This document shows positions 1-64,000 of a stretch of 64,000 nucleotides of DNA, one piece after another. The translations under genes and the position numbers were made by a program. This DNA comes from Chloroflexota bacterium (GTDB lineage Bacteria > Chloroflexota > Anaerolineae > Anaerolineales > Villigracilaceae): NCBI GenBank assembly GCA_021414245.1, contig JAIOOU010000003.1:778825-842824 (forward strand), given 5' to 3'. Numbering within the stretch: position 1 is the stretch's first letter; every line of letters starts with the position of its first letter. The notes under the pieces are model-generated. The model saw nothing but the letters and a program-made list of their open reading frames with translations. It ran no database searches and was not told the DNA's origin.

Positions 1-1
1 T

Positions 2-889
2 CTGACTGCCTGCTCCCAATCGGCAGTGTCCACCCCCGCGCCGGAGCAGACCTATTCTCTTCCCACGGTGGTTGCCTTGACCGCCCAGGCCATTCTGGCC
101 ACCACGGATGCACTCACGGCGAATGTTCCATTCACCGAGACAGCCGTTCCCACCGAGACACCAGTTCCTCCAACGGCATTGCCAAGCCCAACGCCCACCT
201 TTGCCGCGGGATTCACCGAGCTGGCACAGATCCATGTCATCTCGCCCGGCCCCATGTCCAGTTTGACTTCCCCTTTTAATTTGCAGGTGATGTTGATCTC
301 CGGTGAAAGCGAACTGGTTCAGGTGGACCTGCTTGGCGAGGATGGCAGGGTGCTGCAAAGAAACCTTGAAAAAGTGACCCGCACCTATAACGGCAATTTT
401 CGCAGTTTCCGCATGTCGTTTGAGATCCGGGCCGTTTCGGAGGCCGGCTATATCCGCATCAGCACAAAGGATAAGTCCGGCCGCATCCAGTCTCTGAACA
501 CAATGCCTGTCCTGCTGTATTCAGTGGGCAGCACGCAGATCAACCCGGTGGGCAATACGATCTATGAGCGGGTGATGCTGCACAATATCAAGGACGGCCA
601 GGAAGTCTTTGGTGGGATTCTCGAATTGAAGGGCAGGATCTGGCCTTTCAACGACGAACCGATGATCCTGGAGCTGTTGCTTCCGGACGGGCGTCCGATC
701 GCTTCGCGGATCCTGCCCCTTCAAGGGACAGACACTCAGGATTTTGAAACCACGCTTCCGTACAAAGTCAGCGAGCCGACCCTGGTCCGCTTGACGATCC
801 GCCAGGACAACCCGTTGTTGACCGTGTCGGACCCGGACTTCAAAAAGTTCGTTTATGTGTACACCACCGAGATCCTTTTAAATCCCTAG
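2..889 (+). CDS. Lipoprotein with Pro/Thr-rich linker, 5' end outside window
   Basis: The frame is open from base 2. Its first codons read L-T-A-C, a lipobox, so the real start and the signal peptide lie upstream and the GTG at 26 used by the ORF track is not the true start. After the lipidated Cys comes a Thr/Pro-rich linker (PTETPVPPTALPSPTPT, about residues 40-57 of the ORF), then two beta-rich segments starting near residue 65 and 180 that look like Ig-like domains. Probably an outer-surface or periplasm-facing anchored protein of unknown role. The lipoprotein assignment is seen in the sequence; the domain fold is inferred. It is followed by a tRNA with its own promoter, so it ends its transcription unit. 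Confidence 0.7.
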   Translation: MTACSQSAVSTPAPEQTYSLPTVVALTAQAILATTDALTANVPFTETAVPTETPVPPTALPSPTPTFAAGFTELAQIHVISPGPMSSLTSPFNLQVMLISGESELVQVDLLGEDGRVLQRNLEKVTRTYNGNFRSFRMSFEIRAVSEAGYIRISTKDKSGRIQSLNTMPVLLYSVGSTQINPVGNTIYERVMLHNIKDGQEVFGGILELKGRIWPFNDEPMILELLLPDGRPIASRILPLQGTDTQDFETTLPYKVSEPTLVRLTIRQDNPLLTVSDPDFKKFVYVYTTEILLNP

Positions 890-895
890 AATTGC

Positions 896-923
896 TTGCC
901 AAAAAAAGTCGGAATGGTATAAT
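896..923 (+). promoter_or_regulatory. Sigma70-type promoter of tRNA-Pro
   Basis: TTGCCA and TATAAT are separated by 16 bp, and the -10 box ends 10 bp before the tRNA acceptor stem. This is a close match to the housekeeping consensus. Confidence 0.75.
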
Positions 924-933
924 GCAGTCCGTC

Positions 934-1007
934 CGGGGTGTGGCTCAGACCGGTAGAGCGCACGGTTCGGGTCCGTGAGGTCGGAGGTTCAAATCCTCTC
1001 ACCCCGA
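934..1007 (+). tRNA. tRNA-Pro (anticodon CGG)
   Basis: A 74-nt cloverleaf can be read by eye. The acceptor stem CGGGGTG pairs with CACCCCG, the D arm begins GCTC, and the anticodon stem CACGG/CCGTG encloses the loop TTCGGGT (anticodon CGG, reads CCG). The T arm contains GGTTCAAATCC. The discriminator is A, and the following bases are CAC, so the CCA end is not encoded. Confidence 0.95.
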
Positions 1008-1019
1008 CACATTAGTTTT

Positions 1020-1053
1020 GCACCGCCTAACCCGAGGGCGGTGCTCCTTTTTT
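1020..1053 (+). terminator. Rho-independent terminator after tRNA-Pro
   Basis: An 8-bp GC stem (GCACCGCC/GGCGGTGC) with an 8-nt loop is followed by TCCTTTTTT. Confidence 0.85.
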
Positions 1054-1168
1054 AAGGGTCGGGTCATCCAACGAAGACAGGCGGGAGGGTGACGTTTGTC
1101 AGCAGACACAAACCCGTCCAGATACTATAATCAAGCCGGTAAAGTGTCAAATATTTCGGAGATTCAGC

Positions 1169-2284
1169 ATGCCAGCTTATCAGAACGTTCCAATAAAAAA
1201 AATAGCCATCAGTACCGGTGGCGGCGATGCCCCGGGTTTGAATGCGGTGATCCGGGCTGCAACCATTTCAGCGATCCGGCGTGGCTGGGAAGTATATGGG
1301 GTCCGCGACGGATTTCATGGAATTCTATTGCCCGAGGAATATCCCGACGGTGGTTTCATATCACTTACGCGTGAGAAGGTCAGCGGAATTACGCATCTCG
1401 GCGGGACGATTCTGGGGACCAGTAATCGCAACAATCCGCTGAAATATCCGATGATGCGCCAGGACGGAACCATTGAGGAAGTGGACCGCACGGATGAAAT
1501 TGTCCGCGGTTTTCGGTTGCATCACATCGATGCCCTGATTACCGTGGGCGGTGACGGCTCGCTCGCGATCGCCAGTGTCCTTTCCCAAAAAGGATTACGC
1601 CTGATCTCCGTTCCCAAAACCATTGACAATGACCTCGACAAGACGGAAGTCACCTTCGGTTTTGACACTGCTGTTGGATTTGCCACGGAGGCCCTGGACC
1701 GTCTGCATTCGACGGCGGCATCGCATGGCCGGGTGATGGTCGTCGAAGTGATGGGAAGATATGCAGGCTGGATTGCCCTGCACTCGGGAGTGGCAGGCTC
1801 CGCGGATGTGATTCTGATTCCGGAAAATCCCTATGATATTCACAAGGTGGTGGAGAAAATCAAGGAACGCGAAGCCCGCGGAAATAAATTCACCATTGTG
1901 GTGGTTGCGGAAGGCGCATCCCCGGTGGGCGGGGGAGTATCGGTGGTGGAGCATGAAGCGGGTCGGGCTGAACGCCTGGGGGGCGTCGGTGAAAAAGTCG
2001 CGGCCGAAATCCACGCCATCTCAGGCAAGGAAACACGGGTGGTCGTCCTTGGACATTTGCTGCGCGGGGGCTCCCCGACATCGTTTGACCGTCTGACCGC
2101 CCTGCGTTTCGGCGCTGCGGCGGTGCGGGGGCTGGAGGAAGGGCAGGGCGGTGTTATGGTCGCGCTCGACCCGCCGCACGTAAAATATGTGCCGATCGAG
2201 GATGCCATTGGGAAAATGAAAATGGTTCCCATGCATTCGGATATTGTTTTGACCGCTCTTGACCTGGGTATTTCCTTCGGCTAA
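1169..2284 (+). CDS. pfkA: 6-phosphofructokinase (group III / mixed-substrate type)
   Basis: Phosphorylates fructose 6-phosphate to fructose 1,6-bisphosphate in glycolysis, in the cytosol. The 371-aa product carries the family motifs in order: GGGDAPGLN near residue 17, GGDGS near 126, PKTIDND near 150 and MGRYAGW near 195. The Gly in GGDGS is the residue usually linked to ATP use, while the Lys in PKTIDND is usual in pyrophosphate-dependent and group III enzymes, so the phosphoryl donor cannot be settled by eye. ATG at 1169 is preceded by GGAG. A TATAAT lies at 1126-1131 with no convincing -35. Monocistronic between the tRNA terminator and the promoter of the next gene. Confidence 0.93.
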   Translation: MPAYQNVPIKKIAISTGGGDAPGLNAVIRAATISAIRRGWEVYGVRDGFHGILLPEEYPDGGFISLTREKVSGITHLGGTILGTSNRNNPLKYPMMRQDGTIEEVDRTDEIVRGFRLHHIDALITVGGDGSLAIASVLSQKGLRLISVPKTIDNDLDKTEVTFGFDTAVGFATEALDRLHSTAASHGRVMVVEVMGRYAGWIALHSGVAGSADVILIPENPYDIHKVVEKIKEREARGNKFTIVVVAEGASPVGGGVSVVEHEAGRAERLGGVGEKVAAEIHAISGKETRVVVLGHLLRGGSPTSFDRLTALRFGAAAVRGLEEGQGGVMVALDPPHVKYVPIEDAIGKMKMVPMHSDIVLTALDLGISFG

Positions 2285-2313
2285 TTAAACGGGCAGCCCT
2301 TGCGGGCCTCCAG

Positions 2314-2341
2314 TTGACAAAACCTTTTTGTCGGCTATAAT
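2314..2341 (+). promoter_or_regulatory. Strong sigma70-type promoter of the ROK regulator
   Basis: TTGACA, 16 bp, TATAAT. A consensus promoter directly upstream of, and touching, the palindromic operator. Confidence 0.85.
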
Positions 2342-2365
2342 TAGTTTGTTGCTCCAACATACTAA
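2341..2365 (+). promoter_or_regulatory. XylR-like operator (25-bp inverted repeat)
   Basis: TTAGTTTGTTG and CAACATACTAA are inverted repeats (10 of 11 positions match) around a CTC centre. The half-site TTAGTTTGTT is the one known from xyl operators bound by ROK-family XylR repressors of Bacilli. The element covers the expected transcription start of the ROK gene and ends just before its ATG at 2370, so autorepression is the simplest reading. The resemblance is seen; binding by the adjacent regulator is inferred. Confidence 0.75.
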
Positions 2366-2369
2366 TTAT

Positions 2370-3602
2370 ATGGCCAAGACAACTTCGGACCAAACCTTTG
2401 TACGGGAAATAAACTTATCCAGCGTGTTGAGGCTGATCCATACCCAGTCGCCCATTTCCCGCGCACAGATCGCTGTCTTGACCGGACTGAACAAATCCAC
2501 TATTTCCAGCCTTGTGGACGAGTTGCTTGCGCAGAAGCTGATCCATGAAACAGGCAGTAATTCCGGAGCCGCCGGCCGCCCGGCCACCTGGCTCGAGATC
2601 AACCCCGAAGCAGGTTTGATCATCGGCGTGGAACTTGGCGTGGATTTTATTTCCGTCGCCGTAACAGATTTGCTGGGCAATATTATCTGGCGTAAAAAGG
2701 AAGATGCAGACCCGGCCGATGGACAGGAAAAGGTGCTTGCCCAGACGCTTCGGATCGTAAAAGATGCAATGGATGTCAACAGGAAAAAAGGCGGGTATTT
2801 TTTTGGCCTTGGCCTTTCCACACCCGGGACCGTGGACCTGGATCAGGGACTTTTGATCTTTGCTCCGAACCTGCACTGGCACGATGTGCCGTTCCGAAAA
2901 ATATTCCACGAACACACCAACCTCAGGATATTCATTGAAAATGATGCCAATGCCGCCGCGATTGCCGAGCATTTATTCGGGGCCGCGCGCCAGACGCAGA
3001 ATTTTGTCTTTGTCTTTGCGGGTGTTGGCATTGGCGGCGGATTGTTCCTAAACGGCAAGCTATATCGCGGAAGAAATGGATATGCGGGTGAGATCGGTCA
3101 TTCGCCCATCATGGCCGAACCCTCGCAGACGGTTTGCCACTGTGGCAATCGCGGATGCTGGGAAACCTATGCCAATCAATACTCCATTATTCAGCGTGTG
3201 CAGGCGCGCCTGGAAGTCAAACGGAACAGCATCATCCCCAAAATGATGGCGGAACAAAATGCGCCCCTTTCCATTCCGCTGATCAAACAGGCAGCCGACC
3301 TGGGGGACCAGGAAGCCAGGGAATCCTTTTCCGAAGCGGGTCATGCCATGGGGCAGGGATTTGCCGGCCTGATCAATATCTTCAACCCCGAGAAAATCAT
3401 CCTTGGCGGCCCGCTCAGTATTGTGGGGGAATACCTTCTGCCTGCGATTAAAGAGACGATCGCGCGTCATGCCCTGCCGGAAATTGATCAGCAGGCCGAG
3501 GTGCAGTTATCCACTTTTGGGCCTGACGCGAGTCTAATCGGAGCCATCGCCATCGTTGTGGACGATGTATTATCCAAACCCATGAATCTTGAAAGGAGGT
3601 GA
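2370..3602 (+). CDS. ROK-family transcriptional repressor, XylR-like
   Basis: A sugar-responsive repressor: an N-terminal winged helix (about residues 10-75; ISRAQIAVLTGLNKSTISSLVDELL is the recognition region) is followed by a ROK sugar-kinase fold. The latter has a zinc-binding motif CHCGNRGCWE near residue 255 and the phosphate loop GVGIGGG. The ORF track starts at 2328, but the promoter and operator occupy that stretch, so the ATG at 2370 is the sensible start (MAKTTSDQ, 410 aa). No strong Shine-Dalgarno precedes it. It heads a locus with a sugar ABC transporter and xylulokinase, and the operator type fits control by xylose or a related pentose. The ligand is inferred. Confidence 0.88.
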   Translation: MAKTTSDQTFVREINLSSVLRLIHTQSPISRAQIAVLTGLNKSTISSLVDELLAQKLIHETGSNSGAAGRPATWLEINPEAGLIIGVELGVDFISVAVTDLLGNIIWRKKEDADPADGQEKVLAQTLRIVKDAMDVNRKKGGYFFGLGLSTPGTVDLDQGLLIFAPNLHWHDVPFRKIFHEHTNLRIFIENDANAAAIAEHLFGAARQTQNFVFVFAGVGIGGGLFLNGKLYRGRNGYAGEIGHSPIMAEPSQTVCHCGNRGCWETYANQYSIIQRVQARLEVKRNSIIPKMMAEQNAPLSIPLIKQAADLGDQEARESFSEAGHAMGQGFAGLINIFNPEKIILGGPLSIVGEYLLPAIKETIARHALPEIDQQAEVQLSTFGPDASLIGAIAIVVDDVLSKPMNLERR

Positions 3603-3681
3603 TTACCCGCCCGCCCCGCCATTCCCATCAAAGAACTTTATGTTCGTCAACCATTCAAACATATAATTACTGGAGAGAAGA

Positions 3682-5007
3682 ATGAAAAAAAATCTACTCG
3701 CTCTTTTGAGCATATTGATGATCGCGTCCTTCGCGATCGTCGCCTGCGGTGGCGCTGCCACCGAGGCTCCCGCCATGACCGAAGCGCCTGCAGCGACTGA
3801 AGCACCTGCTGCGACTGAAGCGCCCGCCGCGGCCGACAAGGTTGAAGTATTTTCGTGGTGGACTGGCGGCGGTGAAGCTGCTGGTCTGGCCGCCATGCAG
3901 ACCGTTTTTTCTGCGGCCTATCCCAACATTGAGTTCATCAATGCTGCAGTCGCTGGCGGCGCCGGCACCAACGCGCGCGCCGTGCTTGCCACCCGCTTGC
4001 AAGCTGGTGATCCCCCGGATAGCTGGCAGGGTCATGCCGGCCAGGAACTGATCGGCACCTATGTAGCTGGCGGCCAGATCGAACCTTTGAATGATCTCTA
4101 TGCGGCCGAGGGCTGGCTGGATGTCATGCCCAAGACGCTCATCCCGCTTATCTCCAATGATGGCAATATTTATTCCGTTCCGGTCAACATTCACCGCGCC
4201 AATGTACTCTGGTACAACCCCTCCGTCCTGAGCGCCAATGGCGTGGAAGTCCCCACCACCATGGATGAATGGTTTGCCGCGATGGATACCTTGAAGGCCG
4301 CCGGCGTTCAACCTCTGGCCCTTGGTGAACAATGGACCAAGATGCACCTGATGGAAACCGTTTTGCTCGGCACCCTCGGCGCTGATGCCTACAACGGTTT
4401 ATGGGATGGCACCACCGACTGGGCCAGCCCCGAAGTCAAGGCCGCTTTGGACAACTATGCCAAAGTCCTGACCTATGCCAACAGCGACTCCTCCTCCCTT
4501 TCCTGGCAGGATGCCGCCCAATTGGTGATCAACGGCGACGCCGCCTTCAACGTAATGGGCGACTGGGCCGAAGGCTATTTCCGCGAATTGGGCAAGACCC
4601 CCAAGACCGATTACGGCTGGGCGCCCACTCCCGGCAGCAGCGGCGTGTTCCAGTTCCTGTCTGACTCCTTCGTTCTGGCCGTCGGCGCTCCCCATCCGGA
4701 TGGCGCCATGGCCTGGTTGAAGATCGCCGGTTCCAAGGAAGGCCAGGAAGCGTTCAACCCTGTCAAGGGTTCGATCTGCGCCCGCACCGACTGCGACAAA
4801 TCACTCTTTGGTGAATACCTGCAGTCCGCCATGGACGATTGGTCCTCCAACGTTGTGGTCGGCTCCCTTACCCATGGTGTGGTGGCCAACGACTCATGGA
4901 AGACCGAGATCGATACCGCCCTTGGCTTGTTCATCGCGGATGGTAATGTGGACGGCTTCCAGGCCGCCCTTGTTGCCGCCTGCGCCAGTTCCGGGCCCTG
5001 CAAATAA
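3682..5007 (+). CDS. Sugar ABC transporter substrate-binding lipoprotein
   Basis: Captures a sugar outside the membrane for the two permeases downstream. It has a signal peptide with lipobox IVAC (Cys about residue 22) and a linker of repeated (A/T)TEAPAA units encoded by short tandem DNA repeats. A family 1 extracellular solute-binding domain begins about residue 52 (KVEVFSWWTGGGE) and runs to the C-terminus. 441 aa is a usual length. ATG at 3682 follows GGAGAGAAG. A hairpin terminator directly after the gene probably keeps its level above that of the permeases. The position beside a XylR-like repressor and xylulokinase suggests a pentose ligand (inference). Confidence 0.92.
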   Translation: MKKNLLALLSILMIASFAIVACGGAATEAPAMTEAPAATEAPAATEAPAAADKVEVFSWWTGGGEAAGLAAMQTVFSAAYPNIEFINAAVAGGAGTNARAVLATRLQAGDPPDSWQGHAGQELIGTYVAGGQIEPLNDLYAAEGWLDVMPKTLIPLISNDGNIYSVPVNIHRANVLWYNPSVLSANGVEVPTTMDEWFAAMDTLKAAGVQPLALGEQWTKMHLMETVLLGTLGADAYNGLWDGTTDWASPEVKAALDNYAKVLTYANSDSSSLSWQDAAQLVINGDAAFNVMGDWAEGYFRELGKTPKTDYGWAPTPGSSGVFQFLSDSFVLAVGAPHPDGAMAWLKIAGSKEGQEAFNPVKGSICARTDCDKSLFGEYLQSAMDDWSSNVVVGSLTHGVVANDSWKTEIDTALGLFIADGNVDGFQAALVAACASSGPCK

Positions 5008-5025
5008 GGCTTAGTGTTAGAATCG

Positions 5026-5063
5026 TTGAGGCTCCGTATATACGGAGCCTCAACCCTTTTTTA
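5026..5063 (+). terminator. Hairpin terminator/attenuator between binding protein and permeases
   Basis: A perfect 28-nt palindrome (TTGAGGCTCCGTAT and its complement) is followed by CCCTTTTTT. It lies inside an apparent operon, so partial read-through is likely needed for the permeases. Confidence 0.8.
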
Positions 5064-5083
5064 TAACTGAAACGAGGCCCGCC

Positions 5084-5971
5084 ATGTTCAGAGATAAAGA
5101 TCGTTTTCTAAACATCCTTCTTATCTCGCCATCCATTTTGGCTATTTTGATTTTTGTATACGCATTTATCGGCTGGTCGGTGCGCGTATCACTGAGTAAA
5201 TGGAAGGGCCTGACTGCGGACTATACGTGGAATGGAATTAAGAACTATCTTGACCTTTTTGCTGATCCCCGCTTTCATGTGGATATTCGCAATACGTTGA
5301 TCTTCACGGGTGTGTTCGTATTTGGCAGTATTCTGCTTGGATTTACCCTGGCAGTCATGCTTGACCAGGGCCTGAAGGGCGAAGGCTTTTTCCGCAGCCT
5401 GTTTTTGTTCCCAATGGCGATTTCCTATATTGTCACCGGCGTGGTCTGGCGCTGGTTGATGAATCCCGCCGCGGGCTCCCGCACCAGCGGACTTAATTTG
5501 TTGTTTACCAACATGGGTCTGGACTCGCTTGTCAATAAATGGCACACCACCCCCACCTGGGGCATCGCGGCCATTGCGCTCGCAGCCATCTGGCAGATGT
5601 CTGGATATACCATGGCCCTTTATCTGGCCGGCTTGCGCGCGATCCCGGAAGACTTGAAGGAAGCCGCCAGGATCGATGGCGCCAGCGAGGTGCAGATCTA
5701 CCGTCATATCATGCTGCCCCTGCTCTCTCCAGTCACGCTCTCCGCGTTGATCATTCTTGGACACATGTCCCTCAAGGTCTTTGATTTGATCGTGGCTGTC
5801 GCCGGCAAGCAGCTGCCGCTGGATGTACCGGCCATTTATATGTGGCAGATCACATTTGACGGCCTGTTCTATGGGCGCGGCGCAGCTGTCGGCATTCTCC
5901 TGCTCATTAGTATTGCTGTCCTTATTATTCCTTATATTCGCTACACCCTCAAAACAGAGGCGGAACAATGA
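5084..5971 (+). CDS. Sugar ABC transporter permease, MalF/UgpA type
   Basis: An inner-membrane subunit of the importer. The 295-aa protein has six predicted membrane segments; the first is about residues 12-30 (ILLISPSILAILIFVYAF). The EAA loop that docks the ATPase is present (EDLKEAARIDGASEVQIYRHIMLPLL, about residues 190-215). It overlaps the next permease by 4 bp (ATGA), which indicates translational coupling. No ATP-binding subunit is encoded nearby, so a shared MsmK-type ATPase encoded elsewhere is expected. Confidence 0.93.
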   Translation: MFRDKDRFLNILLISPSILAILIFVYAFIGWSVRVSLSKWKGLTADYTWNGIKNYLDLFADPRFHVDIRNTLIFTGVFVFGSILLGFTLAVMLDQGLKGEGFFRSLFLFPMAISYIVTGVVWRWLMNPAAGSRTSGLNLLFTNMGLDSLVNKWHTTPTWGIAAIALAAIWQMSGYTMALYLAGLRAIPEDLKEAARIDGASEVQIYRHIMLPLLSPVTLSALIILGHMSLKVFDLIVAVAGKQLPLDVPAIYMWQITFDGLFYGRGAAVGILLLISIAVLIIPYIRYTLKTEAEQ

Positions 5972-6789
5972 AGACCCGATTACGCCTGGGCAAATACTGG
6001 CTTTATATCCCGCTGGTCTTTATGACCGTTTTCTATTTGCTTCCACTGTACATCATGATCATAACGGGCTTCAAGAGTTTCGCGGAAATCGACCTGAAGA
6101 CGATGTGGAATCTTCCGCAGGGCATCGCCTTTGACAATTACATCGAGGCCTTTTCCAAGCTCGCACCCTCCCTGTGGAATAGTTTTGCCATGGTCATCCC
6201 GGCCGCCCTGATCTCCTCCGCGCTGGGTTCCTTGAACGGTTTCGTGCTTGCCAAGTGGAAATTCCGCGGTGCAGACGTGGTTTTTCCCATTATCCTTTTC
6301 GGGATGTTCATTCCCTATCAAAGCATCCTTATCCCGCTGGTGCAGTTCATGAACCTGGTCGGAATCAAGGGCCTGCCGGGCCTTGCTCTTGCGCACATTA
6401 TCTACGGGATTCCGATCACCACACTGACCTTCCGCAACTATTACGCCAGCCTGCCGCAGGAACTGCTTGAAGCGGCAAAGATCGATGGCGCCGATATGCT
6501 TGGAATTTACCGCTACATCCTGCTGCCGATCTCCATGCCGAGTTTTGTGGTGGTGTTGATCTGGCAGTTCACCTCCGCCTGGAACGACTTTCTCTTTGCC
6601 GTGGTGCTGACGGGCAATCGGGATTGGCCGATTACGGTTGCACTAAATAACATGGCTGGAAGCCAGATCATTTCCTGGAATGTGCAAATGGCCGGATCGC
6701 TCCTTGCTGCGCTTCCGACCCTGCTCGTTTACATATTCCTGGGTCGTTATTTCCTGCGCGGCCTCCTTGCCGGTTCTCTCAAGGGCTAG
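5968..6789 (+). CDS. Sugar ABC transporter permease, MalG/UgpE type
   Basis: The second permease of the same importer: 273 aa with six predicted helices and the EAA loop PQELLEAAKIDGADMLGIYRYI (about residues 165-190). Its start overlaps the stop of the preceding permease. The downstream gene follows after about 50 bp, so the transport and catabolic genes form one unit. Confidence 0.93.
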   Translation: MKTRLRLGKYWLYIPLVFMTVFYLLPLYIMIITGFKSFAEIDLKTMWNLPQGIAFDNYIEAFSKLAPSLWNSFAMVIPAALISSALGSLNGFVLAKWKFRGADVVFPIILFGMFIPYQSILIPLVQFMNLVGIKGLPGLALAHIIYGIPITTLTFRNYYASLPQELLEAAKIDGADMLGIYRYILLPISMPSFVVVLIWQFTSAWNDFLFAVVLTGNRDWPITVALNNMAGSQIISWNVQMAGSLLAALPTLLVYIFLGRYFLRGLLAGSLKG

Positions 6790-6838
6790 GGGGGGGTATT
6801 CGCGGATTTCCGGCCTGACCGGATCTGTAAGAGGCAGT

Positions 6839-8008
6839 ATGGAATTAAATCCTGTATTTTCAATGCTTGGACGCAGGCTGCGTTTGGCTGTTATCGGCGG
6901 CGGACCGGGGTCTTTTATCGGAGCCATGCACAGGCAGGCCGCCAGGCTGGATGACCGCTACGAAATTGTCACAGGTGTTCTTTCCTCTGATCCCGAAAAA
7001 TCAAAAAATGCGGGCCGCGAGCTCGGATTTGCTGCTGATCGATTGTATTCCACGGTGGGTCAATTACTGCAGACTGAGGCCGTCCGTCCGGATGGGGTGG
7101 ATGTGGTCGCCATCATGACTCCGAATGACAGTCATTTTGAGTATGCCATGGCTGCCCTTGAATGCGGATTTGATGTCATTTGTGACAAGCCGATGACCAA
7201 CACCCTTCAGGAAGCGGAAGTTTTACATGACAAGGTCCAGCAATCCGGACTGGTTTTCTGCCTGACTCATAATTACACAGGATATCCAATGGTCCGCCAG
7301 GCGAAAGCCATGATCGAGGATGGGCAGTTGGGAGTCATACGGCTGGTTCAGGTGGAATATGTTCAGGGCGGAAAAGCCGATGAAACAAAACCAATGCCCG
7401 ATGTGATGACCTGGAAATACGATCCGATCCGTGGCGGTCCATCCCGGGTCATGGGCGATATTGGAACCCATGCCCATAATCTGGTCCGATTTATTACAGG
7501 TCTTGAATTATCCGAAGTTTCCGCGGAGATCGGGACGATCGTTCCCGGCCGGCTCATTCATGACTTTGCCGGGGCCCTGCTTCGATTTGAGAATGGTGCC
7601 CGGGGAAATTTCTGGGTGACCCAGGCTGCTGCCGGCGTGGAGAATTGTCTCCGTATTCGGGTCAGCGGCAGCAAAGGCAGTCTGGAATGGATGCAGGAAT
7701 TTCCCCAAAGCTTGACTTTTAAACCCTTGCAGGGTCCTTCCCAAACCAGAACGCCCAACGGTCCCGGGACCTTGCCGCTGGCTGCGCGTTCCAGCCGGAT
7801 CGTCGCCGGGCACCCTGAGGGATTTCACGAAGCCTTTGCCAATCTGTATTCAGATGCAGCGGAAGTGATCAGTGCCCGTCGCGCTGGAAAGGAGGCCGAC
7901 CCCTTGGCTTCTTATTTTCCGAATTCCCTGGATGGGTTGCTGGGAATCCGTTTTGTGGAAAGTGTGATCCAATCCAGCAAGGCTGACGGTAAGTGGACCC
8001 AATGTTGA
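6839..8008 (+). CDS. Gfo/Idh/MocA-family NAD(P)-dependent oxidoreductase
   Basis: A cytosolic sugar or polyol dehydrogenase of unknown substrate. N-terminal Rossmann fold with the dinucleotide loop AVIGGGPGSFIG (about residues 17-28), the active-site Lys motif CDKPM (about residue 111), and the GDIGTHAHNLVRFI segment typical of the C-terminal domain. The ORF track begins at 6680 inside the upstream permease; the ATG at 6839 follows AGAGG and gives a normal 389 aa. In sugar ABC loci such enzymes often modify the imported sugar, and that is the inference here. Confidence 0.88.
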   Translation: MELNPVFSMLGRRLRLAVIGGGPGSFIGAMHRQAARLDDRYEIVTGVLSSDPEKSKNAGRELGFAADRLYSTVGQLLQTEAVRPDGVDVVAIMTPNDSHFEYAMAALECGFDVICDKPMTNTLQEAEVLHDKVQQSGLVFCLTHNYTGYPMVRQAKAMIEDGQLGVIRLVQVEYVQGGKADETKPMPDVMTWKYDPIRGGPSRVMGDIGTHAHNLVRFITGLELSEVSAEIGTIVPGRLIHDFAGALLRFENGARGNFWVTQAAAGVENCLRIRVSGSKGSLEWMQEFPQSLTFKPLQGPSQTRTPNGPGTLPLAARSSRIVAGHPEGFHEAFANLYSDAAEVISARRAGKEADPLASYFPNSLDGLLGIRFVESVIQSSKADGKWTQC

Positions 8009-8077
8009 TTCCCGGTGGATGGCCTCCGGATCGTGCAACTCCTGTTGGCATGGGTCTGTGGTTTAGGGAGATGAAGC

Positions 8078-9061
8078 ATGCAATATCGTGAACTTGGAAG
8101 AACGGGGTGGCAGGTTTCAACGGTCTCGTTTGGGGCGTGGGCAATCGGCGGTTCATGGGGCAATGTGAATGACAGGGATTCGCTGGCCGCGTTGCATCGT
8201 TCCATCGATCTGGGAGTGAATTTCATTGATACTGCGGATGTGTACGGTGACGGCCGGTCCGAGAGGCTGGTGGCTCAGTTGCGCAGGGAGCGCAAGGAGA
8301 CCATTTATGTGGCAACCAAAGCCGGCCGCCGTCTCGACCCGCATGCGGCTGGCGGATACAACCGTATAAATCTGACGTCCTTTGTGGAACGCAGTTTAAA
8401 AAACCTTAATGTGGAAGCCATTGACCTATTACAACTGCATTGTCCTCCGACCCAGGTGTATTACATGCCGGAAACCTTTGGTGTGCTGGACGACCTTGTC
8501 AGTGCCGGAAAATTACGCCATTATGGCGTAAGCGTCGAGAAGGTCGAGGAAGCCTTAAAGGCGGTGGAATATCACAATGTTCAAACCGTGCAGATCATTT
8601 TCAACATTTTCCGGCAGCGCCCCTCAGAATTATTCTTCAATGAGGCAATTCGCCGCAAAATCGGAATTATTGTGCGGGTCCCGCTTGCGAGCGGATTGCT
8701 GACCGGCAAACTATCGGCAAAATCCACCTTTGAGTCAGATGACCACCGGTCTTTCAATCGCAACGGGGAATCCTTTGACCGGGGGGAAACCTTTTCAGGC
8801 GTGGATTATGGGACCGGATTGCTGGCCGTGGATGAACTTCGGGCCCTGGTTCCTTCGAGCTGGAGCATGCCGCAATTTGCACTTCGCTGGATCTTGATGT
8901 TTGAAGCGGTTACATGCACGATCCCGGGGGCGAAAAGTCCCGCCCAGGCCGAGGACAATATTGCCGCATCGGATTTGTCCGCCCTCGATCCAGGCGTGAT
9001 GAAAAAAATTCGCTCCATATACGATGCACATATTCGTGAACTTGTGCATAATCATTGGTAG
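8078..9061 (+). CDS. Aldo/keto reductase
   Basis: NADPH-dependent reductase of aldehydes or sugars, 327 aa TIM barrel. The catalytic tetrad is visible: Asp and Tyr in FIDTADVYGDGRSE, Lys in YVATKAGRR and His in LLQLHCPP. GSAKSPAQ-like cofactor residues appear near the C-terminus (IPGAKSPAQAEDN). ATG at 8078 follows GGGAGATGAAGC. It sits between the Gfo/Idh enzyme and a mutarotase-like gene, so it probably takes part in the same sugar route. Confidence 0.9.
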   Translation: MQYRELGRTGWQVSTVSFGAWAIGGSWGNVNDRDSLAALHRSIDLGVNFIDTADVYGDGRSERLVAQLRRERKETIYVATKAGRRLDPHAAGGYNRINLTSFVERSLKNLNVEAIDLLQLHCPPTQVYYMPETFGVLDDLVSAGKLRHYGVSVEKVEEALKAVEYHNVQTVQIIFNIFRQRPSELFFNEAIRRKIGIIVRVPLASGLLTGKLSAKSTFESDDHRSFNRNGESFDRGETFSGVDYGTGLLAVDELRALVPSSWSMPQFALRWILMFEAVTCTIPGAKSPAQAEDNIAASDLSALDPGVMKKIRSIYDAHIRELVHNHW

Positions 9062-9097
9062 AAACCGCCATTTGAGGCCGGATTCCAAAACATTAAA

Positions 9098-9949
9098 ATG
9101 AACAAGCGCATCCTGAAAAATGATTTTGTCCAGATCGAATATTTAACAGACTCCCTTCGAATTGTTGGGCTGACCCCGGCCGGCAAAAAAAATTTGCTGG
9201 CGGATCTGAGTGATTTTCCGCCGATCCCAACGCCTTACGGAGAATTTCGTTTCCGCGGCGGACATCGCTTGTGGCATGCCCCGGAGGCCATGCCGCGGAC
9301 TTATGTGCCGGATGCCGGCAAAATCACCATCACAGAATTTTCAGACGGGGTTCTGCTCGAAGCGCCGGTGGAATCCGGAACTGGAATCAAGAAGAAAATT
9401 GAAATCCGCCTCGCCAGGGATGAACCTTCGATCCGGTTGATCCATACCCTTGTCAATGATGGCTTGTGGACGGTTAAATTGGCGCCCTGGGCGATCTCCC
9501 AGTTTCGATTGGGTGGAACGGTGATCCTGCCGATGCCGGTTGAGAATGTGGATTCCCAAGGGCTGCTCCACAATCGCCAGTTTTCATTCTGGCCGTATGC
9601 CCATATTAATGATCCGCGATTTCAGATGAATGACCGGTTCGCATTCTTGGACGCGAAGGCGCTTCTGCCCCCGTTCAAGATGGGATATTTTAACCGGCAT
9701 GGATGGATGGCCTACTGGATGGATGGTACGCTGTTCCGAAAGTCATTCGATATTCAGGCTGACCTGCCTCACCCGGATAATAATTGCAATGCGGAAGTTT
9801 ATTGCAACGATCAGTTTGTGGAACTTGAAAGCCTTGCGCCACTGGTGAAATTAATTCCCGGCGGCGCAGTCACTCACACGGAGATATGGGATATCCTGCC
9901 GGGCCTCGATACGCTGCCGGCAGAGATTCGGAATGCTTTGACCGTGTAA
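9098..9949 (+). CDS. Conserved protein, possibly a mutarotase-like beta-sandwich
   Basis: 283 aa, no signal peptide. The beta-rich sequence, with RLIHTLVNDGLWTVKLAPWAIS in the middle and a late PGGAVTHTEIWDIL strand, resembles galactose-mutarotase-like proteins (possibly the DUF4380 group). I cannot point to catalytic residues, so the fold is a guess. Its position between an aldo/keto reductase and xylulokinase would suit a sugar-epimer or sugar-binding role. Confidence 0.6.
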   Translation: MNKRILKNDFVQIEYLTDSLRIVGLTPAGKKNLLADLSDFPPIPTPYGEFRFRGGHRLWHAPEAMPRTYVPDAGKITITEFSDGVLLEAPVESGTGIKKKIEIRLARDEPSIRLIHTLVNDGLWTVKLAPWAISQFRLGGTVILPMPVENVDSQGLLHNRQFSFWPYAHINDPRFQMNDRFAFLDAKALLPPFKMGYFNRHGWMAYWMDGTLFRKSFDIQADLPHPDNNCNAEVYCNDQFVELESLAPLVKLIPGGAVTHTEIWDILPGLDTLPAEIRNALTV

Positions 9950-10008
9950 TCAAGCTTGCAGGAAAATCACAGGCTTTATATGAATCATTAGACAATTGGA
10001 ATGCACTC

Positions 10009-11496
10009 ATGGACTATCTTCTCGGAATTGACACATCCACCACATCCAGCAAGGCCCTGTTGATCGACTTACAGGGTAATCTGATCGCGGTTGCCTCATC
10101 GCCGCATACACTGCAAACCCCAAAACCGTTGTGGTCCGAACAGGATCCACGGGAATGGTGGCAGGCCGTCTCAGCCAGCATAAAGCTCGTTTTGGAGAAG
10201 GCCGGCGTGGGCACGGAAAGAATCGCAGCCGTCGGTTTGACCGGCCAGATGCATGGGTTGGTCCTGCTGGACGGACAGGGACAAGTCCTTCGTCCGGCCA
10301 TCCTATGGAATGACCAGCGCACGCAAAGCCAATGTGACGAGATCCATCAACGAATCGGGAGGGAACGGTTTATTCAGATCACAGGCAATGTGGCGCTGAC
10401 CGGTTTCACGGCACCAAAGATTTTATGGGTAAAAGAAAATGAGCCGGAAGTTTATGCAAAAGCAAAACATGTTTTGCTGCCGAAGGATTACATCCGTTAC
10501 AAGTTGACCGGCGAATATGCGATGGACAAGGCCGACGGCGCCGGCACGGTGTTGTTTGACCTTAAGTCCCGTACCTGGTCTGCGGAGATTTTAAAAGCGC
10601 TGGACATCGATCCTGCCTGGATGCCGCCGGTGTTTGAAGGCCCGGTATTTACCGGCAAGGTGACGGAGGAAGCCGCATCCATCACCGGACTGAAAGCTGG
10701 CACGCCCGTTGTAGCCGGGGGCGGCGACCAGGCAGCCCAGGCTGTGGGGGTAGGCGCGGTGGAACCGGGTATTGTCGGATTGACGGTCGGTACAAGCGGT
10801 GTGATCTTTGCGACCACACCTTCTGCATTGGTGGAACCGCAAGGCCGGCTGCATGCGTTCTGTCATGCGGTGCCGGGCATGTGGCATTTCATGGGCGTCA
10901 TGCTTTCGGCTGCTGGAAGCCTGCAATGGTATCGCGATTCACTGGCACCTGAAATGAGTTTTGACGATCTGTTGGCGGAAGCTGAAACTGTTCCTGCGGG
11001 AAGTGAAGGTTTGCAATTCCTGCCTTATTTGAGCGGCGAGCGCACTCCTTATCCCGACCCACTGGCACGCGGAGCCTTCATTGGTTTAACGCTCCGGCAT
11101 GGCCGGGCTCACATGACCCGGGCCGTTCTGGAAGGGGTCTCCTTTGGGCTGAAGGACAGTTTTACATTGATTCAAAATGCAGGGCTCGGAAAGATCGATC
11201 AGGTCCGCGCTTCCGGCGGCGGCACCAAAGGCGCGTTATGGAGACAGATCCTTGCATCGGTTTTGGAAGCGGAGTTGGTCACGGTCAACACCACTGAAGG
11301 GGCCGCCTATGGCGCGGCCCTCCTGGCGGGCGTCGGTGCCGGGGCCTGGCCCGATGTTCAGTCAGCCTGCAAGAGCTGCATCAAGATCACAGGCAGCACG
11401 CTGCCTGATCCCTCCCAATTGCAGGCATACCGCAAGTCGTATGCCCTTTATCAGGAGCTATATCCCGCCTTGAGATCCAGTTTTGAAAAGATGTAG
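10009..11496 (+). CDS. xylB: Xylulokinase
   Basis: Phosphorylates D-xylulose to xylulose 5-phosphate for the pentose phosphate pathway. FGGY kinase fold: GIDTSTTSSKALLID at the N-terminus, TGQMHGLVLLD near residue 77 (the MHG motif typical of xylulokinases), WNDQRT near 100, and the late signature VRASGGGTKGALWRQILASVL. The ORF track extends upstream to 9886 and overlaps the previous gene; the ATG at 10009 gives the family start MDYLLGIDTSTT and 495 aa. No xylose isomerase gene is in the window, so the source of xylulose is not shown here. Confidence 0.93.
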   Translation: MDYLLGIDTSTTSSKALLIDLQGNLIAVASSPHTLQTPKPLWSEQDPREWWQAVSASIKLVLEKAGVGTERIAAVGLTGQMHGLVLLDGQGQVLRPAILWNDQRTQSQCDEIHQRIGRERFIQITGNVALTGFTAPKILWVKENEPEVYAKAKHVLLPKDYIRYKLTGEYAMDKADGAGTVLFDLKSRTWSAEILKALDIDPAWMPPVFEGPVFTGKVTEEAASITGLKAGTPVVAGGGDQAAQAVGVGAVEPGIVGLTVGTSGVIFATTPSALVEPQGRLHAFCHAVPGMWHFMGVMLSAAGSLQWYRDSLAPEMSFDDLLAEAETVPAGSEGLQFLPYLSGERTPYPDPLARGAFIGLTLRHGRAHMTRAVLEGVSFGLKDSFTLIQNAGLGKIDQVRASGGGTKGALWRQILASVLEAELVTVNTTEGAAYGAALLAGVGAGAWPDVQSACKSCIKITGSTLPDPSQLQAYRKSYALYQELYPALRSSFEKM

Positions 11497-11533
11497 GGAG
11501 GCGGGTTTTCGATAACGATCTTATAATCGTTGC

Positions 11534-13921
11534 ATGCGTACGAAGTTAAGAACCGGTTGGAATGGATTTGCCGTTTTAGCTCTTTTTCTTTTCGCCACCG
11601 TTCCCATCTATCTTTTTCATGACCTTCCTTCCATTAATGACCTGCCTGAAAAAATAAATCAACCCAGCATCCGGATCACTGACCGAAATGGACGCCTGCT
11701 CTATGAGATCCTCCCGGTCACGGGTGGACGAAATGCCGTGCTGGGCATCGAGAGCCTGCCTCAATGCGTAAAAGACGCGACCATCGCAGTGGAGGACAAG
11801 AATTTTTATGAAAATCCCGGCGTGGACTTTGGCGGGATTTTGCGCGCCTTGTGGATCAACCTGCGGGGTGGGGAGACTCTTTCCGGGGGAAGCACCATCA
11901 CCCAGCAAGTGGCACGAACCTTGCTGTTGAGTGATGAAAAAAGTCAGCGGACGATTCGCCGAAAACTGCGCGAGACCGTACTGGCCTGGGGGTTGACCCG
12001 GGTGTATTCCAAGGATGAGATCCTGGCCCTGTATCTCAATCAGATCTACTACGGCGGTTTGGCATACGGGATCGAAGCCGCATCTCAGACCTATTTTGGA
12101 AAACCAGCCTCAGATCTGCTCCTGCCGGAGTGCGCCCTGCTGGCGGGCCTGCCCCAGACCCCGGGAGTCTATGACCCGTTTACGAATCCAGATCTGGCAA
12201 TCGAGCGCCAGCATGTGGTGCTCGATTTGATGGAGAAGAACGGATACATCACCTCCTCGCAAAAAAAGGACGCCGAGAATGCCCCCCTCAGTTACAATGC
12301 CGAGCCGTATCCCATTGAGGCGCCGCATTTTATCTGGATGGTGAAAGATCAACTGGATGAACTCTTTGCTTCAGGCACGCTGCACGCGCAGCAAAGCCTG
12401 GTGGTGCGCACCACACTTGACCTGAGCATGCAAAATCTCGCTGAGGAGATCGTCAGGAGGCGAATTGATGGATTTAAGCCCGGGCCGGGAGAGATCAACC
12501 GGAATGTGAACAATGCCGCGTTGGTGGTGATCCACCCGCAGACCGGTGAGATCCTGACCCTAGTGGGCAGTGTGGATTACTTCGACTCGTCCATTCACGG
12601 CGCGATCAACATGGCGATCACGCCGCGACAATCGGGTTCGGCGTTTAAACCGGTCATGTATGCAGCCGCGCTCGACCCGCATCAACCGGACCCCTTGACT
12701 GCCGCGTCAACCCTGATGGATGTGCCTCATACCTTCACCACCAGGGATGGCCAGCCTTATCAACCGGTGAATTACGATGGCAGGGAGCATGGGTTTGTGT
12801 CGGTGCGCGATTCGCTGGCATCCTCATTGAATGTTCCCGCAGTATTGGTGTTGCAAAAAATCGGCATTGAGAATGTGATCTCGCTGGCACAAAAACTTGG
12901 CATTCAATCGTTACAGGACCCGGGACAATATGACCTATCCCTGGCCCTTGGCGGCGGGGAAATGAGTCTGCTTGAACTCTGCGGTGCTTATTCCGCATTC
13001 GCCGACGCCGGCACATACCAGGAAGTCGTCTCCATCCTGGATGTTCGTGACGCGGATGGAATGATGATTTATGTGCCTGAAAAATATCCTGCACGGCAGG
13101 TTGTGGATCCGCGCGTAGCCTGGCTGATTTCCGACATTCTCGGCGATGACCAGGCCCGTTCATTGGGGTTTGGGGTCAATAGTGTTTTGAAGATCGACCG
13201 CACCGCCGCAGTCAAGACCGGTACGACCACCAATTTTCACGACAATTGGACGATCGGATATACGCCCGACATGCTGGTGGGCGTTTGGGTGGGAAACAGC
13301 AACTACCAGGCCATGCATGATGTCACAGGTCTAACCGGTGCCGCACCCATTTGGGCCGAGGTCATGCGAACCGTGTTGCAGGGCCAGCCGGATGAAAAAT
13401 TCAGGCAGCCCCCGGGCATGATCCGAACCGAGGTCTGTGACCTGTCTGGATTGCTGCCGACCGAGGCTTGTCCACATATCAAAGGCGAATGGTTCATTGA
13501 GGGCACTCAACCGGTGACCCATGACAGCTATTATGAGTTGACTTCCACCGGCGGGCTTGTTTTGAATATCCCGGTCGAGGCGCAGGCATGGGCGCGGTCG
13601 CAGGGCTACCGATTAATTGACGATTCCAACCCTGAAGCGAATCTGACTCTCATATTTCCCATTGACGGGACGACCTTTCGCATCACCCCTGACCTTGACC
13701 TGAGTGCACAACAAATTGAAGTCTCCTTGCTGACGGATTCTGAACTGGCACAGGCAACCTTTTTTGTCGATGGCATTGGTATGGTGACAGTACCCGCCTC
13801 CCCTTATCAGTTTTGGTGGAAGTTGTCCGCCGGCCAACATCGCTTTTGGGCTGAAGGTGTAACCGCCAGCGGACAAGTTCTCAAGAGCAACGTTGTTACC
13901 ATTACGGTACTTAATGAATGA
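11534..13921 (+). CDS. pbpC: Penicillin-binding protein 1C (glycosyltransferase/transpeptidase)
   Basis: Builds peptidoglycan at the outer face of the cytoplasmic membrane. Order of parts: one membrane anchor (about residues 10-28); GT51 glycosyltransferase with EDKNFYENPG (87-96) and GGSTITQQ (118-125); transpeptidase with SAFK (369-372), SLN about 20-25 residues past residue 400, and KTGTT (561-565); then a C-terminal beta domain of the BiPBP_C kind that marks PBP1C. 795 aa is normal for the group. A TATAAT at 11522-11527 leaves almost no 5' leader. In E. coli pbpC sits next to the alpha-2-macroglobulin gene yfhM, and the same association is present here. Confidence 0.93.
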   Translation: MRTKLRTGWNGFAVLALFLFATVPIYLFHDLPSINDLPEKINQPSIRITDRNGRLLYEILPVTGGRNAVLGIESLPQCVKDATIAVEDKNFYENPGVDFGGILRALWINLRGGETLSGGSTITQQVARTLLLSDEKSQRTIRRKLRETVLAWGLTRVYSKDEILALYLNQIYYGGLAYGIEAASQTYFGKPASDLLLPECALLAGLPQTPGVYDPFTNPDLAIERQHVVLDLMEKNGYITSSQKKDAENAPLSYNAEPYPIEAPHFIWMVKDQLDELFASGTLHAQQSLVVRTTLDLSMQNLAEEIVRRRIDGFKPGPGEINRNVNNAALVVIHPQTGEILTLVGSVDYFDSSIHGAINMAITPRQSGSAFKPVMYAAALDPHQPDPLTAASTLMDVPHTFTTRDGQPYQPVNYDGREHGFVSVRDSLASSLNVPAVLVLQKIGIENVISLAQKLGIQSLQDPGQYDLSLALGGGEMSLLELCGAYSAFADAGTYQEVVSILDVRDADGMMIYVPEKYPARQVVDPRVAWLISDILGDDQARSLGFGVNSVLKIDRTAAVKTGTTTNFHDNWTIGYTPDMLVGVWVGNSNYQAMHDVTGLTGAAPIWAEVMRTVLQGQPDEKFRQPPGMIRTEVCDLSGLLPTEACPHIKGEWFIEGTQPVTHDSYYELTSTGGLVLNIPVEAQAWARSQGYRLIDDSNPEANLTLIFPIDGTTFRITPDLDLSAQQIEVSLLTDSELAQATFFVDGIGMVTVPASPYQFWWKLSAGQHRFWAEGVTASGQVLKSNVVTITVLNE

Positions 13922-13938
13922 CCTCATCCAAATTACGA

Positions 13939-13980
13939 TAAAAAAACCAGAGCGCCTTTTTAGGTCAGCCCTGGTTTTTC
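13939..13980. terminator. Bidirectional terminator between pbpC and the histidine kinase
   Basis: AAAAACCAG pairs with CTGGTTTTT around an inner GC-containing loop, and both flanks are A- or T-rich. It serves the two convergent genes. Confidence 0.75.
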
Positions 13981-13985
13981 ATTTT

Positions 13986-15218
13986 TCAGACAGAATGATC
14001 CGGTGGATCAATCGGCAACTGCAGGTAGAACGTGCTGCCCGGAAAATTGGTTTCATCGTGTCCGGGGCTTTCCACCCAGGCCCTGCCGCCATGCGCACGG
14101 GCCACGCCGCGCACAATTGCGAGACCCAGCCCGGGTCCTCCGCCTTTAAAGGTTGTTTTCCCGGAGGAGTGTATGGTCACATCGCCCACCTGATAGAACT
14201 TTTCAAATACGAGATCATGATGTTCGGCATCCAGGCCGATCCCCGAATCCCGAATGCTGATCTCGACCCCGGGCACGTTTTTCTCCATGACCACAGGACG
14301 GGCGCTCAAGGTCACCCTGCCCTGATCCGGCGTATATTTGATCGCATTAACAGCCAGATGGTACAGGGCCTTTTGGATAAGGGTGGGGTCGCCATTGATG
14401 TTGGGAGCCTCAAAATCCGGGGTTAGGGTCAATTCAATTCCCCGTTCCGAGGCAGCAACTGCCAGCTCGTTCATGATGTCAAGGATGACGCGCTTAAGCG
14501 GCACGGGGGCGGCATGGATTTTTAAAGTGTCGTTGTCAATGCGGGTCACATCCAGCATGGTGTTGACGACCTCATGCATGCGGTCCGTGCCCTTGAGAAT
14601 CCCGTCCATGACTTCGATCAGGGAGGGGTTGGCCTTGATTTCGATAAAAGTGCCCAGCAGGTTGACGTAGCCTTTGACGATCGTCAAAGGGGTGCGAAGT
14701 TCATGAGCGGCGACTTGAATAAATTCCAGTTTGTTGCGGTCGAGCTGGTGCAGGATCTTGTTGGTATTCTGCAGATCCTGGATCGCCATCTGATCGTTTT
14801 CCCGCATCCTGTCCAGTGTGGTGCGGATGATGTTTATGGCCATGCGTGGACTTCTACTAAGCATGGTCTCGAAATCCTTTTTATCCATCTCCAGAACGGT
14901 GCAATCCGTCAGCGCGCGGACCGTGGCCGCGCGCGGGGCATTCTGGATCAAAGCCATCTCGCCAACCAGATCCCCCCTGGCGGCAATCCGCAACACACGC
15001 TCCCCATCCTGGTCGCTGACCTTTTTGGTAATGGATGCATTTCCATCGGCGATGATGTAGAAGACCTCTTCGTAGGCGCCTTCGTGGCATAAAATGTGAC
15101 CGGCCGGATATGTGCGGAGATCGGACAAAGCCGCCATCTCCTGCAGTTCCTCATCCGCGAGACCGCTAAATGCAAGGCGTAAAAGGGAAATCTTATCAAT
15201 CGGTTGAGCTTCATTCAT
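13986..15218 (-). CDS. Sensor histidine kinase with N-terminal cyclic-nucleotide-binding domain
   Basis: A soluble two-component sensor kinase. A cNMP-binding (Crp-like) domain covers about residues 20-140 (GDLVGEMALIQNAPRAATVRA is its phosphate-binding cassette). A short coiled coil and HisKA with AHELRTPLTIV (phospho-acceptor His) follow. The HATPase has its N box (HLAVNAIKYTPDQG), G1 (DSGIGL) and G2 (GPGLGLAIV). No membrane segment is seen. The ORF track starts at a TTG (15254); I prefer the ATG at 15218 (MNEAQPIDK). No response regulator gene is adjacent, so it is an orphan kinase. Confidence 0.9.
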   Translation of the reverse strand: MNEAQPIDKISLLRLAFSGLADEELQEMAALSDLRTYPAGHILCHEGAYEEVFYIIADGNASITKKVSDQDGERVLRIAARGDLVGEMALIQNAPRAATVRALTDCTVLEMDKKDFETMLSRSPRMAINIIRTTLDRMRENDQMAIQDLQNTNKILHQLDRNKLEFIQVAAHELRTPLTIVKGYVNLLGTFIEIKANPSLIEVMDGILKGTDRMHEVVNTMLDVTRIDNDTLKIHAAPVPLKRVILDIMNELAVAASERGIELTLTPDFEAPNINGDPTLIQKALYHLAVNAIKYTPDQGRVTLSARPVVMEKNVPGVEISIRDSGIGLDAEHHDLVFEKFYQVGDVTIHSSGKTTFKGGGPGLGLAIVRGVARAHGGRAWVESPGHDETNFPGSTFYLQLPIDPPDHSV

Positions 15219-15315
15219 CAAGGCCAAGTATACCTCTGGCGGGATGAAGGACAATTGCTTTTAAATGATAATTTAGGGTGTTGTGATAATTTCCCCGTGA
15301 AGTGGCTGCAGGGCC

Positions 15316-15360
15316 TGATCACGCCCGTTGAAACTTAAATGGCTTCAACGGGCGTGATCA
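15316..15360. other. Perfect 17-bp stem-loop between pspC-like gene and histidine kinase
   Basis: TGATCACGCCCGTTGAA and its exact complement flank an 11-nt loop. On the minus strand, where both neighbouring genes are read, no T tract follows; on the plus strand TTTATTTATT follows. It may end minus-strand transcription inefficiently or stabilise an RNA 3' end. Confidence 0.6.
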
Positions 15361-15365
15361 TTTAT

Positions 15366-15560
15366 TTATTCACTGGGGACAATCATGGCAATGATCAGAT
15401 AGAGCAGGATTCCCGGAACGCCACCGGGGATGAGAGCGATCAGAAAGGCTAGCCGAAACCAAAAGGAACTGATCCCGAAGAATTCCGCTAGGCCTCCGCA
15501 CACTCCCGCGATCACACGGTTGTTCCGTGAACGTCTTAAGGCCATTCGTTGTGTTGTCAT
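15366..15560 (-). CDS. PspC-domain small membrane protein
   Basis: 64 aa. The sequence RRSRNNRVIAGVCGGLAEFFGIS followed by one long hydrophobic segment (LAFLIALIPGGVPGILLYLIIAMIV) is the PspC domain, associated with envelope-stress responses. The start is set at ATG 15560 because TTGGAGGTTCAC precedes it; the track start at 15572 is four codons upstream. It is read toward the histidine kinase. Confidence 0.85.
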   Translation of the reverse strand: MTTQRMALRRSRNNRVIAGVCGGLAEFFGISSFWFRLAFLIALIPGGVPGILLYLIIAMIVPSE

Positions 15561-15644
15561 GTGAACCTCCAAAATAAGTTGATGTCATCCAAATATACGC
15601 AGGTCTCCGAAAATGGATGCAAGCCAGCCGGGGGGCTCAAGGAT

Positions 15645-18600
15645 CTATCTTACGGTAAACAAACTCCCGGCACCCCGGCCGCCGACATCCGGGAAATAGA
15701 ATTCGGCTGCGGTGGGCGGGATGACCTTGAAGACCCCGGCGGTGCCGGCGCGAATGATGTAGGTGTACACGTACGTCCCTGCCGGCAGATAGTCCGCGGA
15801 GAGCACCACTTTCTGGTCACGCAGTTCAATGTGGCTGAAATACCACCAGCCCCAGCCACGCTCGGTGTAATCCTGTTTTGTGTACATGGATGGGACCGCG
15901 GTATCCGTGGCGAGCGAAGAGTCGAGGGCTTCCATGCCTGCGGGCAGGGGATCGTCAATCACGATGAAATGCACGGCGGCCGGCACGATCATGGTCAGGC
16001 GCACTTTGACCAGCTCGCCGCGCGCAATTTCTGTGATGGGCGTCTTTGGGTCGTCCAGGGTGAAATATTGTCTCGAAAGACTCATGCCCTGATCGAGCGG
16101 TTGGATGGATTCCACCGGCAGTTCCGTGCTGAGGTAGGCGCTGTAATACAAATTACCGGTTCCGCGCCCGCGTGTGAAGACCAGTGCGTTGGCCTGGTCT
16201 TTGAGCAGATCCTCAAGTTGAACCTGCAGGTTGACCGTTTCGGTCAGATTTTCTTTATCCGCCTGAGCCTCTTTGAGCAGGTCCCCATTCAATCCGATCG
16301 CATACTTGTAATCCGTTTCATATTCTCTGTTTTCCACCAGCCAGTTGGTCAGGGCGATCAGCGACCAGGCGGTTTCCTGCGTGGAGTACCAGTGTCCGCT
16401 GTCGCGGTGCGCCATCAGCCAGCGGACTGCATTGGCAGTGATCGGATTCTTCGGGTCGATCTGTACAAAAGCATTCAATACGATGGCCGTTGTGCGTGTG
16501 TCGGAGTTCCAGTTCCAATCATCCCTACCGGCTTCCTCCCAATGGGCGCCCGATGCCGATTGAACGGCGGCAGTTGCCAGGTCCGAAAGAAGCGTGCTGA
16601 TGCGGGTGTCCTTCTGATCGAGCAGATACATTGCCTGGGCCAGGTAGGCTTCCCCGTACAAGTCCAGTGAGGCGCGATTCTCGAAAATGAAATTGGTCTG
16701 CCCGGCGCCAAGCTTGTCTGCCCGCGCCAGTACATACAGCATGAAAGCGTAGCGGTTGTATTGCCAGGAAGCGTCGTTGCGTTTCAGGTCGGGAAAGTTC
16801 TCCTGCAGATAGGTGATGCCAGTGGCGAGCACATCCTCCGATATGACATAGCCCGAGTCCCTGGCTTCGAGCAAACCGTACACCGCATAGGCGGAAGTCT
16901 GCGGGTCGCTTAACTCGCCATCCCACCAGTTCCAGCCGCCGTCATATTTTTGTTTTGCATAGATTCTTTGTAGAGCCGAATTGACCTGCTGGTCGAGGTC
17001 GGTTTGCTTGGGTGATGGAATGCCGGCCGCGTTCAGGGCACGTGTTGTGATCACATTGGGCAGGAATCGGGAGATGGTCTGTTCCATGCATAGATAGGGA
17101 TAATCTTCGAGATAGGTGAGGCCCGATTCCATGGAGGCGGCCAGGGAGGGCGACACTTCAATTGACAGTTTTGCGTCACTGAAATTCAACGAAGCGGGCA
17201 GTTGAATGCTTTCGGTGACCGAGTTTGCGGAAGTGAGCATGCCCGAGGTACCGACGGTCTCAGTGGCGGTGAAGTTGTACACGGGAATGCCCTGACCGGA
17301 CAGGGTGCCCAATGTAGGTTTGCTTGCATCGCTGAATTGACCGCTGACCGCCGTGGCGGTCATATCCACGCGTTCAATTTCATCCCGGACGAGCACATCC
17401 CAGGTGACGTAGGCCTGCTGCCTGCCATTGACCTCAATGCTTTGCAAGGGAGCCGATTTGAGATCCACACCCTGCGCATCCAGGGAAACATTCACCTTGA
17501 GCGGATTTTCCGTGTTGTTGAAAATCGTGGCACCGATGGTGGCCTGGTCGCCAACAACAAAGAAGCGCGGGGTTTGTAATTGCACGAACAACGGCTTGGT
17601 GCTGACCAGTTCGCTGCTGGCCTGCCCCACACGGCTGTCTGCAGTGACCGCCCGCACGTCCGCAGACCAGGTGGTGAGATTCTCCGGCAGTTTTACCTTG
17701 ATCTTTGCGACGCCGTTTTCATCCGTCCTGACATCGGCCTGGAACACCGCCGTGTCCTTGAAATTCTCGCGCACAGTGATGATGCCCAGGTCTCCGCCAC
17801 CGCCGCCGCCGTTTCCGCTTCCGTCGGGAATGGTTTTGCGGTAATTGGCGTTGAAATCATCCGCGCTCGAAACGATCCCGAGAGCAGTGCTGATGCTCAG
17901 CGGTTGGTCGAAATAGAAACTGGCCAGCATGGGGGCGGAATTCGCGGGGGCCAGTGCCAGGGCGGATTTATCCACCACAGCGAGCGACACATCCGCTTTG
18001 ACCGGCCTGCCCAGCACATCCCGCGTTTCGATCGTATAAGTGATCTCGTCCCCGGGTCCCGCGGACTGCTTGTCCGTGGTGACCGAGACGTTGATCGTTT
18101 TTTGTTTTATATCGATGTTGATGCGGGTCATGCCGATCTTGAAATCGGGCGCCCCGCCGTCCTGCGCGCCGTTGATGACCGTGACGGATACGTACGCGAC
18201 AGGCGCAAGTTCATCCGTGATCGGTAATTTGTAAATGGTGCTGCTGCCATCCAGGAGAATCACCTCCTGTTTATAAATGTGACCGCGTTCGTAGGTCACC
18301 AGGGCATAAACCTTGTGTGCAAATGGTTGTGCGATCAGGATCTCGGCGGTGTCTCCGGGGGAATACATATCCTTGTCGGCGATCAGGCTGAAGGCGCGGT
18401 CATTGGTCTGCCGCCAGGCGATCTCCTCCACGCCGGCCACCCAGACATAGGTCGAGGCTTGATATGTGTTTCCCTTTGAGTCCCGCACCGTGACGATGGC
18501 CTTGTATACTCCACCGCGGGGCGGGATGAAGCTGACCTGCGCGGTTCCATCCCCGCCGGTCACTGCCTCCTGTTTGCTGACAGGGATCTCCTTCACCGAG

Positions 18601-21551
18601 GTGACCCAGCGCAACTGACCCTGCTTGTCCTTTTGCTGCACGCTGTACCAGCGCCGTTCGACAAAATTGACGCTGACCTTCTGTCCTGCAACCGGTTGTG
18701 AATTCCAATCCAGCGCGACCACGCTGAAAGGCTGTTCCTCGCCCTGCGTGCCGATGTATCTTTCCTGGCGGATGCCCGCATAGACTTCGCTTTGATGAAC
18801 CACCACGCTGCTGCTGCCACTGACCGTGTTGCCAGCCATATCAGTCACGTTTGCATACAGGGTCATTTGCCGGCTGACCTTGTCCTTGCCAGAATTAAAT
18901 GCCTGTGAAATATCCAAATGACCATTTTGATCGGTGACGCCTTTGCCCTCGTTGAATACATTGTTCATGGTGCTTTGATCGGGTGACCAGGACAGATCGC
19001 GGTCCCAGTCCATGAAGCTGAACTGGCTGTATTTGGAGGTGGGTGTGAAATAGTAGATCGACGACTCGATATACCAGTTCGCCTGGGCATCCTTGAGAAC
19101 GCCGCCTGAATAATATTCCGCATCCAGCCCGAAGTTAACTGTGGCGCCGGTCAGGATATCCGTTTGATCGGGCGAAACACCCACTTCGAATTCGGGCTTT
19201 TTGTATTCCGCGACGCTGAATTGGACCGAGGTGATCGGTCCTTCCGTTTGTGCCGATGACGGGTACACATAAAGTTCGTACGAGCCGAGCGATACATCCC
19301 GGTCAAGTTTGACCGTGCCGCTGAAGCTGCCCTGATCGTTGACCGGCACATATTCCGAGAATATCTTCTCGCCCCATTGCTCCGCCACAACATACACTTT
19401 CTTCTGTACTGGCAGGCTGTAATGCAAGTCATCGTTTTCGCGCAGAATGCCTTTGAAAAACAATTCCTGATCGGGACGGTAGACCGGCCGGTCGGTATAC
19501 AGATAGCCAAACAGGTTTGTGGAGCCGCTGTAATAATTCTGGTAGAGGCCAAAGTCTCCGGCGCTGACGCCGCTGCCCCAATACAAGGCGGTAAACCCGA
19601 AGTGGTCTGCGTTCCCCACCTGTACATAATTTGCCGCATTCATATTCTTAATGTAGGCGAGTCCATCCTGGTCCGTGCTGGCGCTGCCGATTTTCACGAA
19701 CTGGTCATTGTAGAAGGTGACCGGGATGTTTTTTTGCGGGGCACCGCTTTCCAGATCCGTAACCCAGGCCAGCCCTTCGGAGGGAGATGCTTTAAGGGTG
19801 ACATTGTCGGTTGCCACGATAAACAAGCTGCCCTGATAAAAATTGCTTTTGTAGTCCAGCGGTTTTCCCTTCACGCCGATGAAGTAATAGCCTGTAGGCA
19901 GGGCTGCCCCGTTCTTGTCGGTAAATTTAAATAACTCACGGGATAACGAATTTCTGGCCTCACCAGGCCCAACTTTCCATTCACGTACAGCCCGGGCCTG
20001 GGGTCGGAAATCAGCCGGAGAGGTCGTGCCGGCGCTGAGTTTTCCGAAATCCTCAAAGGTAACAGGGTAAATGGAGACCGTGGCTTCTTCCAGGTTCATG
20101 TGTTCAAAATAAACTTCCTGGTCGCCTTTTGCGCGGTAGATCAACGGTGTCCACGGCAGGACGAGCCGCGCACTGGGGGAGAAATCCCCATTTTTAAATG
20201 TATAGGAAATTTCATCCTTGAGCTGGTTTCCGTACAGGTCCCGCATGCCGGGTAGGATCCGCACCACATAATCCGTGGCAGGTGCAAGTCCGAAGATGTT
20301 CAGGGTACGATCGTAGGAGTTGTAATACCAATCCGGGTTGCCTTCGAGCGCCGGAGTGATCTTGACGCGGCTTTTCATACTGTCAAAGTCCATGGGTGAG
20401 GCAAATGTGATCGTCAAGTAGGAGCTGAAAGTCCCCTTGGAATCCGGCGCGGGAAAAACGCCCACCACGGATGGCAGGGAAACAGTTGCAAATTGAACGC
20501 TTAGTCCCTCCCGGAGAGTCCCGCCGTCAGCCGCCTGGGCGCTTTCCGAGAGCGTTAACTTGTAAAAACTGGCGATCGTGAATTTTCCCCTTGGTTTGAT
20601 CGTTAATGAGGTCGAGCCATCGTCCCATTTAAAGTCCACCGGAAAATCCGCGGATGTTTCCCGATTGATGAGACTGAACGCACCCTCCGTGGATTCGCGC
20701 TTCATGGGTTGCTGAAAATTTACAATAAACACCTGATCGAGGGCAACGTCCCGTACTTCTTCGGTGGGATTTTCCGCCCCGCCTGCCAGGAGGTAATTAT
20801 AGATGGCTGGTGCCCGTGTATTGAATTGCCAGTGAAACGAATCCGCGAGCAGATTGCCCAGTGTGTCTTTCAAGCCCGCATCTACTTCGACCTGATAACC
20901 AGTCCCACTTAAAAGATACTGGTCCGGCTGAAAAACATACACTGAGGAATTAACCCATTCCCCCTTGCCCTCGATTGCGGGGCTGAAACGAAGTGGCTGG
21001 GGAAGCTTGTCCTGTTCTTCGACAATGGTAAGGGGCACCACGGGGTGGTTAAAAATGACCGTGATGCTGGAGGCCAGGTCCACATCCTGGGTGTCCGCTG
21101 CCGGAAACACCTGAGCTACTGCCAGTGCGTCGACGGTTGTAAATTCGATTTCAATGTTTTCAAGGGGGGAGGACCCGTCCGCGGCGGCAGCTTCGGTGGA
21201 GAAGGTCGCCAGATATGCGGTTCCGGGAGTCAAACGCGAATCGGGGACGAAGGAGACCGTCCGGGCATTCTGCCAGGTCAATTGACCGGGAACGCCGACG
21301 CCGCCGGATTGCAGGGAAAAGGACTCTGCAGTTTTCACCTTGTCCATGTCCTGGTCAAAAGTGAAAACCATGGATGGGGCAAGATCCAGCCGCTGACCTT
21401 CAATCGGTTCCTGCGCGACCACTTGTAGACCGGTGGGTTCTTTCTCAATGGAAAGCGGCGCATTCTCAAGGAAAATGCTTGTGCTGATGGTAAACAGCAA
21501 TGCCAGGATCAAGAGAGCGCCCAGCAGTCGCAGAAGTTTTTTGTTGTTCAT
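15645..21551 (-). CDS. Bacterial alpha-2-macroglobulin family protein (paralogue 1)
   Basis: A giant envelope protease-trap protein, 1968 aa. An N-terminal membrane anchor (residues 7-25, no lipobox) is followed by repeated Ig-like modules (about 40-470, each with a FxQPM- or FNHPV-like strand). Macroglobulin domains come next, then a Gly-rich stretch SGNGGGGGGDLG near residue 1243 in the bait-region position, then PENLTTWSADVRAVT. The thioester site is CMEQ at about 1488-1491, in the alpha-helical thioester domain. Cys, Glu and Gln are all present, so covalent capture is possible. Family knowledge links such proteins to PBP1C, whose gene is nearby. Longer than the E. coli homologue (about 1650 aa) because of the extra N-terminal modules. 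Confidence 0.92.
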   Translation of the reverse strand: MNNKKLLRLLGALLILALLFTISTSIFLENAPLSIEKEPTGLQVVAQEPIEGQRLDLAPSMVFTFDQDMDKVKTAESFSLQSGGVGVPGQLTWQNARTVSFVPDSRLTPGTAYLATFSTEAAAADGSSPLENIEIEFTTVDALAVAQVFPAADTQDVDLASSITVIFNHPVVPLTIVEEQDKLPQPLRFSPAIEGKGEWVNSSVYVFQPDQYLLSGTGYQVEVDAGLKDTLGNLLADSFHWQFNTRAPAIYNYLLAGGAENPTEEVRDVALDQVFIVNFQQPMKRESTEGAFSLINRETSADFPVDFKWDDGSTSLTIKPRGKFTIASFYKLTLSESAQAADGGTLREGLSVQFATVSLPSVVGVFPAPDSKGTFSSYLTITFASPMDFDSMKSRVKITPALEGNPDWYYNSYDRTLNIFGLAPATDYVVRILPGMRDLYGNQLKDEISYTFKNGDFSPSARLVLPWTPLIYRAKGDQEVYFEHMNLEEATVSIYPVTFEDFGKLSAGTTSPADFRPQARAVREWKVGPGEARNSLSRELFKFTDKNGAALPTGYYFIGVKGKPLDYKSNFYQGSLFIVATDNVTLKASPSEGLAWVTDLESGAPQKNIPVTFYNDQFVKIGSASTDQDGLAYIKNMNAANYVQVGNADHFGFTALYWGSGVSAGDFGLYQNYYSGSTNLFGYLYTDRPVYRPDQELFFKGILRENDDLHYSLPVQKKVYVVAEQWGEKIFSEYVPVNDQGSFSGTVKLDRDVSLGSYELYVYPSSAQTEGPITSVQFSVAEYKKPEFEVGVSPDQTDILTGATVNFGLDAEYYSGGVLKDAQANWYIESSIYYFTPTSKYSQFSFMDWDRDLSWSPDQSTMNNVFNEGKGVTDQNGHLDISQAFNSGKDKVSRQMTLYANVTDMAGNTVSGSSSVVVHQSEVYAGIRQERYIGTQGEEQPFSVVALDWNSQPVAGQKVSVNFVERRWYSVQQKDKQGQLRWVTSVKEIPVSKQEAVTGGDGTAQVSFIPPRGGVYKAIVTVRDSKGNTYQASTYVWVAGVEEIAWRQTNDRAFSLIADKDMYSPGDTAEILIAQPFAHKVYALVTYERGHIYKQEVILLDGSSTIYKLPITDELAPVAYVSVTVINGAQDGGAPDFKIGMTRINIDIKQKTINVSVTTDKQSAGPGDEITYTIETRDVLGRPVKADVSLAVVDKSALALAPANSAPMLASFYFDQPLSISTALGIVSSADDFNANYRKTIPDGSGNGGGGGGDLGIITVRENFKDTAVFQADVRTDENGVAKIKVKLPENLTTWSADVRAVTADSRVGQASSELVSTKPLFVQLQTPRFFVVGDQATIGATIFNNTENPLKVNVSLDAQGVDLKSAPLQSIEVNGRQQAYVTWDVLVRDEIERVDMTATAVSGQFSDASKPTLGTLSGQGIPVYNFTATETVGTSGMLTSANSVTESIQLPASLNFSDAKLSIEVSPSLAASMESGLTYLEDYPYLCMEQTISRFLPNVITTRALNAAGIPSPKQTDLDQQVNSALQRIYAKQKYDGGWNWWDGELSDPQTSAYAVYGLLEARDSGYVISEDVLATGITYLQENFPDLKRNDASWQYNRYAFMLYVLARADKLGAGQTNFIFENRASLDLYGEAYLAQAMYLLDQKDTRISTLLSDLATAAVQSASGAHWEEAGRDDWNWNSDTRTTAIVLNAFVQIDPKNPITANAVRWLMAHRDSGHWYSTQETAWSLIALTNWLVENREYETDYKYAIGLNGDLLKEAQADKENLTETVNLQVQLEDLLKDQANALVFTRGRGTGNLYYSAYLSTELPVESIQPLDQGMSLSRQYFTLDDPKTPITEIARGELVKVRLTMIVPAAVHFIVIDDPLPAGMEALDSSLATDTAVPSMYTKQDYTERGWGWWYFSHIELRDQKVVLSADYLPAGTYVYTYIIRAGTAGVFKVIPPTAAEFYFPDVGGRGAGSLFTVR

Positions 21552-21749
21552 TTTACATGTCTCCCAAAATGAGTATGCCCCTTGTTTTTAGAGGTGTCAA
21601 GTGGCCCTTCCGTTGAATCAACTGTATGGACGTATTAATGAAGGAGGAAGTTTCTTTTGAAGGAGCGGCGATTTAAATATGCGGGAATTGATTTTCGCGG
21701 TATAGTCAGGAAATTATTAACCTTATCCGCGTGCCTTGAGGTGATTTGA

Positions 21750-22694
21750 ATGTCGATCAATTCGTTTTTGAAATTAAAACCCGAGTATCGGGATTATGTC
21801 TGGGGAGGCGACCGGCTTCGCCCGGGGCAGCGTCCCACCGCGGAAGCCTGGGTGGTATGGGAGGGAAATCAGATTGAAACGGGAAAACTGGCCGGCAAAA
21901 CTTTGGGCGAGGCGGCCATTGAATACGGCGAGGCCTTGCTTGGCTCGAAGCCCCATTCCCGCACAGGCACGCGTTTCCCGCTGTTGGTGAAATTGTTGGA
22001 TTGCGAACAATGGCTGTCTTTACAGGTCCATCCCAACGATGAACAGGCGATTCAGCTTGAAGGTCCCGGTCATTTTGGAAAGACCGAAGCCTGGCATGTC
22101 CTTGATGCACAACCTGGCGCAAAATTAATTGCCGGAGTAAAGCCCGGTGTTCAAGCCGCGCAATTGGCCGATTCGATTCGCGATGGTTCGGTCAGCGAGG
22201 TTTCGCAATATGCAGAGGTGACCAGGGGGGATACGATCTTTATGCCTGCCGGGACCCTGCATGCGCTGGGACCCGGGCTGTTCATCTACGAAGTCCAGCA
22301 GACCTCGGATTTGACCTATCGGGTGTATGACTGGGGGCGCCCGCAAACAGAGGCCCGCCGCCTGCACATTGATAAATCCATCCAGGTGGCACGTCCAGAA
22401 AGATCGGTGCCGGTCATGTCCATGCCGGATGCAGGGGATGGCGCAAGCGTTCAATTGGTGTCTTGCGAATATTTCAGCCTTGATTTGCTGGCGGCATCCT
22501 CCCGGAATATCTCCTTGAATACGGCGGGGGAAAGTTTTCACGCCATCACGGTCATTGAAGGCAAGGCGCGTTTACAGGCCGGAACTGAAAAGATCGAGTT
22601 GGAAAATATGCAGACTGCGCTGGTCCCTGCCGGCATGGGGAAATATGAGCTCATACCGTTGGAGAATTGCCGTGCTTTGAAATCCGGTGTTTGA
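21750..22694 (+). CDS. manA: Mannose-6-phosphate isomerase, class I
   Basis: Interconverts mannose 6-phosphate and fructose 6-phosphate; a zinc-dependent cupin enzyme in the cytosol. The 314-aa protein has metal ligands in LSLQVHPND (His, near residue 95), GKTEAWH (Glu) and PAGTLHALGPG (His), and ends in a second cupin-like beta segment. ATG at 21750 follows GAGGTGATTTGA. It is divergent from the alpha-2-macroglobulin gene. Sugar kinases of the ROK and BadF types are encoded some 8 kb away and could act on related hexoses. Confidence 0.9.
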   Translation: MSINSFLKLKPEYRDYVWGGDRLRPGQRPTAEAWVVWEGNQIETGKLAGKTLGEAAIEYGEALLGSKPHSRTGTRFPLLVKLLDCEQWLSLQVHPNDEQAIQLEGPGHFGKTEAWHVLDAQPGAKLIAGVKPGVQAAQLADSIRDGSVSEVSQYAEVTRGDTIFMPAGTLHALGPGLFIYEVQQTSDLTYRVYDWGRPQTEARRLHIDKSIQVARPERSVPVMSMPDAGDGASVQLVSCEYFSLDLLAASSRNISLNTAGESFHAITVIEGKARLQAGTEKIELENMQTALVPAGMGKYELIPLENCRALKSGV

Positions 22695-22701
22695 TTCTTT
22701 A

Positions 22702-23961
22702 TCAGGCCGTTGCGAACAGACACTTCAGATAGGCGCCCTGTTCAAAGGTGATCGGATGGTCGGCGGCGTGCCCGGTGCGTTCGATTTCCTTGAGTTTGCG
22801 GTTCGATTCCCCGGCGGATTGATGAATGTTATTGAAAAAGGCATCCGCGTCGATGCGGCTCGAGCAGGATGCCTGGACCAACGTCCCGCCGGAGCGCAGC
22901 ACCCCCAGACCGAGACGGGTCAGCTTCCGATATGCCGCCAGCCCGGCTGTGACCTGATCCTGGTTTTGAGCGAACATGGGCGGATCAATGATCACCAGGT
23001 CGAATTTTCTCCTTTGTGCTTCCATGCGCGCCAGCACTTCGAACGCATCTCCTGCGATGGTTTCGTGGATGGCGGCTTTAACCGGAGGGCAATCCTGATT
23101 GTATGAAAAATTATGCAGTGAGGCTTCGATGGCGGGAGTACTGAGGTCCACGCTGGTGACCTGGCTGGCGCCGCCCCGGGCGGCATATACGGAAAATCCG
23201 CCCGTGTAGGCAAACACATTCAGCACCGAACTGTTCATGGATAATTTTTCAACCCTGGCCCGGTTTTCGCGCTGGTCGAGAAAGAATCCCGTCTTTTGGC
23301 CGTGGATGGGATCACACTCAAATGTCAGGCCATTTTCCTTGAACAGAAGCAGGCCATCCGGGGAAGGACCCGAAAGGGTTGTCCCATCCGTAAGTCCGAA
23401 AAGGAGATCTGCAAGGGGTTTTAATGAGCGGCTTAATCGGAGAATTATTCGCACAGAAGGATTGGTCTTAACCAATGCCGTGCAAATGGAATTGAGATGG
23501 GGGATCCAGATCGGACTGTAGATCTTCAACACCAGGGTGTCGGCATAGCGATCGATCACCAGTCCGGGCAAGCCGTCGTTTTCGCCGTGGACCAACCGGT
23601 AGCCGTTGGTGATGAATTCGGCCGCCTGATCTGTGATCGGTTTTCGCAACAGATTGGCCTTGACCAGTTTTGACTCGAACCAGTGCGTGTCAATGATCGC
23701 GGGCTGGCGATGCTGTAAAATGCGGACCCGAATGGCAGAGGTTGGATCGTACAACCCGATCGCGAGGAATCTGCGTTTTGAATCGAAGATGACGGCCAGG
23801 TCACCGGGTGCGCCCTGGTGGCTTTGCTCCGTGATGGCTTGATCGAATATCCAGGGATGGCCCTGGCGCAGGGCGCGTTCGGCAGGTGCGCTGATTCGCA
23901 GCGCAATCCGCTTAGAACCGGCGGAGGGGAGGTTGGCGAGAAGAGGGGTTGATTCTGTCAT
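22702..23961 (-). CDS. Class I SAM-dependent rRNA methyltransferase (RlmI/RlmK-like)
   Basis: Probably methylates a cytosine of 23S rRNA. An N-terminal PUA-like domain (RALRQGHPWIFDQAI) precedes a Rossmann methyltransferase with SAM motif NVFAYTGGFSVYAARGGA and catalytic motif IIDPPMF; Cys in QASCSS is in the position of the nucleophile loop. The track ORF begins at 24069 inside the terminator region; ATG 23961 (MTESTPLL) gives 419 aa, normal for the family. Its stop is only 7 bp from that of convergent manA. Confidence 0.88.
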   Translation of the reverse strand: MTESTPLLANLPSAGSKRIALRISAPAERALRQGHPWIFDQAITEQSHQGAPGDLAVIFDSKRRFLAIGLYDPTSAIRVRILQHRQPAIIDTHWFESKLVKANLLRKPITDQAAEFITNGYRLVHGENDGLPGLVIDRYADTLVLKIYSPIWIPHLNSICTALVKTNPSVRIILRLSRSLKPLADLLFGLTDGTTLSGPSPDGLLLFKENGLTFECDPIHGQKTGFFLDQRENRARVEKLSMNSSVLNVFAYTGGFSVYAARGGASQVTSVDLSTPAIEASLHNFSYNQDCPPVKAAIHETIAGDAFEVLARMEAQRRKFDLVIIDPPMFAQNQDQVTAGLAAYRKLTRLGLGVLRSGGTLVQASCSSRIDADAFFNNIHQSAGESNRKLKEIERTGHAADHPITFEQGAYLKCLFATA

Positions 23962-24002
23962 TCGAAAGGTTTTCTGTATAAACAGTATAATGCCCGGCTG
24001 TC

Positions 24003-24033
24003 CTTTTCGGTTTAATTCCCTGAAAACCGAAAA
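24003..24033 (-). terminator. Second hairpin downstream of the FKBP gene
   Basis: TTTTCGGTTT pairs with AAACCGAAAA around a short loop, immediately past the main terminator on the minus strand. Probably a back-up terminator. Confidence 0.5.
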
Positions 24034-24034
24034 T

Positions 24035-24071
24035 AAATGGAAGGACTCTCGCCTGGAGAGTCCTTCCATTT
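24035..24071 (-). terminator. Rho-independent terminator of the FKBP gene
   Basis: A perfect 16-bp stem (AAATGGAAGGACTCTC and complement) with a 5-nt loop, followed on the minus strand by a TTTATTTTC tract, just after the stop at 24078. Confidence 0.85.
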
Positions 24072-24077
24072 TGCTAA

Positions 24078-24413
24078 TTATTTGATGGATACCAGTTCGA
24101 CATCGAAGATCAGGGTGGCGTTCGGGGGGATCACGCCGCCGGCTCCGCTTTCTCCATATCCAAGATTTGGGGGAATGATCAATTGAGCCTTGCCGCCGAC
24201 TTTCATCAGGGCGATGCCTTCATCCCAGCCTTTAATGACATTGCCTTTTCCCAGCGGGAAGGTGATTGGTTCACCCCGGCTGTGAGAGCTGTCAAAGACC
24301 TTTCCGTCCTGGAATTTTCCGGTGTAATGCACACTGACGATCTTGCCTTTTACCGCCTGGGCGCCTGATCCTGCTTCGATTTCAATGTATTCCAATCCGC
24401 TGTCCGTTATCAT
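24078..24413 (-). CDS. FKBP-type peptidyl-prolyl cis-trans isomerase
   Basis: Catalyses proline isomerisation during protein folding. A single 111-aa FKBP domain with GKIVSVHYTGKFQDGKVFDSS, GWDEGIALMKVGGKAQLIIP and the C-terminal IPPNATLIFDVELVSI strand. No signal peptide, so it is cytosolic. ATG at 24413 is preceded by AAGGAGACGAC. Its start region is shared with the divergent second alpha-2-macroglobulin gene. Confidence 0.93.
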   Translation of the reverse strand: MITDSGLEYIEIEAGSGAQAVKGKIVSVHYTGKFQDGKVFDSSHSRGEPITFPLGKGNVIKGWDEGIALMKVGGKAQLIIPPNLGYGESGAGGVIPPNATLIFDVELVSIK

Positions 24414-24460
24414 GTCGTCTCCTTGTCAAGAATTTGAGCGCAATTGTAACCGCACAGCAC

Positions 24461-24466
24461 TATAAT
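24461..24466 (+). promoter_or_regulatory. Candidate -10 box for alpha-2-macroglobulin paralogue 2
   Basis: TATAAT lies 58 bp before the ATG in the 110-bp gap between divergent genes. The -35 is unclear (TTGAGC is too far upstream at 21 bp). Confidence 0.45.
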
Positions 24467-24523
24467 GGTGGGGGAACCTGCAGACAGTCGGGAGCGTCCT
24501 GATCCTGAACGGAGGGCATTCAA

Positions 24524-27500
24524 ATGGCAGATCAAAAGAAAACACGCGGCAGAAATTTTTCTGCGACCCTGACAGGCATTTTGATCCTGATCGGGATTGG
24601 CGCAGTGGTTTTGTTGTTGAAGTGGATTGAATCCAGCGCTTCGATCCCGACCCCGAGCCTGGTGTCTGCATCGGCAGGCACGTCGCAGCCCGTGATTCAA
24701 GTGACTGGTCAACCGACGAAAGCCTATGGCATTCGGATCGGGTTGAGCGACGGACAATCCCGGCCGCAAACCGCTTCAGTAAACCCGGTTTTAACCGGCG
24801 AGGCTCTTTCGCCTGAAGAGATCGAATTAATCTACTCGCGTCTGCCGAACCTGCCCCTTGATTTTAGTCAACAGGCGGAGTTCAATCTGCCGACGCAGAT
24901 TCTGCCCCCGCCACGGCCTGGTAACACGATCAAGGAAAGCTTCCCGCCCCTTGAATCTGAACCAGCTCACGGTGCGCCCGATACGGGTCCTCTGCAAGTT
25001 CTGCGATTTGCCCCGGAAGGGGAAATCCCGGTGGCGCCTTTTATCAGCGTGACTTTCAATCAGCCAATGGTTCCCTTGGGGATTTTGGGTGATCTGGCCG
25101 AAAAAGATGTGCCGGTTCGAATCGAACCGTCCATCTCCGGCACCTGGCGCTGGCTGGGGACCAAAACCCTGACCTTTGAATACGATTCGAAATTGTTCGA
25201 CCGCCTTCCGAAGGCGACCGAATATCGCGTTACCGTCCCGGCCGGGACCACATCCGCCACGGGCGGTGTTTTGGCGGAGCCAGTTTCCTGGTCGTTTAAA
25301 ACAACTCCTCCGAAAGTATTACTAAGTTATCCGAATGATTCCCCGCAGCCTTTAAATCCAATTTTCTTTATTGCCTTTGACCAGCGCATCGATCCCTCCG
25401 CGGTTTTGAAGACCGTACAGGTGAAGGCCGGGAACCAGCCGCTCCATATTGCCCTGGCGAGCGAGGCGGAGATCGAAAAGGATGAACAGGTCAGCCAGTT
25501 GGTGAAGGATGCGGCTGAAGGACATTGGCTGGCTTTTCGTGCGGACCAAACCCTTCCGCAGGAAACACAGATCTTTGTGTTTATCGGACCGGATACCCCC
25601 TCCGCCGAAGGATCCTTGAAGACGGTCGAAACCCAATCCTATAATTTTTCGACCTATGCGCCGCTGCGGATCGATGAATACACCTGTTCCTGGTACGATG
25701 AGCAATGTCCGCCGTTCACACCCTTCTATATCCGTTTCAACAACCCGCTTGATACTGATGTGTTCAGCGAAGAGATGATCAAGATCGAACCTGAAATTCC
25801 AGGGCTTTTGATCAATGTGTACGGCGATATGATTAACATCAGCGGCGAAACGAAGGGACAGACCCAATATACGGTCACAGTCTCCGGAAAAATCCAGGAT
25901 GCTTTCGGCCAGCAACTGGGGCGGGACGCGCGGCTGACCTTCAAGGTGGGCAAGGCGCAACCCGTCCTGATCAACCCTGGACAGATCTTCCAGACCCTTG
26001 ACCCGACCTCCGCCAAAGCCATTTATTCAGTCTATGCGGTCAACTACAAAAAACTTCATCTAAAGATCTATGCGGTCAAGCCTGCAGATTGGCCGGCCTA
26101 CAAAACCTATCTCGGCAATTGGCAGAACACGGATGTCCCGTTGCGAATGCCGGGCATTCTGGTGACCGACAAGGATCTGAATTTGGACCTTCCGAATGAC
26201 ACCCTGACCCAGGTGGATATTAATTTAAACCAGTTCATGAGCGGTGCCTTTGGTCATTTCGTGGTGATCGTGGAACCGCCTGCCGGGATGTTTGAAACTG
26301 AAAACGAGAAATGGCAGCGTTTTTCGCAGACCATTATCACCTGGGTGCAGGTGACCCGGATCGGCCTGGATGCATACAACGATCAGGATCAAATGGTTGC
26401 ATGGGTAACCGATCTTACGGACGGCTCTCCTTTGTCCGGGGTCAACATCCAGGCAAATAACGGGAGTGTTTCAAGTTTAAGCAACACAGAAGGCGTGGCC
26501 CGTTTTAACCTTCCAAACGGAGCATCTTATCTGATCGCCCGCAGCGGTGCGGATGAAGCCATTTTGCCGCACTCGACCTACTATTGGGGGGACGATGTTT
26601 GGGCTGCGAACCGGCCCGCGGACTCGCTGCGCTGGTATGTGTTTGACGATCGTCAAATGTACCGTCCCGGTGAAGAGGTTCATGTCAAAGGCTGGCTGCG
26701 ACGGATCGGCGGCGGCAGGGATGGGGATGTGGAATTGGTTGGAAGCACTGCGGGGCCGATTGGTTATCAGGTCACAGATCCATTTGGAAATGAATTGAGT
26801 GCCGGGCAGGCGGAGGTGAATGCGCTGGGCGGCTTCGACTTTGTCCTTTCGATTCCAAAGGAAGTCAATCTGGGCACGGCGCAAATCAACCTGACTGCCA
26901 GCGGCGGATTGGATGGAAGCCAGTTCTATCATTCATTCCAGATACAGGAATTTCGACGGCCTGAATTTGAGGTCAACGCCCGCAATGAGACCGCTGGGCC
27001 GTACTATGCCGGTGACCATGCCACTCTTGCGGTGGATGCAAAATACTACGCCGGCGGCGGGCTGCCCAATGCCGATGTCACCTGGCAGGTGACCACCTCG
27101 CCGGGAAGTTACTCTCCTCCCAACTGGCCGGATTTTTCCTTTGGCACTTGGCAGCCATGGTGGCTTTATTATTATGATGGAATTGGATATCCCGGCGGAG
27201 GCGATTCGCAAACTGAAACCTTCATCGGCAGGACCGACGCCTCCGGCACGCATTATCTGAACCTTGATTTCACACAGGTCGGCGATCCCGCCAAAGACCC
27301 ACGGCCCTACAGTGTCGTCGCCCAGGCCACAGTCATGGATGTGAATCTACAAGCCTGGAGCAGTACCACCACCCTGCTTGTTCATCCGGCCGATCTATAT
27401 GTGGGTCTCCGCAGTGACAGTTATTTTGTCGAACGGGGCAAACCGCTTAAGGTGGATTTCATTGTCACAGACTTGGATGGTCATGCGGTCGAGAACCGTT

Positions 27501-30500
27501 CCGTGCAGATCACGGCCGGCAGGACGGAATGGAAATTGAGAAAGGGGGAGTGGGTCGAAGAGGTGGTGGATCAGCAAAGCTGCCCGATTCTTTCCGGACT
27601 TGAGCCTGGTTCGTGTTCCTTTGAGATTCCCGCCGGCGGTAGTTACCAGATCACCGCCACCGTAACGGATGAAGCTGGACGCAAAAACCAGAGTCGCATG
27701 ACGCGCTGGGTCAGCGGGGGCCAGCAGCCTCCGGCTCGCAATGTGGAACAGGAAAAAGTCACCCTCATCCCGGATCGGCAGACCTACGAGTCGGGTGACA
27801 CGGCGCGGATTCTGGTGCAGTCGCCCTTTGGCCCTGCAGAAGGAATGCTGACGGTCAGTCGCAGCGGCATCCTTTATTCCACCCGTTTTCGCGTGGTGGA
27901 TGGTTCCGTCACCCTGCAAATTCCCATTGAAGAAAAATATATTCCCAACCTGAATATCCAGGTGGACCTGGTGGGTTCCGCTCCGCGCAGCGATGATCTT
28001 GGCAATGTGATGGAGAATGTGCCGGCACGCCCGGCTTATGCAAGCGGACAGTTGAACTTAAGCATTCCTCCACGGCAGCGCAGCCTGTCCCTGCAAGTGA
28101 TTCCAGATTCGTCCGCCCTGGAGCCGGGTGGTGAAACGACCTTGAATGTCAGCGTAAAGGACGCCAACGGGCTGCCGGTTTCGGATGCTGAGCTGGCTGT
28201 GGTCGTCGTGGATGAAGCCATTCTGGCTTTGACGAATTATGAAATAAGCGATCCGTTGGATGTTTTCTATGCGGATCGATCCTCCTACCTCACCAGTGTA
28301 TATGGCCGCGCCAGCATTATCCTGGCCAACCCGCAAACTTTGGCGGGTGAAGCCAGTCAAAATATAGCCCGGGATGCCATGGGTTTGGGCGGTGCGCCTT
28401 CAGCCACCGAGGCTCCGGCGGCTGCGGAGCTGGCTGCCCCGCAGGATAAATCTGAAAATAATCCTTCGACGATTGCCCTTCGTTCGGATTTCAACCCTCT
28501 GGCAATATTTGCCCCCACAGTCAGGACTGGACCTGATGGGGAAGCAAAAATCCTGGTCAAGCTGCCTGATAACCTGACCCGCTATCGGGTCATGGTGGTG
28601 GCGGTGGATGCGGGCGGCACCCAATTTGGAATGGGCGAGTCCAACATCACGGCCCGCCTGCCGCTGATGGTGCGCCCGTCCGCGCCGCGCTTCCTTAACT
28701 TTGGAGACAAATTTGAGTTGCCGGTGGTGCTTCAGAATCAAACCGGTCAGCCCATGACCGTGGAGGTGGTTGCCCGTGCGGCCAATCTGGAACTCGGAAA
28801 TTCCGGCCTGCGTGTGACCGTCCCGGCCAATGACAGGGTGGAGGTGCGGTTCCCGGCAGCGACCATCCAGGCTGGCAGTACCCATATTCTGTTTGCGGCT
28901 GTCTCTGGAAACTATTCCGATGCTGCCAGTGTTGACCTGCCTGTGTACACGCCGGCTACCAGCGAGGCTTTTGCCACTTATGGCGTCATCGATGAGGGTT
29001 CCGTCGCCCAGCCGGTTTTACGCCCGAGCGATGTCTTTCCGCAATTTGGCGGCCTGGAGGTCAGCACATCCTCGACCGCACTCCAATCCCTGACTGATGC
29101 GGTTCTGTATCTGGTTGCGTACCCTTATGAATGTTCCGAACAGCTGGCCTCGCGCATCCTGGCAGTGGCTTCCCTGCGGGATGTCCTGAGCGCATTCAAG
29201 GCAGACGGGCTGCCTGCTCCCGCAGAAATGGAATCCGCTGTCAGCCGGGATATTGAACGCCTGCAGGGTATGCAAAACGATGACGGCGGTTTCCCTTATT
29301 GGCGGCGTGGATTCGAATCGGTTCCGTTCAATAGCATCCATGTCACCCACGCCTTGATCCGTGCGCAGGAGAAGGGGTACGCAATTCCGGATGAGATGCT
29401 TTTAAACGCCCGGAATTATCTGAAGAATATCGAGGATCATTATCCATCCTGGTATGGTGAACAAACCCGCTGGACATTAAGCGCATATGCCCTGTATGTT
29501 CGTAATCTGATGGGTGACCGGGACGCCCGCAAGGCTGAAAATCTGATCGACAATGCCGGCCTGGATAACCTATCCATGGAGGCCATTGGCTGGCTGTGGC
29601 CGGTGATCGACGATGAAACCCAGCTCACGGCGATCCGCACTTATGTCAATAATCATGTTGTCGAAACCTCAGGTGCGGCCAACTTCACGACTGCCTATGA
29701 CGATCAGACCTATCTGCTGCTTAGCTCCGACCGCCGCACCGATGCGATCCTGCTGGATGCCCTGATGGATGATAATCCGCAAAGCGACCTGATCCCCAAG
29801 ATGGTCAATGGGCTGCTGGCGCACCGCGCGCGAGGCCGTTGGGAGAACACCCAGGAGAACGTATTTATTCTTCTGGCTCTTGACCGGTATTTCAATATCT
29901 ATGAATCCCAGACACCGGATTTTGTGGCGGGAATCTGGCTGGGCGATACCTATGCCGGAAGCAACGAATTCCGCGGGCGCACAACAGATCAATATGAAAC
30001 AATGATTCCAATGGGTTATGTACTTAATGAAACTTCGGCCGGCGGGACTCGCGACCTGATTCTTTCCAAGGAAGGTACGGGCAGGCTTTATTATCGACTG
30101 GGCCTGCAATACGCGCCCAAGGATCTGGACCTTGACCCACTTGACATGGGCTTTGTTGTTCAACGCCGATATGAATCCCTGGACGACCCTGCGGATGTGG
30201 TGCTGGATAAAAATGGCGTCTGGCATATTCAGGCCGGGACGCGGGTGAAGATCACCATCACAATGGAGGCAGATAACCGACGCTATCACGTTGCCCTCCT
30301 GGATCCGCTCCCGGCCGGCCTGGAAATCGTCAACCCGGCACTGGCAATATCCGAGAATATTCCCCAGGACCCAACCAGTCCGGATTATCGCTATGGCTGG
30401 TGGTGGTGGGGACCCTGGTATGAACATCAAAATATGCGTGATGACCGTGCAGAAGCATTCACCTCCCTGTTGTGGGAGGGAGTGTATGAATATACCTACA

Positions 30501-30613
30501 TCGCAAGAGCCACCACTCCCGGCACTTTCATTGTTCCGCCGGCCAGGGCCGAGGAAATGTATTCTCCGGAGGTTTTTGGCCGCAGCAGCAGCGATTGGGT
30601 AATCGTTGAATGA
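24524..30613 (+). CDS. Bacterial alpha-2-macroglobulin family protein (paralogue 2)
   Basis: 2029 aa, the longest gene in the window. A single membrane anchor (about residues 14-34) and a Ser/Pro linker are followed by Ig-like modules and macroglobulin domains. An Ala/Pro-rich bait-like segment (SATEAPAAAELAAP, near residue 1290) precedes VKLPDNLTRYRVMVVAVD. The thioester motif is CSEQ (about 1537-1540) within YPYECSEQLASR. The thioester is intact as in paralogue 1, but the bait-like region and N-terminal modules differ, so the two proteins may trap different proteases. ATG at 24524 follows ACGGAGGGC. Read away from paralogue 1 with three housekeeping genes between them. Confidence 0.92.
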   Translation: MADQKKTRGRNFSATLTGILILIGIGAVVLLLKWIESSASIPTPSLVSASAGTSQPVIQVTGQPTKAYGIRIGLSDGQSRPQTASVNPVLTGEALSPEEIELIYSRLPNLPLDFSQQAEFNLPTQILPPPRPGNTIKESFPPLESEPAHGAPDTGPLQVLRFAPEGEIPVAPFISVTFNQPMVPLGILGDLAEKDVPVRIEPSISGTWRWLGTKTLTFEYDSKLFDRLPKATEYRVTVPAGTTSATGGVLAEPVSWSFKTTPPKVLLSYPNDSPQPLNPIFFIAFDQRIDPSAVLKTVQVKAGNQPLHIALASEAEIEKDEQVSQLVKDAAEGHWLAFRADQTLPQETQIFVFIGPDTPSAEGSLKTVETQSYNFSTYAPLRIDEYTCSWYDEQCPPFTPFYIRFNNPLDTDVFSEEMIKIEPEIPGLLINVYGDMINISGETKGQTQYTVTVSGKIQDAFGQQLGRDARLTFKVGKAQPVLINPGQIFQTLDPTSAKAIYSVYAVNYKKLHLKIYAVKPADWPAYKTYLGNWQNTDVPLRMPGILVTDKDLNLDLPNDTLTQVDINLNQFMSGAFGHFVVIVEPPAGMFETENEKWQRFSQTIITWVQVTRIGLDAYNDQDQMVAWVTDLTDGSPLSGVNIQANNGSVSSLSNTEGVARFNLPNGASYLIARSGADEAILPHSTYYWGDDVWAANRPADSLRWYVFDDRQMYRPGEEVHVKGWLRRIGGGRDGDVELVGSTAGPIGYQVTDPFGNELSAGQAEVNALGGFDFVLSIPKEVNLGTAQINLTASGGLDGSQFYHSFQIQEFRRPEFEVNARNETAGPYYAGDHATLAVDAKYYAGGGLPNADVTWQVTTSPGSYSPPNWPDFSFGTWQPWWLYYYDGIGYPGGGDSQTETFIGRTDASGTHYLNLDFTQVGDPAKDPRPYSVVAQATVMDVNLQAWSSTTTLLVHPADLYVGLRSDSYFVERGKPLKVDFIVTDLDGHAVENRSVQITAGRTEWKLRKGEWVEEVVDQQSCPILSGLEPGSCSFEIPAGGSYQITATVTDEAGRKNQSRMTRWVSGGQQPPARNVEQEKVTLIPDRQTYESGDTARILVQSPFGPAEGMLTVSRSGILYSTRFRVVDGSVTLQIPIEEKYIPNLNIQVDLVGSAPRSDDLGNVMENVPARPAYASGQLNLSIPPRQRSLSLQVIPDSSALEPGGETTLNVSVKDANGLPVSDAELAVVVVDEAILALTNYEISDPLDVFYADRSSYLTSVYGRASIILANPQTLAGEASQNIARDAMGLGGAPSATEAPAAAELAAPQDKSENNPSTIALRSDFNPLAIFAPTVRTGPDGEAKILVKLPDNLTRYRVMVVAVDAGGTQFGMGESNITARLPLMVRPSAPRFLNFGDKFELPVVLQNQTGQPMTVEVVARAANLELGNSGLRVTVPANDRVEVRFPAATIQAGSTHILFAAVSGNYSDAASVDLPVYTPATSEAFATYGVIDEGSVAQPVLRPSDVFPQFGGLEVSTSSTALQSLTDAVLYLVAYPYECSEQLASRILAVASLRDVLSAFKADGLPAPAEMESAVSRDIERLQGMQNDDGGFPYWRRGFESVPFNSIHVTHALIRAQEKGYAIPDEMLLNARNYLKNIEDHYPSWYGEQTRWTLSAYALYVRNLMGDRDARKAENLIDNAGLDNLSMEAIGWLWPVIDDETQLTAIRTYVNNHVVETSGAANFTTAYDDQTYLLLSSDRRTDAILLDALMDDNPQSDLIPKMVNGLLAHRARGRWENTQENVFILLALDRYFNIYESQTPDFVAGIWLGDTYAGSNEFRGRTTDQYETMIPMGYVLNETSAGGTRDLILSKEGTGRLYYRLGLQYAPKDLDLDPLDMGFVVQRRYESLDDPADVVLDKNGVWHIQAGTRVKITITMEADNRRYHVALLDPLPAGLEIVNPALAISENIPQDPTSPDYRYGWWWWGPWYEHQNMRDDRAEAFTSLLWEGVYEYTYIARATTPGTFIVPPARAEEMYSPEVFGRSSSDWVIVE

Positions 30614-30633
30614 TTAATCCGGGTCAATAGAGC

Positions 30634-31524
30634 ATGACTGAAAAACTGTTCGGCGGCATCGAAGGCGGCGGGACAAAATTCAACTGTGCAATAGGAAGCG
30701 GCCCCGGGCATATTATGACAGAGGCGCGCATTGAAACCACCATGCCGGATGAAACGCTCAGACATGTAGTGGGCTTCTTCACACCCTACCTAAGTCAACT
30801 GCAGGGTGTTGGGCTGGGCTCGTTTGGTCCGTTCGATGTCGATCCTGCTTCTCCAACCTATGGGTATATCACCACCACGCCCAAACCCGGCTGGGCCAAT
30901 ACAAATATTTTGGGGTCGCTGTGCGAAGGGTTGGGCGTGCCGATTTCCGTTGACATGGATGTTGCCGCTGCCGGATTGGGCGAATCCAGATGGGGGGCCA
31001 GCCGTGGACTCCGCCATTCCCTGTACCTGACGATCGGGACGGGTATCGGCGGCGGAACCATCATCGACGGCAAACCCTTGCATGGATTGGTTAGCCCGGA
31101 AATGGGCCATATCCGCATCCCGCATGACCGGGAAGCGGATCCCTTTTCAGGAGCCTGCCCGTATCATCGGGATTGTTTTGAAGGATTGGCATCCGGTCCG
31201 GCCATTCAGGCCCGCTTTGGCCGGCCGGCTGAAGCGCTGGGCGGGGATCATCCCTTCTGGGACATGGAAGCCGGGTATGTGGCTCATGCGCTTGTAAATT
31301 ACATTTTCATTCTTGCCCCGGAGATCATCATCCTTGGCGGCGGTGTGATGCAAAATGAATTTCTGTTCAACAAAGTGCGAAAACAGGTGCAGGTGCTCTT
31401 GAACTCATATCTCATACATGACCTGTTGTTGAAAAATATTGACCGGTATATCGTCCCGCCTTTTCTCGGAAACCGTGCGGGAGTCCTTGGCGGGATGGCG
31501 TTGGCGATGGATGCGTTCGGATAA
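30634..31524 (+). CDS. ROK-family sugar kinase (fructokinase/mannokinase-like)
   Basis: ATP-dependent phosphorylation of a hexose, likely fructose or mannose. 296 aa without an HTH domain. The phosphate loop GIEGGGTKFNCAIG is at the N-terminus and the phosphate-binding LTIGTGIGGG near residue 135. The zinc-binding region GHIRIPHD...CPYHRDCFEGLASGPA is the variant found in ScrK/GmuE-type kinases. It starts 20 bp after the alpha-2-macroglobulin stop with no terminator between, so co-transcription is possible. The next kinase gene follows directly. Confidence 0.88.
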   Translation: MTEKLFGGIEGGGTKFNCAIGSGPGHIMTEARIETTMPDETLRHVVGFFTPYLSQLQGVGLGSFGPFDVDPASPTYGYITTTPKPGWANTNILGSLCEGLGVPISVDMDVAAAGLGESRWGASRGLRHSLYLTIGTGIGGGTIIDGKPLHGLVSPEMGHIRIPHDREADPFSGACPYHRDCFEGLASGPAIQARFGRPAEALGGDHPFWDMEAGYVAHALVNYIFILAPEIIILGGGVMQNEFLFNKVRKQVQVLLNSYLIHDLLLKNIDRYIVPPFLGNRAGVLGGMALAMDAFG

Positions 31525-31537
31525 GGGAGGATCCTGC

Positions 31538-32509
31538 ATGAAATATTTTCTTGGATTTGATGTAGGCTCATCGAAAACCCATGCCCTGATCGCGGAAGAA
31601 ACCGGGAAAAGCATCGGGTTTGGCAAGGCCTGGGGTGGAAATCATCAAGTGGTGGGGTACGATGGACTTGAAAGCGCATTGAAAGAGTCTTTCGATGGGG
31701 CGTTGAAAATGTCCGGGGTGGACCCGGCTCAAATCCACGGAGCAGGCTTCGGCGTGGCGGGATTCGATTTTCCGTCCGACCGGGAATCGCATTTCCAGGC
31801 AATCTCGAGCCTGGGGTTATCCTGCCCGGTTGAAATCGTCAATGACGGGGTGAACGGCTTGCTGGCCGGTGCAAGCCGGGGAATCGGTGTCAATGTCACG
31901 GCGGGATCATCCAATAATTGCCGCGGTCGGGGCAGGAACGGCAGGGAGGGGCGGATCACGGGAAACGGGATGACCTTTGGGGAGTTTGGCGGCGGCCAGG
32001 AGATCGTTGCGCACGGATTACAGATGGTGAATTATGCCTGGATCCAACGCATTCCGCCGACTTCGCTGACGGCCATCTACCTGGATGCGACGGGAGCCGG
32101 TGATGAAATGGATCTTATGGAGGGATTGTCGAATCACCGATATCATTTATTTCCATATCTTGCCTTGAAGGTTGTGGAGGCGGCTCTTGCCGGCGACACG
32201 GCCGCTGTGGAGGTGATCCGGTGGGCCGGGCAGGAATTGGGTTGGCTGGCTGTGTCGGTGGCGCGCCAGATCGGCATGGAAAATGATGAAGTGGAGGTTG
32301 TTCAATCCGGCAGTGTTTTTGATGCGGGAGAGATCATCATGGCTCCCATGCAGGAGGTTGTATCGAGCCATCTGCCGAAGGCCCGGCTGCTGCGGCTTGA
32401 TGGACCGCCTGTGATTGGGGCCGTCATTCTTGGAATGGAACAGGTTCATTTCGATGGATATGCGGTTCGAGCGGGGATGATCCGCACTGCAAAGGAGATC
32501 GTCTTCTGA
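31538..32509 (+). CDS. BadF/BadG-family ATPase, N-acetylglucosamine-kinase-like
   Basis: 323 aa, ASKHA fold. N-terminal phosphate loop FLGFDVGSSKTHALI; central VTAGSSNNCRGRG in place of the second phosphate loop; GNGMTFGEFGGG nearby; late GPPVIGAVILGM. The group contains GlcNAc kinases, and in this context an amino-sugar or sugar kinase is likelier than a dehydratase activator. The track start at 31439 lies within the previous gene; ATG 31538 follows AAGGGAGGATCCTGC. Forms a pair with the upstream ROK kinase. Confidence 0.82.
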   Translation: MKYFLGFDVGSSKTHALIAEETGKSIGFGKAWGGNHQVVGYDGLESALKESFDGALKMSGVDPAQIHGAGFGVAGFDFPSDRESHFQAISSLGLSCPVEIVNDGVNGLLAGASRGIGVNVTAGSSNNCRGRGRNGREGRITGNGMTFGEFGGGQEIVAHGLQMVNYAWIQRIPPTSLTAIYLDATGAGDEMDLMEGLSNHRYHLFPYLALKVVEAALAGDTAAVEVIRWAGQELGWLAVSVARQIGMENDEVEVVQSGSVFDAGEIIMAPMQEVVSSHLPKARLLRLDGPPVIGAVILGMEQVHFDGYAVRAGMIRTAKEIVF

Positions 32510-32536
32510 GGACTGAGAAGGTTCCAATTGTGCCGA

Positions 32537-32566
32537 AAACGGGACTGGCGGCCGCCAGTCCCGTTT
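32537..32566 (+). terminator. Terminator-like palindrome after the kinase pair
   Basis: A perfect 30-nt palindrome built on GGGACTGGCGG and its complement, flanked by A and T runs. The T run is short. Confidence 0.7.
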
Positions 32567-32609
32567 CTATGCTAAAATTTATGGCCTTTACAAGGTACGG
32601 AGAAAATCG

Positions 32610-34232
32610 ATGTCTGAAGAGAATTTGAAACCCCATCCTGCGGGGAATGTGCCGCTGGCCGAAGCGATCGCCATGCGGCGCACGTTTGCCATTATTTCCC
32701 ACCCCGATGCTGGCAAAACCACGTTGACGGAAAAGCTGCTGTTATACGGAAATGCGATCGAGCTCGCCGGCAATGTGCGCGCCCGGCGCAACCAGCGCTC
32801 GACGACCTCTGACTGGATGGAAATGGAGCGCGAACGCGGGATCTCGATCACCTCCACGATCCTGCAGTTTCCCTATCAGGAACATGTCATTAATCTGCTT
32901 GATACCCCGGGACATCAGGATTTCTCGGAGGATACCTATCGAACGCTTTCGGCCGTCGACAGCGCGGTCATGGTCATTGACGGGGCCAAAGGTATTGAAC
33001 CGCAGACCCTCAAGCTGTTTGAGGTTTGCCGCAAACGCGGCATCCCGGTCTTTACCTTCATCAACAAAATGGATCGCCCGGCCCGCGATCCCTTCGACCT
33101 GCTGGACGAGATCAAGAAGGTGCTGGGCATGGAGCCGATCCCGATGAACTGGCCGGTGGGGGATGGCCCGGACTTCAAGGGTGTATACGACCGCTTGACC
33201 CAGGGCGTTTATCTGTTCGAACGGACCGAAAGAAATGAGCGCATGGCTCCCGAAGAATTCATACCCCTTGACCGCCTGGTGGGGAACAAGGTCATCACCC
33301 CAAACCGTTATAAGGACCTGGCCGAGAGCATTCATCTTCTGGATGAAGCGGGCGTGGTTTTTGACCATGAGAGCGTGCTCAAGGAAAAACAGACCCCGGT
33401 TTTCTTTGGAAGCGCAGTGACCAATTTTGGCGTGCGTCTCTTTTTGGACGCCTTTGTAAAATATGCCCCGCCGCCGCAACCCTACCCGAGCGACTCCGGG
33501 ATCGTGGCGCCTACATCGCCCGAATTCTCCGGATTTGTCTTTAAGATCCAGGCGAACATGAATCCCAAGCACCGTGACAGCGTGGCCTTTTTACGCATCT
33601 GCTCCGGACGGTTCGAGCGCGGCATGGACCTGGTCCATGCCCAAAGCGGAAAGACCCTGCGCATGCTGCGGCCCTATAAACTTTTTGCGGCTGAGCGCGA
33701 GATCATCGATGAAGCCTATCCGGGGGATGTGCTCGGCCTGCCCAATAACGGGGATTTCGCGATCGGTGATTCGCTTTGCTCCGGAGCGCCGTTCCGGTTC
33801 GCCTCCATCCCGCGCTTTCAACCGGAGCACTTCGCCCTGCTTCGAAATACAGATCTGGGCAAGCAGAAGCAATTTGCCAAGGGCCTTCAACAATTGGAGA
33901 GCGAGGGCGCGGTCCAGGTGCTTTACAATCTAAATGCGTTCAAACGCGAGCCGATCCTGGCCGTGGTGGGTCAGCTGCAGTTCGACGTGGTTCAAGCCCG
34001 TTTGAAAGCGGAATATAATGTACCCACCGAACTGGAGCGGCTGCCGCATGTACTGATGCGCTGGATCAAGGGCTCCGATGCGGATGTGGAGAAGCTCCCA
34101 AATCGCGGAGAAGCCATCATTGCCCGTGACTCACGCGATGAATGGGTGGCGTTATTCAGCTCGACATTCTTTTTGAAACATTATGCTGAAAAGTACCCGG
34201 AATTAAGATTTGTGGAGATCAATACCGAATAA
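32610..34232 (+). CDS. prfC: Peptide chain release factor 3
   Basis: Translational GTPase that recycles RF1 and RF2 from ribosomes. 540 aa. G1 SHPDAGKTTLTEKLL near residue 30, G2 region RGISITSTI, G3 DTPGHQDFSEDT and G4 NKMDRPARDPFD. The C-terminal domains follow the RF3 pattern (ILAVVGQLQFDVVQARLKAEYN) rather than EF-G. ATG at 32610 follows CGGAGAAAATCG. Confidence 0.95.
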   Translation: MSEENLKPHPAGNVPLAEAIAMRRTFAIISHPDAGKTTLTEKLLLYGNAIELAGNVRARRNQRSTTSDWMEMERERGISITSTILQFPYQEHVINLLDTPGHQDFSEDTYRTLSAVDSAVMVIDGAKGIEPQTLKLFEVCRKRGIPVFTFINKMDRPARDPFDLLDEIKKVLGMEPIPMNWPVGDGPDFKGVYDRLTQGVYLFERTERNERMAPEEFIPLDRLVGNKVITPNRYKDLAESIHLLDEAGVVFDHESVLKEKQTPVFFGSAVTNFGVRLFLDAFVKYAPPPQPYPSDSGIVAPTSPEFSGFVFKIQANMNPKHRDSVAFLRICSGRFERGMDLVHAQSGKTLRMLRPYKLFAAEREIIDEAYPGDVLGLPNNGDFAIGDSLCSGAPFRFASIPRFQPEHFALLRNTDLGKQKQFAKGLQQLESEGAVQVLYNLNAFKREPILAVVGQLQFDVVQARLKAEYNVPTELERLPHVLMRWIKGSDADVEKLPNRGEAIIARDSRDEWVALFSSTFFLKHYAEKYPELRFVEINTE

Positions 34233-34291
34233 GGTAAGAGACCCGCCCGCGGTGGTATCCAATTTACAGACTACTTTATGGAGAAAAAATC

Positions 34292-34816
34292 ATGACAACC
34301 GTTCGTACAGATGTTTTTAAAATCGGCGACAAGTTCGCCACGCTGCTCGGTGACGAAGTGAAAGTCGGCCAGGCGGCCCCTGAGTTCACCTCTGTTGTTC
34401 CCGGCTGGGGAACGGTGAATCCGCTGCAGGACTCCAGGGGAAAGGTCGTTATCCTGTCGGCAGTGCCCTCCCTGGACACGGATACGTGTGACCGCGAGAC
34501 CCGCCGTTTTAACGAAGAAGCTGCAAAGCTTGGCGAGGACATCGTGATCTATACCATCAGCACCGATTTCCCGATGGCGCAAAAACGCTGGTGCGGCGCC
34601 GCAGGCGTGGACAAGGTTAAGGTCGTCTCGGACGTGGTCGACACGGATTTTGGTTTGAAGTACGGCATCGTCATCAAGGAGCGCCGTTACCTGCGCCGGT
34701 CCGTGTTTATTGTGGGCCGCGACGGCAGGCTCACGTATGTTAACTATCTGCCGAGCCTCGGCGATGAACCGAATTACGATGAGGTCATCAACGCGGCAAA
34801 AGCAGCCTTGAAGTAG
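34292..34816 (+). CDS. tpx: Thiol peroxidase
   Basis: Atypical two-Cys peroxiredoxin that reduces peroxides using thioredoxin. 174 aa. The peroxidatic Cys is in VPSLDTDTCDRETRRFN (about residue 70) and the resolving Cys in QKRWCGAAG (about residue 104), the spacing typical of Tpx. No signal peptide. ATG at 34292 follows GGAGAAAAAATC. It has its own terminator. Confidence 0.94.
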   Translation: MTTVRTDVFKIGDKFATLLGDEVKVGQAAPEFTSVVPGWGTVNPLQDSRGKVVILSAVPSLDTDTCDRETRRFNEEAAKLGEDIVIYTISTDFPMAQKRWCGAAGVDKVKVVSDVVDTDFGLKYGIVIKERRYLRRSVFIVGRDGRLTYVNYLPSLGDEPNYDEVINAAKAALK

Positions 34817-34821
34817 AATGC

Positions 34822-34851
34822 AAAAAGCGCACCAAACCGGTGCGCTTTTTT
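34822..34851 (+). terminator. Rho-independent terminator after tpx
   Basis: AAAAAGCGCACC and GGTGCGCTTTTT form a perfect 12-bp stem with a 5-nt loop and a T run. Confidence 0.9.
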
Positions 34852-34918
34852 ATTGAATGGCTTGCCAGTATCCCGATTATTGTCTATACTTCAAAAAAAT
34901 CCAGATCAGGAGATGCCC

Positions 34919-35356
34919 ATGTCCACAGTGCGCGATATGATCCGAAAAAAGGGGAGCGAGGTATTTTCCATTCCTCCTGATGCCACCGTCCACGAGGCGC
35001 TGGTCATCATGGCGAAACACAATACAGGTGCCTTGATGGTGGTCACGGGGAACAAGGTGGAGGGCATCCTTTCGGAGCGCGATTGTGTGCGCCGGGTGGA
35101 TCTGGAAGGCAGGACCACAAAGAATACGAAGGTCAGCGAGATCATGACCTCGAAGGTGATTTACGTTGAGGCCAGCCAGCAGCTTGAAGAATGCATGGCG
35201 CTGATGATCGACAAGAATATCCGGCACCTGCCTGTTTATGACGGCAGTGAACTGCTTGGCCTGATCTCGGTCCGGGATGTGCTTAAGGAGGTGGTGGACG
35301 TGCAAAAATTCATGATCTCCCAGCTCGAACACTACATCACCGGCGGCGGGCGCTGA
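34919..35356 (+). CDS. CBS-domain pair protein
   Basis: A 145-aa protein made of two CBS motifs (about residues 10-65 and 75-130), typical of adenosyl-nucleotide sensing modules. ISERDCVRRVD-like and VRDVLKEVV helices end the repeats. Two ATGs six bases apart compete; AGGAG spaced 6 nt before 34919 favours MSTVRDMIRKKG. The amidase gene starts one base after its stop, so the two are translationally coupled, but a functional link is not evident. Confidence 0.88.
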   Translation: MSTVRDMIRKKGSEVFSIPPDATVHEALVIMAKHNTGALMVVTGNKVEGILSERDCVRRVDLEGRTTKNTKVSEIMTSKVIYVEASQQLEECMALMIDKNIRHLPVYDGSELLGLISVRDVLKEVVDVQKFMISQLEHYITGGGR

Positions 35357-35357
35357 C

Positions 35358-36851
35358 ATGCAGGAACAAGGCATCGCTGAATACCAGACAAAAATGAACT
35401 CCGGCGAGTTGACCGCGCGTCAACTCGCCGAATTATTTCTGGAACGGATCGACTCGATCGACAAACACGGCCCCGGATTGAATTCCATCATCGAAACCAA
35501 TTCCCAGGCCCTGGAGATCGCATCAGGGCTTGACCGGGAGCGGGCTGCCGGCAAGGTGCGGGGACCGCTGCATGGCATTCCCATCCTAATAAAAGACAAT
35601 ATCGATACACACGATTCCATGCAGACCACGGCAGGGTCCCTGGCCCTGGAAGGGCATAGAGCTGCCCGCGATGCGTTTCTTGTGAAGCAGCTCCGAAAAG
35701 CAGGGGCGGTGATTCTTGGAAAAACAAATCTCAGCGAATGGGCGAACTTTCGCGGCAAACATTCCATCAGCGGATGGTCGTCACGCGGCGGGTTGACACA
35801 CAATCCGTATGCGCTGGATCGGTCTGCCTGCGGGTCTTCCTCCGGGTCGGGTGCGGCAGTGGCCGCGAATTTATCGGCTGCGGCTGTGGGAACCGAGACG
35901 GACGGCTCCGTCATTTGCCCGGCCCAGACGAATGGGATCGTGGGCATCAAACCAACATTGGGATTAATCAGCCGTTCGGGAATTATCCCGATTGCGCATA
36001 GTCAGGATACTGCCGGACCCATGGCCAGGACTGTTGCCGATGCCGCAGCTTTGCTCGGGGCGATGACCGGCGTCGATGAACGGGACCCAGCTACAAGGTC
36101 AAGCAAGAAGCGGCACTTTTCCGACTACACAAAATTTCTTAATCCGAACGGCTTGAAGGGTGCGCGCATCGGCGTGGCGCGAAATATGGCGGGTACCGAT
36201 CCGAGAATTCTCAAGATCTTTGACGCCTGCATCGACGCAATGAAACGGCAGGGAGCCGTGATCGTGGACCCTGCCAATCTGCCGAACTTCAACAAATTCG
36301 GCAAGACCGAGGTTGAAGTGCTGCATTACGAATTCAAGGCTGATTTGAACAAGTATCTGGCCGCTGCGCAGGCCCGCGTGAAAAGCATGGCGGATGTGAT
36401 CAAATTCAATGACGAGAACAAGGAGCGCGTGCTGCAATACTTCGGACAGGAGCACATGCTCGCGGCACAGGAAAAAGGAAGCCTGCGCGATGAGAAATAT
36501 CGTGCGGCGCTTGCAAAGAATCACGAGCTGACCCGCAGGAATGGCATCGATGTAACCATGAAAAAATACAAGCTGGATGCGATCGTGGTCCCTTCCGGAG
36601 GCCCGGCCTGGATGATCGATCTGGTCAACGGTGATGCGATCAATTGGGACATGGAAAGTACGTCTCCTGCGGCGGTGGCGGGGTATCCGCACATTACCGT
36701 GCCGGCCGGGTATATTCTCGGGTTGCCGGTGGGGCTCTCGTTTTTTGCGAAGGCCTGGCAGGAACCGACCCTGATCAAACTGGCGTTTGCCTTTGAACAG
36801 GCGACAAAAATAAGAAGACCACCGGAATTTTTGCCAAGCGCGAAAGTTTAA
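35358..36851 (+). CDS. Amidase (amidase-signature family)
   Basis: Hydrolyses an amide of unknown identity; 497 aa. The catalytic triad of the amidase signature is visible: Lys in ILIKDNIDTH, and the two serines of GSSSGSGAAVAANLSAAAVGTETDGS, followed by NGIVGIKPTLGLISRSGIIP. It lacks clear GatA partners (no gatB or gatC nearby), so it is probably a stand-alone amidase rather than part of the tRNA amidotransferase. It lies directly behind the CBS gene. Confidence 0.88.
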   Translation: MQEQGIAEYQTKMNSGELTARQLAELFLERIDSIDKHGPGLNSIIETNSQALEIASGLDRERAAGKVRGPLHGIPILIKDNIDTHDSMQTTAGSLALEGHRAARDAFLVKQLRKAGAVILGKTNLSEWANFRGKHSISGWSSRGGLTHNPYALDRSACGSSSGSGAAVAANLSAAAVGTETDGSVICPAQTNGIVGIKPTLGLISRSGIIPIAHSQDTAGPMARTVADAAALLGAMTGVDERDPATRSSKKRHFSDYTKFLNPNGLKGARIGVARNMAGTDPRILKIFDACIDAMKRQGAVIVDPANLPNFNKFGKTEVEVLHYEFKADLNKYLAAAQARVKSMADVIKFNDENKERVLQYFGQEHMLAAQEKGSLRDEKYRAALAKNHELTRRNGIDVTMKKYKLDAIVVPSGGPAWMIDLVNGDAINWDMESTSPAAVAGYPHITVPAGYILGLPVGLSFFAKAWQEPTLIKLAFAFEQATKIRRPPEFLPSAKV

Positions 36852-36898
36852 AATAAAAACTGCCCGCTTTTTTATTTTTTTCCATGGAAGGAACGCAA

Positions 36899-37582
36899 TT
36901 ACCAGATACCCGGCAGAAGACGGTAACGAACCTGCCGGGCATACCCGTCATAACCGGATAATTCCTTTTTTAATGCGCAGTCTTCCAGTGCTGTGCGCAA
37001 AATCAGCAGGATGGCGCACACTCCACTGACGCTGACTGCGGCCCACGAGGCCAGCAGAATGGGCATGGCCAGCTCGAACAAAATCATGCCGACATATGCC
37101 GGGTGGCGGACATAACGATATGGGCCGTTTGTGGCAACGGCGTGGCCGCGGTCGGATTGAATGCGAACAACCTGCGAAAAGAAGTTGTTGGAGGCCATGG
37201 CCCATAAAAGCAGGGCATAACTCAGAACGCACACGATCCATCCCGAAAATTGAGCGGCCGGGGGAAATCCATTTGTCCAGCCGTGGCGTTGATCAAGCCC
37301 GGCGAGAATGTAACGTGCCAATTGCAGAAGTCGAAGTACGCTCAGGATGATTCGATCCCAGGTCTTGGCACCCGCGGGAGGGGAAAGGCGCTCAACCATC
37401 AGTTCCGGGTTGAGGCGCAAGACAAGAAGATCCATGGCCGCGTAAAAAGCCAGCCAGACAGCGACCGCCGCCCAGCCGGGCCACCAATCCATTCGACCGG
37501 CTGACCAGAATACAGCCACCGCCATGGCGACAATGCCCAGAACTTGATCCAAAACAAAAAGAGCGACAAGCCTTTTGCTCAT
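36899..37582 (-). CDS. Membrane methyltransferase-like protein (isoprenylcysteine carboxyl methyltransferase family)
   Basis: 227 aa with about five hydrophobic segments and the C-terminal motif GPYRYVRHPAYVGMILFELAMP, characteristic of the PEMT/ICMT-like integral membrane methyltransferases. Substrate unknown; bacterial members modify lipids or have no known role. Start chosen at ATG 37582 (MSKRLVALF); the track start at 37654 adds a non-conserved N-terminus and no Shine-Dalgarno is obvious for either. Confidence 0.75.
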   Translation of the reverse strand: MSKRLVALFVLDQVLGIVAMAVAVFWSAGRMDWWPGWAAVAVWLAFYAAMDLLVLRLNPELMVERLSPPAGAKTWDRIILSVLRLLQLARYILAGLDQRHGWTNGFPPAAQFSGWIVCVLSYALLLWAMASNNFFSQVVRIQSDRGHAVATNGPYRYVRHPAYVGMILFELAMPILLASWAAVSVSGVCAILLILRTALEDCALKKELSGYDGYARQVRYRLLPGIW

Positions 37583-37663
37583 GTTTTTCAGGTCAAAAAT
37601 CGCGGCAAGGTGCAGGCACTCTCCCAACAACCTTCGTTGCAAATTGCAAGGCACCGCCCTGCA

Positions 37664-38344
37664 TCAAGCGGCATGCTTTTCCTTTTCCTCACGCGCATCA
37701 TCACCACAGCAATCATCCTGCATGCCCGCGGCTTTTTCAAACGATTCCTTCCCTTCACTGACTGAAAAGTAAATCAAACCGAGCGCCCCCAGGCTGTCTA
37801 TAAACCCAAAGCCGGTAAATTGATAGATGAGACTGGACGCCAGTAACACGACCGACATGTAAATACAGACCATTGTGCAGTTGGCATCCGCGAGAATGGG
37901 GGCTGAATTGAGCGTTCTTCCCACCCTGCGTTTGGCCATGACCAGCGCCCACATGATCGCAATGGAAATCAAGGAGATGATGAGACCGGGCAGGGTGGTG
38001 ACGGGTTTCCGGGCGGTAAAAAGATTATAGATGGATGTTGCGCCCAGGCCTGCGGCAAGCAGGTAGAAGGATGTGCCGGTGAGGCGCAAAGCGGTCCGCT
38101 CGAATTGTGAGCGCGGCGCGTCCATGTCTTTGCGGATGCGAAGCACCATGGCGAGGATCCCAATCCCCGACATAACTTCAATAAACGAATCCACGCCGAA
38201 GCCAAAAAGGGCCAGAGTTTCATCCTGGATACCGAAATAGGTGGAAACCATGCCCTCTGCAAAGTTGTAGAAAATGGTGAATAGCGCCAGCCAAAGGGCG
38301 TACTGCCAATACTTGTTGATGGACGGTTGTGTGAGAGTCGTCAT
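37664..38344 (-). CDS. CDF-like cation transporter membrane protein
   Basis: 226 aa with six hydrophobic segments arranged like the membrane domain of cation diffusion facilitators. NFAEGMVSTYFG and FGFGVDSFIEVMSG represent TM1-2, and APILADANCTMVCIY sits at the TM5 position. The usual TM5 His-x3-Asp metal site is replaced (DANCT), so metal transport is uncertain. The cytosolic C-terminal domain is absent; a Cys-Cys and charged tail (DDCCGDDAREEKEKHAA) ends the protein. ATG 38344 is preceded by AGGAG. Confidence 0.75.
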   Translation of the reverse strand: MTTLTQPSINKYWQYALWLALFTIFYNFAEGMVSTYFGIQDETLALFGFGVDSFIEVMSGIGILAMVLRIRKDMDAPRSQFERTALRLTGTSFYLLAAGLGATSIYNLFTARKPVTTLPGLIISLISIAIMWALVMAKRRVGRTLNSAPILADANCTMVCIYMSVVLLASSLIYQFTGFGFIDSLGALGLIYFSVSEGKESFEKAAGMQDDCCGDDAREEKEKHAA

Positions 38345-38440
38345 GAATACTCCTGGGATAAACAGGTTACCGGTAGAATCTGATTTTGCATGGAACCGCC
38401 CGCCTGTTCGTGCGGCGGTTTTCAAGGCAGGGGTCTGCCG

Positions 38441-39289
38441 TCATTCTAACAGTACGAGACCCCGGTGCGGCCTGTGCTCCGGTGCACGCCGCTCCAGTCC
38501 CGCGGTTCCCCTGGCGTGTGCGATCCGCTGACCGCCTTCAAAGATTTCCAGGTCGCCTGTGAGCGTATTAATAATTCGTTCCCCGAAATCACCATATTCA
38601 CGTCCGGCAGCAACCAATGTGATCTTTTTCCGCCCGATGCAGATGAATTCCAATATAAATTTATCGGGTGAGCCTTCCGCCTTTGCGGTATTGGGAGGCG
38701 CCATCCAAACATGTCCTTTCCCGTTTCTATATAAATACAGGAATGCAAAAGGAATTTGCACGGATGTGCCCCACAGGCTGGTCCGAAATATACTGCATTC
38801 GACGGCCACGTCCTGCGCGTCAAATTGGTGCGCGGACAGCCACCACCACTCCGGAATCAACTGCCTTCCCCAGTATTGAGTGACAGACCCGCAGACCCGC
38901 TCCAGGGTGAATTTTCCGGTTCCATGACGAATCCAACCTGTAAACCTTGCCATCGGCGCACTTTCGTACAATGTGTCGGGCATTTTTAGCAATCCAACCG
39001 GGAAAATATCGGGTTTGATTAATTCGCCACCCAGATCAATGATTAAATCCCAGGATATGTCACCTGCCCGCCCGCGGGTCCTTTTTGGGGATATGAAATT
39101 ATCGTCCGGCATGAGGGCATCCAGTTTTTCAAAGATCACCCGGCGGCCCTGCGGCGAGTGGATGCTGACCCGAAGTTCATGTTCATTCAATTTGCGGCGT
39201 TCGATCCAGTCCACAATGAGCGCAACCGGGCCCGAGTTAACCTTGAAAAACCAATATTCAACTGCAGATGTGGGGTGAGGGCTGAACAT
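38441..39289 (-). CDS. Lipocalin-like protein, CrtC/tocopherol-cyclase-like
   Basis: 282 aa, no signal peptide. The middle part (RFTGWIRHGTGKFTLERVCG, then EWWWLSAHQFD) recalls the lipocalin-fold group that includes carotenoid 1,2-hydratase (CrtC), AttH and plant tocopherol cyclase. The assignment rests on pattern memory only. No carotenoid genes are nearby. Confidence 0.5.
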   Translation of the reverse strand: MFSPHPTSAVEYWFFKVNSGPVALIVDWIERRKLNEHELRVSIHSPQGRRVIFEKLDALMPDDNFISPKRTRGRAGDISWDLIIDLGGELIKPDIFPVGLLKMPDTLYESAPMARFTGWIRHGTGKFTLERVCGSVTQYWGRQLIPEWWWLSAHQFDAQDVAVECSIFRTSLWGTSVQIPFAFLYLYRNGKGHVWMAPPNTAKAEGSPDKFILEFICIGRKKITLVAAGREYGDFGERIINTLTGDLEIFEGGQRIAHARGTAGLERRAPEHRPHRGLVLLE

Positions 39290-39325
39290 GATATTAATTT
39301 GCCGTCGCTTTGTGGTCAGGCATCT

Positions 39326-39712
39326 TTATCCGCCATACCGCAATTTATGCCCGGGTGTTAATGGTGAGATTAGACAAAGAGCAAACCAGCCCATGACCAG
39401 AATGATGATGGATGCTCTTGCAATTGCGAATCCAACAAGAGGCATGCTCTTAAAGGTGGCTAAAAAGGTGATAAGAAACAGGTCCAGCAGGCCGCCGATT
39501 GCCGAAAGAAAACACAGACCGGCTTTCAACCAGCGATTTGATGTTTTGAATATGATGATAATCACCGGGATGGCCCAGAAAAACAGCCCCCATTCGTCGG
39601 CATGCCTGATCTCGCCATTTGCAGACTGATACAAGGGCAGGAAGTAGGATAGCCCCAGGCCAATGGAGGCAAATGGCTGTACATAGTTGATCAATCTTTC
39701 AATGGATTGCAT
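39326..39712 (-). CDS. Small integral membrane protein, unknown
   Basis: 128 aa with about four hydrophobic segments (for example WGLFFWAIPVIIIIFKTS and SIIILVMGWFALCLISPL). ATG at 39712 follows GGAGGAAAACCA and is preferred over the track start 39817. Not recognised. Confidence 0.6.
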   Translation of the reverse strand: MQSIERLINYVQPFASIGLGLSYFLPLYQSANGEIRHADEWGLFFWAIPVIIIIFKTSNRWLKAGLCFLSAIGGLLDLFLITFLATFKSMPLVGFAIARASIIILVMGWFALCLISPLTPGHKLRYGG

Positions 39713-39746
39713 TGGTTTTCCTCCACCCGCTGATGATATCGGCGGC

Positions 39747-40205
39747 TCATCCCTGCAGATTGTATACCATATGGGGAATGTTGCGTCCCCATTCTGATAC
39801 GCTTTCGCTGACAACACGACAGCCCATTTTTACATAAAAGGACTGTGCATGAGGGTCGGCGTCCAGCTCCAGATGTCTGGCGCCGGACAGTTTCGCCTGT
39901 TCGAGTACGTGTCCAAATAGTCTTTTTCCAATCCCTTTGCCGATGAAATCCGGCAATACCCATAAATCCTCCAAAACCACGTCTGGCAAACGGATTAACA
40001 GCCGAACCCAGCCCACGGTAAGCGAGCCAACACGAGCCAGATGGACTTTGTCGATATCAATTGATTCTGGCGTAATGATCGGCGTCTGTGCCCATTTTGA
40101 TACGAGATGTTCCGGGTAACCCCAATGCCTCTTGGAATCTATCGCGATTTGTTTGAGCCTTGGCGAATCTTTGGGATGCGCACGAACAATTTCAATATCC
40201 AGCAT
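39747..40205 (-). CDS. GNAT-family N-acetyltransferase
   Basis: 152 aa. The acetyl-CoA loop DLWVLPDFIGKGIGKRLFGHVLEQAK (motif A, R/Q-x-x-G-x-G/A type) lies at about residues 78-103, followed by LELDADPHAQSFYVKMGCRVV (motif B). Substrate unknown. ATG at 40205. Confidence 0.88.
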   Translation of the reverse strand: MLDIEIVRAHPKDSPRLKQIAIDSKRHWGYPEHLVSKWAQTPIITPESIDIDKVHLARVGSLTVGWVRLLIRLPDVVLEDLWVLPDFIGKGIGKRLFGHVLEQAKLSGARHLELDADPHAQSFYVKMGCRVVSESVSEWGRNIPHMVYNLQG

Positions 40206-40271
40206 ATGGGACCCCGTTCAGATATTGTTCGTGAAATGCTCAATGATTTGCATTATCCAACCCGGAATAAT

Positions 40272-40730
40272 TCATGCCCTCTTTGCCTTGTTGACCGGCA
40301 GGTAATGATGTTCAACAAATCTATTCCAGCCCTTTTTTGTCTTTGATTCAACCATCCAGTAAAAACCTTTGTCTTCATCCGGCCAGTACACCATCCTTGC
40401 TGTTCCAGCCGGCATTTTTGCTTGAAAGCCAATCGCTTCCGGATGAACATCAGTCACGTCTGCTAATTTCCCATTCGATTGCCTGCCGTCCGAAGTAAAT
40501 GACCAAAAACATATTTCTTTTTCAGAATTGACCCCAATCATCGCCAATTCATCGTAGGATTTATCAGCAAACTCCCAATGAGCTGTCAGTTGGATATAAG
40601 TTCCTGACAATGTTTTCTTGAACTCCCGTTCGCACTTGAATTGACCCCTTTCAGAATTGGCTTCTGTGCGCCAGATACCGAAAAGAGGATCGAACAAGCC
40701 CAGCCTGCCTCTGCCTTTGTGCCATCTCAT
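40272..40730 (-). CDS. DUF1579-like / lipocalin-like protein
   Basis: 152 aa. Features such as GIWRTEANSERGQF, a run of beta strands with MIGVNSEKEICFWSFTSDGRQS, and a Trp-rich C-terminus resemble the DUF1579 family (lipid- or heme-binding-like beta barrels). The track ORF runs on to 41180 through an IS remnant; the ATG about 40730 has GGAGGCAAC before it and is the believable start (MRWHKGRG). Function unknown. Confidence 0.6.
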   Translation of the reverse strand: MRWHKGRGRLGLFDPLFGIWRTEANSERGQFKCEREFKKTLSGTYIQLTAHWEFADKSYDELAMIGVNSEKEICFWSFTSDGRQSNGKLADVTDVHPEAIGFQAKMPAGTARMVYWPDEDKGFYWMVESKTKKGWNRFVEHHYLPVNKAKRA

Positions 40731-40896
40731 GTTGCCTCCGGATGTACTGTAAGTAACCGACCTTCCCATTCTCTCCCAATCATGGATCCCGCCATTTCCG
40801 TGTGAGCCCGAATAGTTGCAGGCTCGTAAAGACCGAACGCCGCGACGCGCCAGTGGCAGAACAGGCTTCACCCCATTATACAAACAGGAGAGAGGA

Positions 40897-41035
40897 ATGA
40901 CAACCAGTTGCAGAAAGTTCGCGGGGATCGATGCCACCGAGGAGAAGTTGGATGTTGCCAGGTCGCCAGTAATGAAGAAGAGATCGCCAGCCTGATCAAG
41001 AAAATGACAGCCTTGAAGCCTGGCTTGATGTGATG
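40897..41035 (+). pseudogene. IS110-family transposase, 5' remnant with frameshift
   Basis: ATG 40897 preceded by GGAGAGAGGA opens MTTSCRKFAGIDATEEKLDVA, the DEDD N-terminus of IS110-type transposases (G-I-D-x-x-K/E-x-x-L-D-V-A). A stop follows after 32 codons, but the +1 frame continues EEIASLIKKMTALKPGLM, which matches the next conserved stretch of the family. Everything after that is missing. So this is a dead element of which about 140 bp survive, on the opposite strand to its neighbours. Recognition is from motif only; IS110 versus IS1111 subgroup cannot be decided. Confidence 0.6.
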
Positions 41036-41091
41036 GTGGTTTTTTCCTTTTGACTCTCAGGCTGGTTGCCGCATGCTGCGGATGCCCATAC

Positions 41092-41829
41092 TTAAAATAG
41101 TGGAACGCCCTGAAGCAATCTCTCCTTGATTGAAAAGAAAGCAGGATTACCCAAAAGAGCAGGAAACCCTGCACACTCAAGAATTGCCGTTCTCAAATAG
41201 GACAGAAAATCGGGGGGATCGGTCAACGCGGTGACCGGATAGGCCGTACCTGACCAGACAAAGTTTTGCCAAGTCGGTTTCCAATGCGATTCGGCAAAAA
41301 CACCATAAGGTGCCCCGCCACTGCTATGGTCCTTGTGATAGCCATCGGGCGAGAGACTCACAAGGAAGCTCTTCATTTCATCGTGGTTGGAATCATCCTG
41401 CCAGTCTGCAAAATCCTGACAGACCGATGCCGTCCATTCATCATTGCAGATGTCGAGATGCAGCCCGTCCGCGAAACCTTTTGGCGAAATGATCCCCTGT
41501 TCCTTCCAAAACCCCACATGTTGGTAATCTTTTAGATCGACAAATGAGATGCCGCCAACTCTTTCCCAAAATGCCACGAGTATCCCGGGAATGGACAGCC
41601 CTGTCCTTGTTTCAATAATTTGGATATTGCTTCTCAAGCCGGGAATGGGAACTTGCTCGGACGATACCCAGCTATAACCCAAAGCCCTGAGATTCCCGCT
41701 CAAAACCGCCAATGCGTCGGCGCATTTGGATAATGAGGCAAGAGCCGCAGCCTGCACGGCTGATTCATCATCAGAAGACAATTCCTGCCATGCTTGTTGG
41801 TTCTCAAGGATCTTGTCAATTGTATTCAT
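41092..41829 (-). CDS. SMI1/KNR4 (SUKH)-like protein
   Basis: 245 aa. The segment IQIIETRTGLSIPGILVAFWERVGGISFVDL matches the SUKH pattern (E-x-x-hydrophobic...LP..Y..FW...GG), a superfamily often used for toxin immunity and regulation. C-terminal part not recognised. It lies between the IS110 remnant and a decayed attC; its upstream attC-like arm starts 18 bp before its ATG, so it may be the former last cassette of the array or the first flanking gene. Confidence 0.55.
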   Translation of the reverse strand: MNTIDKILENQQAWQELSSDDESAVQAAALASLSKCADALAVLSGNLRALGYSWVSSEQVPIPGLRSNIQIIETRTGLSIPGILVAFWERVGGISFVDLKDYQHVGFWKEQGIISPKGFADGLHLDICNDEWTASVCQDFADWQDDSNHDEMKSFLVSLSPDGYHKDHSSGGAPYGVFAESHWKPTWQNFVWSGTAYPVTALTDPPDFLSYLRTAILECAGFPALLGNPAFFSIKERLLQGVPLF

Positions 41830-41846
41830 TGATCATCCGTTTAGCA

Positions 41847-42110
41847 GCCAACGGTTTGCTGTTGTCGATTCTGCCCGGGGCAGGGAAAACTCGAAGCCGC
41901 GTTGCGCGAAATGCCCGGACTCTTCCGCCCGCCCCGCCTTGAATCCGAGCGGAAAGGACGATTTGGTTTTCTGTGGCGGCAAATTCCGCCATCAATTCTA
42001 TTTTGTCATGAAGATGGAAAATTTAATAACCACCTGGCTTGCAGGGTGGTTATTAAATGGAACTTCCGCGCCGGGATGCACCTCGTGCCCCGGCTAAAAA
42101 AGCATTAAGC
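41847..42110 (-). repeat. Degenerate attC (site 1, distal end)
   Basis: On the plus strand GCCAACGGTTTGC, then GGCAGGGAAAACTCGAAGCC, match the intact sites, but the other arm is replaced by about 150 bp of unrelated sequence. Only an R''-like ATTAAGC at 42104-42110 remains, holding the stop codon of the next gene. Confidence 0.55.
42022..42057 (-). terminator. Hairpin within degenerate attC, possible terminator of the lactonase-like gene
   Basis: A perfect 13-bp stem (TTTAATAACCACC and complement) with a 10-nt loop, about 48 bp past the stop of the minus-strand gene, followed by TTTT on the minus strand. Confidence 0.5.
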
Positions 42111-42725
42111 CTCATGACGAGGTCGCCACGGTTCGTCCACGTGCGCCAGCCAGACCAGCTCGGGGTCGAACGCACGCACCCGCAACTGGCCTTCGGTGTG
42201 CGGCTCGTCGAGCTCGCCGAACCAAACCGCCACGTCACCGCCGACGATGATCGGACGCCCGCCTGTCTCGACGACGACCATTTGCAACCCGCGTGTATGG
42301 CCGGGCGCCGGGACAAGCCGGAGCCCGGGAAGCAGTTCGAGCTCACCGTCGACCGGCACGTACCGCACGCCGGGCGCATCGACCCACTCGCGAATAGTGT
42401 AGTCGTCCTTGCTGCGTGCGTCGTCGAGCTCCAGACGCTGGACGTAGATCGGCCTCCCGGCGAAGAGGTGATTGCCACCACAGTGGTCGAAGTGCAGGTG
42501 TGTGTTGACAACGATGTCAATGCCCGCGAGGTCGAAGTCCTGCCTGCTCAGTGGAAGGAGGCGGGGATCCATGTCAGCCACGGCCAGGTGCAGCTCTGTC
42601 ATGCCGGTGTCGACCAGCACACGCCCATCGGGATGGTCGATGACGTGCACATTGACCGGCATCCGTTCGCCCCCGGCGAGCAGGTCGGCAACACGGACTG
42701 GCTTGATGGCGATTTTCTTTTTCAT
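42105..42725 (-). CDS. Metallo-beta-lactamase-fold hydrolase, AHL-lactonase-like (cassette gene)
   Basis: 206 aa. The metal-binding motif THLHFDHCGG (HxHxDH) is near residue 90, further ligands are in PAPGHTRG and GGDVAVW, and the N-terminus VNVHVIDHPDGRVLVDTGM is the one found in N-acyl-homoserine lactonases and related lactonases. The DNA is much more GC-rich than the other cassettes, with G/C third positions, which points to a separate origin. ATG 42725 is chosen over the track start. Stop TAA lies inside an attC-like box at the array's distal end. Lactone hydrolysis is the likely chemistry; the substrate is unknown. Confidence 0.8.
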   Translation of the reverse strand: MKKKIAIKPVRVADLLAGGERMPVNVHVIDHPDGRVLVDTGMTELHLAVADMDPRLLPLSRQDFDLAGIDIVVNTHLHFDHCGGNHLFAGRPIYVQRLELDDARSKDDYTIREWVDAPGVRYVPVDGELELLPGLRLVPAPGHTRGLQMVVVETGGRPIIVGGDVAVWFGELDEPHTEGQLRVRAFDPELVWLAHVDEPWRPRHEA

Positions 42726-42762
42726 GATTCCCAATTTTACCAAACGTTCCATTGAGACAGCC

Positions 42763-42849
42763 GCCCACCGGTTGCGTTATGTCCCGCAGGGGTACGCTGG
42801 GGCCGGCGGGGACGGAGAAAGCCCGAAATCCGCTAACGCTTTGTTGGCT
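42763..42849 (-). repeat. attC site 2 (87 bp, degenerate)
   Basis: Boxes GCCCACC and GTTGGCT (plus strand) with arms CGGTTGCGTTATG and CGCTAACGCTTT. Both boxes deviate from RYYYAAC/GTTRRRY. Confidence 0.75.
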
Positions 42850-42854
42850 GGCGT

Positions 42855-43568
42855 TTATGCTGGAAGCGTATCCGCCTCCGACAAGGGATCTATTGATGGC
42901 AATGCCCATAAAATACCCACAATGAAAACTCCAGCAACTGGAACTAATAGATATAGCAACTGCCACGCGCTTTTTCCACTATCGTGAAGCCGGCGTGAAC
43001 CCACCGCCAATAGAGGCAGTAAAGTAGCAAGAAGAAACACTTCTGCCATAGTTTCATTTAAAAGCGTAATTGCCGAAAGGCATATCACGATAAACAATGC
43101 AAACCACCAGAATTCTGAACGCGATGCTCGTCCATTGAATTCTGCGTATTTTGTTAAGCATTTGCGGATTGACTCGTAGAATGTAATCGGGCTTGTTTCG
43201 TTGTCAGTATTTGAATTTGAAGAAACTTTCATTCTTAACTCCCTGCCGATTTTAAAGACGGCTTCTCTCAAAGATGTAACCCAATTCGATAAATTGAGTC
43301 CGTCATCATTTTCAGCAAGAATTCCCTTATCCGCAACTGTGGAATCCCCTAGTTTTTCAGATTCGAGCCAATTCGCATCGTTTTTTAGTCTCAAAACCAA
43401 TTCCATTCTTGAATTTACCTGAAATTTCGAGTATATGTTTTTCAAATGGAATTCAATTGTGCGTTCAGAGACCTTCATATCCAGCGCAATTAATTTATTG
43501 CTTTTACCTTGCAATAAAAGTTGCAGGGTTTCCCTTTCGCGGTTGCTTAGTCGGGGGAATTGTTGCAT
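42855..43568 (-). CDS. LuxR-type HTH fused to DUF805 membrane domain (cassette gene)
   Basis: 237 aa. Residues 1-65 are a LuxR/GerE helix-turn-helix (LSNRERETLQLLLQGKSNKLIALDMKVSERTIEFHLKNIYSKF). A linker of about 60 residues follows, then a DUF805 domain (KYAEFNGRASRSEFWWFALFIV, late RRLHDSGKSAWQLLYLLVPVAG) with three to four membrane helices. The joining of a DNA-binding domain at the very N-terminus to a membrane module suggests a membrane-tethered regulator. ATG at 43568. Stop 6 bp from its attC. Confidence 0.85.
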   Translation of the reverse strand: MQQFPRLSNRERETLQLLLQGKSNKLIALDMKVSERTIEFHLKNIYSKFQVNSRMELVLRLKNDANWLESEKLGDSTVADKGILAENDDGLNLSNWVTSLREAVFKIGRELRMKVSSNSNTDNETSPITFYESIRKCLTKYAEFNGRASRSEFWWFALFIVICLSAITLLNETMAEVFLLATLLPLLAVGSRRLHDSGKSAWQLLYLLVPVAGVFIVGILWALPSIDPLSEADTLPA

Positions 43569-43605
43569 AGTGAAGATTCCTTTTTAGATTATTTTGCCAA
43601 TAGCC

Positions 43606-43692
43606 AGCCAACGGTTTGCGTTAGGCGCGTGTGGGCGGGCCAGGCAAATGATGGAGATTAGTAAACTGCCGAGGCCGCACGCTTGGTTAGGC
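43606..43692 (-). repeat. attC site 3 (87 bp)
   Basis: AGCCAAC and GTTAGGC boxes; arms CGGTTTGCGTTA and GCACGCTTG. Shorter central part than the 130-bp type. Its R'' box contains the stop codon of the glycosyltransferase gene. Confidence 0.85.
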
Positions 43693-44949
43693 AGCCTTTT
43701 GTTGTTCAAGTTTATTAAAGATTTTAACAGCAGCTTCTATTCCATTCTCGGTTTGAATTTGCTTTCCTAGTTTCCCGGCATGTTGACGCATTTCTTGATT
43801 AGTAATCACTTCTCGAATGGCATTTGCAAGTTTTTCAGCAGTAAGTTTCCTTCGTGGAATCGGTTTTGGCCCTACTCCTAAATCAGCAATTCGCTGCCCC
43901 CAAAATGGCTGGTCTCCAAAAAATGGAATAACGATGGACGGAACACCAGCCCTAAGACCAGCGGCAACCGTGCTTGCCCCGCCATGATGAATAACCGCGG
44001 ACATACGCGGAAACAGCCATGAATGCGGAATGGAGTCAATCATAAAAATCGATTCAGGTACATTGTTCTTTTGTAATCCGCTCCAGCCTGAAAGCAATAC
44101 TGCGCGTTGATCAGCCAGTGCCAATGCTTGAATAACCAAATCTGCTGTCTGTTCAGGATTCCGAGTGCTCATGCTGCCAAACCCAATATACACAGGCGGG
44201 GAACCGGATTGTAAGAAATCAAGCAGGGCAGTGGGAGGTTGCCAATCATCCGTTTCGTCCACAAACCAGTATCCAGTAATGTGAGTATTGCCATTCCAGT
44301 CTGATGGTGCAGGTATTACCGAAGGGCTAAAGCCATAAAGAACAGGCATATTATGTGTTGACTTGGAATCGTAGGAACCTAGAAACGGAGCCGATGGAAT
44401 GTTTAGCACCTCTTTTCTTGCTATTGTGTCTGCTGACCGAAACCCTTGCCACATCAGTTGACGGGCAAGACGATGTGATAAACGGTTAAGAAAAGCCGGA
44501 AGTTTTGGAGTAAGAACACTGGAAAAATCCTTTGTAGGCGTGAAAGGAAAAACATAAGCTTGAACCAGTGGAATATTCAGTTTTTCTGCAATTGCAGTGC
44601 CAATGAATAATCCACCTATGCCAGCCAATACAACATCCATTCCCTGCGCCGCAAGTAAACCACCTTCGGCAAAATGGAGTGCTTCGCGCTCGGCTTCTTT
44701 CGCCATTTTTGCCATTAGCAAAAGAAAATTCCCCTTTTCAGTCAACTCTCGCATTTCGTTATTTTCAACAGCGTCCTTTACGTCATTTCCAAAAGACCAA
44801 AATTCAAGCCCGTATGATGTGACCAACGCCTGAAAGTTGCTGTGACTTACAAGACGAATATAATGCCCTGCATTCTGCAAGCCTTTTCCTAATGCAATAT
44901 AAGGTTGAACATCCCCGCGACTCCCTGGAGCAATGATTACGATACGCAT
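43687..44949 (-). CDS. Glycosyltransferase, GT1/UGT-like (cassette gene)
   Basis: 420 aa, two Rossmann-like halves. N-terminal MRIVIIAPGSRGDVQPYIALGKGL is the acceptor-side signature of the sterol/macrolide-type glycosyltransferases. The C-terminal HHGGASTVAAGLRAGVPSIVIPFFGDQPFWG is the nucleotide-sugar-binding signature. Such enzymes transfer hexoses to small lipophilic acceptors, and several inactivate antibiotics; the acceptor here is unknown. Stop TAA is inside the attC box GTTAGGC. Confidence 0.9.
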   Translation of the reverse strand: MRIVIIAPGSRGDVQPYIALGKGLQNAGHYIRLVSHSNFQALVTSYGLEFWSFGNDVKDAVENNEMRELTEKGNFLLLMAKMAKEAEREALHFAEGGLLAAQGMDVVLAGIGGLFIGTAIAEKLNIPLVQAYVFPFTPTKDFSSVLTPKLPAFLNRLSHRLARQLMWQGFRSADTIARKEVLNIPSAPFLGSYDSKSTHNMPVLYGFSPSVIPAPSDWNGNTHITGYWFVDETDDWQPPTALLDFLQSGSPPVYIGFGSMSTRNPEQTADLVIQALALADQRAVLLSGWSGLQKNNVPESIFMIDSIPHSWLFPRMSAVIHHGGASTVAAGLRAGVPSIVIPFFGDQPFWGQRIADLGVGPKPIPRRKLTAEKLANAIREVITNQEMRQHAGKLGKQIQTENGIEAAVKIFNKLEQQKAA

Positions 44950-45004
44950 AGTGTCTGAATTATCCTTTGACCTTTTCCAGGGAGCGTCTTTTGGGAGGGA
45001 GGCC

Positions 45005-45147
45005 GCCTAACGGTTTGCGTTTGCGTAGCATGGCGCTCGGGCCGGCGTGGACTCTGCCTGGGAGCAGGAAAAGCCCGAAGCCACCCGAGAGAAGGGTTTG
45101 AGGCGAAACGATCCGGCGAGCACAGCGAGCACGGGTTGCCGTTGAAC
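45005..45147 (-). repeat. attC site 4 (143 bp)
   Basis: GCCTAAC and GTTGAAC boxes; arm CGGTTTGCGTTTGCG; central ACTCTGCCTGGGAGCAGGAAAAGCCCGAAGCC. The second arm carries an inserted CGGCGAGCACAGCGAGCACGGG module and is diverged. Confidence 0.8.
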
Positions 45148-45148
45148 A

Positions 45149-45574
45149 TCACACGGGGCGACCTGTCCAAGGACCAACTCCCTCAATCCTGTCCACTCGA
45201 ATTCGTGTGACATATCCGGGCGGGGGATTGTCCATTGGCGGGAATTTGACGCCGGGGCCAATATACACATAAGCCAACTTCTGGAGCAGTTCGGGTGCCC
45301 CACCTTCCTGGATGCGAGCTTCGCCGTAGAGAACCGCGTACTCCGTCAGTCCCATTGCGCTTTTCGTGGATGTTTCAAGGGAGATTGCGACACGGGGATC
45401 TCGCTCAATGTTCCCAACCTTCCTGTTCCTCGGCAAGTGCGCCGCGACCACTTCATCCCCGTCCAACCCGATCCAAACCAGCGTAACCTGGGGACTCCCG
45501 TCGCGATTGAGAGTGACCAGGTGCGCATGGCAACCGGTTTGAATGAGATCTTTAATTTCCTGAGGAATTTCCAC
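45149..45574 (-). CDS. Pyridoxamine 5'-phosphate oxidase-like (PPOX) flavoprotein (cassette gene)
   Basis: 141 aa, split-barrel fold that binds FMN or F420. The segment GCHAHLVTLNRDGSPQVTLVWIGLDGDEVVAAHLPRNRKVGNIERDPRVAISL is the family core. The track start at 45703 lies in an attC remnant; a GTG at 45574 preceded by GGAGAAACAACC gives VEIPQEIKDLIQ, a normal start for the family. Possible role in reduction or detoxification of small molecules; substrate unknown. Confidence 0.82.
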   Translation of the reverse strand: MEIPQEIKDLIQTGCHAHLVTLNRDGSPQVTLVWIGLDGDEVVAAHLPRNRKVGNIERDPRVAISLETSTKSAMGLTEYAVLYGEARIQEGGAPELLQKLAYVYIGPGVKFPPMDNPPPGYVTRIRVDRIEGVGPWTGRPV

Positions 45575-45644
45575 GGTTGTTTCTCCTATAAAGAATTTCC
45601 CTACACCGAAAGATTGATTGCTGACATATTTGTCTTCGATAACC

Positions 45645-45742
45645 GGACTTTGCCTGGGAGCAGTATAAACTAGAAGCAGGGAACCTGCCTGAAAATGGCG
45701 CACGCGAAGCGTCCCATCTGTTCACTGCACGCATTGTTAGGT
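45645..45742 (-). repeat. attC site 5 (half site)
   Basis: The central ACTTTGCCTGGGAGCAG...CTAGAAGCAGG and the R'' box GTTAGGT are present with a CGCACGCGAAGCGTCC insert, but the other arm with its RYYYAAC box is gone. Confidence 0.7.
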
Positions 45743-46309
45743 GGTGCTTCCCTGCCTTGTTCGATAACGGAGGAAAACTGTACCATTGCTAAAGGGGCGT
45801 TCCTCCAAAAGCTCGAGCTCCAATCGCACGTTGTCAGGCAGGGCTGATTTGCCGCCTCCCACGAGAATCGGGATCAGGAACAAATGACACTCGTCGATCA
45901 ACCCGGCCCGGAAGGCGTGGGCGGCGAGTTCAGGACCCCCGATGAGGATGTCATGTTCGCCGGTCGCTTTCAGTTGTCGAATCGCTTCCGGATCGAACGT
46001 TCGCTCAAGCTGCGTTTTGCGAGTGGAGATGGTCTCCAGCGTCCTGGAGTACACGATTTTATTGGCCACTTGCCAGACCTCAGCGAAATCGCGCATGAGC
46101 GGAGACTCCGCGGCCAGCTTGGGATCAGTCTCCCACACCATCATGGTCTCATACATTCGCCGTCCATAGAGATGAGTATGTGTCGCCCGTACGATGTTGG
46201 TGATAAATCTGAAATATTCCTCACTTGGATCTGTCCAGTCAAACTTACCATCCTTGTCCTCGGTATATCCGTCGAGTGACGTGTTCGCCACGTAAATCAA
46301 ATTAGCCAT
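45737..46309 (-). CDS. RibD/dihydrofolate-reductase-like protein (cassette gene)
   Basis: 190 aa. N-terminus ANLIYVANTSLDGYTEDKDGKFDW and the later HLYGRRMYETM...WQVANKIVYSRTLE, then DILIGGPELAAHAFRAGLIDECHLFLIPILVGGGKSAL, are typical of the RibD C-terminal/DHFR-like reductase family. Known members are NADPH-dependent reductases, many uncharacterised. Stop TAA lies in the GTTAGGT box. A second member of the same family is in another cassette at 54951. Confidence 0.88.
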   Translation of the reverse strand: MANLIYVANTSLDGYTEDKDGKFDWTDPSEEYFRFITNIVRATHTHLYGRRMYETMMVWETDPKLAAESPLMRDFAEVWQVANKIVYSRTLETISTRKTQLERTFDPEAIRQLKATGEHDILIGGPELAAHAFRAGLIDECHLFLIPILVGGGKSALPDNVRLELELLEERPFSNGTVFLRYRTRQGSTT

Positions 46310-46377
46310 ATTCGACCTCCATATTTATACCTGTAATTCAAATCTCTTCAACAAATCGCGCGAATAGCCTAAGAGCC

Positions 46378-46518
46378 ACCTAACGGTTTGCGTTATGCCT
46401 CGAAGGAGTACGCAGGGGCGGACGGCGCGAAGTCGTCCGAAGTGAAAAATGATAAGGCGTAGAAAACTGCTTGAGGTGTAGGCAGAATCCCCGGCGTCCA
46501 TTGCGCACTGTGTTGGGC
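46378..46518 (-). repeat. attC site 6 (141 bp)
   Basis: ACCTAAC and GTTGGGC boxes; arm CGGTTTGCGTTATG; centre GACGGCGCGAAGTCGTCC forms its own hairpin. Confidence 0.85.
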
Positions 46519-46628
46519 GGCTTTACGATTTCTCACGAACGAATTTCAAATGCGCTGCGGATAGGCGTGCTACGTCAGGCAGAACTGCTCTCCGCAATGA
46601 TAGATTAAATCTGTGATTCATTGTATGT

Positions 46629-47510
46629 TTATGGTGTCCATCCCGGTGAATTGCAGGTGGTTATATCCCCGCTTTGCAGACCGTCAGTGAGTGCCAATTG
46701 CCGTTGCTCGGACGAGCCATGCGTCCACGACTCGGGTGAGACGTAGCCCTGTGTAGCACGCTGGATACGGTCGTCACCCACGGAAGCAGCGGCGTCCAAA
46801 GCCTGGACAATGTCCTGATCCGTCACCTGAGTAAGGTAACCGGTCTCGGTGGCGTGGAATGCCCAGACACCGGCCAGACAGTCAGCCTGAAGTTCCGTCT
46901 CGACTGCCTCGCTCTCTGGCCCAATGGCGTTTGAGCTGCCCGTCAATGCACCCAGCAGGTTTTGCACGTGATGGCCGTACTCATGAGCAAGTACATAGGC
47001 TTCGGCAAACGGACCACCCTGAGCGCCAAAGCGCGTCTGCAGTTCGTTGAAGAAGTTGAGATCTAGATAGACCTTTTGGTCGTTGGGACAGTAGAAAGGC
47101 CCCATTGCGGCGCTGGCGTATCCACAATCAGCTTCGGTTGACCCACTGTAAAGCACCGTATCGGCCTCTGTATACTGGCCCCCACGGCGGGCAAATTCGT
47201 CGGCCCAAAAAGCCTGGATGCTGTTGACGTAGCCTACGATGCGGCAGTCCTCACGGGTATTTGCGTCTGCTCCCGTTTGGCATTGTGCCTGCAAGTCGTT
47301 GCTTCCATATGCGCTTTCAGTTGAAAATGGTACTTGCCCCCCAGTATCAATATTCAATACTTCAGCAGGGTTCACGCCCAACAGCAGTGCTACTACCACA
47401 ATGACCAAAGTAAGTCCGCCGCCACCTATGGTGATTGCCCTTCCTGTTCTCCGGCCACGCCGATCCTCCACTTGATTGGGATCCAGCCTGGATCTATTGT
47501 TGAATGACAT
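46629..47510 (-). CDS. Neutral zinc metallopeptidase, YpfJ-like (cassette gene)
   Basis: 293 aa. A cytosolic N-terminus ([17 protein letters not shown]), one membrane helix (about residues 31-48), then an extracytoplasmic domain with FWADEF...[18 protein letters not shown] and the zinc site [14 protein letters not shown] (HExxH) plus [11 protein letters not shown] (third ligand). This is the complete YpfJ/KPN_02809 layout. Physiological substrate unknown. The longest upstream gap in the array (47511-47831) precedes it. Confidence 0.93.
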
Positions 47511-47831
47511 TTCTTCATCCTTTCATCTGAACGTCTCCAGAGTGCGAACCTGACGCATCAAAGCCGCAGATTGTTGTGAACCATTGTTTAATGGGTTGTG
47601 CCCTTGAGGCGCTCAGATTTGACTTCCTGTAAAAGTGTTTGGCGTTTGGCTTAAGCTATTCTACAAGTCTTGAATTTATTATACGCCAAACATTCCTCTG
47701 CCGCACCCTTGGCCAATGAATGTTGAACTCCACCACTTGAGAGAGATGACCAGAAGAAATTCGAAAACTGATTTTACGGAATCTTTATCAGGCCATGGGA
47801 AAATCCCAAGTAAGCACGATCCGAATCACAA
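47511..47831. other. 321-bp gap upstream of the metallopeptidase gene
   Basis: No ORF with coding character. A minus-strand TATAAT (plus ATTATA at 47678-47683) may drive the metallopeptidase; no clear -35. Nothing else recognised. Confidence 0.4.
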
Positions 47832-47921
47832 GCCCAACGGTTTGCGTTTGTGCAGCATCCCCAGCATCCAGCAGCTCGCCCCGGCGAGTGTAACGAGCAC
47901 GGGGTGCACGCTTTGTTAGGC
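47832..47921 (-). repeat. attC site 7 (90 bp)
   Basis: GCCCAAC and GTTAGGC boxes, but the centre is replaced by GCAGCTCGCCCCGGCGAGTG and AACGAGCACGGGG, a hairpin module shared with site 10. Confidence 0.85.
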
Positions 47922-47997
47922 AACCTGCCTGTTTACCAGAACGACGGCGGGAAAGAAAAGCCGCTGCCAACTTGATTAACTTTACTGAAAGCGTGAT

Positions 47998-48429
47998 CTA
48001 CTTTTTTTCCTGACTCTTCACTCTTTTTACAGACTCAGCCACCAATTCTTTCAATACTTTTTTATCAACATCATCTAACTTCTTGATATATAAACAGCCT
48101 CCGATAGGGGATAGACTAGTTTTATATTTACCAAGTTTTTTCAGTAAATCTTTGTGTACATTAAAACCGTGCATTAAATACAAGGTTAGGTTTTGTTTAC
48201 GAGGTGAGAAGCCTGTCAGCATCCAATCACCTTCACGCCCACTGGCGCCTTTGTAGTGATAACTACCAAACCCAACAATGCTCGCTCCCCACATTTTTGG
48301 CTCTTCTTTTGTCGCTTGCTTCATGATTTTGAGGATTTCATAACAATCTTTGCGGGCTTGCTCATCCGTGACAGCGTTAAGGAATTTTTCGACGCTGGCA
48401 GTATTGATTTTAGTTTTTAGTTCAGACAT
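47998..48429 (-). CDS. DUF1801-family protein (cassette gene)
   Basis: 143 aa. MKQATKEEPKMWGASIVGFGSYHYKGASGREGDWMLTGFSPRKQNLTLYLM and the C-terminal GGCLYIKKLDDVD helix match DUF1801 (YdhG-like) proteins, small alpha/beta proteins of unclear role. ATG 48429 follows GGAGGCAAA; the track start 48459 is upstream of that site. 76 bp separate its stop from its attC. Confidence 0.85.
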   Translation of the reverse strand: MSELKTKINTASVEKFLNAVTDEQARKDCYEILKIMKQATKEEPKMWGASIVGFGSYHYKGASGREGDWMLTGFSPRKQNLTLYLMHGFNVHKDLLKKLGKYKTSLSPIGGCLYIKKLDDVDKKVLKELVAESVKRVKSQEKK

Positions 48430-48535
48430 TTTGCCTCCAATAAAAAATAAAGTCATCAAAATCTAAAACTGTGTTTCCTCTTCAACTTAACGATATTACG
48501 AAACTTGCGATTCAAAGATGGTTTTGCTTTTGGTT

Positions 48536-48691
48536 GCCCAACGGTTTGCGTTTGCGCAGCATCCCCGAGGCGAAGCCGAGAGGGATAACCTGCGTGTGGG
48601 AGATCCAACCAGCGAAACGGAAAAATGCTTTCGCTTGGACAATGCTTTTTTGCACGGCCCACCGCCAAGTCCGTTGCACGAATTGTTAGCC
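48536..48691 (-). repeat. attC site 8 (156 bp)
   Basis: GCCCAAC and GTTAGCC boxes. One arm carries the inserted CCCCGAGGCGAAGCCGAGAGGG module; the centre differs from both main types. Confidence 0.8.
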
Positions 48692-48734
48692 ATCGTTTCC
48701 CTATTCTGCGCTTCCAATCGATAGATTAACAACA

Positions 48735-49118
48735 TCAAATCGTAGGTTGCCATATACCCTTGACATAGGCAGCCTCTGTCTCCCCTGTCCAAGGCGGCAT
48801 GGTGATGCAAATGAATTTCAATTCCACGTTTGAAACATTTCGGTATTGAAATGCTGTTCCTACTGGAATATCGATTGACATGCCTGGGACAAGAACGGTG
48901 ACCCCGCTCTCTTTGCCGTCATCTCTCCAAATCTCACCATGTCCCTCCAGCACATACCAGAATTCACTCACTGTTGCGTGAACAGTCGCTTTATTTATTT
49001 GATGCGGAGAAACTGTACTATGGATCATGCCCCCCATTTTGTTATCCATGAGGATGCGAATATCTGCACCCGCTGGCGATTTCCTATCGGGTTTCTCTGG
49101 AAGCATTATTGTCTTCAT
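48735..49118 (-). CDS. Cupin-domain protein (cassette gene)
   Basis: 127 aa, one cupin barrel: HSTVSPHQINKATVHATVSEFWYVLEGHGEIWRDDG (motif 1, with His residues) and VPGMSIDIPVGTAFQYRN (motif 2, metal ligand changed to Gln). ATG 49118 (MKTIMLPEK) has GAGGAGAG upstream. Function unknown; likely small-molecule binding or isomerase activity. Confidence 0.85.
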   Translation of the reverse strand: MKTIMLPEKPDRKSPAGADIRILMDNKMGGMIHSTVSPHQINKATVHATVSEFWYVLEGHGEIWRDDGKESGVTVLVPGMSIDIPVGTAFQYRNVSNVELKFICITMPPWTGETEAAYVKGIWQPTI

Positions 49119-49247
49119 ACTTCTCTCCTCAAATTTCAACTTCTTTTTTGAAGTATCAGTTCAACACATTCAAGACATACGAGTAAACGAAACGCTGACT
49201 CACGAAGGGGACGATGACAATACGCAATTGCTATGGACCAAGAAGAT

Positions 49248-49349
49248 GGCTAACGGTTTGCGTTTGCGCTGGGGTGGGCGTGGACTCTACGTGGGAGCTG
49301 GAAAAACTCAAAGCCATAAAAAATCCTTGAAAACCGCGCTTTGTTGGGT
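49248..49349 (-). repeat. attC site 9 (102 bp)
   Basis: GGCTAAC and GTTGGGT boxes; arm CGGTTTGCGTTTGCGCTGG; centre GTGGACTCTACGTGGGAGC...AAAACTCAAAGCC (type b). Shortened second arm. Confidence 0.8.
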
Positions 49350-49376
49350 GTTTATAGCATTTTAAAAATTATATCC

Positions 49377-49757
49377 TTATTCAGGTGGTGGTGTTCGAAA
49401 GACAAAATCTCCAAATCCTAAAGAAAGCAAGAAATATATTGTTGCCGTCGACAACACTAGCATATTTCCTGCGCCATTTATTATTTCAAAAATTGACACA
49501 GCAAACCCAACGATCGTTGTAACGAAAATTCCTTTTATCATTGCGTTAAGTGCAATACCAGATTTTGCTGATCGTCCATACCAGCACATTGCGGCAATGC
49601 CTAATAGATTTGCACCAAAATAACGAGGAACCCATTGATTGGATGGTTCAAGAACAATATTGTATATTGACAAAAGCCTTTCTGGAAATAACAGATATGC
49701 CAGTCCAAAGAGAAGAGAGCCTATCGCAGTAACGGTCATTGTAAGAAATAATCTCAT
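49377..49757 (-). CDS. Small membrane protein with four predicted helices (cassette gene)
   Basis: 126 aa. Hydrophobic segments about residues 4-24, 42-62, 68-90 and 98-118. AAGGAGAATCCCC before ATG 49757 fixes the start (MRLFLTMTV). Family not recognised. Confidence 0.7.
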   Translation of the reverse strand: MRLFLTMTVTAIGSLLFGLAYLLFPERLLSIYNIVLEPSNQWVPRYFGANLLGIAAMCWYGRSAKSGIALNAMIKGIFVTTIVGFAVSIFEIINGAGNMLVLSTATIYFLLSLGFGDFVFRTPPPE

Positions 49758-49842
49758 GGGGATTCTCCTTTTCATAAACAATTTGTTCAACCTTGAAAGC
49801 AAGATGTAAATAGCTGTTAAAAATTACTTTTGCCACGAAAAC

Positions 49843-50033
49843 GCCCAACGGTTTGCGTCATTGTCCCCGAGGCGAAGCCGAGAGGGATACTTGCTGGTGG
49901 GCGGGCGTGGACTCTGCTTGGGAGCAGGAAAAACCCGAAGCCAGAAAACTGCTTGTAAACCGCGCAGAATCCCCAGCGTCCAGCAGCTCGCCCCGGCGAG
50001 TGTAACGAGCACGGGGTGCACGCTTTGTTAGGT
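49843..50033 (-). repeat. attC site 10 (191 bp, longest)
   Basis: GCCCAAC and GTTAGGT boxes, type b centre, and two inserts: CCCCGAGGCGAAGCCGAGAGGG in one arm and GCTCGCCCCGGCGAGTG plus AACGAGCACGGGG in the other. Confidence 0.88.
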
Positions 50034-50528
50034 GGCGTTTTTGGCTAAGAAACTTTCAATGTCTTGAATAAATTTCAGAGCCTCTTGCTCTATTTGTTTT
50101 GTCAAAGCGTCTAAATCACTAAAATCTGGATTATCTGCCAAAATATGTTCTACAACAGAGTCTACACCTTTCACGGGTTCTACAACTTTGTATTTGTCCC
50201 ATCTGCTTGTATTGATGATTTTCCAGTATTTTGCAAGAACCTGCTTGTTTTTCCCAGACAGCCAAATCTCAAATCTAAATGCGTCGTAAAGAAACACAAT
50301 TGCAATCTTCAAGTCTCTATCTTTCAATGATTTAGGCAAGATAGAAAAGTAGGTCATGTCCATAAACCCATTGTAGAGACTTCCAGGTGCAGAATAGTCA
50401 GGATATTTGTTTGAGAAGTGATTCTTCAAACTCATCATATATTCCATTAATCCTTGATAGGCTTTTTGAATTGACCCCTTTTCTAACTGTTTTCTAAATT
50501 CGACCATATTTTCTTGCAATGATTTCAT
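50028..50528 (-). CDS. Conserved alpha/beta protein, unknown (DUF7000-like) (cassette gene)
   Basis: 166 aa. NMVEFRKQLEKGSIQKAYQGLMEYMMSLKNHFSNKYPDY at the N-terminus and a predicted helical C-terminus. I associate this with a DUF of small soluble proteins (possibly DUF7000), no known function. GGAGATAAAC before ATG 50528. The stop TAA is inside GTTAGGT of its attC. Confidence 0.7.
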   Translation of the reverse strand: MKSLQENMVEFRKQLEKGSIQKAYQGLMEYMMSLKNHFSNKYPDYSAPGSLYNGFMDMTYFSILPKSLKDRDLKIAIVFLYDAFRFEIWLSGKNKQVLAKYWKIINTSRWDKYKVVEPVKGVDSVVEHILADNPDFSDLDALTKQIEQEALKFIQDIESFLAKNAT

Positions 50529-50645
50529 GTTTATCTCCAGCACTCTTCTATGAATTGTTGAAAACAAAAAATCTCATTTTTATTTCACCCAAACTACAAG
50601 GAAAATCGCTTATCTTTCAGGAAGTATATTCGGCAATGAAAAGCC

Positions 50646-50768
50646 ACCTAACGGTTTGCGTCATTGTCCCCGAGGCGAAGCCGAGAGGGATGCCTGCGTG
50701 TGGGCGGGCGTGGAAAATGCTTCAAAATCGGGCAGAATCCCACCCGCCAAGTGCACGCTTTGTTGGGC
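50646..50768 (-). repeat. attC site 11 (123 bp)
   Basis: ACCTAAC and GTTGGGC boxes; carries the CCCCGAGGCGAAGCCGAGAGGG insert; the centre is reduced to GGAAAATGCTTCAAAATC. Confidence 0.88.
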
Positions 50769-50876
50769 AGTTTTGTTGTGCAAGATTCATCGCCTTAGTA
50801 AGACACCGACTCGAACTTTACAATATTTTACAAGTAACAAATACTTTAGCAAACATCAAAAAAAGCAACAACGAAT

Positions 50877-51311
50877 TTACGGAGTAGATGCGGCGGAGTC
50901 GGTTTGCTCTGCTGGGATTGGGAATAAGGCTATCATATCGTCAGGAATCTGGATGGGTCTGCCAGTGGTCAGTTCAACGAAAACCCATTGTGTTTCGCCT
51001 TTGGCTATGACCTTGCCATCCGACTTGCGGATAAACTCATATCTGCGCTTCGCTCGCACACGTTTCCATTCTGCTACCCATGTGCTAACTTCAATTTCAT
51101 CCCCGAGAAAAGCAGAAGTGAGATATTCAATCCGATGTTCACGTATAAACCATCCAGTATTTTCAGGTAGTTTAGCGCCCACTGCCTCTCCGTGGCGAAT
51201 GGCTGCGTCTTGAATCCATTGGACGTAGATGACGTTGTTGACATGCCCGTACTCATCAATTGCAGATTGGGGAACAGTGAGACTGTAAGTGGAGATGGAA
51301 AGAGGTGGCAT
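50877..51311 (-). CDS. Acyl-CoA thioesterase, hotdog fold (YbgC/4HBT-like) (cassette gene)
   Basis: 144 aa. DEYGHVNNVIYVQWIQDAA is the 4-hydroxybenzoyl-CoA thioesterase-type active-site helix with its Asp, and IEVSTWVAEWKRVRAKRRYEFIRKSDGKVIAKGETQWVFV the following sheet. Hydrolyses some acyl thioester. ATG at 51311. 108 bp lie between its stop and its attC. Confidence 0.88.
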   Translation of the reverse strand: MPPLSISTYSLTVPQSAIDEYGHVNNVIYVQWIQDAAIRHGEAVGAKLPENTGWFIREHRIEYLTSAFLGDEIEVSTWVAEWKRVRAKRRYEFIRKSDGKVIAKGETQWVFVELTTGRPIQIPDDMIALFPIPAEQTDSAASTP

Positions 51312-51353
51312 GATTTACGTTTACTCCTAAATTATTTGATTTTGCCAAGAACT

Positions 51354-51488
51354 GCCCAACGGTTTACGTTACTTGCTGGTGGGCGGGCGTGGACTCTGTT
51401 TGGGAGCAGAAAAAACTCGAAGCGAAGAAAATGCTTGTAAACCGCGCACGCGAAGCGTCCCACACGTCGGGTACAAGCTTTGTTAGCC
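51354..51488 (-). repeat. attC site 12 (135 bp)
   Basis: GCCCAAC and GTTAGCC boxes; type b centre (CTCTGTTTGGGAGCAG); CACGCGAAGCGTCC insert in the second arm, as in site 5. Confidence 0.88.
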
Positions 51489-51499
51489 CGCGTTGATTA

Positions 51500-52294
51500 T
51501 TAATTCACAAACTCCATCACTTCACGATTGAAACGGTCTGCTGCTTCGATGGGTACTAAGTGACCGACGCCAGCAAAGGTGGAGAGTTTTGCGTCAGGGA
51601 TGTGCTCCGCTATATATTGTCCATTTTCATAAGGGATTAGCGGGTCGGTGTTGCCATGAATAACCAGAGTGGGCGCGGTAATTTGAGTGAGTCTGTGACT
51701 AACCCCTTCACGCTTCATTACCGCGCGCAACTGCCGTTTATATGATTCAATCGCCATCGGTTTGGACTGGGCATTATGCACCAGTTGATCCAAGTCTTCA
51801 GGATGATCTAGCATGTAACCTTGTCTCGTAAGCAGAGGAAAGATGCGGCGTACGCGCGGTTCAATTTCTTCACTATCTTTTCGTAGTAGCAACGCACGTA
51901 TCTCTGGCGCGGCATGAACGGATGTCGGTCCCCCCGCGGAAGTTGACACTAAGATCAGTTTTTGAACGAGAGCAGGGTTGCGTATTGCTAGTTCAAGAGC
52001 AATAAAACCACCCATTGACCATCCCACGACATGCACTGAACCAAGATTGAGATTCTGGAGAACGCCTGCAACGTCATCCGCCATTTCTGCAATGGTATAG
52101 GGCGCACTGCCTAGCGTGCTATCGCCTGCGTCGCGATTGTCCAAGTTGATGACATGCAACATTTGAGAGAGTGGTTCTATCTGCTTCCACCAACTAAGAC
52201 GTGTTTCGCCAAGACCCGCTATAAGCAATAAAGGCTGCCCCTTTCCGTGTTCGTCGTAGTAAAGCGTATGTGATCCAATTTTGGCAGTAGGCAT
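51500..52294 (-). CDS. Alpha/beta hydrolase (cassette gene)
   Basis: 264 aa. Nucleophile elbow GWSMGG (near residue 97), oxyanion region LLIAGLGETRLSWW, late Asp in HGNTDPLIPYENG and His in GVGHLVPIEA complete the triad. Similar to esterases and 3-oxoadipate enol-lactonase-like enzymes; substrate unknown. GGAGATTTAT before ATG 52294 fixes the start four codons inside the track ORF. Confidence 0.92.
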   Translation of the reverse strand: MPTAKIGSHTLYYDEHGKGQPLLLIAGLGETRLSWWKQIEPLSQMLHVINLDNRDAGDSTLGSAPYTIAEMADDVAGVLQNLNLGSVHVVGWSMGGFIALELAIRNPALVQKLILVSTSAGGPTSVHAAPEIRALLLRKDSEEIEPRVRRIFPLLTRQGYMLDHPEDLDQLVHNAQSKPMAIESYKRQLRAVMKREGVSHRLTQITAPTLVIHGNTDPLIPYENGQYIAEHIPDAKLSTFAGVGHLVPIEAADRFNREVMEFVN

Positions 52295-52320
52295 ATAAAT
52301 CTCCAATAATTAGGTGAGCG

Positions 52321-52339
52321 GGCTAACGGTTTGTTAGCC
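52321..52339 (-). repeat. Collapsed 19-bp attC (site 13)
   Basis: GGCTAACGGTTTGTTAGCC: both outer boxes remain, separated by 5 nt, and extend to GCGG...CCGC outside. All inner arms are lost. The stop codon of the EamA gene is inside it. Confidence 0.75.
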
Positions 52340-53245
52340 CGCCGCTCTATTCAGGCGTGACCGCCATAACTGAACAATTAATGTGCCAAATCCGACAAGA
52401 ACTATACCAAGAATTTGTCTTGAGTTTAAAGGCTCATCTAAGAAGAACCATGCCAGTATTGCAATCTGCGGCAACATCGTACTATTTATAATACTCGACT
52501 CAACAGCGGTAAGTGTTTTCAAGGTGCTGTTCCACAATGTAAATGCAACTGCCGTATTGACAACCGCAAGCCAGCCTATGATTAGCCATTGCATAAGGTT
52601 AAGATTGCCAAAACCTTGCGTCGTTGCTCCGATAATCAATAAAAGTAAACCACCAATGCCCATGCTTATAGCCGTAACAAGAATAGGCGATAAACCACTT
52701 TGATGATTGATTCGTCTTCCCAATAAGGATGACCCTGAATTTGCCAAAACGCCGATAAGCGCAATCACTAAACCAAGAACTTGTCCTGTGGGTATATTCA
52801 ATGGAAGAAAGTAAATAATTGCACCTACTGCCGATAAAAAGATACCGCCCCATTGAATTATTGAAGGTGACTCGTCCTTAAGAAAACTGCTCGACAATGC
52901 GACAAAAATCGGTGAAAAATTAAGCAGTAAACTCAAGGTGGCGGCAGGTAAAAAAGAAAGACTTACAAACTGCGCTCCCTGTGTCAAGGTGTAAAACACA
53001 AATCCAAGCAAAGCAAGTTGCCCCCAAGTGGCACGAGAAAAAGTGCGTAACACATTTCGGTGAGTTGGATTGATTAGAATAAATGGAATCAAGCAAAGGA
53101 AGGCAATGAAATAACGCAAGCCTGCGAAAGTAATGGCGGGTAGGCTGGCTTTTAATCCAACTTTGACAAGCACCCAAGATGTTGACCATAGAAAAGTTAC
53201 AAACAATGCTTGTAGTACGGCTTTTATATGTAACTTTGAGGTCAT
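52334..53245 (-). CDS. EamA/DMT-family exporter (cassette gene)
   Basis: 303 aa with ten predicted membrane helices in two EamA repeats (TFLWSTSWVLVKVGLKASLPAITFAGLRYF in the first; SIINSTMLPQIAILAWFFLDEPLNSRQILGIVLVGFGT ends the second). Drug/metabolite transporter superfamily; probably exports a metabolite. The track ORF runs into the neighbouring attC; ATG 53245 with AAGGAAAA upstream is the real start. With site 13 collapsed, this gene and the hydrolase now behave as one two-gene cassette. Confidence 0.92.
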   Translation of the reverse strand: MTSKLHIKAVLQALFVTFLWSTSWVLVKVGLKASLPAITFAGLRYFIAFLCLIPFILINPTHRNVLRTFSRATWGQLALLGFVFYTLTQGAQFVSLSFLPAATLSLLLNFSPIFVALSSSFLKDESPSIIQWGGIFLSAVGAIIYFLPLNIPTGQVLGLVIALIGVLANSGSSLLGRRINHQSGLSPILVTAISMGIGGLLLLIIGATTQGFGNLNLMQWLIIGWLAVVNTAVAFTLWNSTLKTLTAVESSIINSTMLPQIAILAWFFLDEPLNSRQILGIVLVGFGTLIVQLWRSRLNRAAG

Positions 53246-53308
53246 CAGTTCATTTTCCTTTATTGGTGAAGTACTGATTTGTAATTCATTGATAATTAGC
53301 AAAGAGCG

Positions 53309-53436
53309 GGCTAACGGTTTGCGTGAGCTGCGGCGGGCGGGCGTGGACTCTGCTTGGGAGCAGGAAAAACTTGAAGCGAGGAAAATTCTCGAAAATGCCG
53401 CAGACTCCCACACGTCAGGTGCACGCTTTGTTGGGC
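53309..53436 (-). repeat. attC site 14 (128 bp)
   Basis: GGCTAAC and GTTGGGC boxes; type b centre (CTCTGCTTGGGAGCAGGAAAAACTTGAAGC); arm TCAGGTGCACGCTTT. Confidence 0.9.
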
Positions 53437-53450
53437 CGCTTTTTCAACTG

Positions 53451-54047
53451 CTATTGTCTGGGCTGCCAGCCACTTAGCGGTGCTAGTTGTATCTGCTTCG
53501 AAAGATCATAGGCAGTTGGTAGATCGCTGTCGCTGTACACGAGCACGCGTCCGAACACGAGCACCGAATTGTTCGGTGAAGATATCTGTGTCATGCCGCT
53601 GGGCACCTGTCCTTCCCAGCCGGGGCCGCTCACGAGGTAGTTGCCAGCCTGCGTGCCCGTGGCGCGTTTGCCAACGTAGGCAAAGTTTATATTGGACGAA
53701 GGATTAGTGAACTGCACGCTGTAGTAGCGCCCGGAGAAGTCCGGCACATGCAAGACTTGCGGCCCTTTTGAGAGATCGAGCCAGCCAGCCGTCATGAGCG
53801 TGTCGCGGTTCACACCAGTAGTCGCCAATTTTGAGGCCGAGGCGGGCGCATGGAGGGGATCTGCAAAAAGCGTTTGGGACTCTGTATAGAGCGTATTAAC
53901 CGGAATGGGGCCGTCGCCGAATCCTTTAACGAGAATTGCTCTTTTGAATACGGACAGCAGCAGGCGTGGCCAAAAATAGGTGAACAGGAACCATGATGCG
54001 ACCATGAACGAGCCAAATAAAAGCAAATGCTCCATCTGAGTCATCAT
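53451..54047 (-). CDS. DUF1254-domain protein (cassette gene)
   Basis: 198 aa. One N-terminal membrane helix (about residues 7-27), then a DUF1254 domain (DGPIPVNTLYTESQTLFADP, late HVPDFSGRYYSVQFTNPSSNINFAYVG). Its ATG overlaps the stop of the upstream DUF1214 gene by 4 bp. The two domains are usually fused in one polypeptide; here they are separate, coupled genes in a single cassette. Confidence 0.85.
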   Translation of the reverse strand: MMTQMEHLLLFGSFMVASWFLFTYFWPRLLLSVFKRAILVKGFGDGPIPVNTLYTESQTLFADPLHAPASASKLATTGVNRDTLMTAGWLDLSKGPQVLHVPDFSGRYYSVQFTNPSSNINFAYVGKRATGTQAGNYLVSGPGWEGQVPSGMTQISSPNNSVLVFGRVLVYSDSDLPTAYDLSKQIQLAPLSGWQPRQ

Positions 54048-54721
54048 GATATCTCGACAATCGGCGGTACCGTATACTCGCCATTGAGAATGGCCGCGCC
54101 AGGTATATACACACGCAGCCAGAGGATGAAGTTACCCGCAGGCGCGGGCAGCCAGTTGGATTCATGACCGGTCGGCGTGGTGTTCTGAAGGTAAATGTCA
54201 ACGGAGCCGTCGGTGTTCGGCACGAGGCCGGAGCGATCGCTCACGCTATACCGATTAAGCGGATTCGGCACAAAGTGATTTTTCGCATCGCCCATCGTCA
54301 GCGACCAGAATGCATTGTTCGGCGGAAGACCACCCGATGGGAAGTGTATGATGTAGTCGTGCTTTCCGGAGAGCGTATGACCCGCGCCGTCTCCGGACGT
54401 TGTCCAATACATCGCTTCTTGCGGTACGTTTACCGGGCCGGGAAATAGTTGGGCGTGCGCGGCTCGCAACAACATGCCGTTGCCGGGCTCGCCTAATCCG
54501 AACATGGTGATCCAGCCGTTGACTTTCGTGGCCTTGATCCTCGCATAAATTTGAGATATGACAAAAGCCAGCGCGAAGCCAATGAGAATGCCCTGCACCA
54601 CGTCTTTACGTACAGTTCTCAAAGCGGTAAAAAAGCGGCCAAAAAAGAATGAATTAATGAAGAAAAAGCCGCATATCACGCCGTTGAGCACGGTCAGAAA
54701 AGTAGATGTTCTATTGTTCAT
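54044..54721 (-). CDS. DUF1214-domain protein (cassette gene)
   Basis: 225 aa. Two hydrophobic segments in the first 65 residues and a DUF1214 domain at the C-terminus (NAFWSLTMGDAKNHFVPNPLNRYSVSDRS...ESNWLPAPAGNFILWLRVYIPGAAILNGEYTVPPI). Function of the domain is unknown. Gene order is DUF1214 then DUF1254, the reverse of the usual domain order. Confidence 0.88.
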   Translation of the reverse strand: MNNRTSTFLTVLNGVICGFFFINSFFFGRFFTALRTVRKDVVQGILIGFALAFVISQIYARIKATKVNGWITMFGLGEPGNGMLLRAAHAQLFPGPVNVPQEAMYWTTSGDGAGHTLSGKHDYIIHFPSGGLPPNNAFWSLTMGDAKNHFVPNPLNRYSVSDRSGLVPNTDGSVDIYLQNTTPTGHESNWLPAPAGNFILWLRVYIPGAAILNGEYTVPPIVEIS

Positions 54722-54751
54722 ATAATTTATCTTATCACTTTAGGCCTAGCT

Positions 54752-54880
54752 GCCCAACGGTTTGCGTTACTGGCGCTGGGGTGGGCGTGGACTCTGCTTG
54801 GGAGCAGAGAAAAACTCGAAGCCAGAAAATGCCTGAAAATGCGGCAGACTCGCCAGCGTCCAGTGCACGCGGTGTTGGGC
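54752..54880 (-). repeat. attC site 15 (129 bp)
   Basis: GCCCAAC and GTTGGGC boxes; type b centre; second arm CAGTGCACGCGGT. Confidence 0.9.
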
Positions 54881-54950
54881 GTTCGTCTGCAAGCACTCAT
54901 GCTAGATATCAGATCACATCATAATCGCGCTAAACACCAGTTCTTTTGTC

Positions 54951-55592
54951 CTATCCGAAGTTTTGTTTGAACATATTGTGCGTTTCTTCCTTAGTGACCG
55001 TTGAATACTCAGGGTTTCCTTTAGGTCTATAGACTTGTATTATCGTTCCGTTCGGCTTGACGCTTGATTCGACAAGTTGGAGTGCAAAATCATTGCCAAC
55101 ATCGGGAAATAATCGGATTCCTTGACCCAAAATTACAGGGAAGATAATCAGGTTCATCTCATCAATCAGATGGTTTTGGAGCAACCAACGGATGAGTTGG
55201 CCACTGCCGTGAACTTGTAGTTCACCCCCCGCCTGTGCTCGGAGATTCGCAATTGCAACTGCAAAATCTCCTGATAAGATTTTTGTGTTATCCCATTCTG
55301 GATTGTGTAAGGTGCTCGACACCACATATTTCGGTTTTGTGTGCAGTGCTGCGGCAATTGGACTTTTGCTTGTTTTGGGCGCGGCTCCCCACGAATAGGC
55401 AAAGACGTCGTAGGTCTTACGCCCGAACAGGAAAGCATCCGCGCGTTGAAAGACTTGGTCGACGAACTCCCCTGATTCACTATCAAAGTGAGCCCATCCA
55501 CCACGGGTGAAGCCTCTGTCGTCTTCGTCTGGACCTCCAGGGCTCTGCATGACACCATCAAGCGAAAGTTGAGTGGTAGTTGTCAGTTTCAT
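54951..55592 (-). CDS. RibD/dihydrofolate-reductase-like protein (second cassette copy of the family)
   Basis: 213 aa. TTTTQLSLDGVMQSPGGPDEDD at the N-terminus, RADAFLFGRKTYDVFAYSW, and ELQVHGSGQLIRWLLQNHLIDEMNLIIFPVILGQGIRLFPD are the RibD_C/DHFR-like signatures. Only distantly similar to the one at 45737, so independent acquisition is more likely than duplication. ATG 55592 follows AGGAGACTTTATAT. 70 bp lie between its stop and the attC. Confidence 0.9.
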   Translation of the reverse strand: MKLTTTTQLSLDGVMQSPGGPDEDDRGFTRGGWAHFDSESGEFVDQVFQRADAFLFGRKTYDVFAYSWGAAPKTSKSPIAAALHTKPKYVVSSTLHNPEWDNTKILSGDFAVAIANLRAQAGGELQVHGSGQLIRWLLQNHLIDEMNLIIFPVILGQGIRLFPDVGNDFALQLVESSVKPNGTIIQVYRPKGNPEYSTVTKEETHNMFKQNFG

Positions 55593-55613
55593 ATATAAAG
55601 TCTCCTCTCAAAC

Positions 55614-55743
55614 GCCCAACGGTTTGCGTTACTTGCTGGTGGGCGGGTGTGGACAATGCTCATTATAGTGGGAAATGCCTAAGCCAGAAAAATGCCTGAA
55701 AATGGCGCAGAATCCCACCCGTCAAGTGCACGCTTTGTTAGGC
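55614..55743 (-). repeat. attC site 16 (130 bp)
   Basis: GCCCAAC and GTTAGGC boxes; type a centre (GGACAATGCTCATTATAGTGG). Canonical site of the proximal half. Confidence 0.93.
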
Positions 55744-56337
55744 ACGGTTTTTGGATGCCTTACCTTTTTTCAACCAGAACATAAGCGCTTTTGCGTCGCC
55801 AGGGCTAATTGTATGAAAAGACATTTCGGCATTTTCATAATTTTGCAAAACGAAATTTAGAATATCTGCCGCCGTTTTTACTATTGTATCAATTTGTTCT
55901 TTGGAGACACCTTGCAACGGATATTCCAAGGGCTTGATTGCAGAATTCAAATCTCTGTGACCTACTTTTTTATTTCTTCGTTGTCTCACTGGCTTACAAA
56001 TTTTCTGAAATTCAGTTACAAGGCTTTCTATTCCTTCAACTTTAATACAATTCTTGGCTAGAGTCGCAAACGATAAGTTTTCTTGTCCAACAGATTTAGG
56101 CGGGTCACTTAAACGACAAATTGCCATTGTTATATCGTTTTGAAGTGTTTCCAATATTATATTAAATGACGCTGGCGCAAGTTCTGATAGCAAATCCGTG
56201 TTTTCACTTTTTCCGAACAGTTCTAACCAAAAATCCCATTTATGTTGTAGAGACGCTACATCTTGGCAAAGCCACATAAAAACATCTCGAATGTTTTCTG
56301 GTATTTTTTCGCTATACCCAAAATCGTTTTTTGCCAC
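55738..56337 (-). CDS. HEPN-like protein, AbiU2-related (cassette gene)
   Basis: 199 aa, all-helical prediction. The segment VRQRRNKKVGHRDLN contains an R-N-x4-H arrangement, the active-site pattern of HEPN ribonucleases, and the context (LQNDITMAICRLSDPPKSVGQENLSFATL upstream, long helices around) resembles AbiU2-type proteins from phage-abortive systems. Activity is inferred; no partner nucleotidyltransferase is in the cassette. Stop TAA inside GTTAGGC. Confidence 0.7.
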   Translation of the reverse strand: MAKNDFGYSEKIPENIRDVFMWLCQDVASLQHKWDFWLELFGKSENTDLLSELAPASFNIILETLQNDITMAICRLSDPPKSVGQENLSFATLAKNCIKVEGIESLVTEFQKICKPVRQRRNKKVGHRDLNSAIKPLEYPLQGVSKEQIDTIVKTAADILNFVLQNYENAEMSFHTISPGDAKALMFWLKKGKASKNRA

Positions 56338-56370
56338 GATTTAATCCTTTGATGAGACCAAATGACAAGT

Positions 56371-56500
56371 GCCTAACGGTTTGCGTTACTTGCTGGTGGG
56401 TGGGCGTGGACAATGCTCATTATAGTGGGAAGTGCTGAAGCCAGAAAAATGCTTGAAAAAGCCGCAGAATCCCACCAGTCAAGTGCACGCTTTGTTAGCC
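56371..56500 (-). repeat. attC site 17 (130 bp)
   Basis: GCCTAAC and GTTAGCC boxes; type a centre. Confidence 0.93.
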
Positions 56501-56524
56501 CGCTTCTGATTTTACAATAAGTAA

Positions 56525-57109
56525 TTATTGACCACCACCACTACACCCACCTGGATCAGTACACCCACCACTATCACCACCGCTGTCGCCACTACCATCA
56601 TTACCACCATTGCTACCGCCATTTGGATTTTCATAGGCAGATTTATCAAAAGTAGAGACTTCACTAACGCAAATTTCACTTCCATTCGTATCTTTTGCAA
56701 CTACCTGCCATTGATATTCTCCGCCAGCAACAAAGGCTTCCATGTACCGATCATAAAAAGTTTCGTCAGTTTCAAATGGCACAATTTCACCTGACGGAAG
56801 AATGATATTCAATACGTACTTTCCTACTTCATTCATTGGCGTCCATGAAAAAGTGACTTTGCCAACGGGCGGAATTTCTGAGCCATCAGTAGGTGTAAGT
56901 AAAGTTACACAAGCAATCGGGGTTTTGGTTGCTTCTTCTGTGACAATAGGTTCTTCTGTTGTAATCGGTTCTTGGGTAGTGGGTGCTTCGGTAACAATTT
57001 CTTCTGTTGTCGCAATTTCCACAATTTTATCTTCCTGCGTCGGTGTTGCTGGGGCGCAAGAAACAAGAAGAATACTGATGAAAACGAGAATTGCGACTTT
57101 TGTTTTCAT
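56525..57109 (-). CDS. Lipoprotein with fibronectin-like domain and Gly-rich tail (cassette gene)
   Basis: 194 aa. Signal peptide with lipobox LVSC (Cys about residue 18), a Thr/Glu-rich repeat linker (TTEEPIVTEEAT), a beta domain (LLTPTDGSEIPPVGKVTFSWTPMNEVGKYVL...GGEYQWQVVAKD) of fibronectin-III or Ig style, and a Gly/Ser/Asp tail with two Cys (GGCTDPGGCSGGGQ). Linker style matches the chromosomal lipoproteins of this genome, so the cassette probably arose in a related host. Confidence 0.82.
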   Translation of the reverse strand: MKTKVAILVFISILLVSCAPATPTQEDKIVEIATTEEIVTEAPTTQEPITTEEPIVTEEATKTPIACVTLLTPTDGSEIPPVGKVTFSWTPMNEVGKYVLNIILPSGEIVPFETDETFYDRYMEAFVAGGEYQWQVVAKDTNGSEICVSEVSTFDKSAYENPNGGSNGGNDGSGDSGGDSGGCTDPGGCSGGGQ

Positions 57110-57131
57110 AAACCTATATTTTGCACGGGCG

Positions 57132-57260
57132 GGCTAACGGTTTGCGTTACCTGCGTGTGGGCGGGCGTGGATTCTGTTTGGGAGTAGGAAAAACTCGAAG
57201 CGAAGAAAATGCTTGTAAACCGCGCAGACTCCCACACGTCAGGTGCACGCTTTGTTGGGC
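57132..57260 (-). repeat. attC site 18 (129 bp)
   Basis: GGCTAAC and GTTGGGC boxes; type b centre (ATTCTGTTTGGGAGTAGG). Confidence 0.92.
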
Positions 57261-57353
57261 AACCTGCATGAACGCAAGACTCGATGGCAATTAAAGATAA
57301 CGCCATTTACATGGGTTTGCGCTAAGAAAGTAAAGTCATTAAATTATTTATAA

Positions 57354-57379
57354 AACTCCCCGCGACGCCGCGAGGAGTT
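57354..57379 (-). terminator. Terminator of the small membrane gene in cassette 18
   Basis: On the minus strand AACTCCTCGCG, GCGT loop, CGCGGGGAGTT, then TTATAAAT; 11-bp stem with one G-T pair. Confidence 0.7.
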
Positions 57380-57407
57380 AATAACATATCCGCCAGTGAA
57401 TAGATTC

Positions 57408-57578
57408 TTAGATACCCTTGACCAAAAGACCAAGCACGAGAACAATCAAACCAATAAAAACGATCCAGAATGCGTAAGCAGCAAGAAAGCCCAGAACGCC
57501 AATTTGTCCCAGCAGACCAACCAAACCAAGAACAACAGAAATCCAGAAAGTAACCATTGTTGGGGGGGTAAGTTTCAT
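57408..57578 (-). CDS. 56-aa two-helix membrane protein (cassette gene)
   Basis: MKLTPPTMVTFWISVVLGLVG... with two hydrophobic helices (about residues 8-28 and 33-53). AAGGAGATTTGAA before ATG 57578 decides the start; the longer track ORF is not used. It has its own promoter at 57628-57655 and its own terminator, so it does not depend on the integron promoter. Function unknown. Confidence 0.78.
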   Translation of the reverse strand: MKLTPPTMVTFWISVVLGLVGLLGQIGVLGFLAAYAFWIVFIGLIVLVLGLLVKGI

Positions 57579-57627
57579 TTCAAATCTCCTTATGGTAGAA
57601 AAAGTAACGAATCTGGCGGACATGATA

Positions 57628-57655
57628 TTTATAGCATATATATTTCTATTGTCAA
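57628..57655 (-). promoter_or_regulatory. Cassette-internal promoter, minus strand
   Basis: TTGACA, 16 bp, TATAAA on the minus strand, about 50 bp upstream of the 56-aa membrane gene. Confidence 0.7.
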
Positions 57656-57681
57656 TAACATTGAACCACAAGAATCAATTG

Positions 57682-57711
57682 TTGAAAACACAGCCATTGT
57701 TGTACTATAAT
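57682..57711 (+). promoter_or_regulatory. Cassette-internal promoter, plus strand
   Basis: TTGAAA, 18 bp, TATAAT, 66 bp before ATG 57777 and back-to-back with the minus-strand promoter. Confidence 0.7.
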
Positions 57712-57776
57712 ATGTATGTTAGTGTTCAAATCAATGTCGAGTTTTTTTGGAAGCCCATCTAAACAAGGAGAAAAAA

Positions 57777-57998
57777 ATGGCATACACATTGGATACAAAA
57801 GTTGGTGATATTTTGGATGATACACATGCGTTGGAAGTTTTGGAAAAATATGCTCCAGGTGTTTCAAAGAATCCCATGATTGGTTTAGCAAAAGGAATGA
57901 CTCTAAAGGCGCTCCTTGCCATGCCGCAAGCCAAAGATGCTGGGATTACCGAAGAAATGGTCAAGAAAGTACTGGCGGAGATCAATGCTCGGAAGTAA
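57777..57998 (+). CDS. 73-aa helical protein, DUF1858-like (antisense-oriented cassette gene)
   Basis: The only intact plus-strand gene inside the array. TLDTKVGDILDDTHALEVLEKYAPGVSKNP then MTLKALLAMPQAKDAGITEEMVKKVLAEINA: a small helical domain with the KYxPG...NPM pattern seen in stand-alone proteins and at the C-terminus of some hydrolases, related in style to DUF1858. CAAGGAGAAAAAA precedes ATG 57777. Own promoter and terminator. Function unknown. Confidence 0.78.
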   Translation: MAYTLDTKVGDILDDTHALEVLEKYAPGVSKNPMIGLAKGMTLKALLAMPQAKDAGITEEMVKKVLAEINARK

Positions 57999-58031
57999 TC
58001 CGAACCATCTTTCTTTTCTGTAATTTGTCTG

Positions 58032-58064
58032 AAAGGCGTATGGTCTCCTGACCTACGCCTTTTT
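58032..58064 (+). terminator. Terminator of the 73-aa gene
   Basis: AAAGGCGTA(T)GG and CC(T)ACGCCTTTTT form a hairpin with a T run, 34 bp after the stop. Confidence 0.85.
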
Positions 58065-58105
58065 GATTAGGGTTAGGCTATAAGTTCTGTGTTTTGCACG
58101 GGGTT

Positions 58106-58235
58106 GCCCAACGGTTTGCGTTACCCGCGGGTGGGCGGGACGAGGCAACGCCATTTTGCCGGAACCAACTTGAAGCCACGCAAACTGCCTGAAAACGCGC
58201 AGACTCCCACCCGTCGGGTGCACGCTGTGTTGGGC
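58106..58235 (-). repeat. attC site 19 (130 bp)
   Basis: GCCCAAC and GTTGGGC boxes; centre GGCAACGCCATTTTGCCGG...TTGAAGCCACG, a third variant. Confidence 0.9.
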
Positions 58236-58292
58236 GTTTTTTTCAGAACACAAGACACGCCGCCTTAAAAAGACACTGCCAATTATCGCAGA

Positions 58293-59615
58293 TTATTTCA
58301 ATCCATAATTGTTATAGTAGGTTTCGAATATGTGGCTTGAAAGATAATCAACCACATTTTGGGGAAGTCCATTACCTTCAAACGGCACAGCAGAGCTTGC
58401 CCCGTAGTTGCCATTAAGAATATACTGGATGCCCGCGTTAAGCCTCTGTTGCATTATCATGTCAAGCAGTTTATCAAATGCGCCCGGTTCATCCTGCATG
58501 GCAATAATGGCATCGTTGGCATAATTAACACTCCCGTAATAATGAACTCCACCGTTATTTCCACCGTTTTTATCGTCAAGATTCCAATTATCAGGATTTG
58601 CCGGAGGAATTATGAGCGCCATTGTGTTTTCATGGTTAATAAGCATTCTCTGCAAGCCGTTCAGTCCGTCAGGACCTACTGTATGGGAACCGAACACTAC
58701 CTCGTTGTTAGCTAATGAAACGGAACCGAAGAATATGTCCTCGCGTTGCATCCAATCTAAACCTCCAAACCATATCATAGTTCTTCCGTCTGTATTTTGG
58801 ACAAGCAAGGGAATCACGCTAAATTCCCTATCTTCTATAGGCTGTCCCTGGCTGTTTTTCAGTCCGGTTGCTATTCCGTCAATCATCGCCAAGTATCTAT
58901 AAGGTTCATTTCCTTTAGTAAATCTACCGTTATGTGCATCGGCGTATGTTTCCTGACCTGGGGTGATTTTCAATCTTCCATCAGGTTCACCGTTATAATC
59001 CGCACGGCTCATATCCAGTAGGTAAAAAGTTTCTGGCTCTTTTCTTGAGCCTCGATTTTGCGGGATTAACCAGAAACGGGCGGTTTCAGTATTTCCAGGA
59101 AATACTGTGTCTATTTGAGTCAAAAGCAATCTGTATAAATCTCTGTTCGTAACCATCTCTTGAAGCTGCTTACCAAATGACGTGCGATTCTCCGCATTTA
59201 GGTCCGTAACGATATTTTCTGATTTGAACCAGTAATTTTGTTCTTCATTCCAAATAATGGTGAATGTGTCAGTTGCTTCTGCAGTTACGACGTATGAAAA
59301 GATTGAGTCATTGTATGTGTTAGCCTTAACACTTGTTGCCTCAACTGTCCATTCAGCATCCTTTCCAGTAACGTAATCTTTACCCTTAACCTTACCAGTT
59401 GCAATTTCACCATACTCTTCTTCACCAATGACACCTTTTACAGATTCGTCAATTGCAGGCGGTTCAGGTGTGAACGTAGGTGGTATAGGTGAAGGCGTAA
59501 CAGTGGATGGAACAGTAGTAGGAACAAGGGTAGGGGTGAGGGCGGGAGTACACCCGCTGAACGAAACCGTGAGAAGAACAAATGGAAGGAACGCTGACCG
59601 AATTGTTTTTTTCAT
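58293..59615 (-). CDS. Large lipoprotein, unknown (cassette gene)
   Basis: 440 aa. Signal peptide with lipobox VSFSGC (Cys about 22), Pro/Thr linker (TPTLVPTTVPSTVTPSPIPPTFTPEPP), then a globular part with FTIIWNEEQNYWF and RFWLIPQNRGSRKEPETFYLLDMSRADYNGEPDGRL. Family not recognised. Linker composition is that of Anaerolineae-type lipoproteins. ATG 59615 is chosen since the signal peptide starts there (MKKTIRSAF). Confidence 0.78.
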   Translation of the reverse strand: MKKTIRSAFLPFVLLTVSFSGCTPALTPTLVPTTVPSTVTPSPIPPTFTPEPPAIDESVKGVIGEEEYGEIATGKVKGKDYVTGKDAEWTVEATSVKANTYNDSIFSYVVTAEATDTFTIIWNEEQNYWFKSENIVTDLNAENRTSFGKQLQEMVTNRDLYRLLLTQIDTVFPGNTETARFWLIPQNRGSRKEPETFYLLDMSRADYNGEPDGRLKITPGQETYADAHNGRFTKGNEPYRYLAMIDGIATGLKNSQGQPIEDREFSVIPLLVQNTDGRTMIWFGGLDWMQREDIFFGSVSLANNEVVFGSHTVGPDGLNGLQRMLINHENTMALIIPPANPDNWNLDDKNGGNNGGVHYYGSVNYANDAIIAMQDEPGAFDKLLDMIMQQRLNAGIQYILNGNYGASSAVPFEGNGLPQNVVDYLSSHIFETYYNNYGLK

Positions 59616-59651
59616 GATGTTTTCTTCTTTGTTTTGATTTTGCGACGAAGC

Positions 59652-59781
59652 GCCCAACGGTTTGCGTTACCCGCGCTGGGGGAGGCGGCGGAACGCCGTC
59701 CGACTGGGAAAATGCTGAGGCGTAGAAAACTGCTTGGAATCGCGCCAGAATCCCCAGCGTCGGGTGCACGCTTTGTTGGGC
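59652..59781 (-). repeat. attC site 20 (130 bp)
   Basis: GCCCAAC and GTTGGGC boxes; centre GGCGGAACGCCGTCCGACTGGG, related to site 6. Confidence 0.92.
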
Positions 59782-59791
59782 AACCGTTACC

Positions 59792-60544
59792 TTAAGACAT
59801 TTTATCTCGAAAAGCAAGAGCCTGTTTAAAATTATCTGTGCAAATGCGAGGTATGCCAAACTTTGCAACGGTCATTAATGCTTGTTCATCATTTACATCC
59901 CAAACATGAATTTCGATACCTTGATTTCGCAGGGCATTGACAACTGTTTCAGATAATTGTGTGGGGTGTAAATGTACGGCTCTTGCATGGGCAAGACGGG
60001 AATGATGAATTGCTTGATATTGGACTACATCTAACTTCATCCAACTTTCTGAACGTGGAAACAACAAATCAACAATTAAACCTGGGCAGATTTCTCGAAC
60101 CGATAATAGCAAGGCAGGTTCGTAAGAAGTAATTTCAAACGAATTCCAGAAATTCTTGAATTTGTTTAAGACACCACCAATAATTTCTGGTGCTTCAGGC
60201 TCTGGTCCCTTAATTTCTATTTCAAACCCAATTTTTCCGCCAAACATTTCCAAGATTTCGGAAAGCGTGGAAATGCACCCTTCTTTAGCGGCTGGATTAT
60301 TTTTACAAAACACCTTTACATCACGCAATTGCTCTAACGTAAAATCAAAAATTGCTCCTGACGCAGATGTATTTTCTTGAAGGTAAAAGTAATGATAAAC
60401 GACTGGAATTTTGTCGGATGTTAATCTGACATCGAGTTCGATTGCGTCTGCCCCAAGTTCAACGGCTCGTTGAAATGAAGCAATTGTATTTTCTGGGGCT
60501 TCTGTCGGAATACCCCGATGTGCAACAATCTCAAAATGTTTCAT
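59792..60544 (-). CDS. Glycerophosphodiester phosphodiesterase family protein (cassette gene)
   Basis: 250 aa TIM-barrel enzyme. VAHRGIPTEAPENTIASFQRAVELGADAIELDVRLTSDKIPVVYH carries the catalytic first His, the Glu and Asp metal ligands (ELDV) and the region where the second His stands (here VVYHYF rather than VVxHD). FEIEIKGPEPEAPE supplies another acidic cluster. Hydrolyses glycerophosphodiesters to glycerol 3-phosphate and an alcohol. Cytosolic, no signal peptide. Confidence 0.9.
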   Translation of the reverse strand: MKHFEIVAHRGIPTEAPENTIASFQRAVELGADAIELDVRLTSDKIPVVYHYFYLQENTSASGAIFDFTLEQLRDVKVFCKNNPAAKEGCISTLSEILEMFGGKIGFEIEIKGPEPEAPEIIGGVLNKFKNFWNSFEITSYEPALLLSVREICPGLIVDLLFPRSESWMKLDVVQYQAIHHSRLAHARAVHLHPTQLSETVVNALRNQGIEIHVWDVNDEQALMTVAKFGIPRICTDNFKQALAFRDKMS

Positions 60545-60561
60545 TTATCACTCGACAGGTT

Positions 60562-60691
60562 GCCCAACGGTTTGCGTTACTTGCTGGTGGGCGGGCGTGG
60601 ATAATGCTCATTATAGTGGGAAATGCCGAAGCCAGAAAAATGTTTGAAAATGCCGCAGAATCCCACCAGTCAAGTGCACGCTTTGTTGGGC
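60562..60691 (-). repeat. attC site 21 (130 bp)
   Basis: GCCCAAC and GTTGGGC boxes; type a centre. Confidence 0.93.
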
Positions 60692-60720
60692 AGATGGTTT
60701 GGGGTACCGATACATGGATG

Positions 60721-61194
60721 CTACATTATGTTTGGATACATCTTCCTAAGCCTTTGCAAGTTAAGATCCCTTACCTCCTCTTCAAGTTTTGCAAAGTCTT
60801 CACAGGCTAAGAGTTTAACCAATTCACTAAAATGATCCCCCAATAATCTACGGAGATCACTTAAGTTTTTGTCTGCATCGTATCCATCGAATCTTGATGG
60901 TGTAACAAAAGATTCGTTTCCTTGACTAAAGTCGATGAGCAATCTTAGATCTAGGAAATGCTCAAGATTGAAGGGGTGCGCGGAAGCCCAAGGTGGCCCA
61001 ATAACTGCCGAAATTGAACCTCGATCTTGAATGAATTTAATAATGCACTGTTCTGACCTTAAGACCACGACCCAGTTGCCGAAGGCCTTCTTATCAACAG
61101 CGCTATCTTCTAGTCGAAAGCCATCGCCGAGAAATTCTGAAAAGTGCTTTCTTATCAATTGAACGCTGTCATTAATATTTTGTATATCGCTCAT
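60721..61194 (-). CDS. Hypothetical protein, 157 aa (cassette gene)
   Basis: ATG 61194 (MSDIQNINDSVQ) follows GAGGTAGA; the upstream extension in the track is dropped. Mixed alpha/beta: FGNWVVVLRSEQCIIKFIQDRGSISAVIGPP suggests a small sheet, and the C-terminus is helical and charged. Resembles stand-alone immunity-style proteins in shape only; not recognised. Confidence 0.65.
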   Translation of the reverse strand: MSDIQNINDSVQLIRKHFSEFLGDGFRLEDSAVDKKAFGNWVVVLRSEQCIIKFIQDRGSISAVIGPPWASAHPFNLEHFLDLRLLIDFSQGNESFVTPSRFDGYDADKNLSDLRRLLGDHFSELVKLLACEDFAKLEEEVRDLNLQRLRKMYPNIM

Positions 61195-61372
61195 TCTACC
61201 TCTACTGTTCGGGCTCAATTCGTTTGATCGACTTAAGATAATACGGTGAAGACGCAACGTGAAACGAGTGAAGTATTTGTAGTTTCTCAGGGGCGGAGCT
61301 TTTCTCGCGCCGTTTGTATGTCATGCGTTTTTCAAGATCACTCATGGATAGCTCAATACACCTACTGCATCT

Positions 61373-61503
61373 GCCCAACGGTATAGCTTTAGCGGCGACG
61401 GGGCGGAGTGTGGATTCTGCTTGGGAGCAAAAAAAGCTCAAAGCCAGAAAAACTGCCTGAAATCGCGCAGACTCCCCGTTGTCCGCTGCAAGCATTGTTA
61501 GGC
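61373..61503 (-). repeat. attC site 22 (131 bp)
   Basis: GCCCAAC and GTTAGGC boxes; type b centre (ATTCTGCTTGGGAGCAA). Confidence 0.9.
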
Positions 61504-61867
61504 CGCATGGCTGGCAGGAAAACTAACAGACGAGGAAAATGTTTTTGGGACGGGGCTCTAAACACTGCTGGGAAATGATTACCGCCCAAAAACCTTGCCG
61601 ATATTATGACACGATTGCGAGCAAAACGCCACAACCAAAAAGGCTTAGCCAACGAAATCAACCTGGCGATCACGATTGCTCATGTGCAAAAAATGCTAAC
61701 AGGCAGACCAAGTTATTGAAGAAGAAAAAACCAACAGACTAAAAAAGCTAACGAGAAAGAAAGACATGGCAGAAAAAACGATTGCCGGGAAAACCTGATT
61801 GCGAGCAAAGGCAAGGAACCAAAAATTAACAAGTGAGACTGTTTTCAAAACAAAAGAAAAACATGCG
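61504..61867. other. Cassette 22, no intact gene
   Basis: 364 bp between two attC sites with no ORF of coding quality on the minus strand. The plus strand is purine-rich and holds a broken HTH-like reading frame, listed separately. Confidence 0.6.
61606..61798 (+). pseudogene. Possible frameshifted small HTH (XRE-like) gene
   Basis: ATG 61606 opens 37 codons: RLRAKRHNQKGLANEINLAITIAHVQKMLTGRPSY, then a stop. LANEINLA...HVQKMLTGRP fits a Cro/CI-type helix-turn-helix. A one-base shift allows the frame to continue EEEKTNRLKKLTRKKDMAEK to a stop at 61796. Short and by-eye only. Confidence 0.3.
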
Positions 61868-61997
61868 GCCTAACGGTTTGCGTTACTTGCTGGTGGGCGG
61901 GCGTGGACAATGCTCATTATAGTGGGAAATGCTGAAGCTAGAAAAATGCTTGAAAATGCCGCTGAATCCCACCAGTCAAGTGCACGCTGTGTTGGGC
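61868..61997 (-). repeat. attC site 23 (130 bp)
   Basis: GCCTAAC and GTTGGGC boxes; type a centre. Confidence 0.93.
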
Positions 61998-62029
61998 GCT
62001 TATTGCCATTAAGAACTATTTGGGGCATT

Positions 62030-62803
62030 TCATTCGCCAAAGATACTCACAAAATCGCGAAAAACATTAGATGGCGGTTCTGTTAATTCATAAGCGCTTC
62101 CAGATATTGAGTGTAACGCTCGAATTTCATTAAGCTTTTCATTGATAGGAATACCAAAAATCCACCTGGTTTCAATAGTAATTAGTTTTGCTTGATACAA
62201 GAGACGGCAGGCTAGAGCTGGGTCTTTTTTGATTGCTAACTCGGCAAGCCAGTGAAATGCCCAGGCAACACCTTTTGGAAAGTTTTTCTCACTACTTAAT
62301 TGATATATATGCAGGAGAATTTTCTTTGCTCCTTCAACATTGTTCGATTCTTTTAAATGATCGGCTACATAACCTGCATACCAGATTTCCTTTGGCCAGA
62401 TACCGCGCTGCCTATTAATTTCATGCAATTCATGTGTCCATGCCCAGCGTCGCTGCATGTTGTATTCTATGGGCAAAAGGGCTTCTAAAAAACCGCAGTA
62501 ATCACCTTGCCGATCATCTACTTTTGCCTGGGATTGCAATTTTAAGAGCTTGTGTTTCCATTTCTCCATATTCTTGCCACGGTAAAGTTCTAGTAACCGT
62601 GAGGTCGCGTCTTTGGCCAGTACAGATTGAAGATCGATTCGTTCCTGTGTTTCTGCCCAATCCCAAATTTCTAAGACTTCATTCCGCAGTTTTCGACGGT
62701 TTTCATCTAAATTAAATGGCGCTTCCCAATCTTCAAATTCTTTGTCGGCTAATAAAGATTGCGCCTTTGCAAGCATCTCTTGATTTGTTGTAGCGGTGTT
62801 CAT
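62030..62803 (-). CDS. Hypothetical helical protein, 257 aa (cassette gene)
   Basis: Predicted all-helical with TPR-like spacing of aromatic and Ala/Leu residues (AKKILLHIYQLSSEKNFPKGVAWAFHWLAELAI; LACRLLYQAKLITIE). No catalytic motif seen and not recognised. ATG 62803 follows no strong Shine-Dalgarno. Stop 33 bp from its attC. Confidence 0.7.
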   Translation of the reverse strand: MNTATTNQEMLAKAQSLLADKEFEDWEAPFNLDENRRKLRNEVLEIWDWAETQERIDLQSVLAKDATSRLLELYRGKNMEKWKHKLLKLQSQAKVDDRQGDYCGFLEALLPIEYNMQRRWAWTHELHEINRQRGIWPKEIWYAGYVADHLKESNNVEGAKKILLHIYQLSSEKNFPKGVAWAFHWLAELAIKKDPALACRLLYQAKLITIETRWIFGIPINEKLNEIRALHSISGSAYELTEPPSNVFRDFVSIFGE

Positions 62804-62849
62804 AGTCTAATTGACACAACCCTTATTGTATTCGTAATCGAACTAAGGC

Positions 62850-62979
62850 GCCCAACGGTTTGCGTTACTTGCTGGTGGGTGGGCGTGGACAATGCTCATT
62901 ATAGTGGTAAATGCCGAAGCCAGAAGAATGTTTGAAAATGCGCCAGAATCCCACCAGTCAAGTGCACGCTTTGTTGGGC
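62850..62979 (-). repeat. attC site 24 (130 bp)
   Basis: GCCCAAC and GTTGGGC boxes; type a centre. Confidence 0.93.
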
Positions 62980-63132
62980 AACCTGCTGGCTTACCAGAAC
63001 GCTGGCGAAAAAAGACACCACCGCAAACATGACAAGATTTTAGATGCAACTTTTCTTTTTACCAAAACTAAAAGACACAACCAGCGAAAACGCCTGCTGT
63101 AAAAGCGCAAAAATAAAGCAAAGCCAAAAGAA

Positions 63133-63438
63133 TTACGAATCGGTTTCTTTTGTAGAATCAGATTGTGAATTACTATTTTTTTTCTTTGTAAAGAAGTAAA
63201 CCACTGCTCCAATTATGGCGACTGGTATTCCGCATATCGCACAAGATGACATTCCCATAATCGTTTGAATTAACATACTGCCTGACCCAGGGTCAAGGTA
63301 TTTCAAAACATTTGACCCTATTATGGGAACAGTTATTAATATGCAGATAAGAAGAATCTTGAACAATTGCAACTTAATATTGTTCACATTTGTTTTTGCT
63401 TGATTGTAATTTCTAATTCCAAACAACTTGGCGTTCAT
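63133..63438 (-). CDS. Small two-helix membrane protein, 101 aa (cassette gene)
   Basis: Helices about residues 23-43 (LFKILLICILITVPIIGS) and 62-84 (AICGIPVAIIGAVVYFF), joined by YLDPGSGSMLIQTIMGM, a DPGSGS motif found in several small bacterial membrane proteins, and a Lys/Ser tail. AAAGGAGTTTTT before ATG 63438 sets the start; the track start is a TTG 16 codons upstream. Function unknown. Confidence 0.72.
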   Translation of the reverse strand: MNAKLFGIRNYNQAKTNVNNIKLQLFKILLICILITVPIIGSNVLKYLDPGSGSMLIQTIMGMSSCAICGIPVAIIGAVVYFFTKKKNSNSQSDSTKETDS

Positions 63439-63561
63439 AAAAACTCCTTTTTGATTTTGTGCTTTCTTCAACAAGAGCGCAAGCAACTATTAGGCTTTTA
63501 ATGCTCAATCTCAAAAACTATACTTGTAAATCAAATACGGTTTTGCCTTTGCTCTTGGGTT

Positions 63562-63691
63562 GCCCAACGGTTTGCGTTACTTGCTGGTGGGCGGGTGTGG
63601 ACAATGCTCATTATAGTGGGAAATGCCGAAGCCAGAAAAATGCCTGAAAATGCCGCAGAATCCCACCAGTCAAGTGCACGCTGTGTTAGGC
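63562..63691 (-). repeat. attC site 25 (130 bp)
   Basis: GCCCAAC and GTTAGGC boxes; type a centre. Last complete site before the window ends. Confidence 0.93.
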
Positions 63692-63796
63692 CACCGACAT
63701 TGAACGCCAGACTCGCCACCTGAAAAAAGAAACCGCCGCTAAAGTTGATGAAATTATTGCACGAACTCCCGACTTTGGCAACAACTAAAAAAGAAT

Positions 63797-64000
63797 ATGA
63801 CTGACCAGAAGATTGCTAAACCTGACATCGCCGAGATTCGATAATACTTACGAAACCGGCTTGAACAATTAAAACCTGATGGACCCAAAACATTGCCAAG
63901 CATGGGAGGCTAAATGGCTTGCAAGACACACTGACTTATTGGAACAAAGCATTTGCGCGGCAAGTGCGGACGAGCGAGAGACCCGCTGAAGATTTCGTGA
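63797..64000 (+). pseudogene. Broken plus-strand gene fragment in last, incomplete cassette
   Basis: ATG 63797 opens MTDQKIAKPDIAEIR, then TAA, and the frame resumes YLRNRLEQLKPDGPKTLP to another stop. A shifted frame later reads LNGLQDTLTYWNKAFARQ to the edge. The pieces look coding but are broken by a stop and a shift. Just upstream (63692-63789) another short open plus-strand stretch ends DEIIARTPDFGNN. No minus-strand gene is seen here. Confidence 0.3.

Follow-up and report, generated by a model that had tools for sequence, protein, structure and literature searches.

Sedentary chromosomal integrons, as described from Vibrio and Xanthomonas, carry an integrase gene (intI) that faces away from the attI site and its cassettes, a Pc-like promoter, and an array whose attC sites form a shared host-type family and degenerate toward the distal end. 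Clusters of attC sites that have no adjacent intI are referred to as CALINs (PMC9024848). In Xanthomonas, integrase-less clusters occupy recurrent positions in genomes that also possess an intI locus, and the passages considered describe no attI at those clusters (PMC12444791). Cassettes are, furthermore, found at chromosomal places away from intI at the attG sites, which, according to PMC12901181 (citing Loot et al. 2024), diverge from attI. The array analysed here, from an Anaerolineales (Chloroflexota) bacterium, shares with the Vibrio and Xanthomonas integrons all of the features listed above and differs in having several additional attI-like sites, each with cassettes of its own, at other places in the chromosome. 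As an integron it is unremarkable; what is unusual is the dispersal of attI sites that lack an integrase.

The window, by which we mean the whole 64,000-nucleotide stretch analysed, comprises positions 778825-842824 of contig C6 in a genome of 17 contigs and 3.87 Mb, and its base 64000 is the last base of that contig (length 842824). A strict-box regular expression for attC recovered five sites only, and a covariance model trained on eight attC sites was used instead. The model returned 19 matches (E < 0.001; sites outside the training set included) in the interval 43.6-63.7 kb. Every one of them is on the minus strand, as are the array genes. The features of the array and its left flank are as follows:

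43607..64000, minus strand: integron cassette array, proximal end at the right, cut at the end of C6 (attC model matches, contig end)
63692..64000, minus strand: truncated cassette of the attC at 63562, entering the assembly gap (sequence, length of C6)
63562..63691, minus strand: attC, the most proximal in the window (148.8 bits; arms)
62850..62979, minus strand: attC (149.6 bits)
61868..61997, minus strand: attC (142.4 bits)
61373..61503, minus strand: attC, second subtype (97% similar to the one at C11:1-129)
61373..61870, minus strand: ORF-poor cassette with its attC (similarity to the first cassette of contig C11)
60562..60691, minus strand: attC (149.9 bits)
59652..59781, minus strand: attC (125.6 bits)
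58106..58235, minus strand: attC (133.2 bits)
57132..57260, minus strand: attC outside the training set (103.2 bits)
56371..56500, minus strand: attC outside the training set (138 bits)
55614..55743, minus strand: attC outside the training set (139.5 bits)
54752..54880, minus strand: attC outside the training set (109.5 bits)
53309..53436, minus strand: attC outside the training set (91.9 bits)
51354..51488, minus strand: attC, distal and diverged (71 bits)
49877..49997, minus strand: attC, distal and diverged (54.2 bits)
46378..46518, minus strand: attC, distal and diverged (52.4 bits)
43607..43692, minus strand: attC, the most distal recognisable (28.6 bits, E 1e-5)
35358..36851, plus strand: core gene for an amidase, left of the array, whose homologue in genome G007 adjoins genes right of intI on C11, favouring a C6-C11 join

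In an attC site that is recombined on its bottom strand, the 5' arm, read in gene orientation, has two bases more than its partner, in keeping with the role of extrahelical bases (PMC2727003). The initial annotation had quoted such an asymmetry near the right edge, and the sites at 62850-62979 and 63562-63691 do read GCGTGCACTTGACTGGTGGG against GCGT-TACTTG-CTGGTGGG. Of the 12 attC sites between 53.3 and 64 kb, 11 show the same G+A asymmetry, as do sites outside the model's training (55614, 56371, 54752 and 57132); the sites combine inverted R and L boxes with asymmetric extra bases, as integron attC sites do. In those folds that produce the canonical stem, the central spacer proposed at the same time (AAA opposite GGTTT) stays unpaired. 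DNA folding of both strands did not separate them: apart from 54752, no site showed an energy difference above 2.2 kcal/mol. Near-equal energies decide nothing, and folding energy was rejected as a test of polarity, which therefore rests on the arm asymmetry, the orientation of attC sites and cassette ORFs, and the location of intI. These agree with the polarity that had been read from the minus-strand genes: attC sites and cassette ORFs lie on the minus strand, and intI is found on the far side, facing away. The suggestion that the sites near 64000 are the most uniform survives in part. Clear degeneration is confined to the far-distal sites (43-51 kb), but the proximal sites are not unique, in that those at 55614 and 56371 are equally similar (94-97%), those at 57-60 kb are mixed, and those at 61373 and at the start of C11 belong to the other subtype.

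From this polarity, an integrase gene, attI and a Pc promoter had been predicted beyond the right edge. An intact intI, an attI and a Pc-like promoter are present on contig C11 with the polarity that the array predicts, and synteny sets C11 beside that edge. The intI gene (C11:623-1639, plus strand) encodes 338 amino acids without an internal stop and faces away from the array. In a profile search its product scores 445.8 bits with TIGR02249, against a cut-off of 265, which marks it as an integron-type tyrosine recombinase, and its residues 28-337 align with IntI4 of structure 2a3v, the closest solved relative (E 2e-87). It is the only IntI of the genome, and its relatives assign the organism to Anaerolineales within the Chloroflexota. 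An intI to the left of 41.8 kb would have contradicted the polarity; an integrase-family search of C6 found none, since the sole match on that contig is no relative of IntI and lies outside the window, approximately 280 kb to its left.

C11 opens with an attC (1-129, minus strand, the orientation of the window array) and an ORF-poor cassette. This first cassette (L008:1-498), which lies beside attI, is 94% identical over 498 bases to window positions 61373-61870. The attI site (493-571) is located between the first cassette and intI and ends in CATAGTTAGGC; its crossover, GTTAGGC, fits GTTRRRY. Its architecture is common to 15 relatives, such that upstream of 16 intI genes, this one included, a TATAAT box is followed by a palindrome and then by TAGTT at the crossover. 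The palindrome takes the form TTATACAG..CTGTATAA, and a second palindrome usually accompanies it in the intI-linked sites of relatives. The candidate Pc, TTGCCT-17-TATAAT, matches the consensus at 10 of 12 positions and is directed into the array; an exact TATAAT occurs at all 12 of 12 intI-linked attI sites. A second attI type (CCGCCTAAA..TTTAGG..) was observed upstream of more distant intI genes (L050, L052, L056, L059 and L061).

Physical linkage to intI on C11 extends to one attC and its cassette, the window array being linked through synteny. The right end of C11 and the left end of C16 also bear attC sites, and two arrangements are possible: C6 may run into the start of C11 or, alternatively, may join the far end of a reversed C11, where an attI-like site lacks intI, which would render the window array a CALIN and assign intI to the C16 array. 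The attC orientations at both ends of C11 allow either join, and arrays readily invert or are misassembled, yet the flanking genes tie C6 to the start of C11. In G007:C29, the homologue of the amidase (window 35358-36851) adjoins the genes of C11:1668-6674, and G008:C89 joins window 34292-34816 to C11:11223-12173; G008:C271 and G004:C25, in turn, join the far (right) end of C11 to C16, with order and strands matching at both ends. Further evidence against the reversed join is that the first cassette beside intI is the 94% copy of a C6-array cassette described above. An orthologue search of relatives with C11:14398-15837 did not place it next to C6. The opposite arrangement could also be read if C11 had been inverted between its two array ends, but the independent synteny joins oppose this, and we consider the reversed join improbable. 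The synteny joins indicate the contig order C6-C11-C16, in plus orientation, and support a placement in which the start of C11 would follow the right edge of the window across an unsequenced gap. We put at roughly 0.9 the probability that the array is part of a complete sedentary chromosomal integron with its IntI. The initial annotation had noted that a missing intI would make the locus a CALIN; with intI on C11, joined by synteny, the array most probably falls outside that class. In a side observation, the first ~120 bases of C16 (L124:1-120) stand where the 5' arm of an attC would be and do not resemble the array, possibly as a contig-end artefact.

By analogy with known integrons, recombination by IntI would take place between double-stranded attI and the bottom strand of attC in its folded form; new cassettes would then enter at the right, and Pc would transcribe the cassettes nearest to it.

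Every other attC cluster of this genome, five in all (L217, L123, L141, L216 and L218), opens at an attI-like site without intI:

C11:62556-62631: orphan attI-like site, complete, with a Pc-like promoter
C11, ~89.2 kb: orphan attI-like site resembling the second attI type, for example L059
C14, ~270 kb: orphan attI-like site resembling the second attI type, for example L059
C14, ~314.5 kb: orphan attI-like site with one palindrome and TATAAT
C15:21133: orphan attI-like site with one palindrome

For the two C14 sites and the 89.2-kb site on C11, the likeness to attI comes from reading the sequence; an attI model gave weak scores at the C14 sites (21.0 and 16.5 bits) and no match at the 89.2-kb site. 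The clusters on C11 (89.2 and 62.6 kb), C14 and C15 have attC without adjacent intI, as CALINs do, although three clusters of this genome contain a single attC, below the usual CALIN threshold of two.

The attI model, trained on 17 attI sites linked to intI, was applied to 57 genomes of the same genus, and IntI was searched for in the same set. Under strict filters, which make the figures lower bounds, at least 73 attI sites (at least 41.6 bits) occur in at least 28 of the 57 genomes. Among the matches listed, 14 of the 73 have intI or a remnant of it within 400 bases on the expected side and 59 do not. Most of the 57 genomes contain one intI or none. G040 and G061 have one each, together with four or five attI sites among the matches listed, while G004, G029, G043 and G060 gave no IntI match and have three to six each, again among those listed. 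Within the same list, 49 of the 57 orphan sites examined have at least 900 bases downstream; attC is found there in 36 of these 49 and attC of the wrong orientation in none. An exact TATAAT is present at 42 of the 57. G001 and G009 gave short matches to the C-terminal end of IntI, which were considered as possible fragments but set aside because they lie at contig ends.

The clusters of this genome other than the window array thus resemble CALINs in their attC sites and lack of an adjacent intI, but differ in opening at attI-like sites, which across the genus mostly have TATAAT, and in that some of the loci are common to several species. IntegronFinder does not detect attI outside class 1 (PMC9024848), and orphan attI sites would therefore not have shown up in such surveys. 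A search of the open-access literature for orphan or multiple attI returned nothing relevant, an absence that is no proof of novelty.

The most likely reading is that integron platforms spread round the chromosome and that intI disappeared from them, whereas attI and in many cases Pc were retained. The odds are about even that the remaining IntI can still use these sites in trans. We accordingly give an even chance to a distributed integron, genus-wide, in which one IntI would serve dispersed attI-Pc platforms in trans, capture and expression would take place at several conserved loci per genome, and many CALINs would be working satellites and not debris.

Could the missing intI genes simply reflect fragmented, incomplete metagenome assemblies? 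Several orphans do sit close to the end of a contig, as at G012:C42, and draft genomes inflate the number of CALINs (PMC9024848). For most orphans, however, the 1.5-2.5 kb assembled on the side where intI would be expected contains other genes but no intI; moreover, G040 carries linked and orphan attI on a single 736-kb contig, and G024 two orphan attI sites and a distant intI on a single contig of 4.74 Mb, which makes an artefact very unlikely. Similarly remote is the view that the clusters are cassettes at chance attG sites with an incidental likeness to attI. Insertion at chromosomal attG sites is established, as PMC12901181 relates (citing Loot et al. 2024), but whereas attG sites diverge from attI, the orphan sites are attI by sequence: an 80-base architecture, reaching beyond the short core, is shared with intI-linked attI at E values down to 1e-15.

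A more serious competitor, to which we assign a little under an even chance, holds that the orphan sites are dead leftovers of separate integrons after the loss of intI, at which nothing happens now. Remnants of intI do persist beside orphans (the C-terminal 47 amino acids at G008:C281, part of the N-terminus at G021:C10 and an internal fragment at G030:C53), and one shared locus has intI in G027:C72 and lacks it in G029:C36. These cases show at least some orphans to be integrons minus intI. Against a general decay, many orphans are as conserved as intI-linked sites (80.9, 79.6, 77.0 and 75.7 bits, versus 60-88 bits), and TATAAT has been kept at the proportion of orphans given above. Orthologous orphan loci also carry different first cassettes, both at the 62.6-kb site on C11 with G004:C25 and G040:C3b, and at G003:C112 with G004:C22. 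Such differences fit either trans activity or independent losses of intI after cassette divergence, which the data do not separate. Finally, attI sites match within a genome more closely than between orthologous loci. Among the matches listed, 23 of 62 attI sites have their nearest neighbour in their own genome, where a permutation test that shuffles genome labels and ignores kinship expects 2.7, and the attI of G004:C25 is 80% like that of G004:C38 and only 51-55% like its orthologues. For attC, 15 nearest neighbours fall within the genome against 3.9 expected, a weak sign of within-genome cassette traffic since attC types are shared genus-wide.

Orphan attI sites bear on the open question of how CALINs originate and whether they still work, and they make service in trans directly testable. 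They also include a locus at which one species has intI and another lacks it (G027:C72 and G029:C36). If true, such service would give an integron several expression sites per genome instead of one. Standard integron software has no attI model outside class 1 (PMC9024848), and the one built here supplies such a sequence handle.

Two further observations were made. Near-identical attI copies occur within single genomes (G022 on C5, C7 and C31; G009 on C99 and C54; G061 on C68 and C8), their flanks diverging at varying points 80-140 bases upstream. Separately, G001:C103 (L223) and G046:C396 (L331) encode a second tyrosine recombinase, approximately 32% like IntI, on the cassette side of attI; across 1.2 kb, the two loci share 76% identity.
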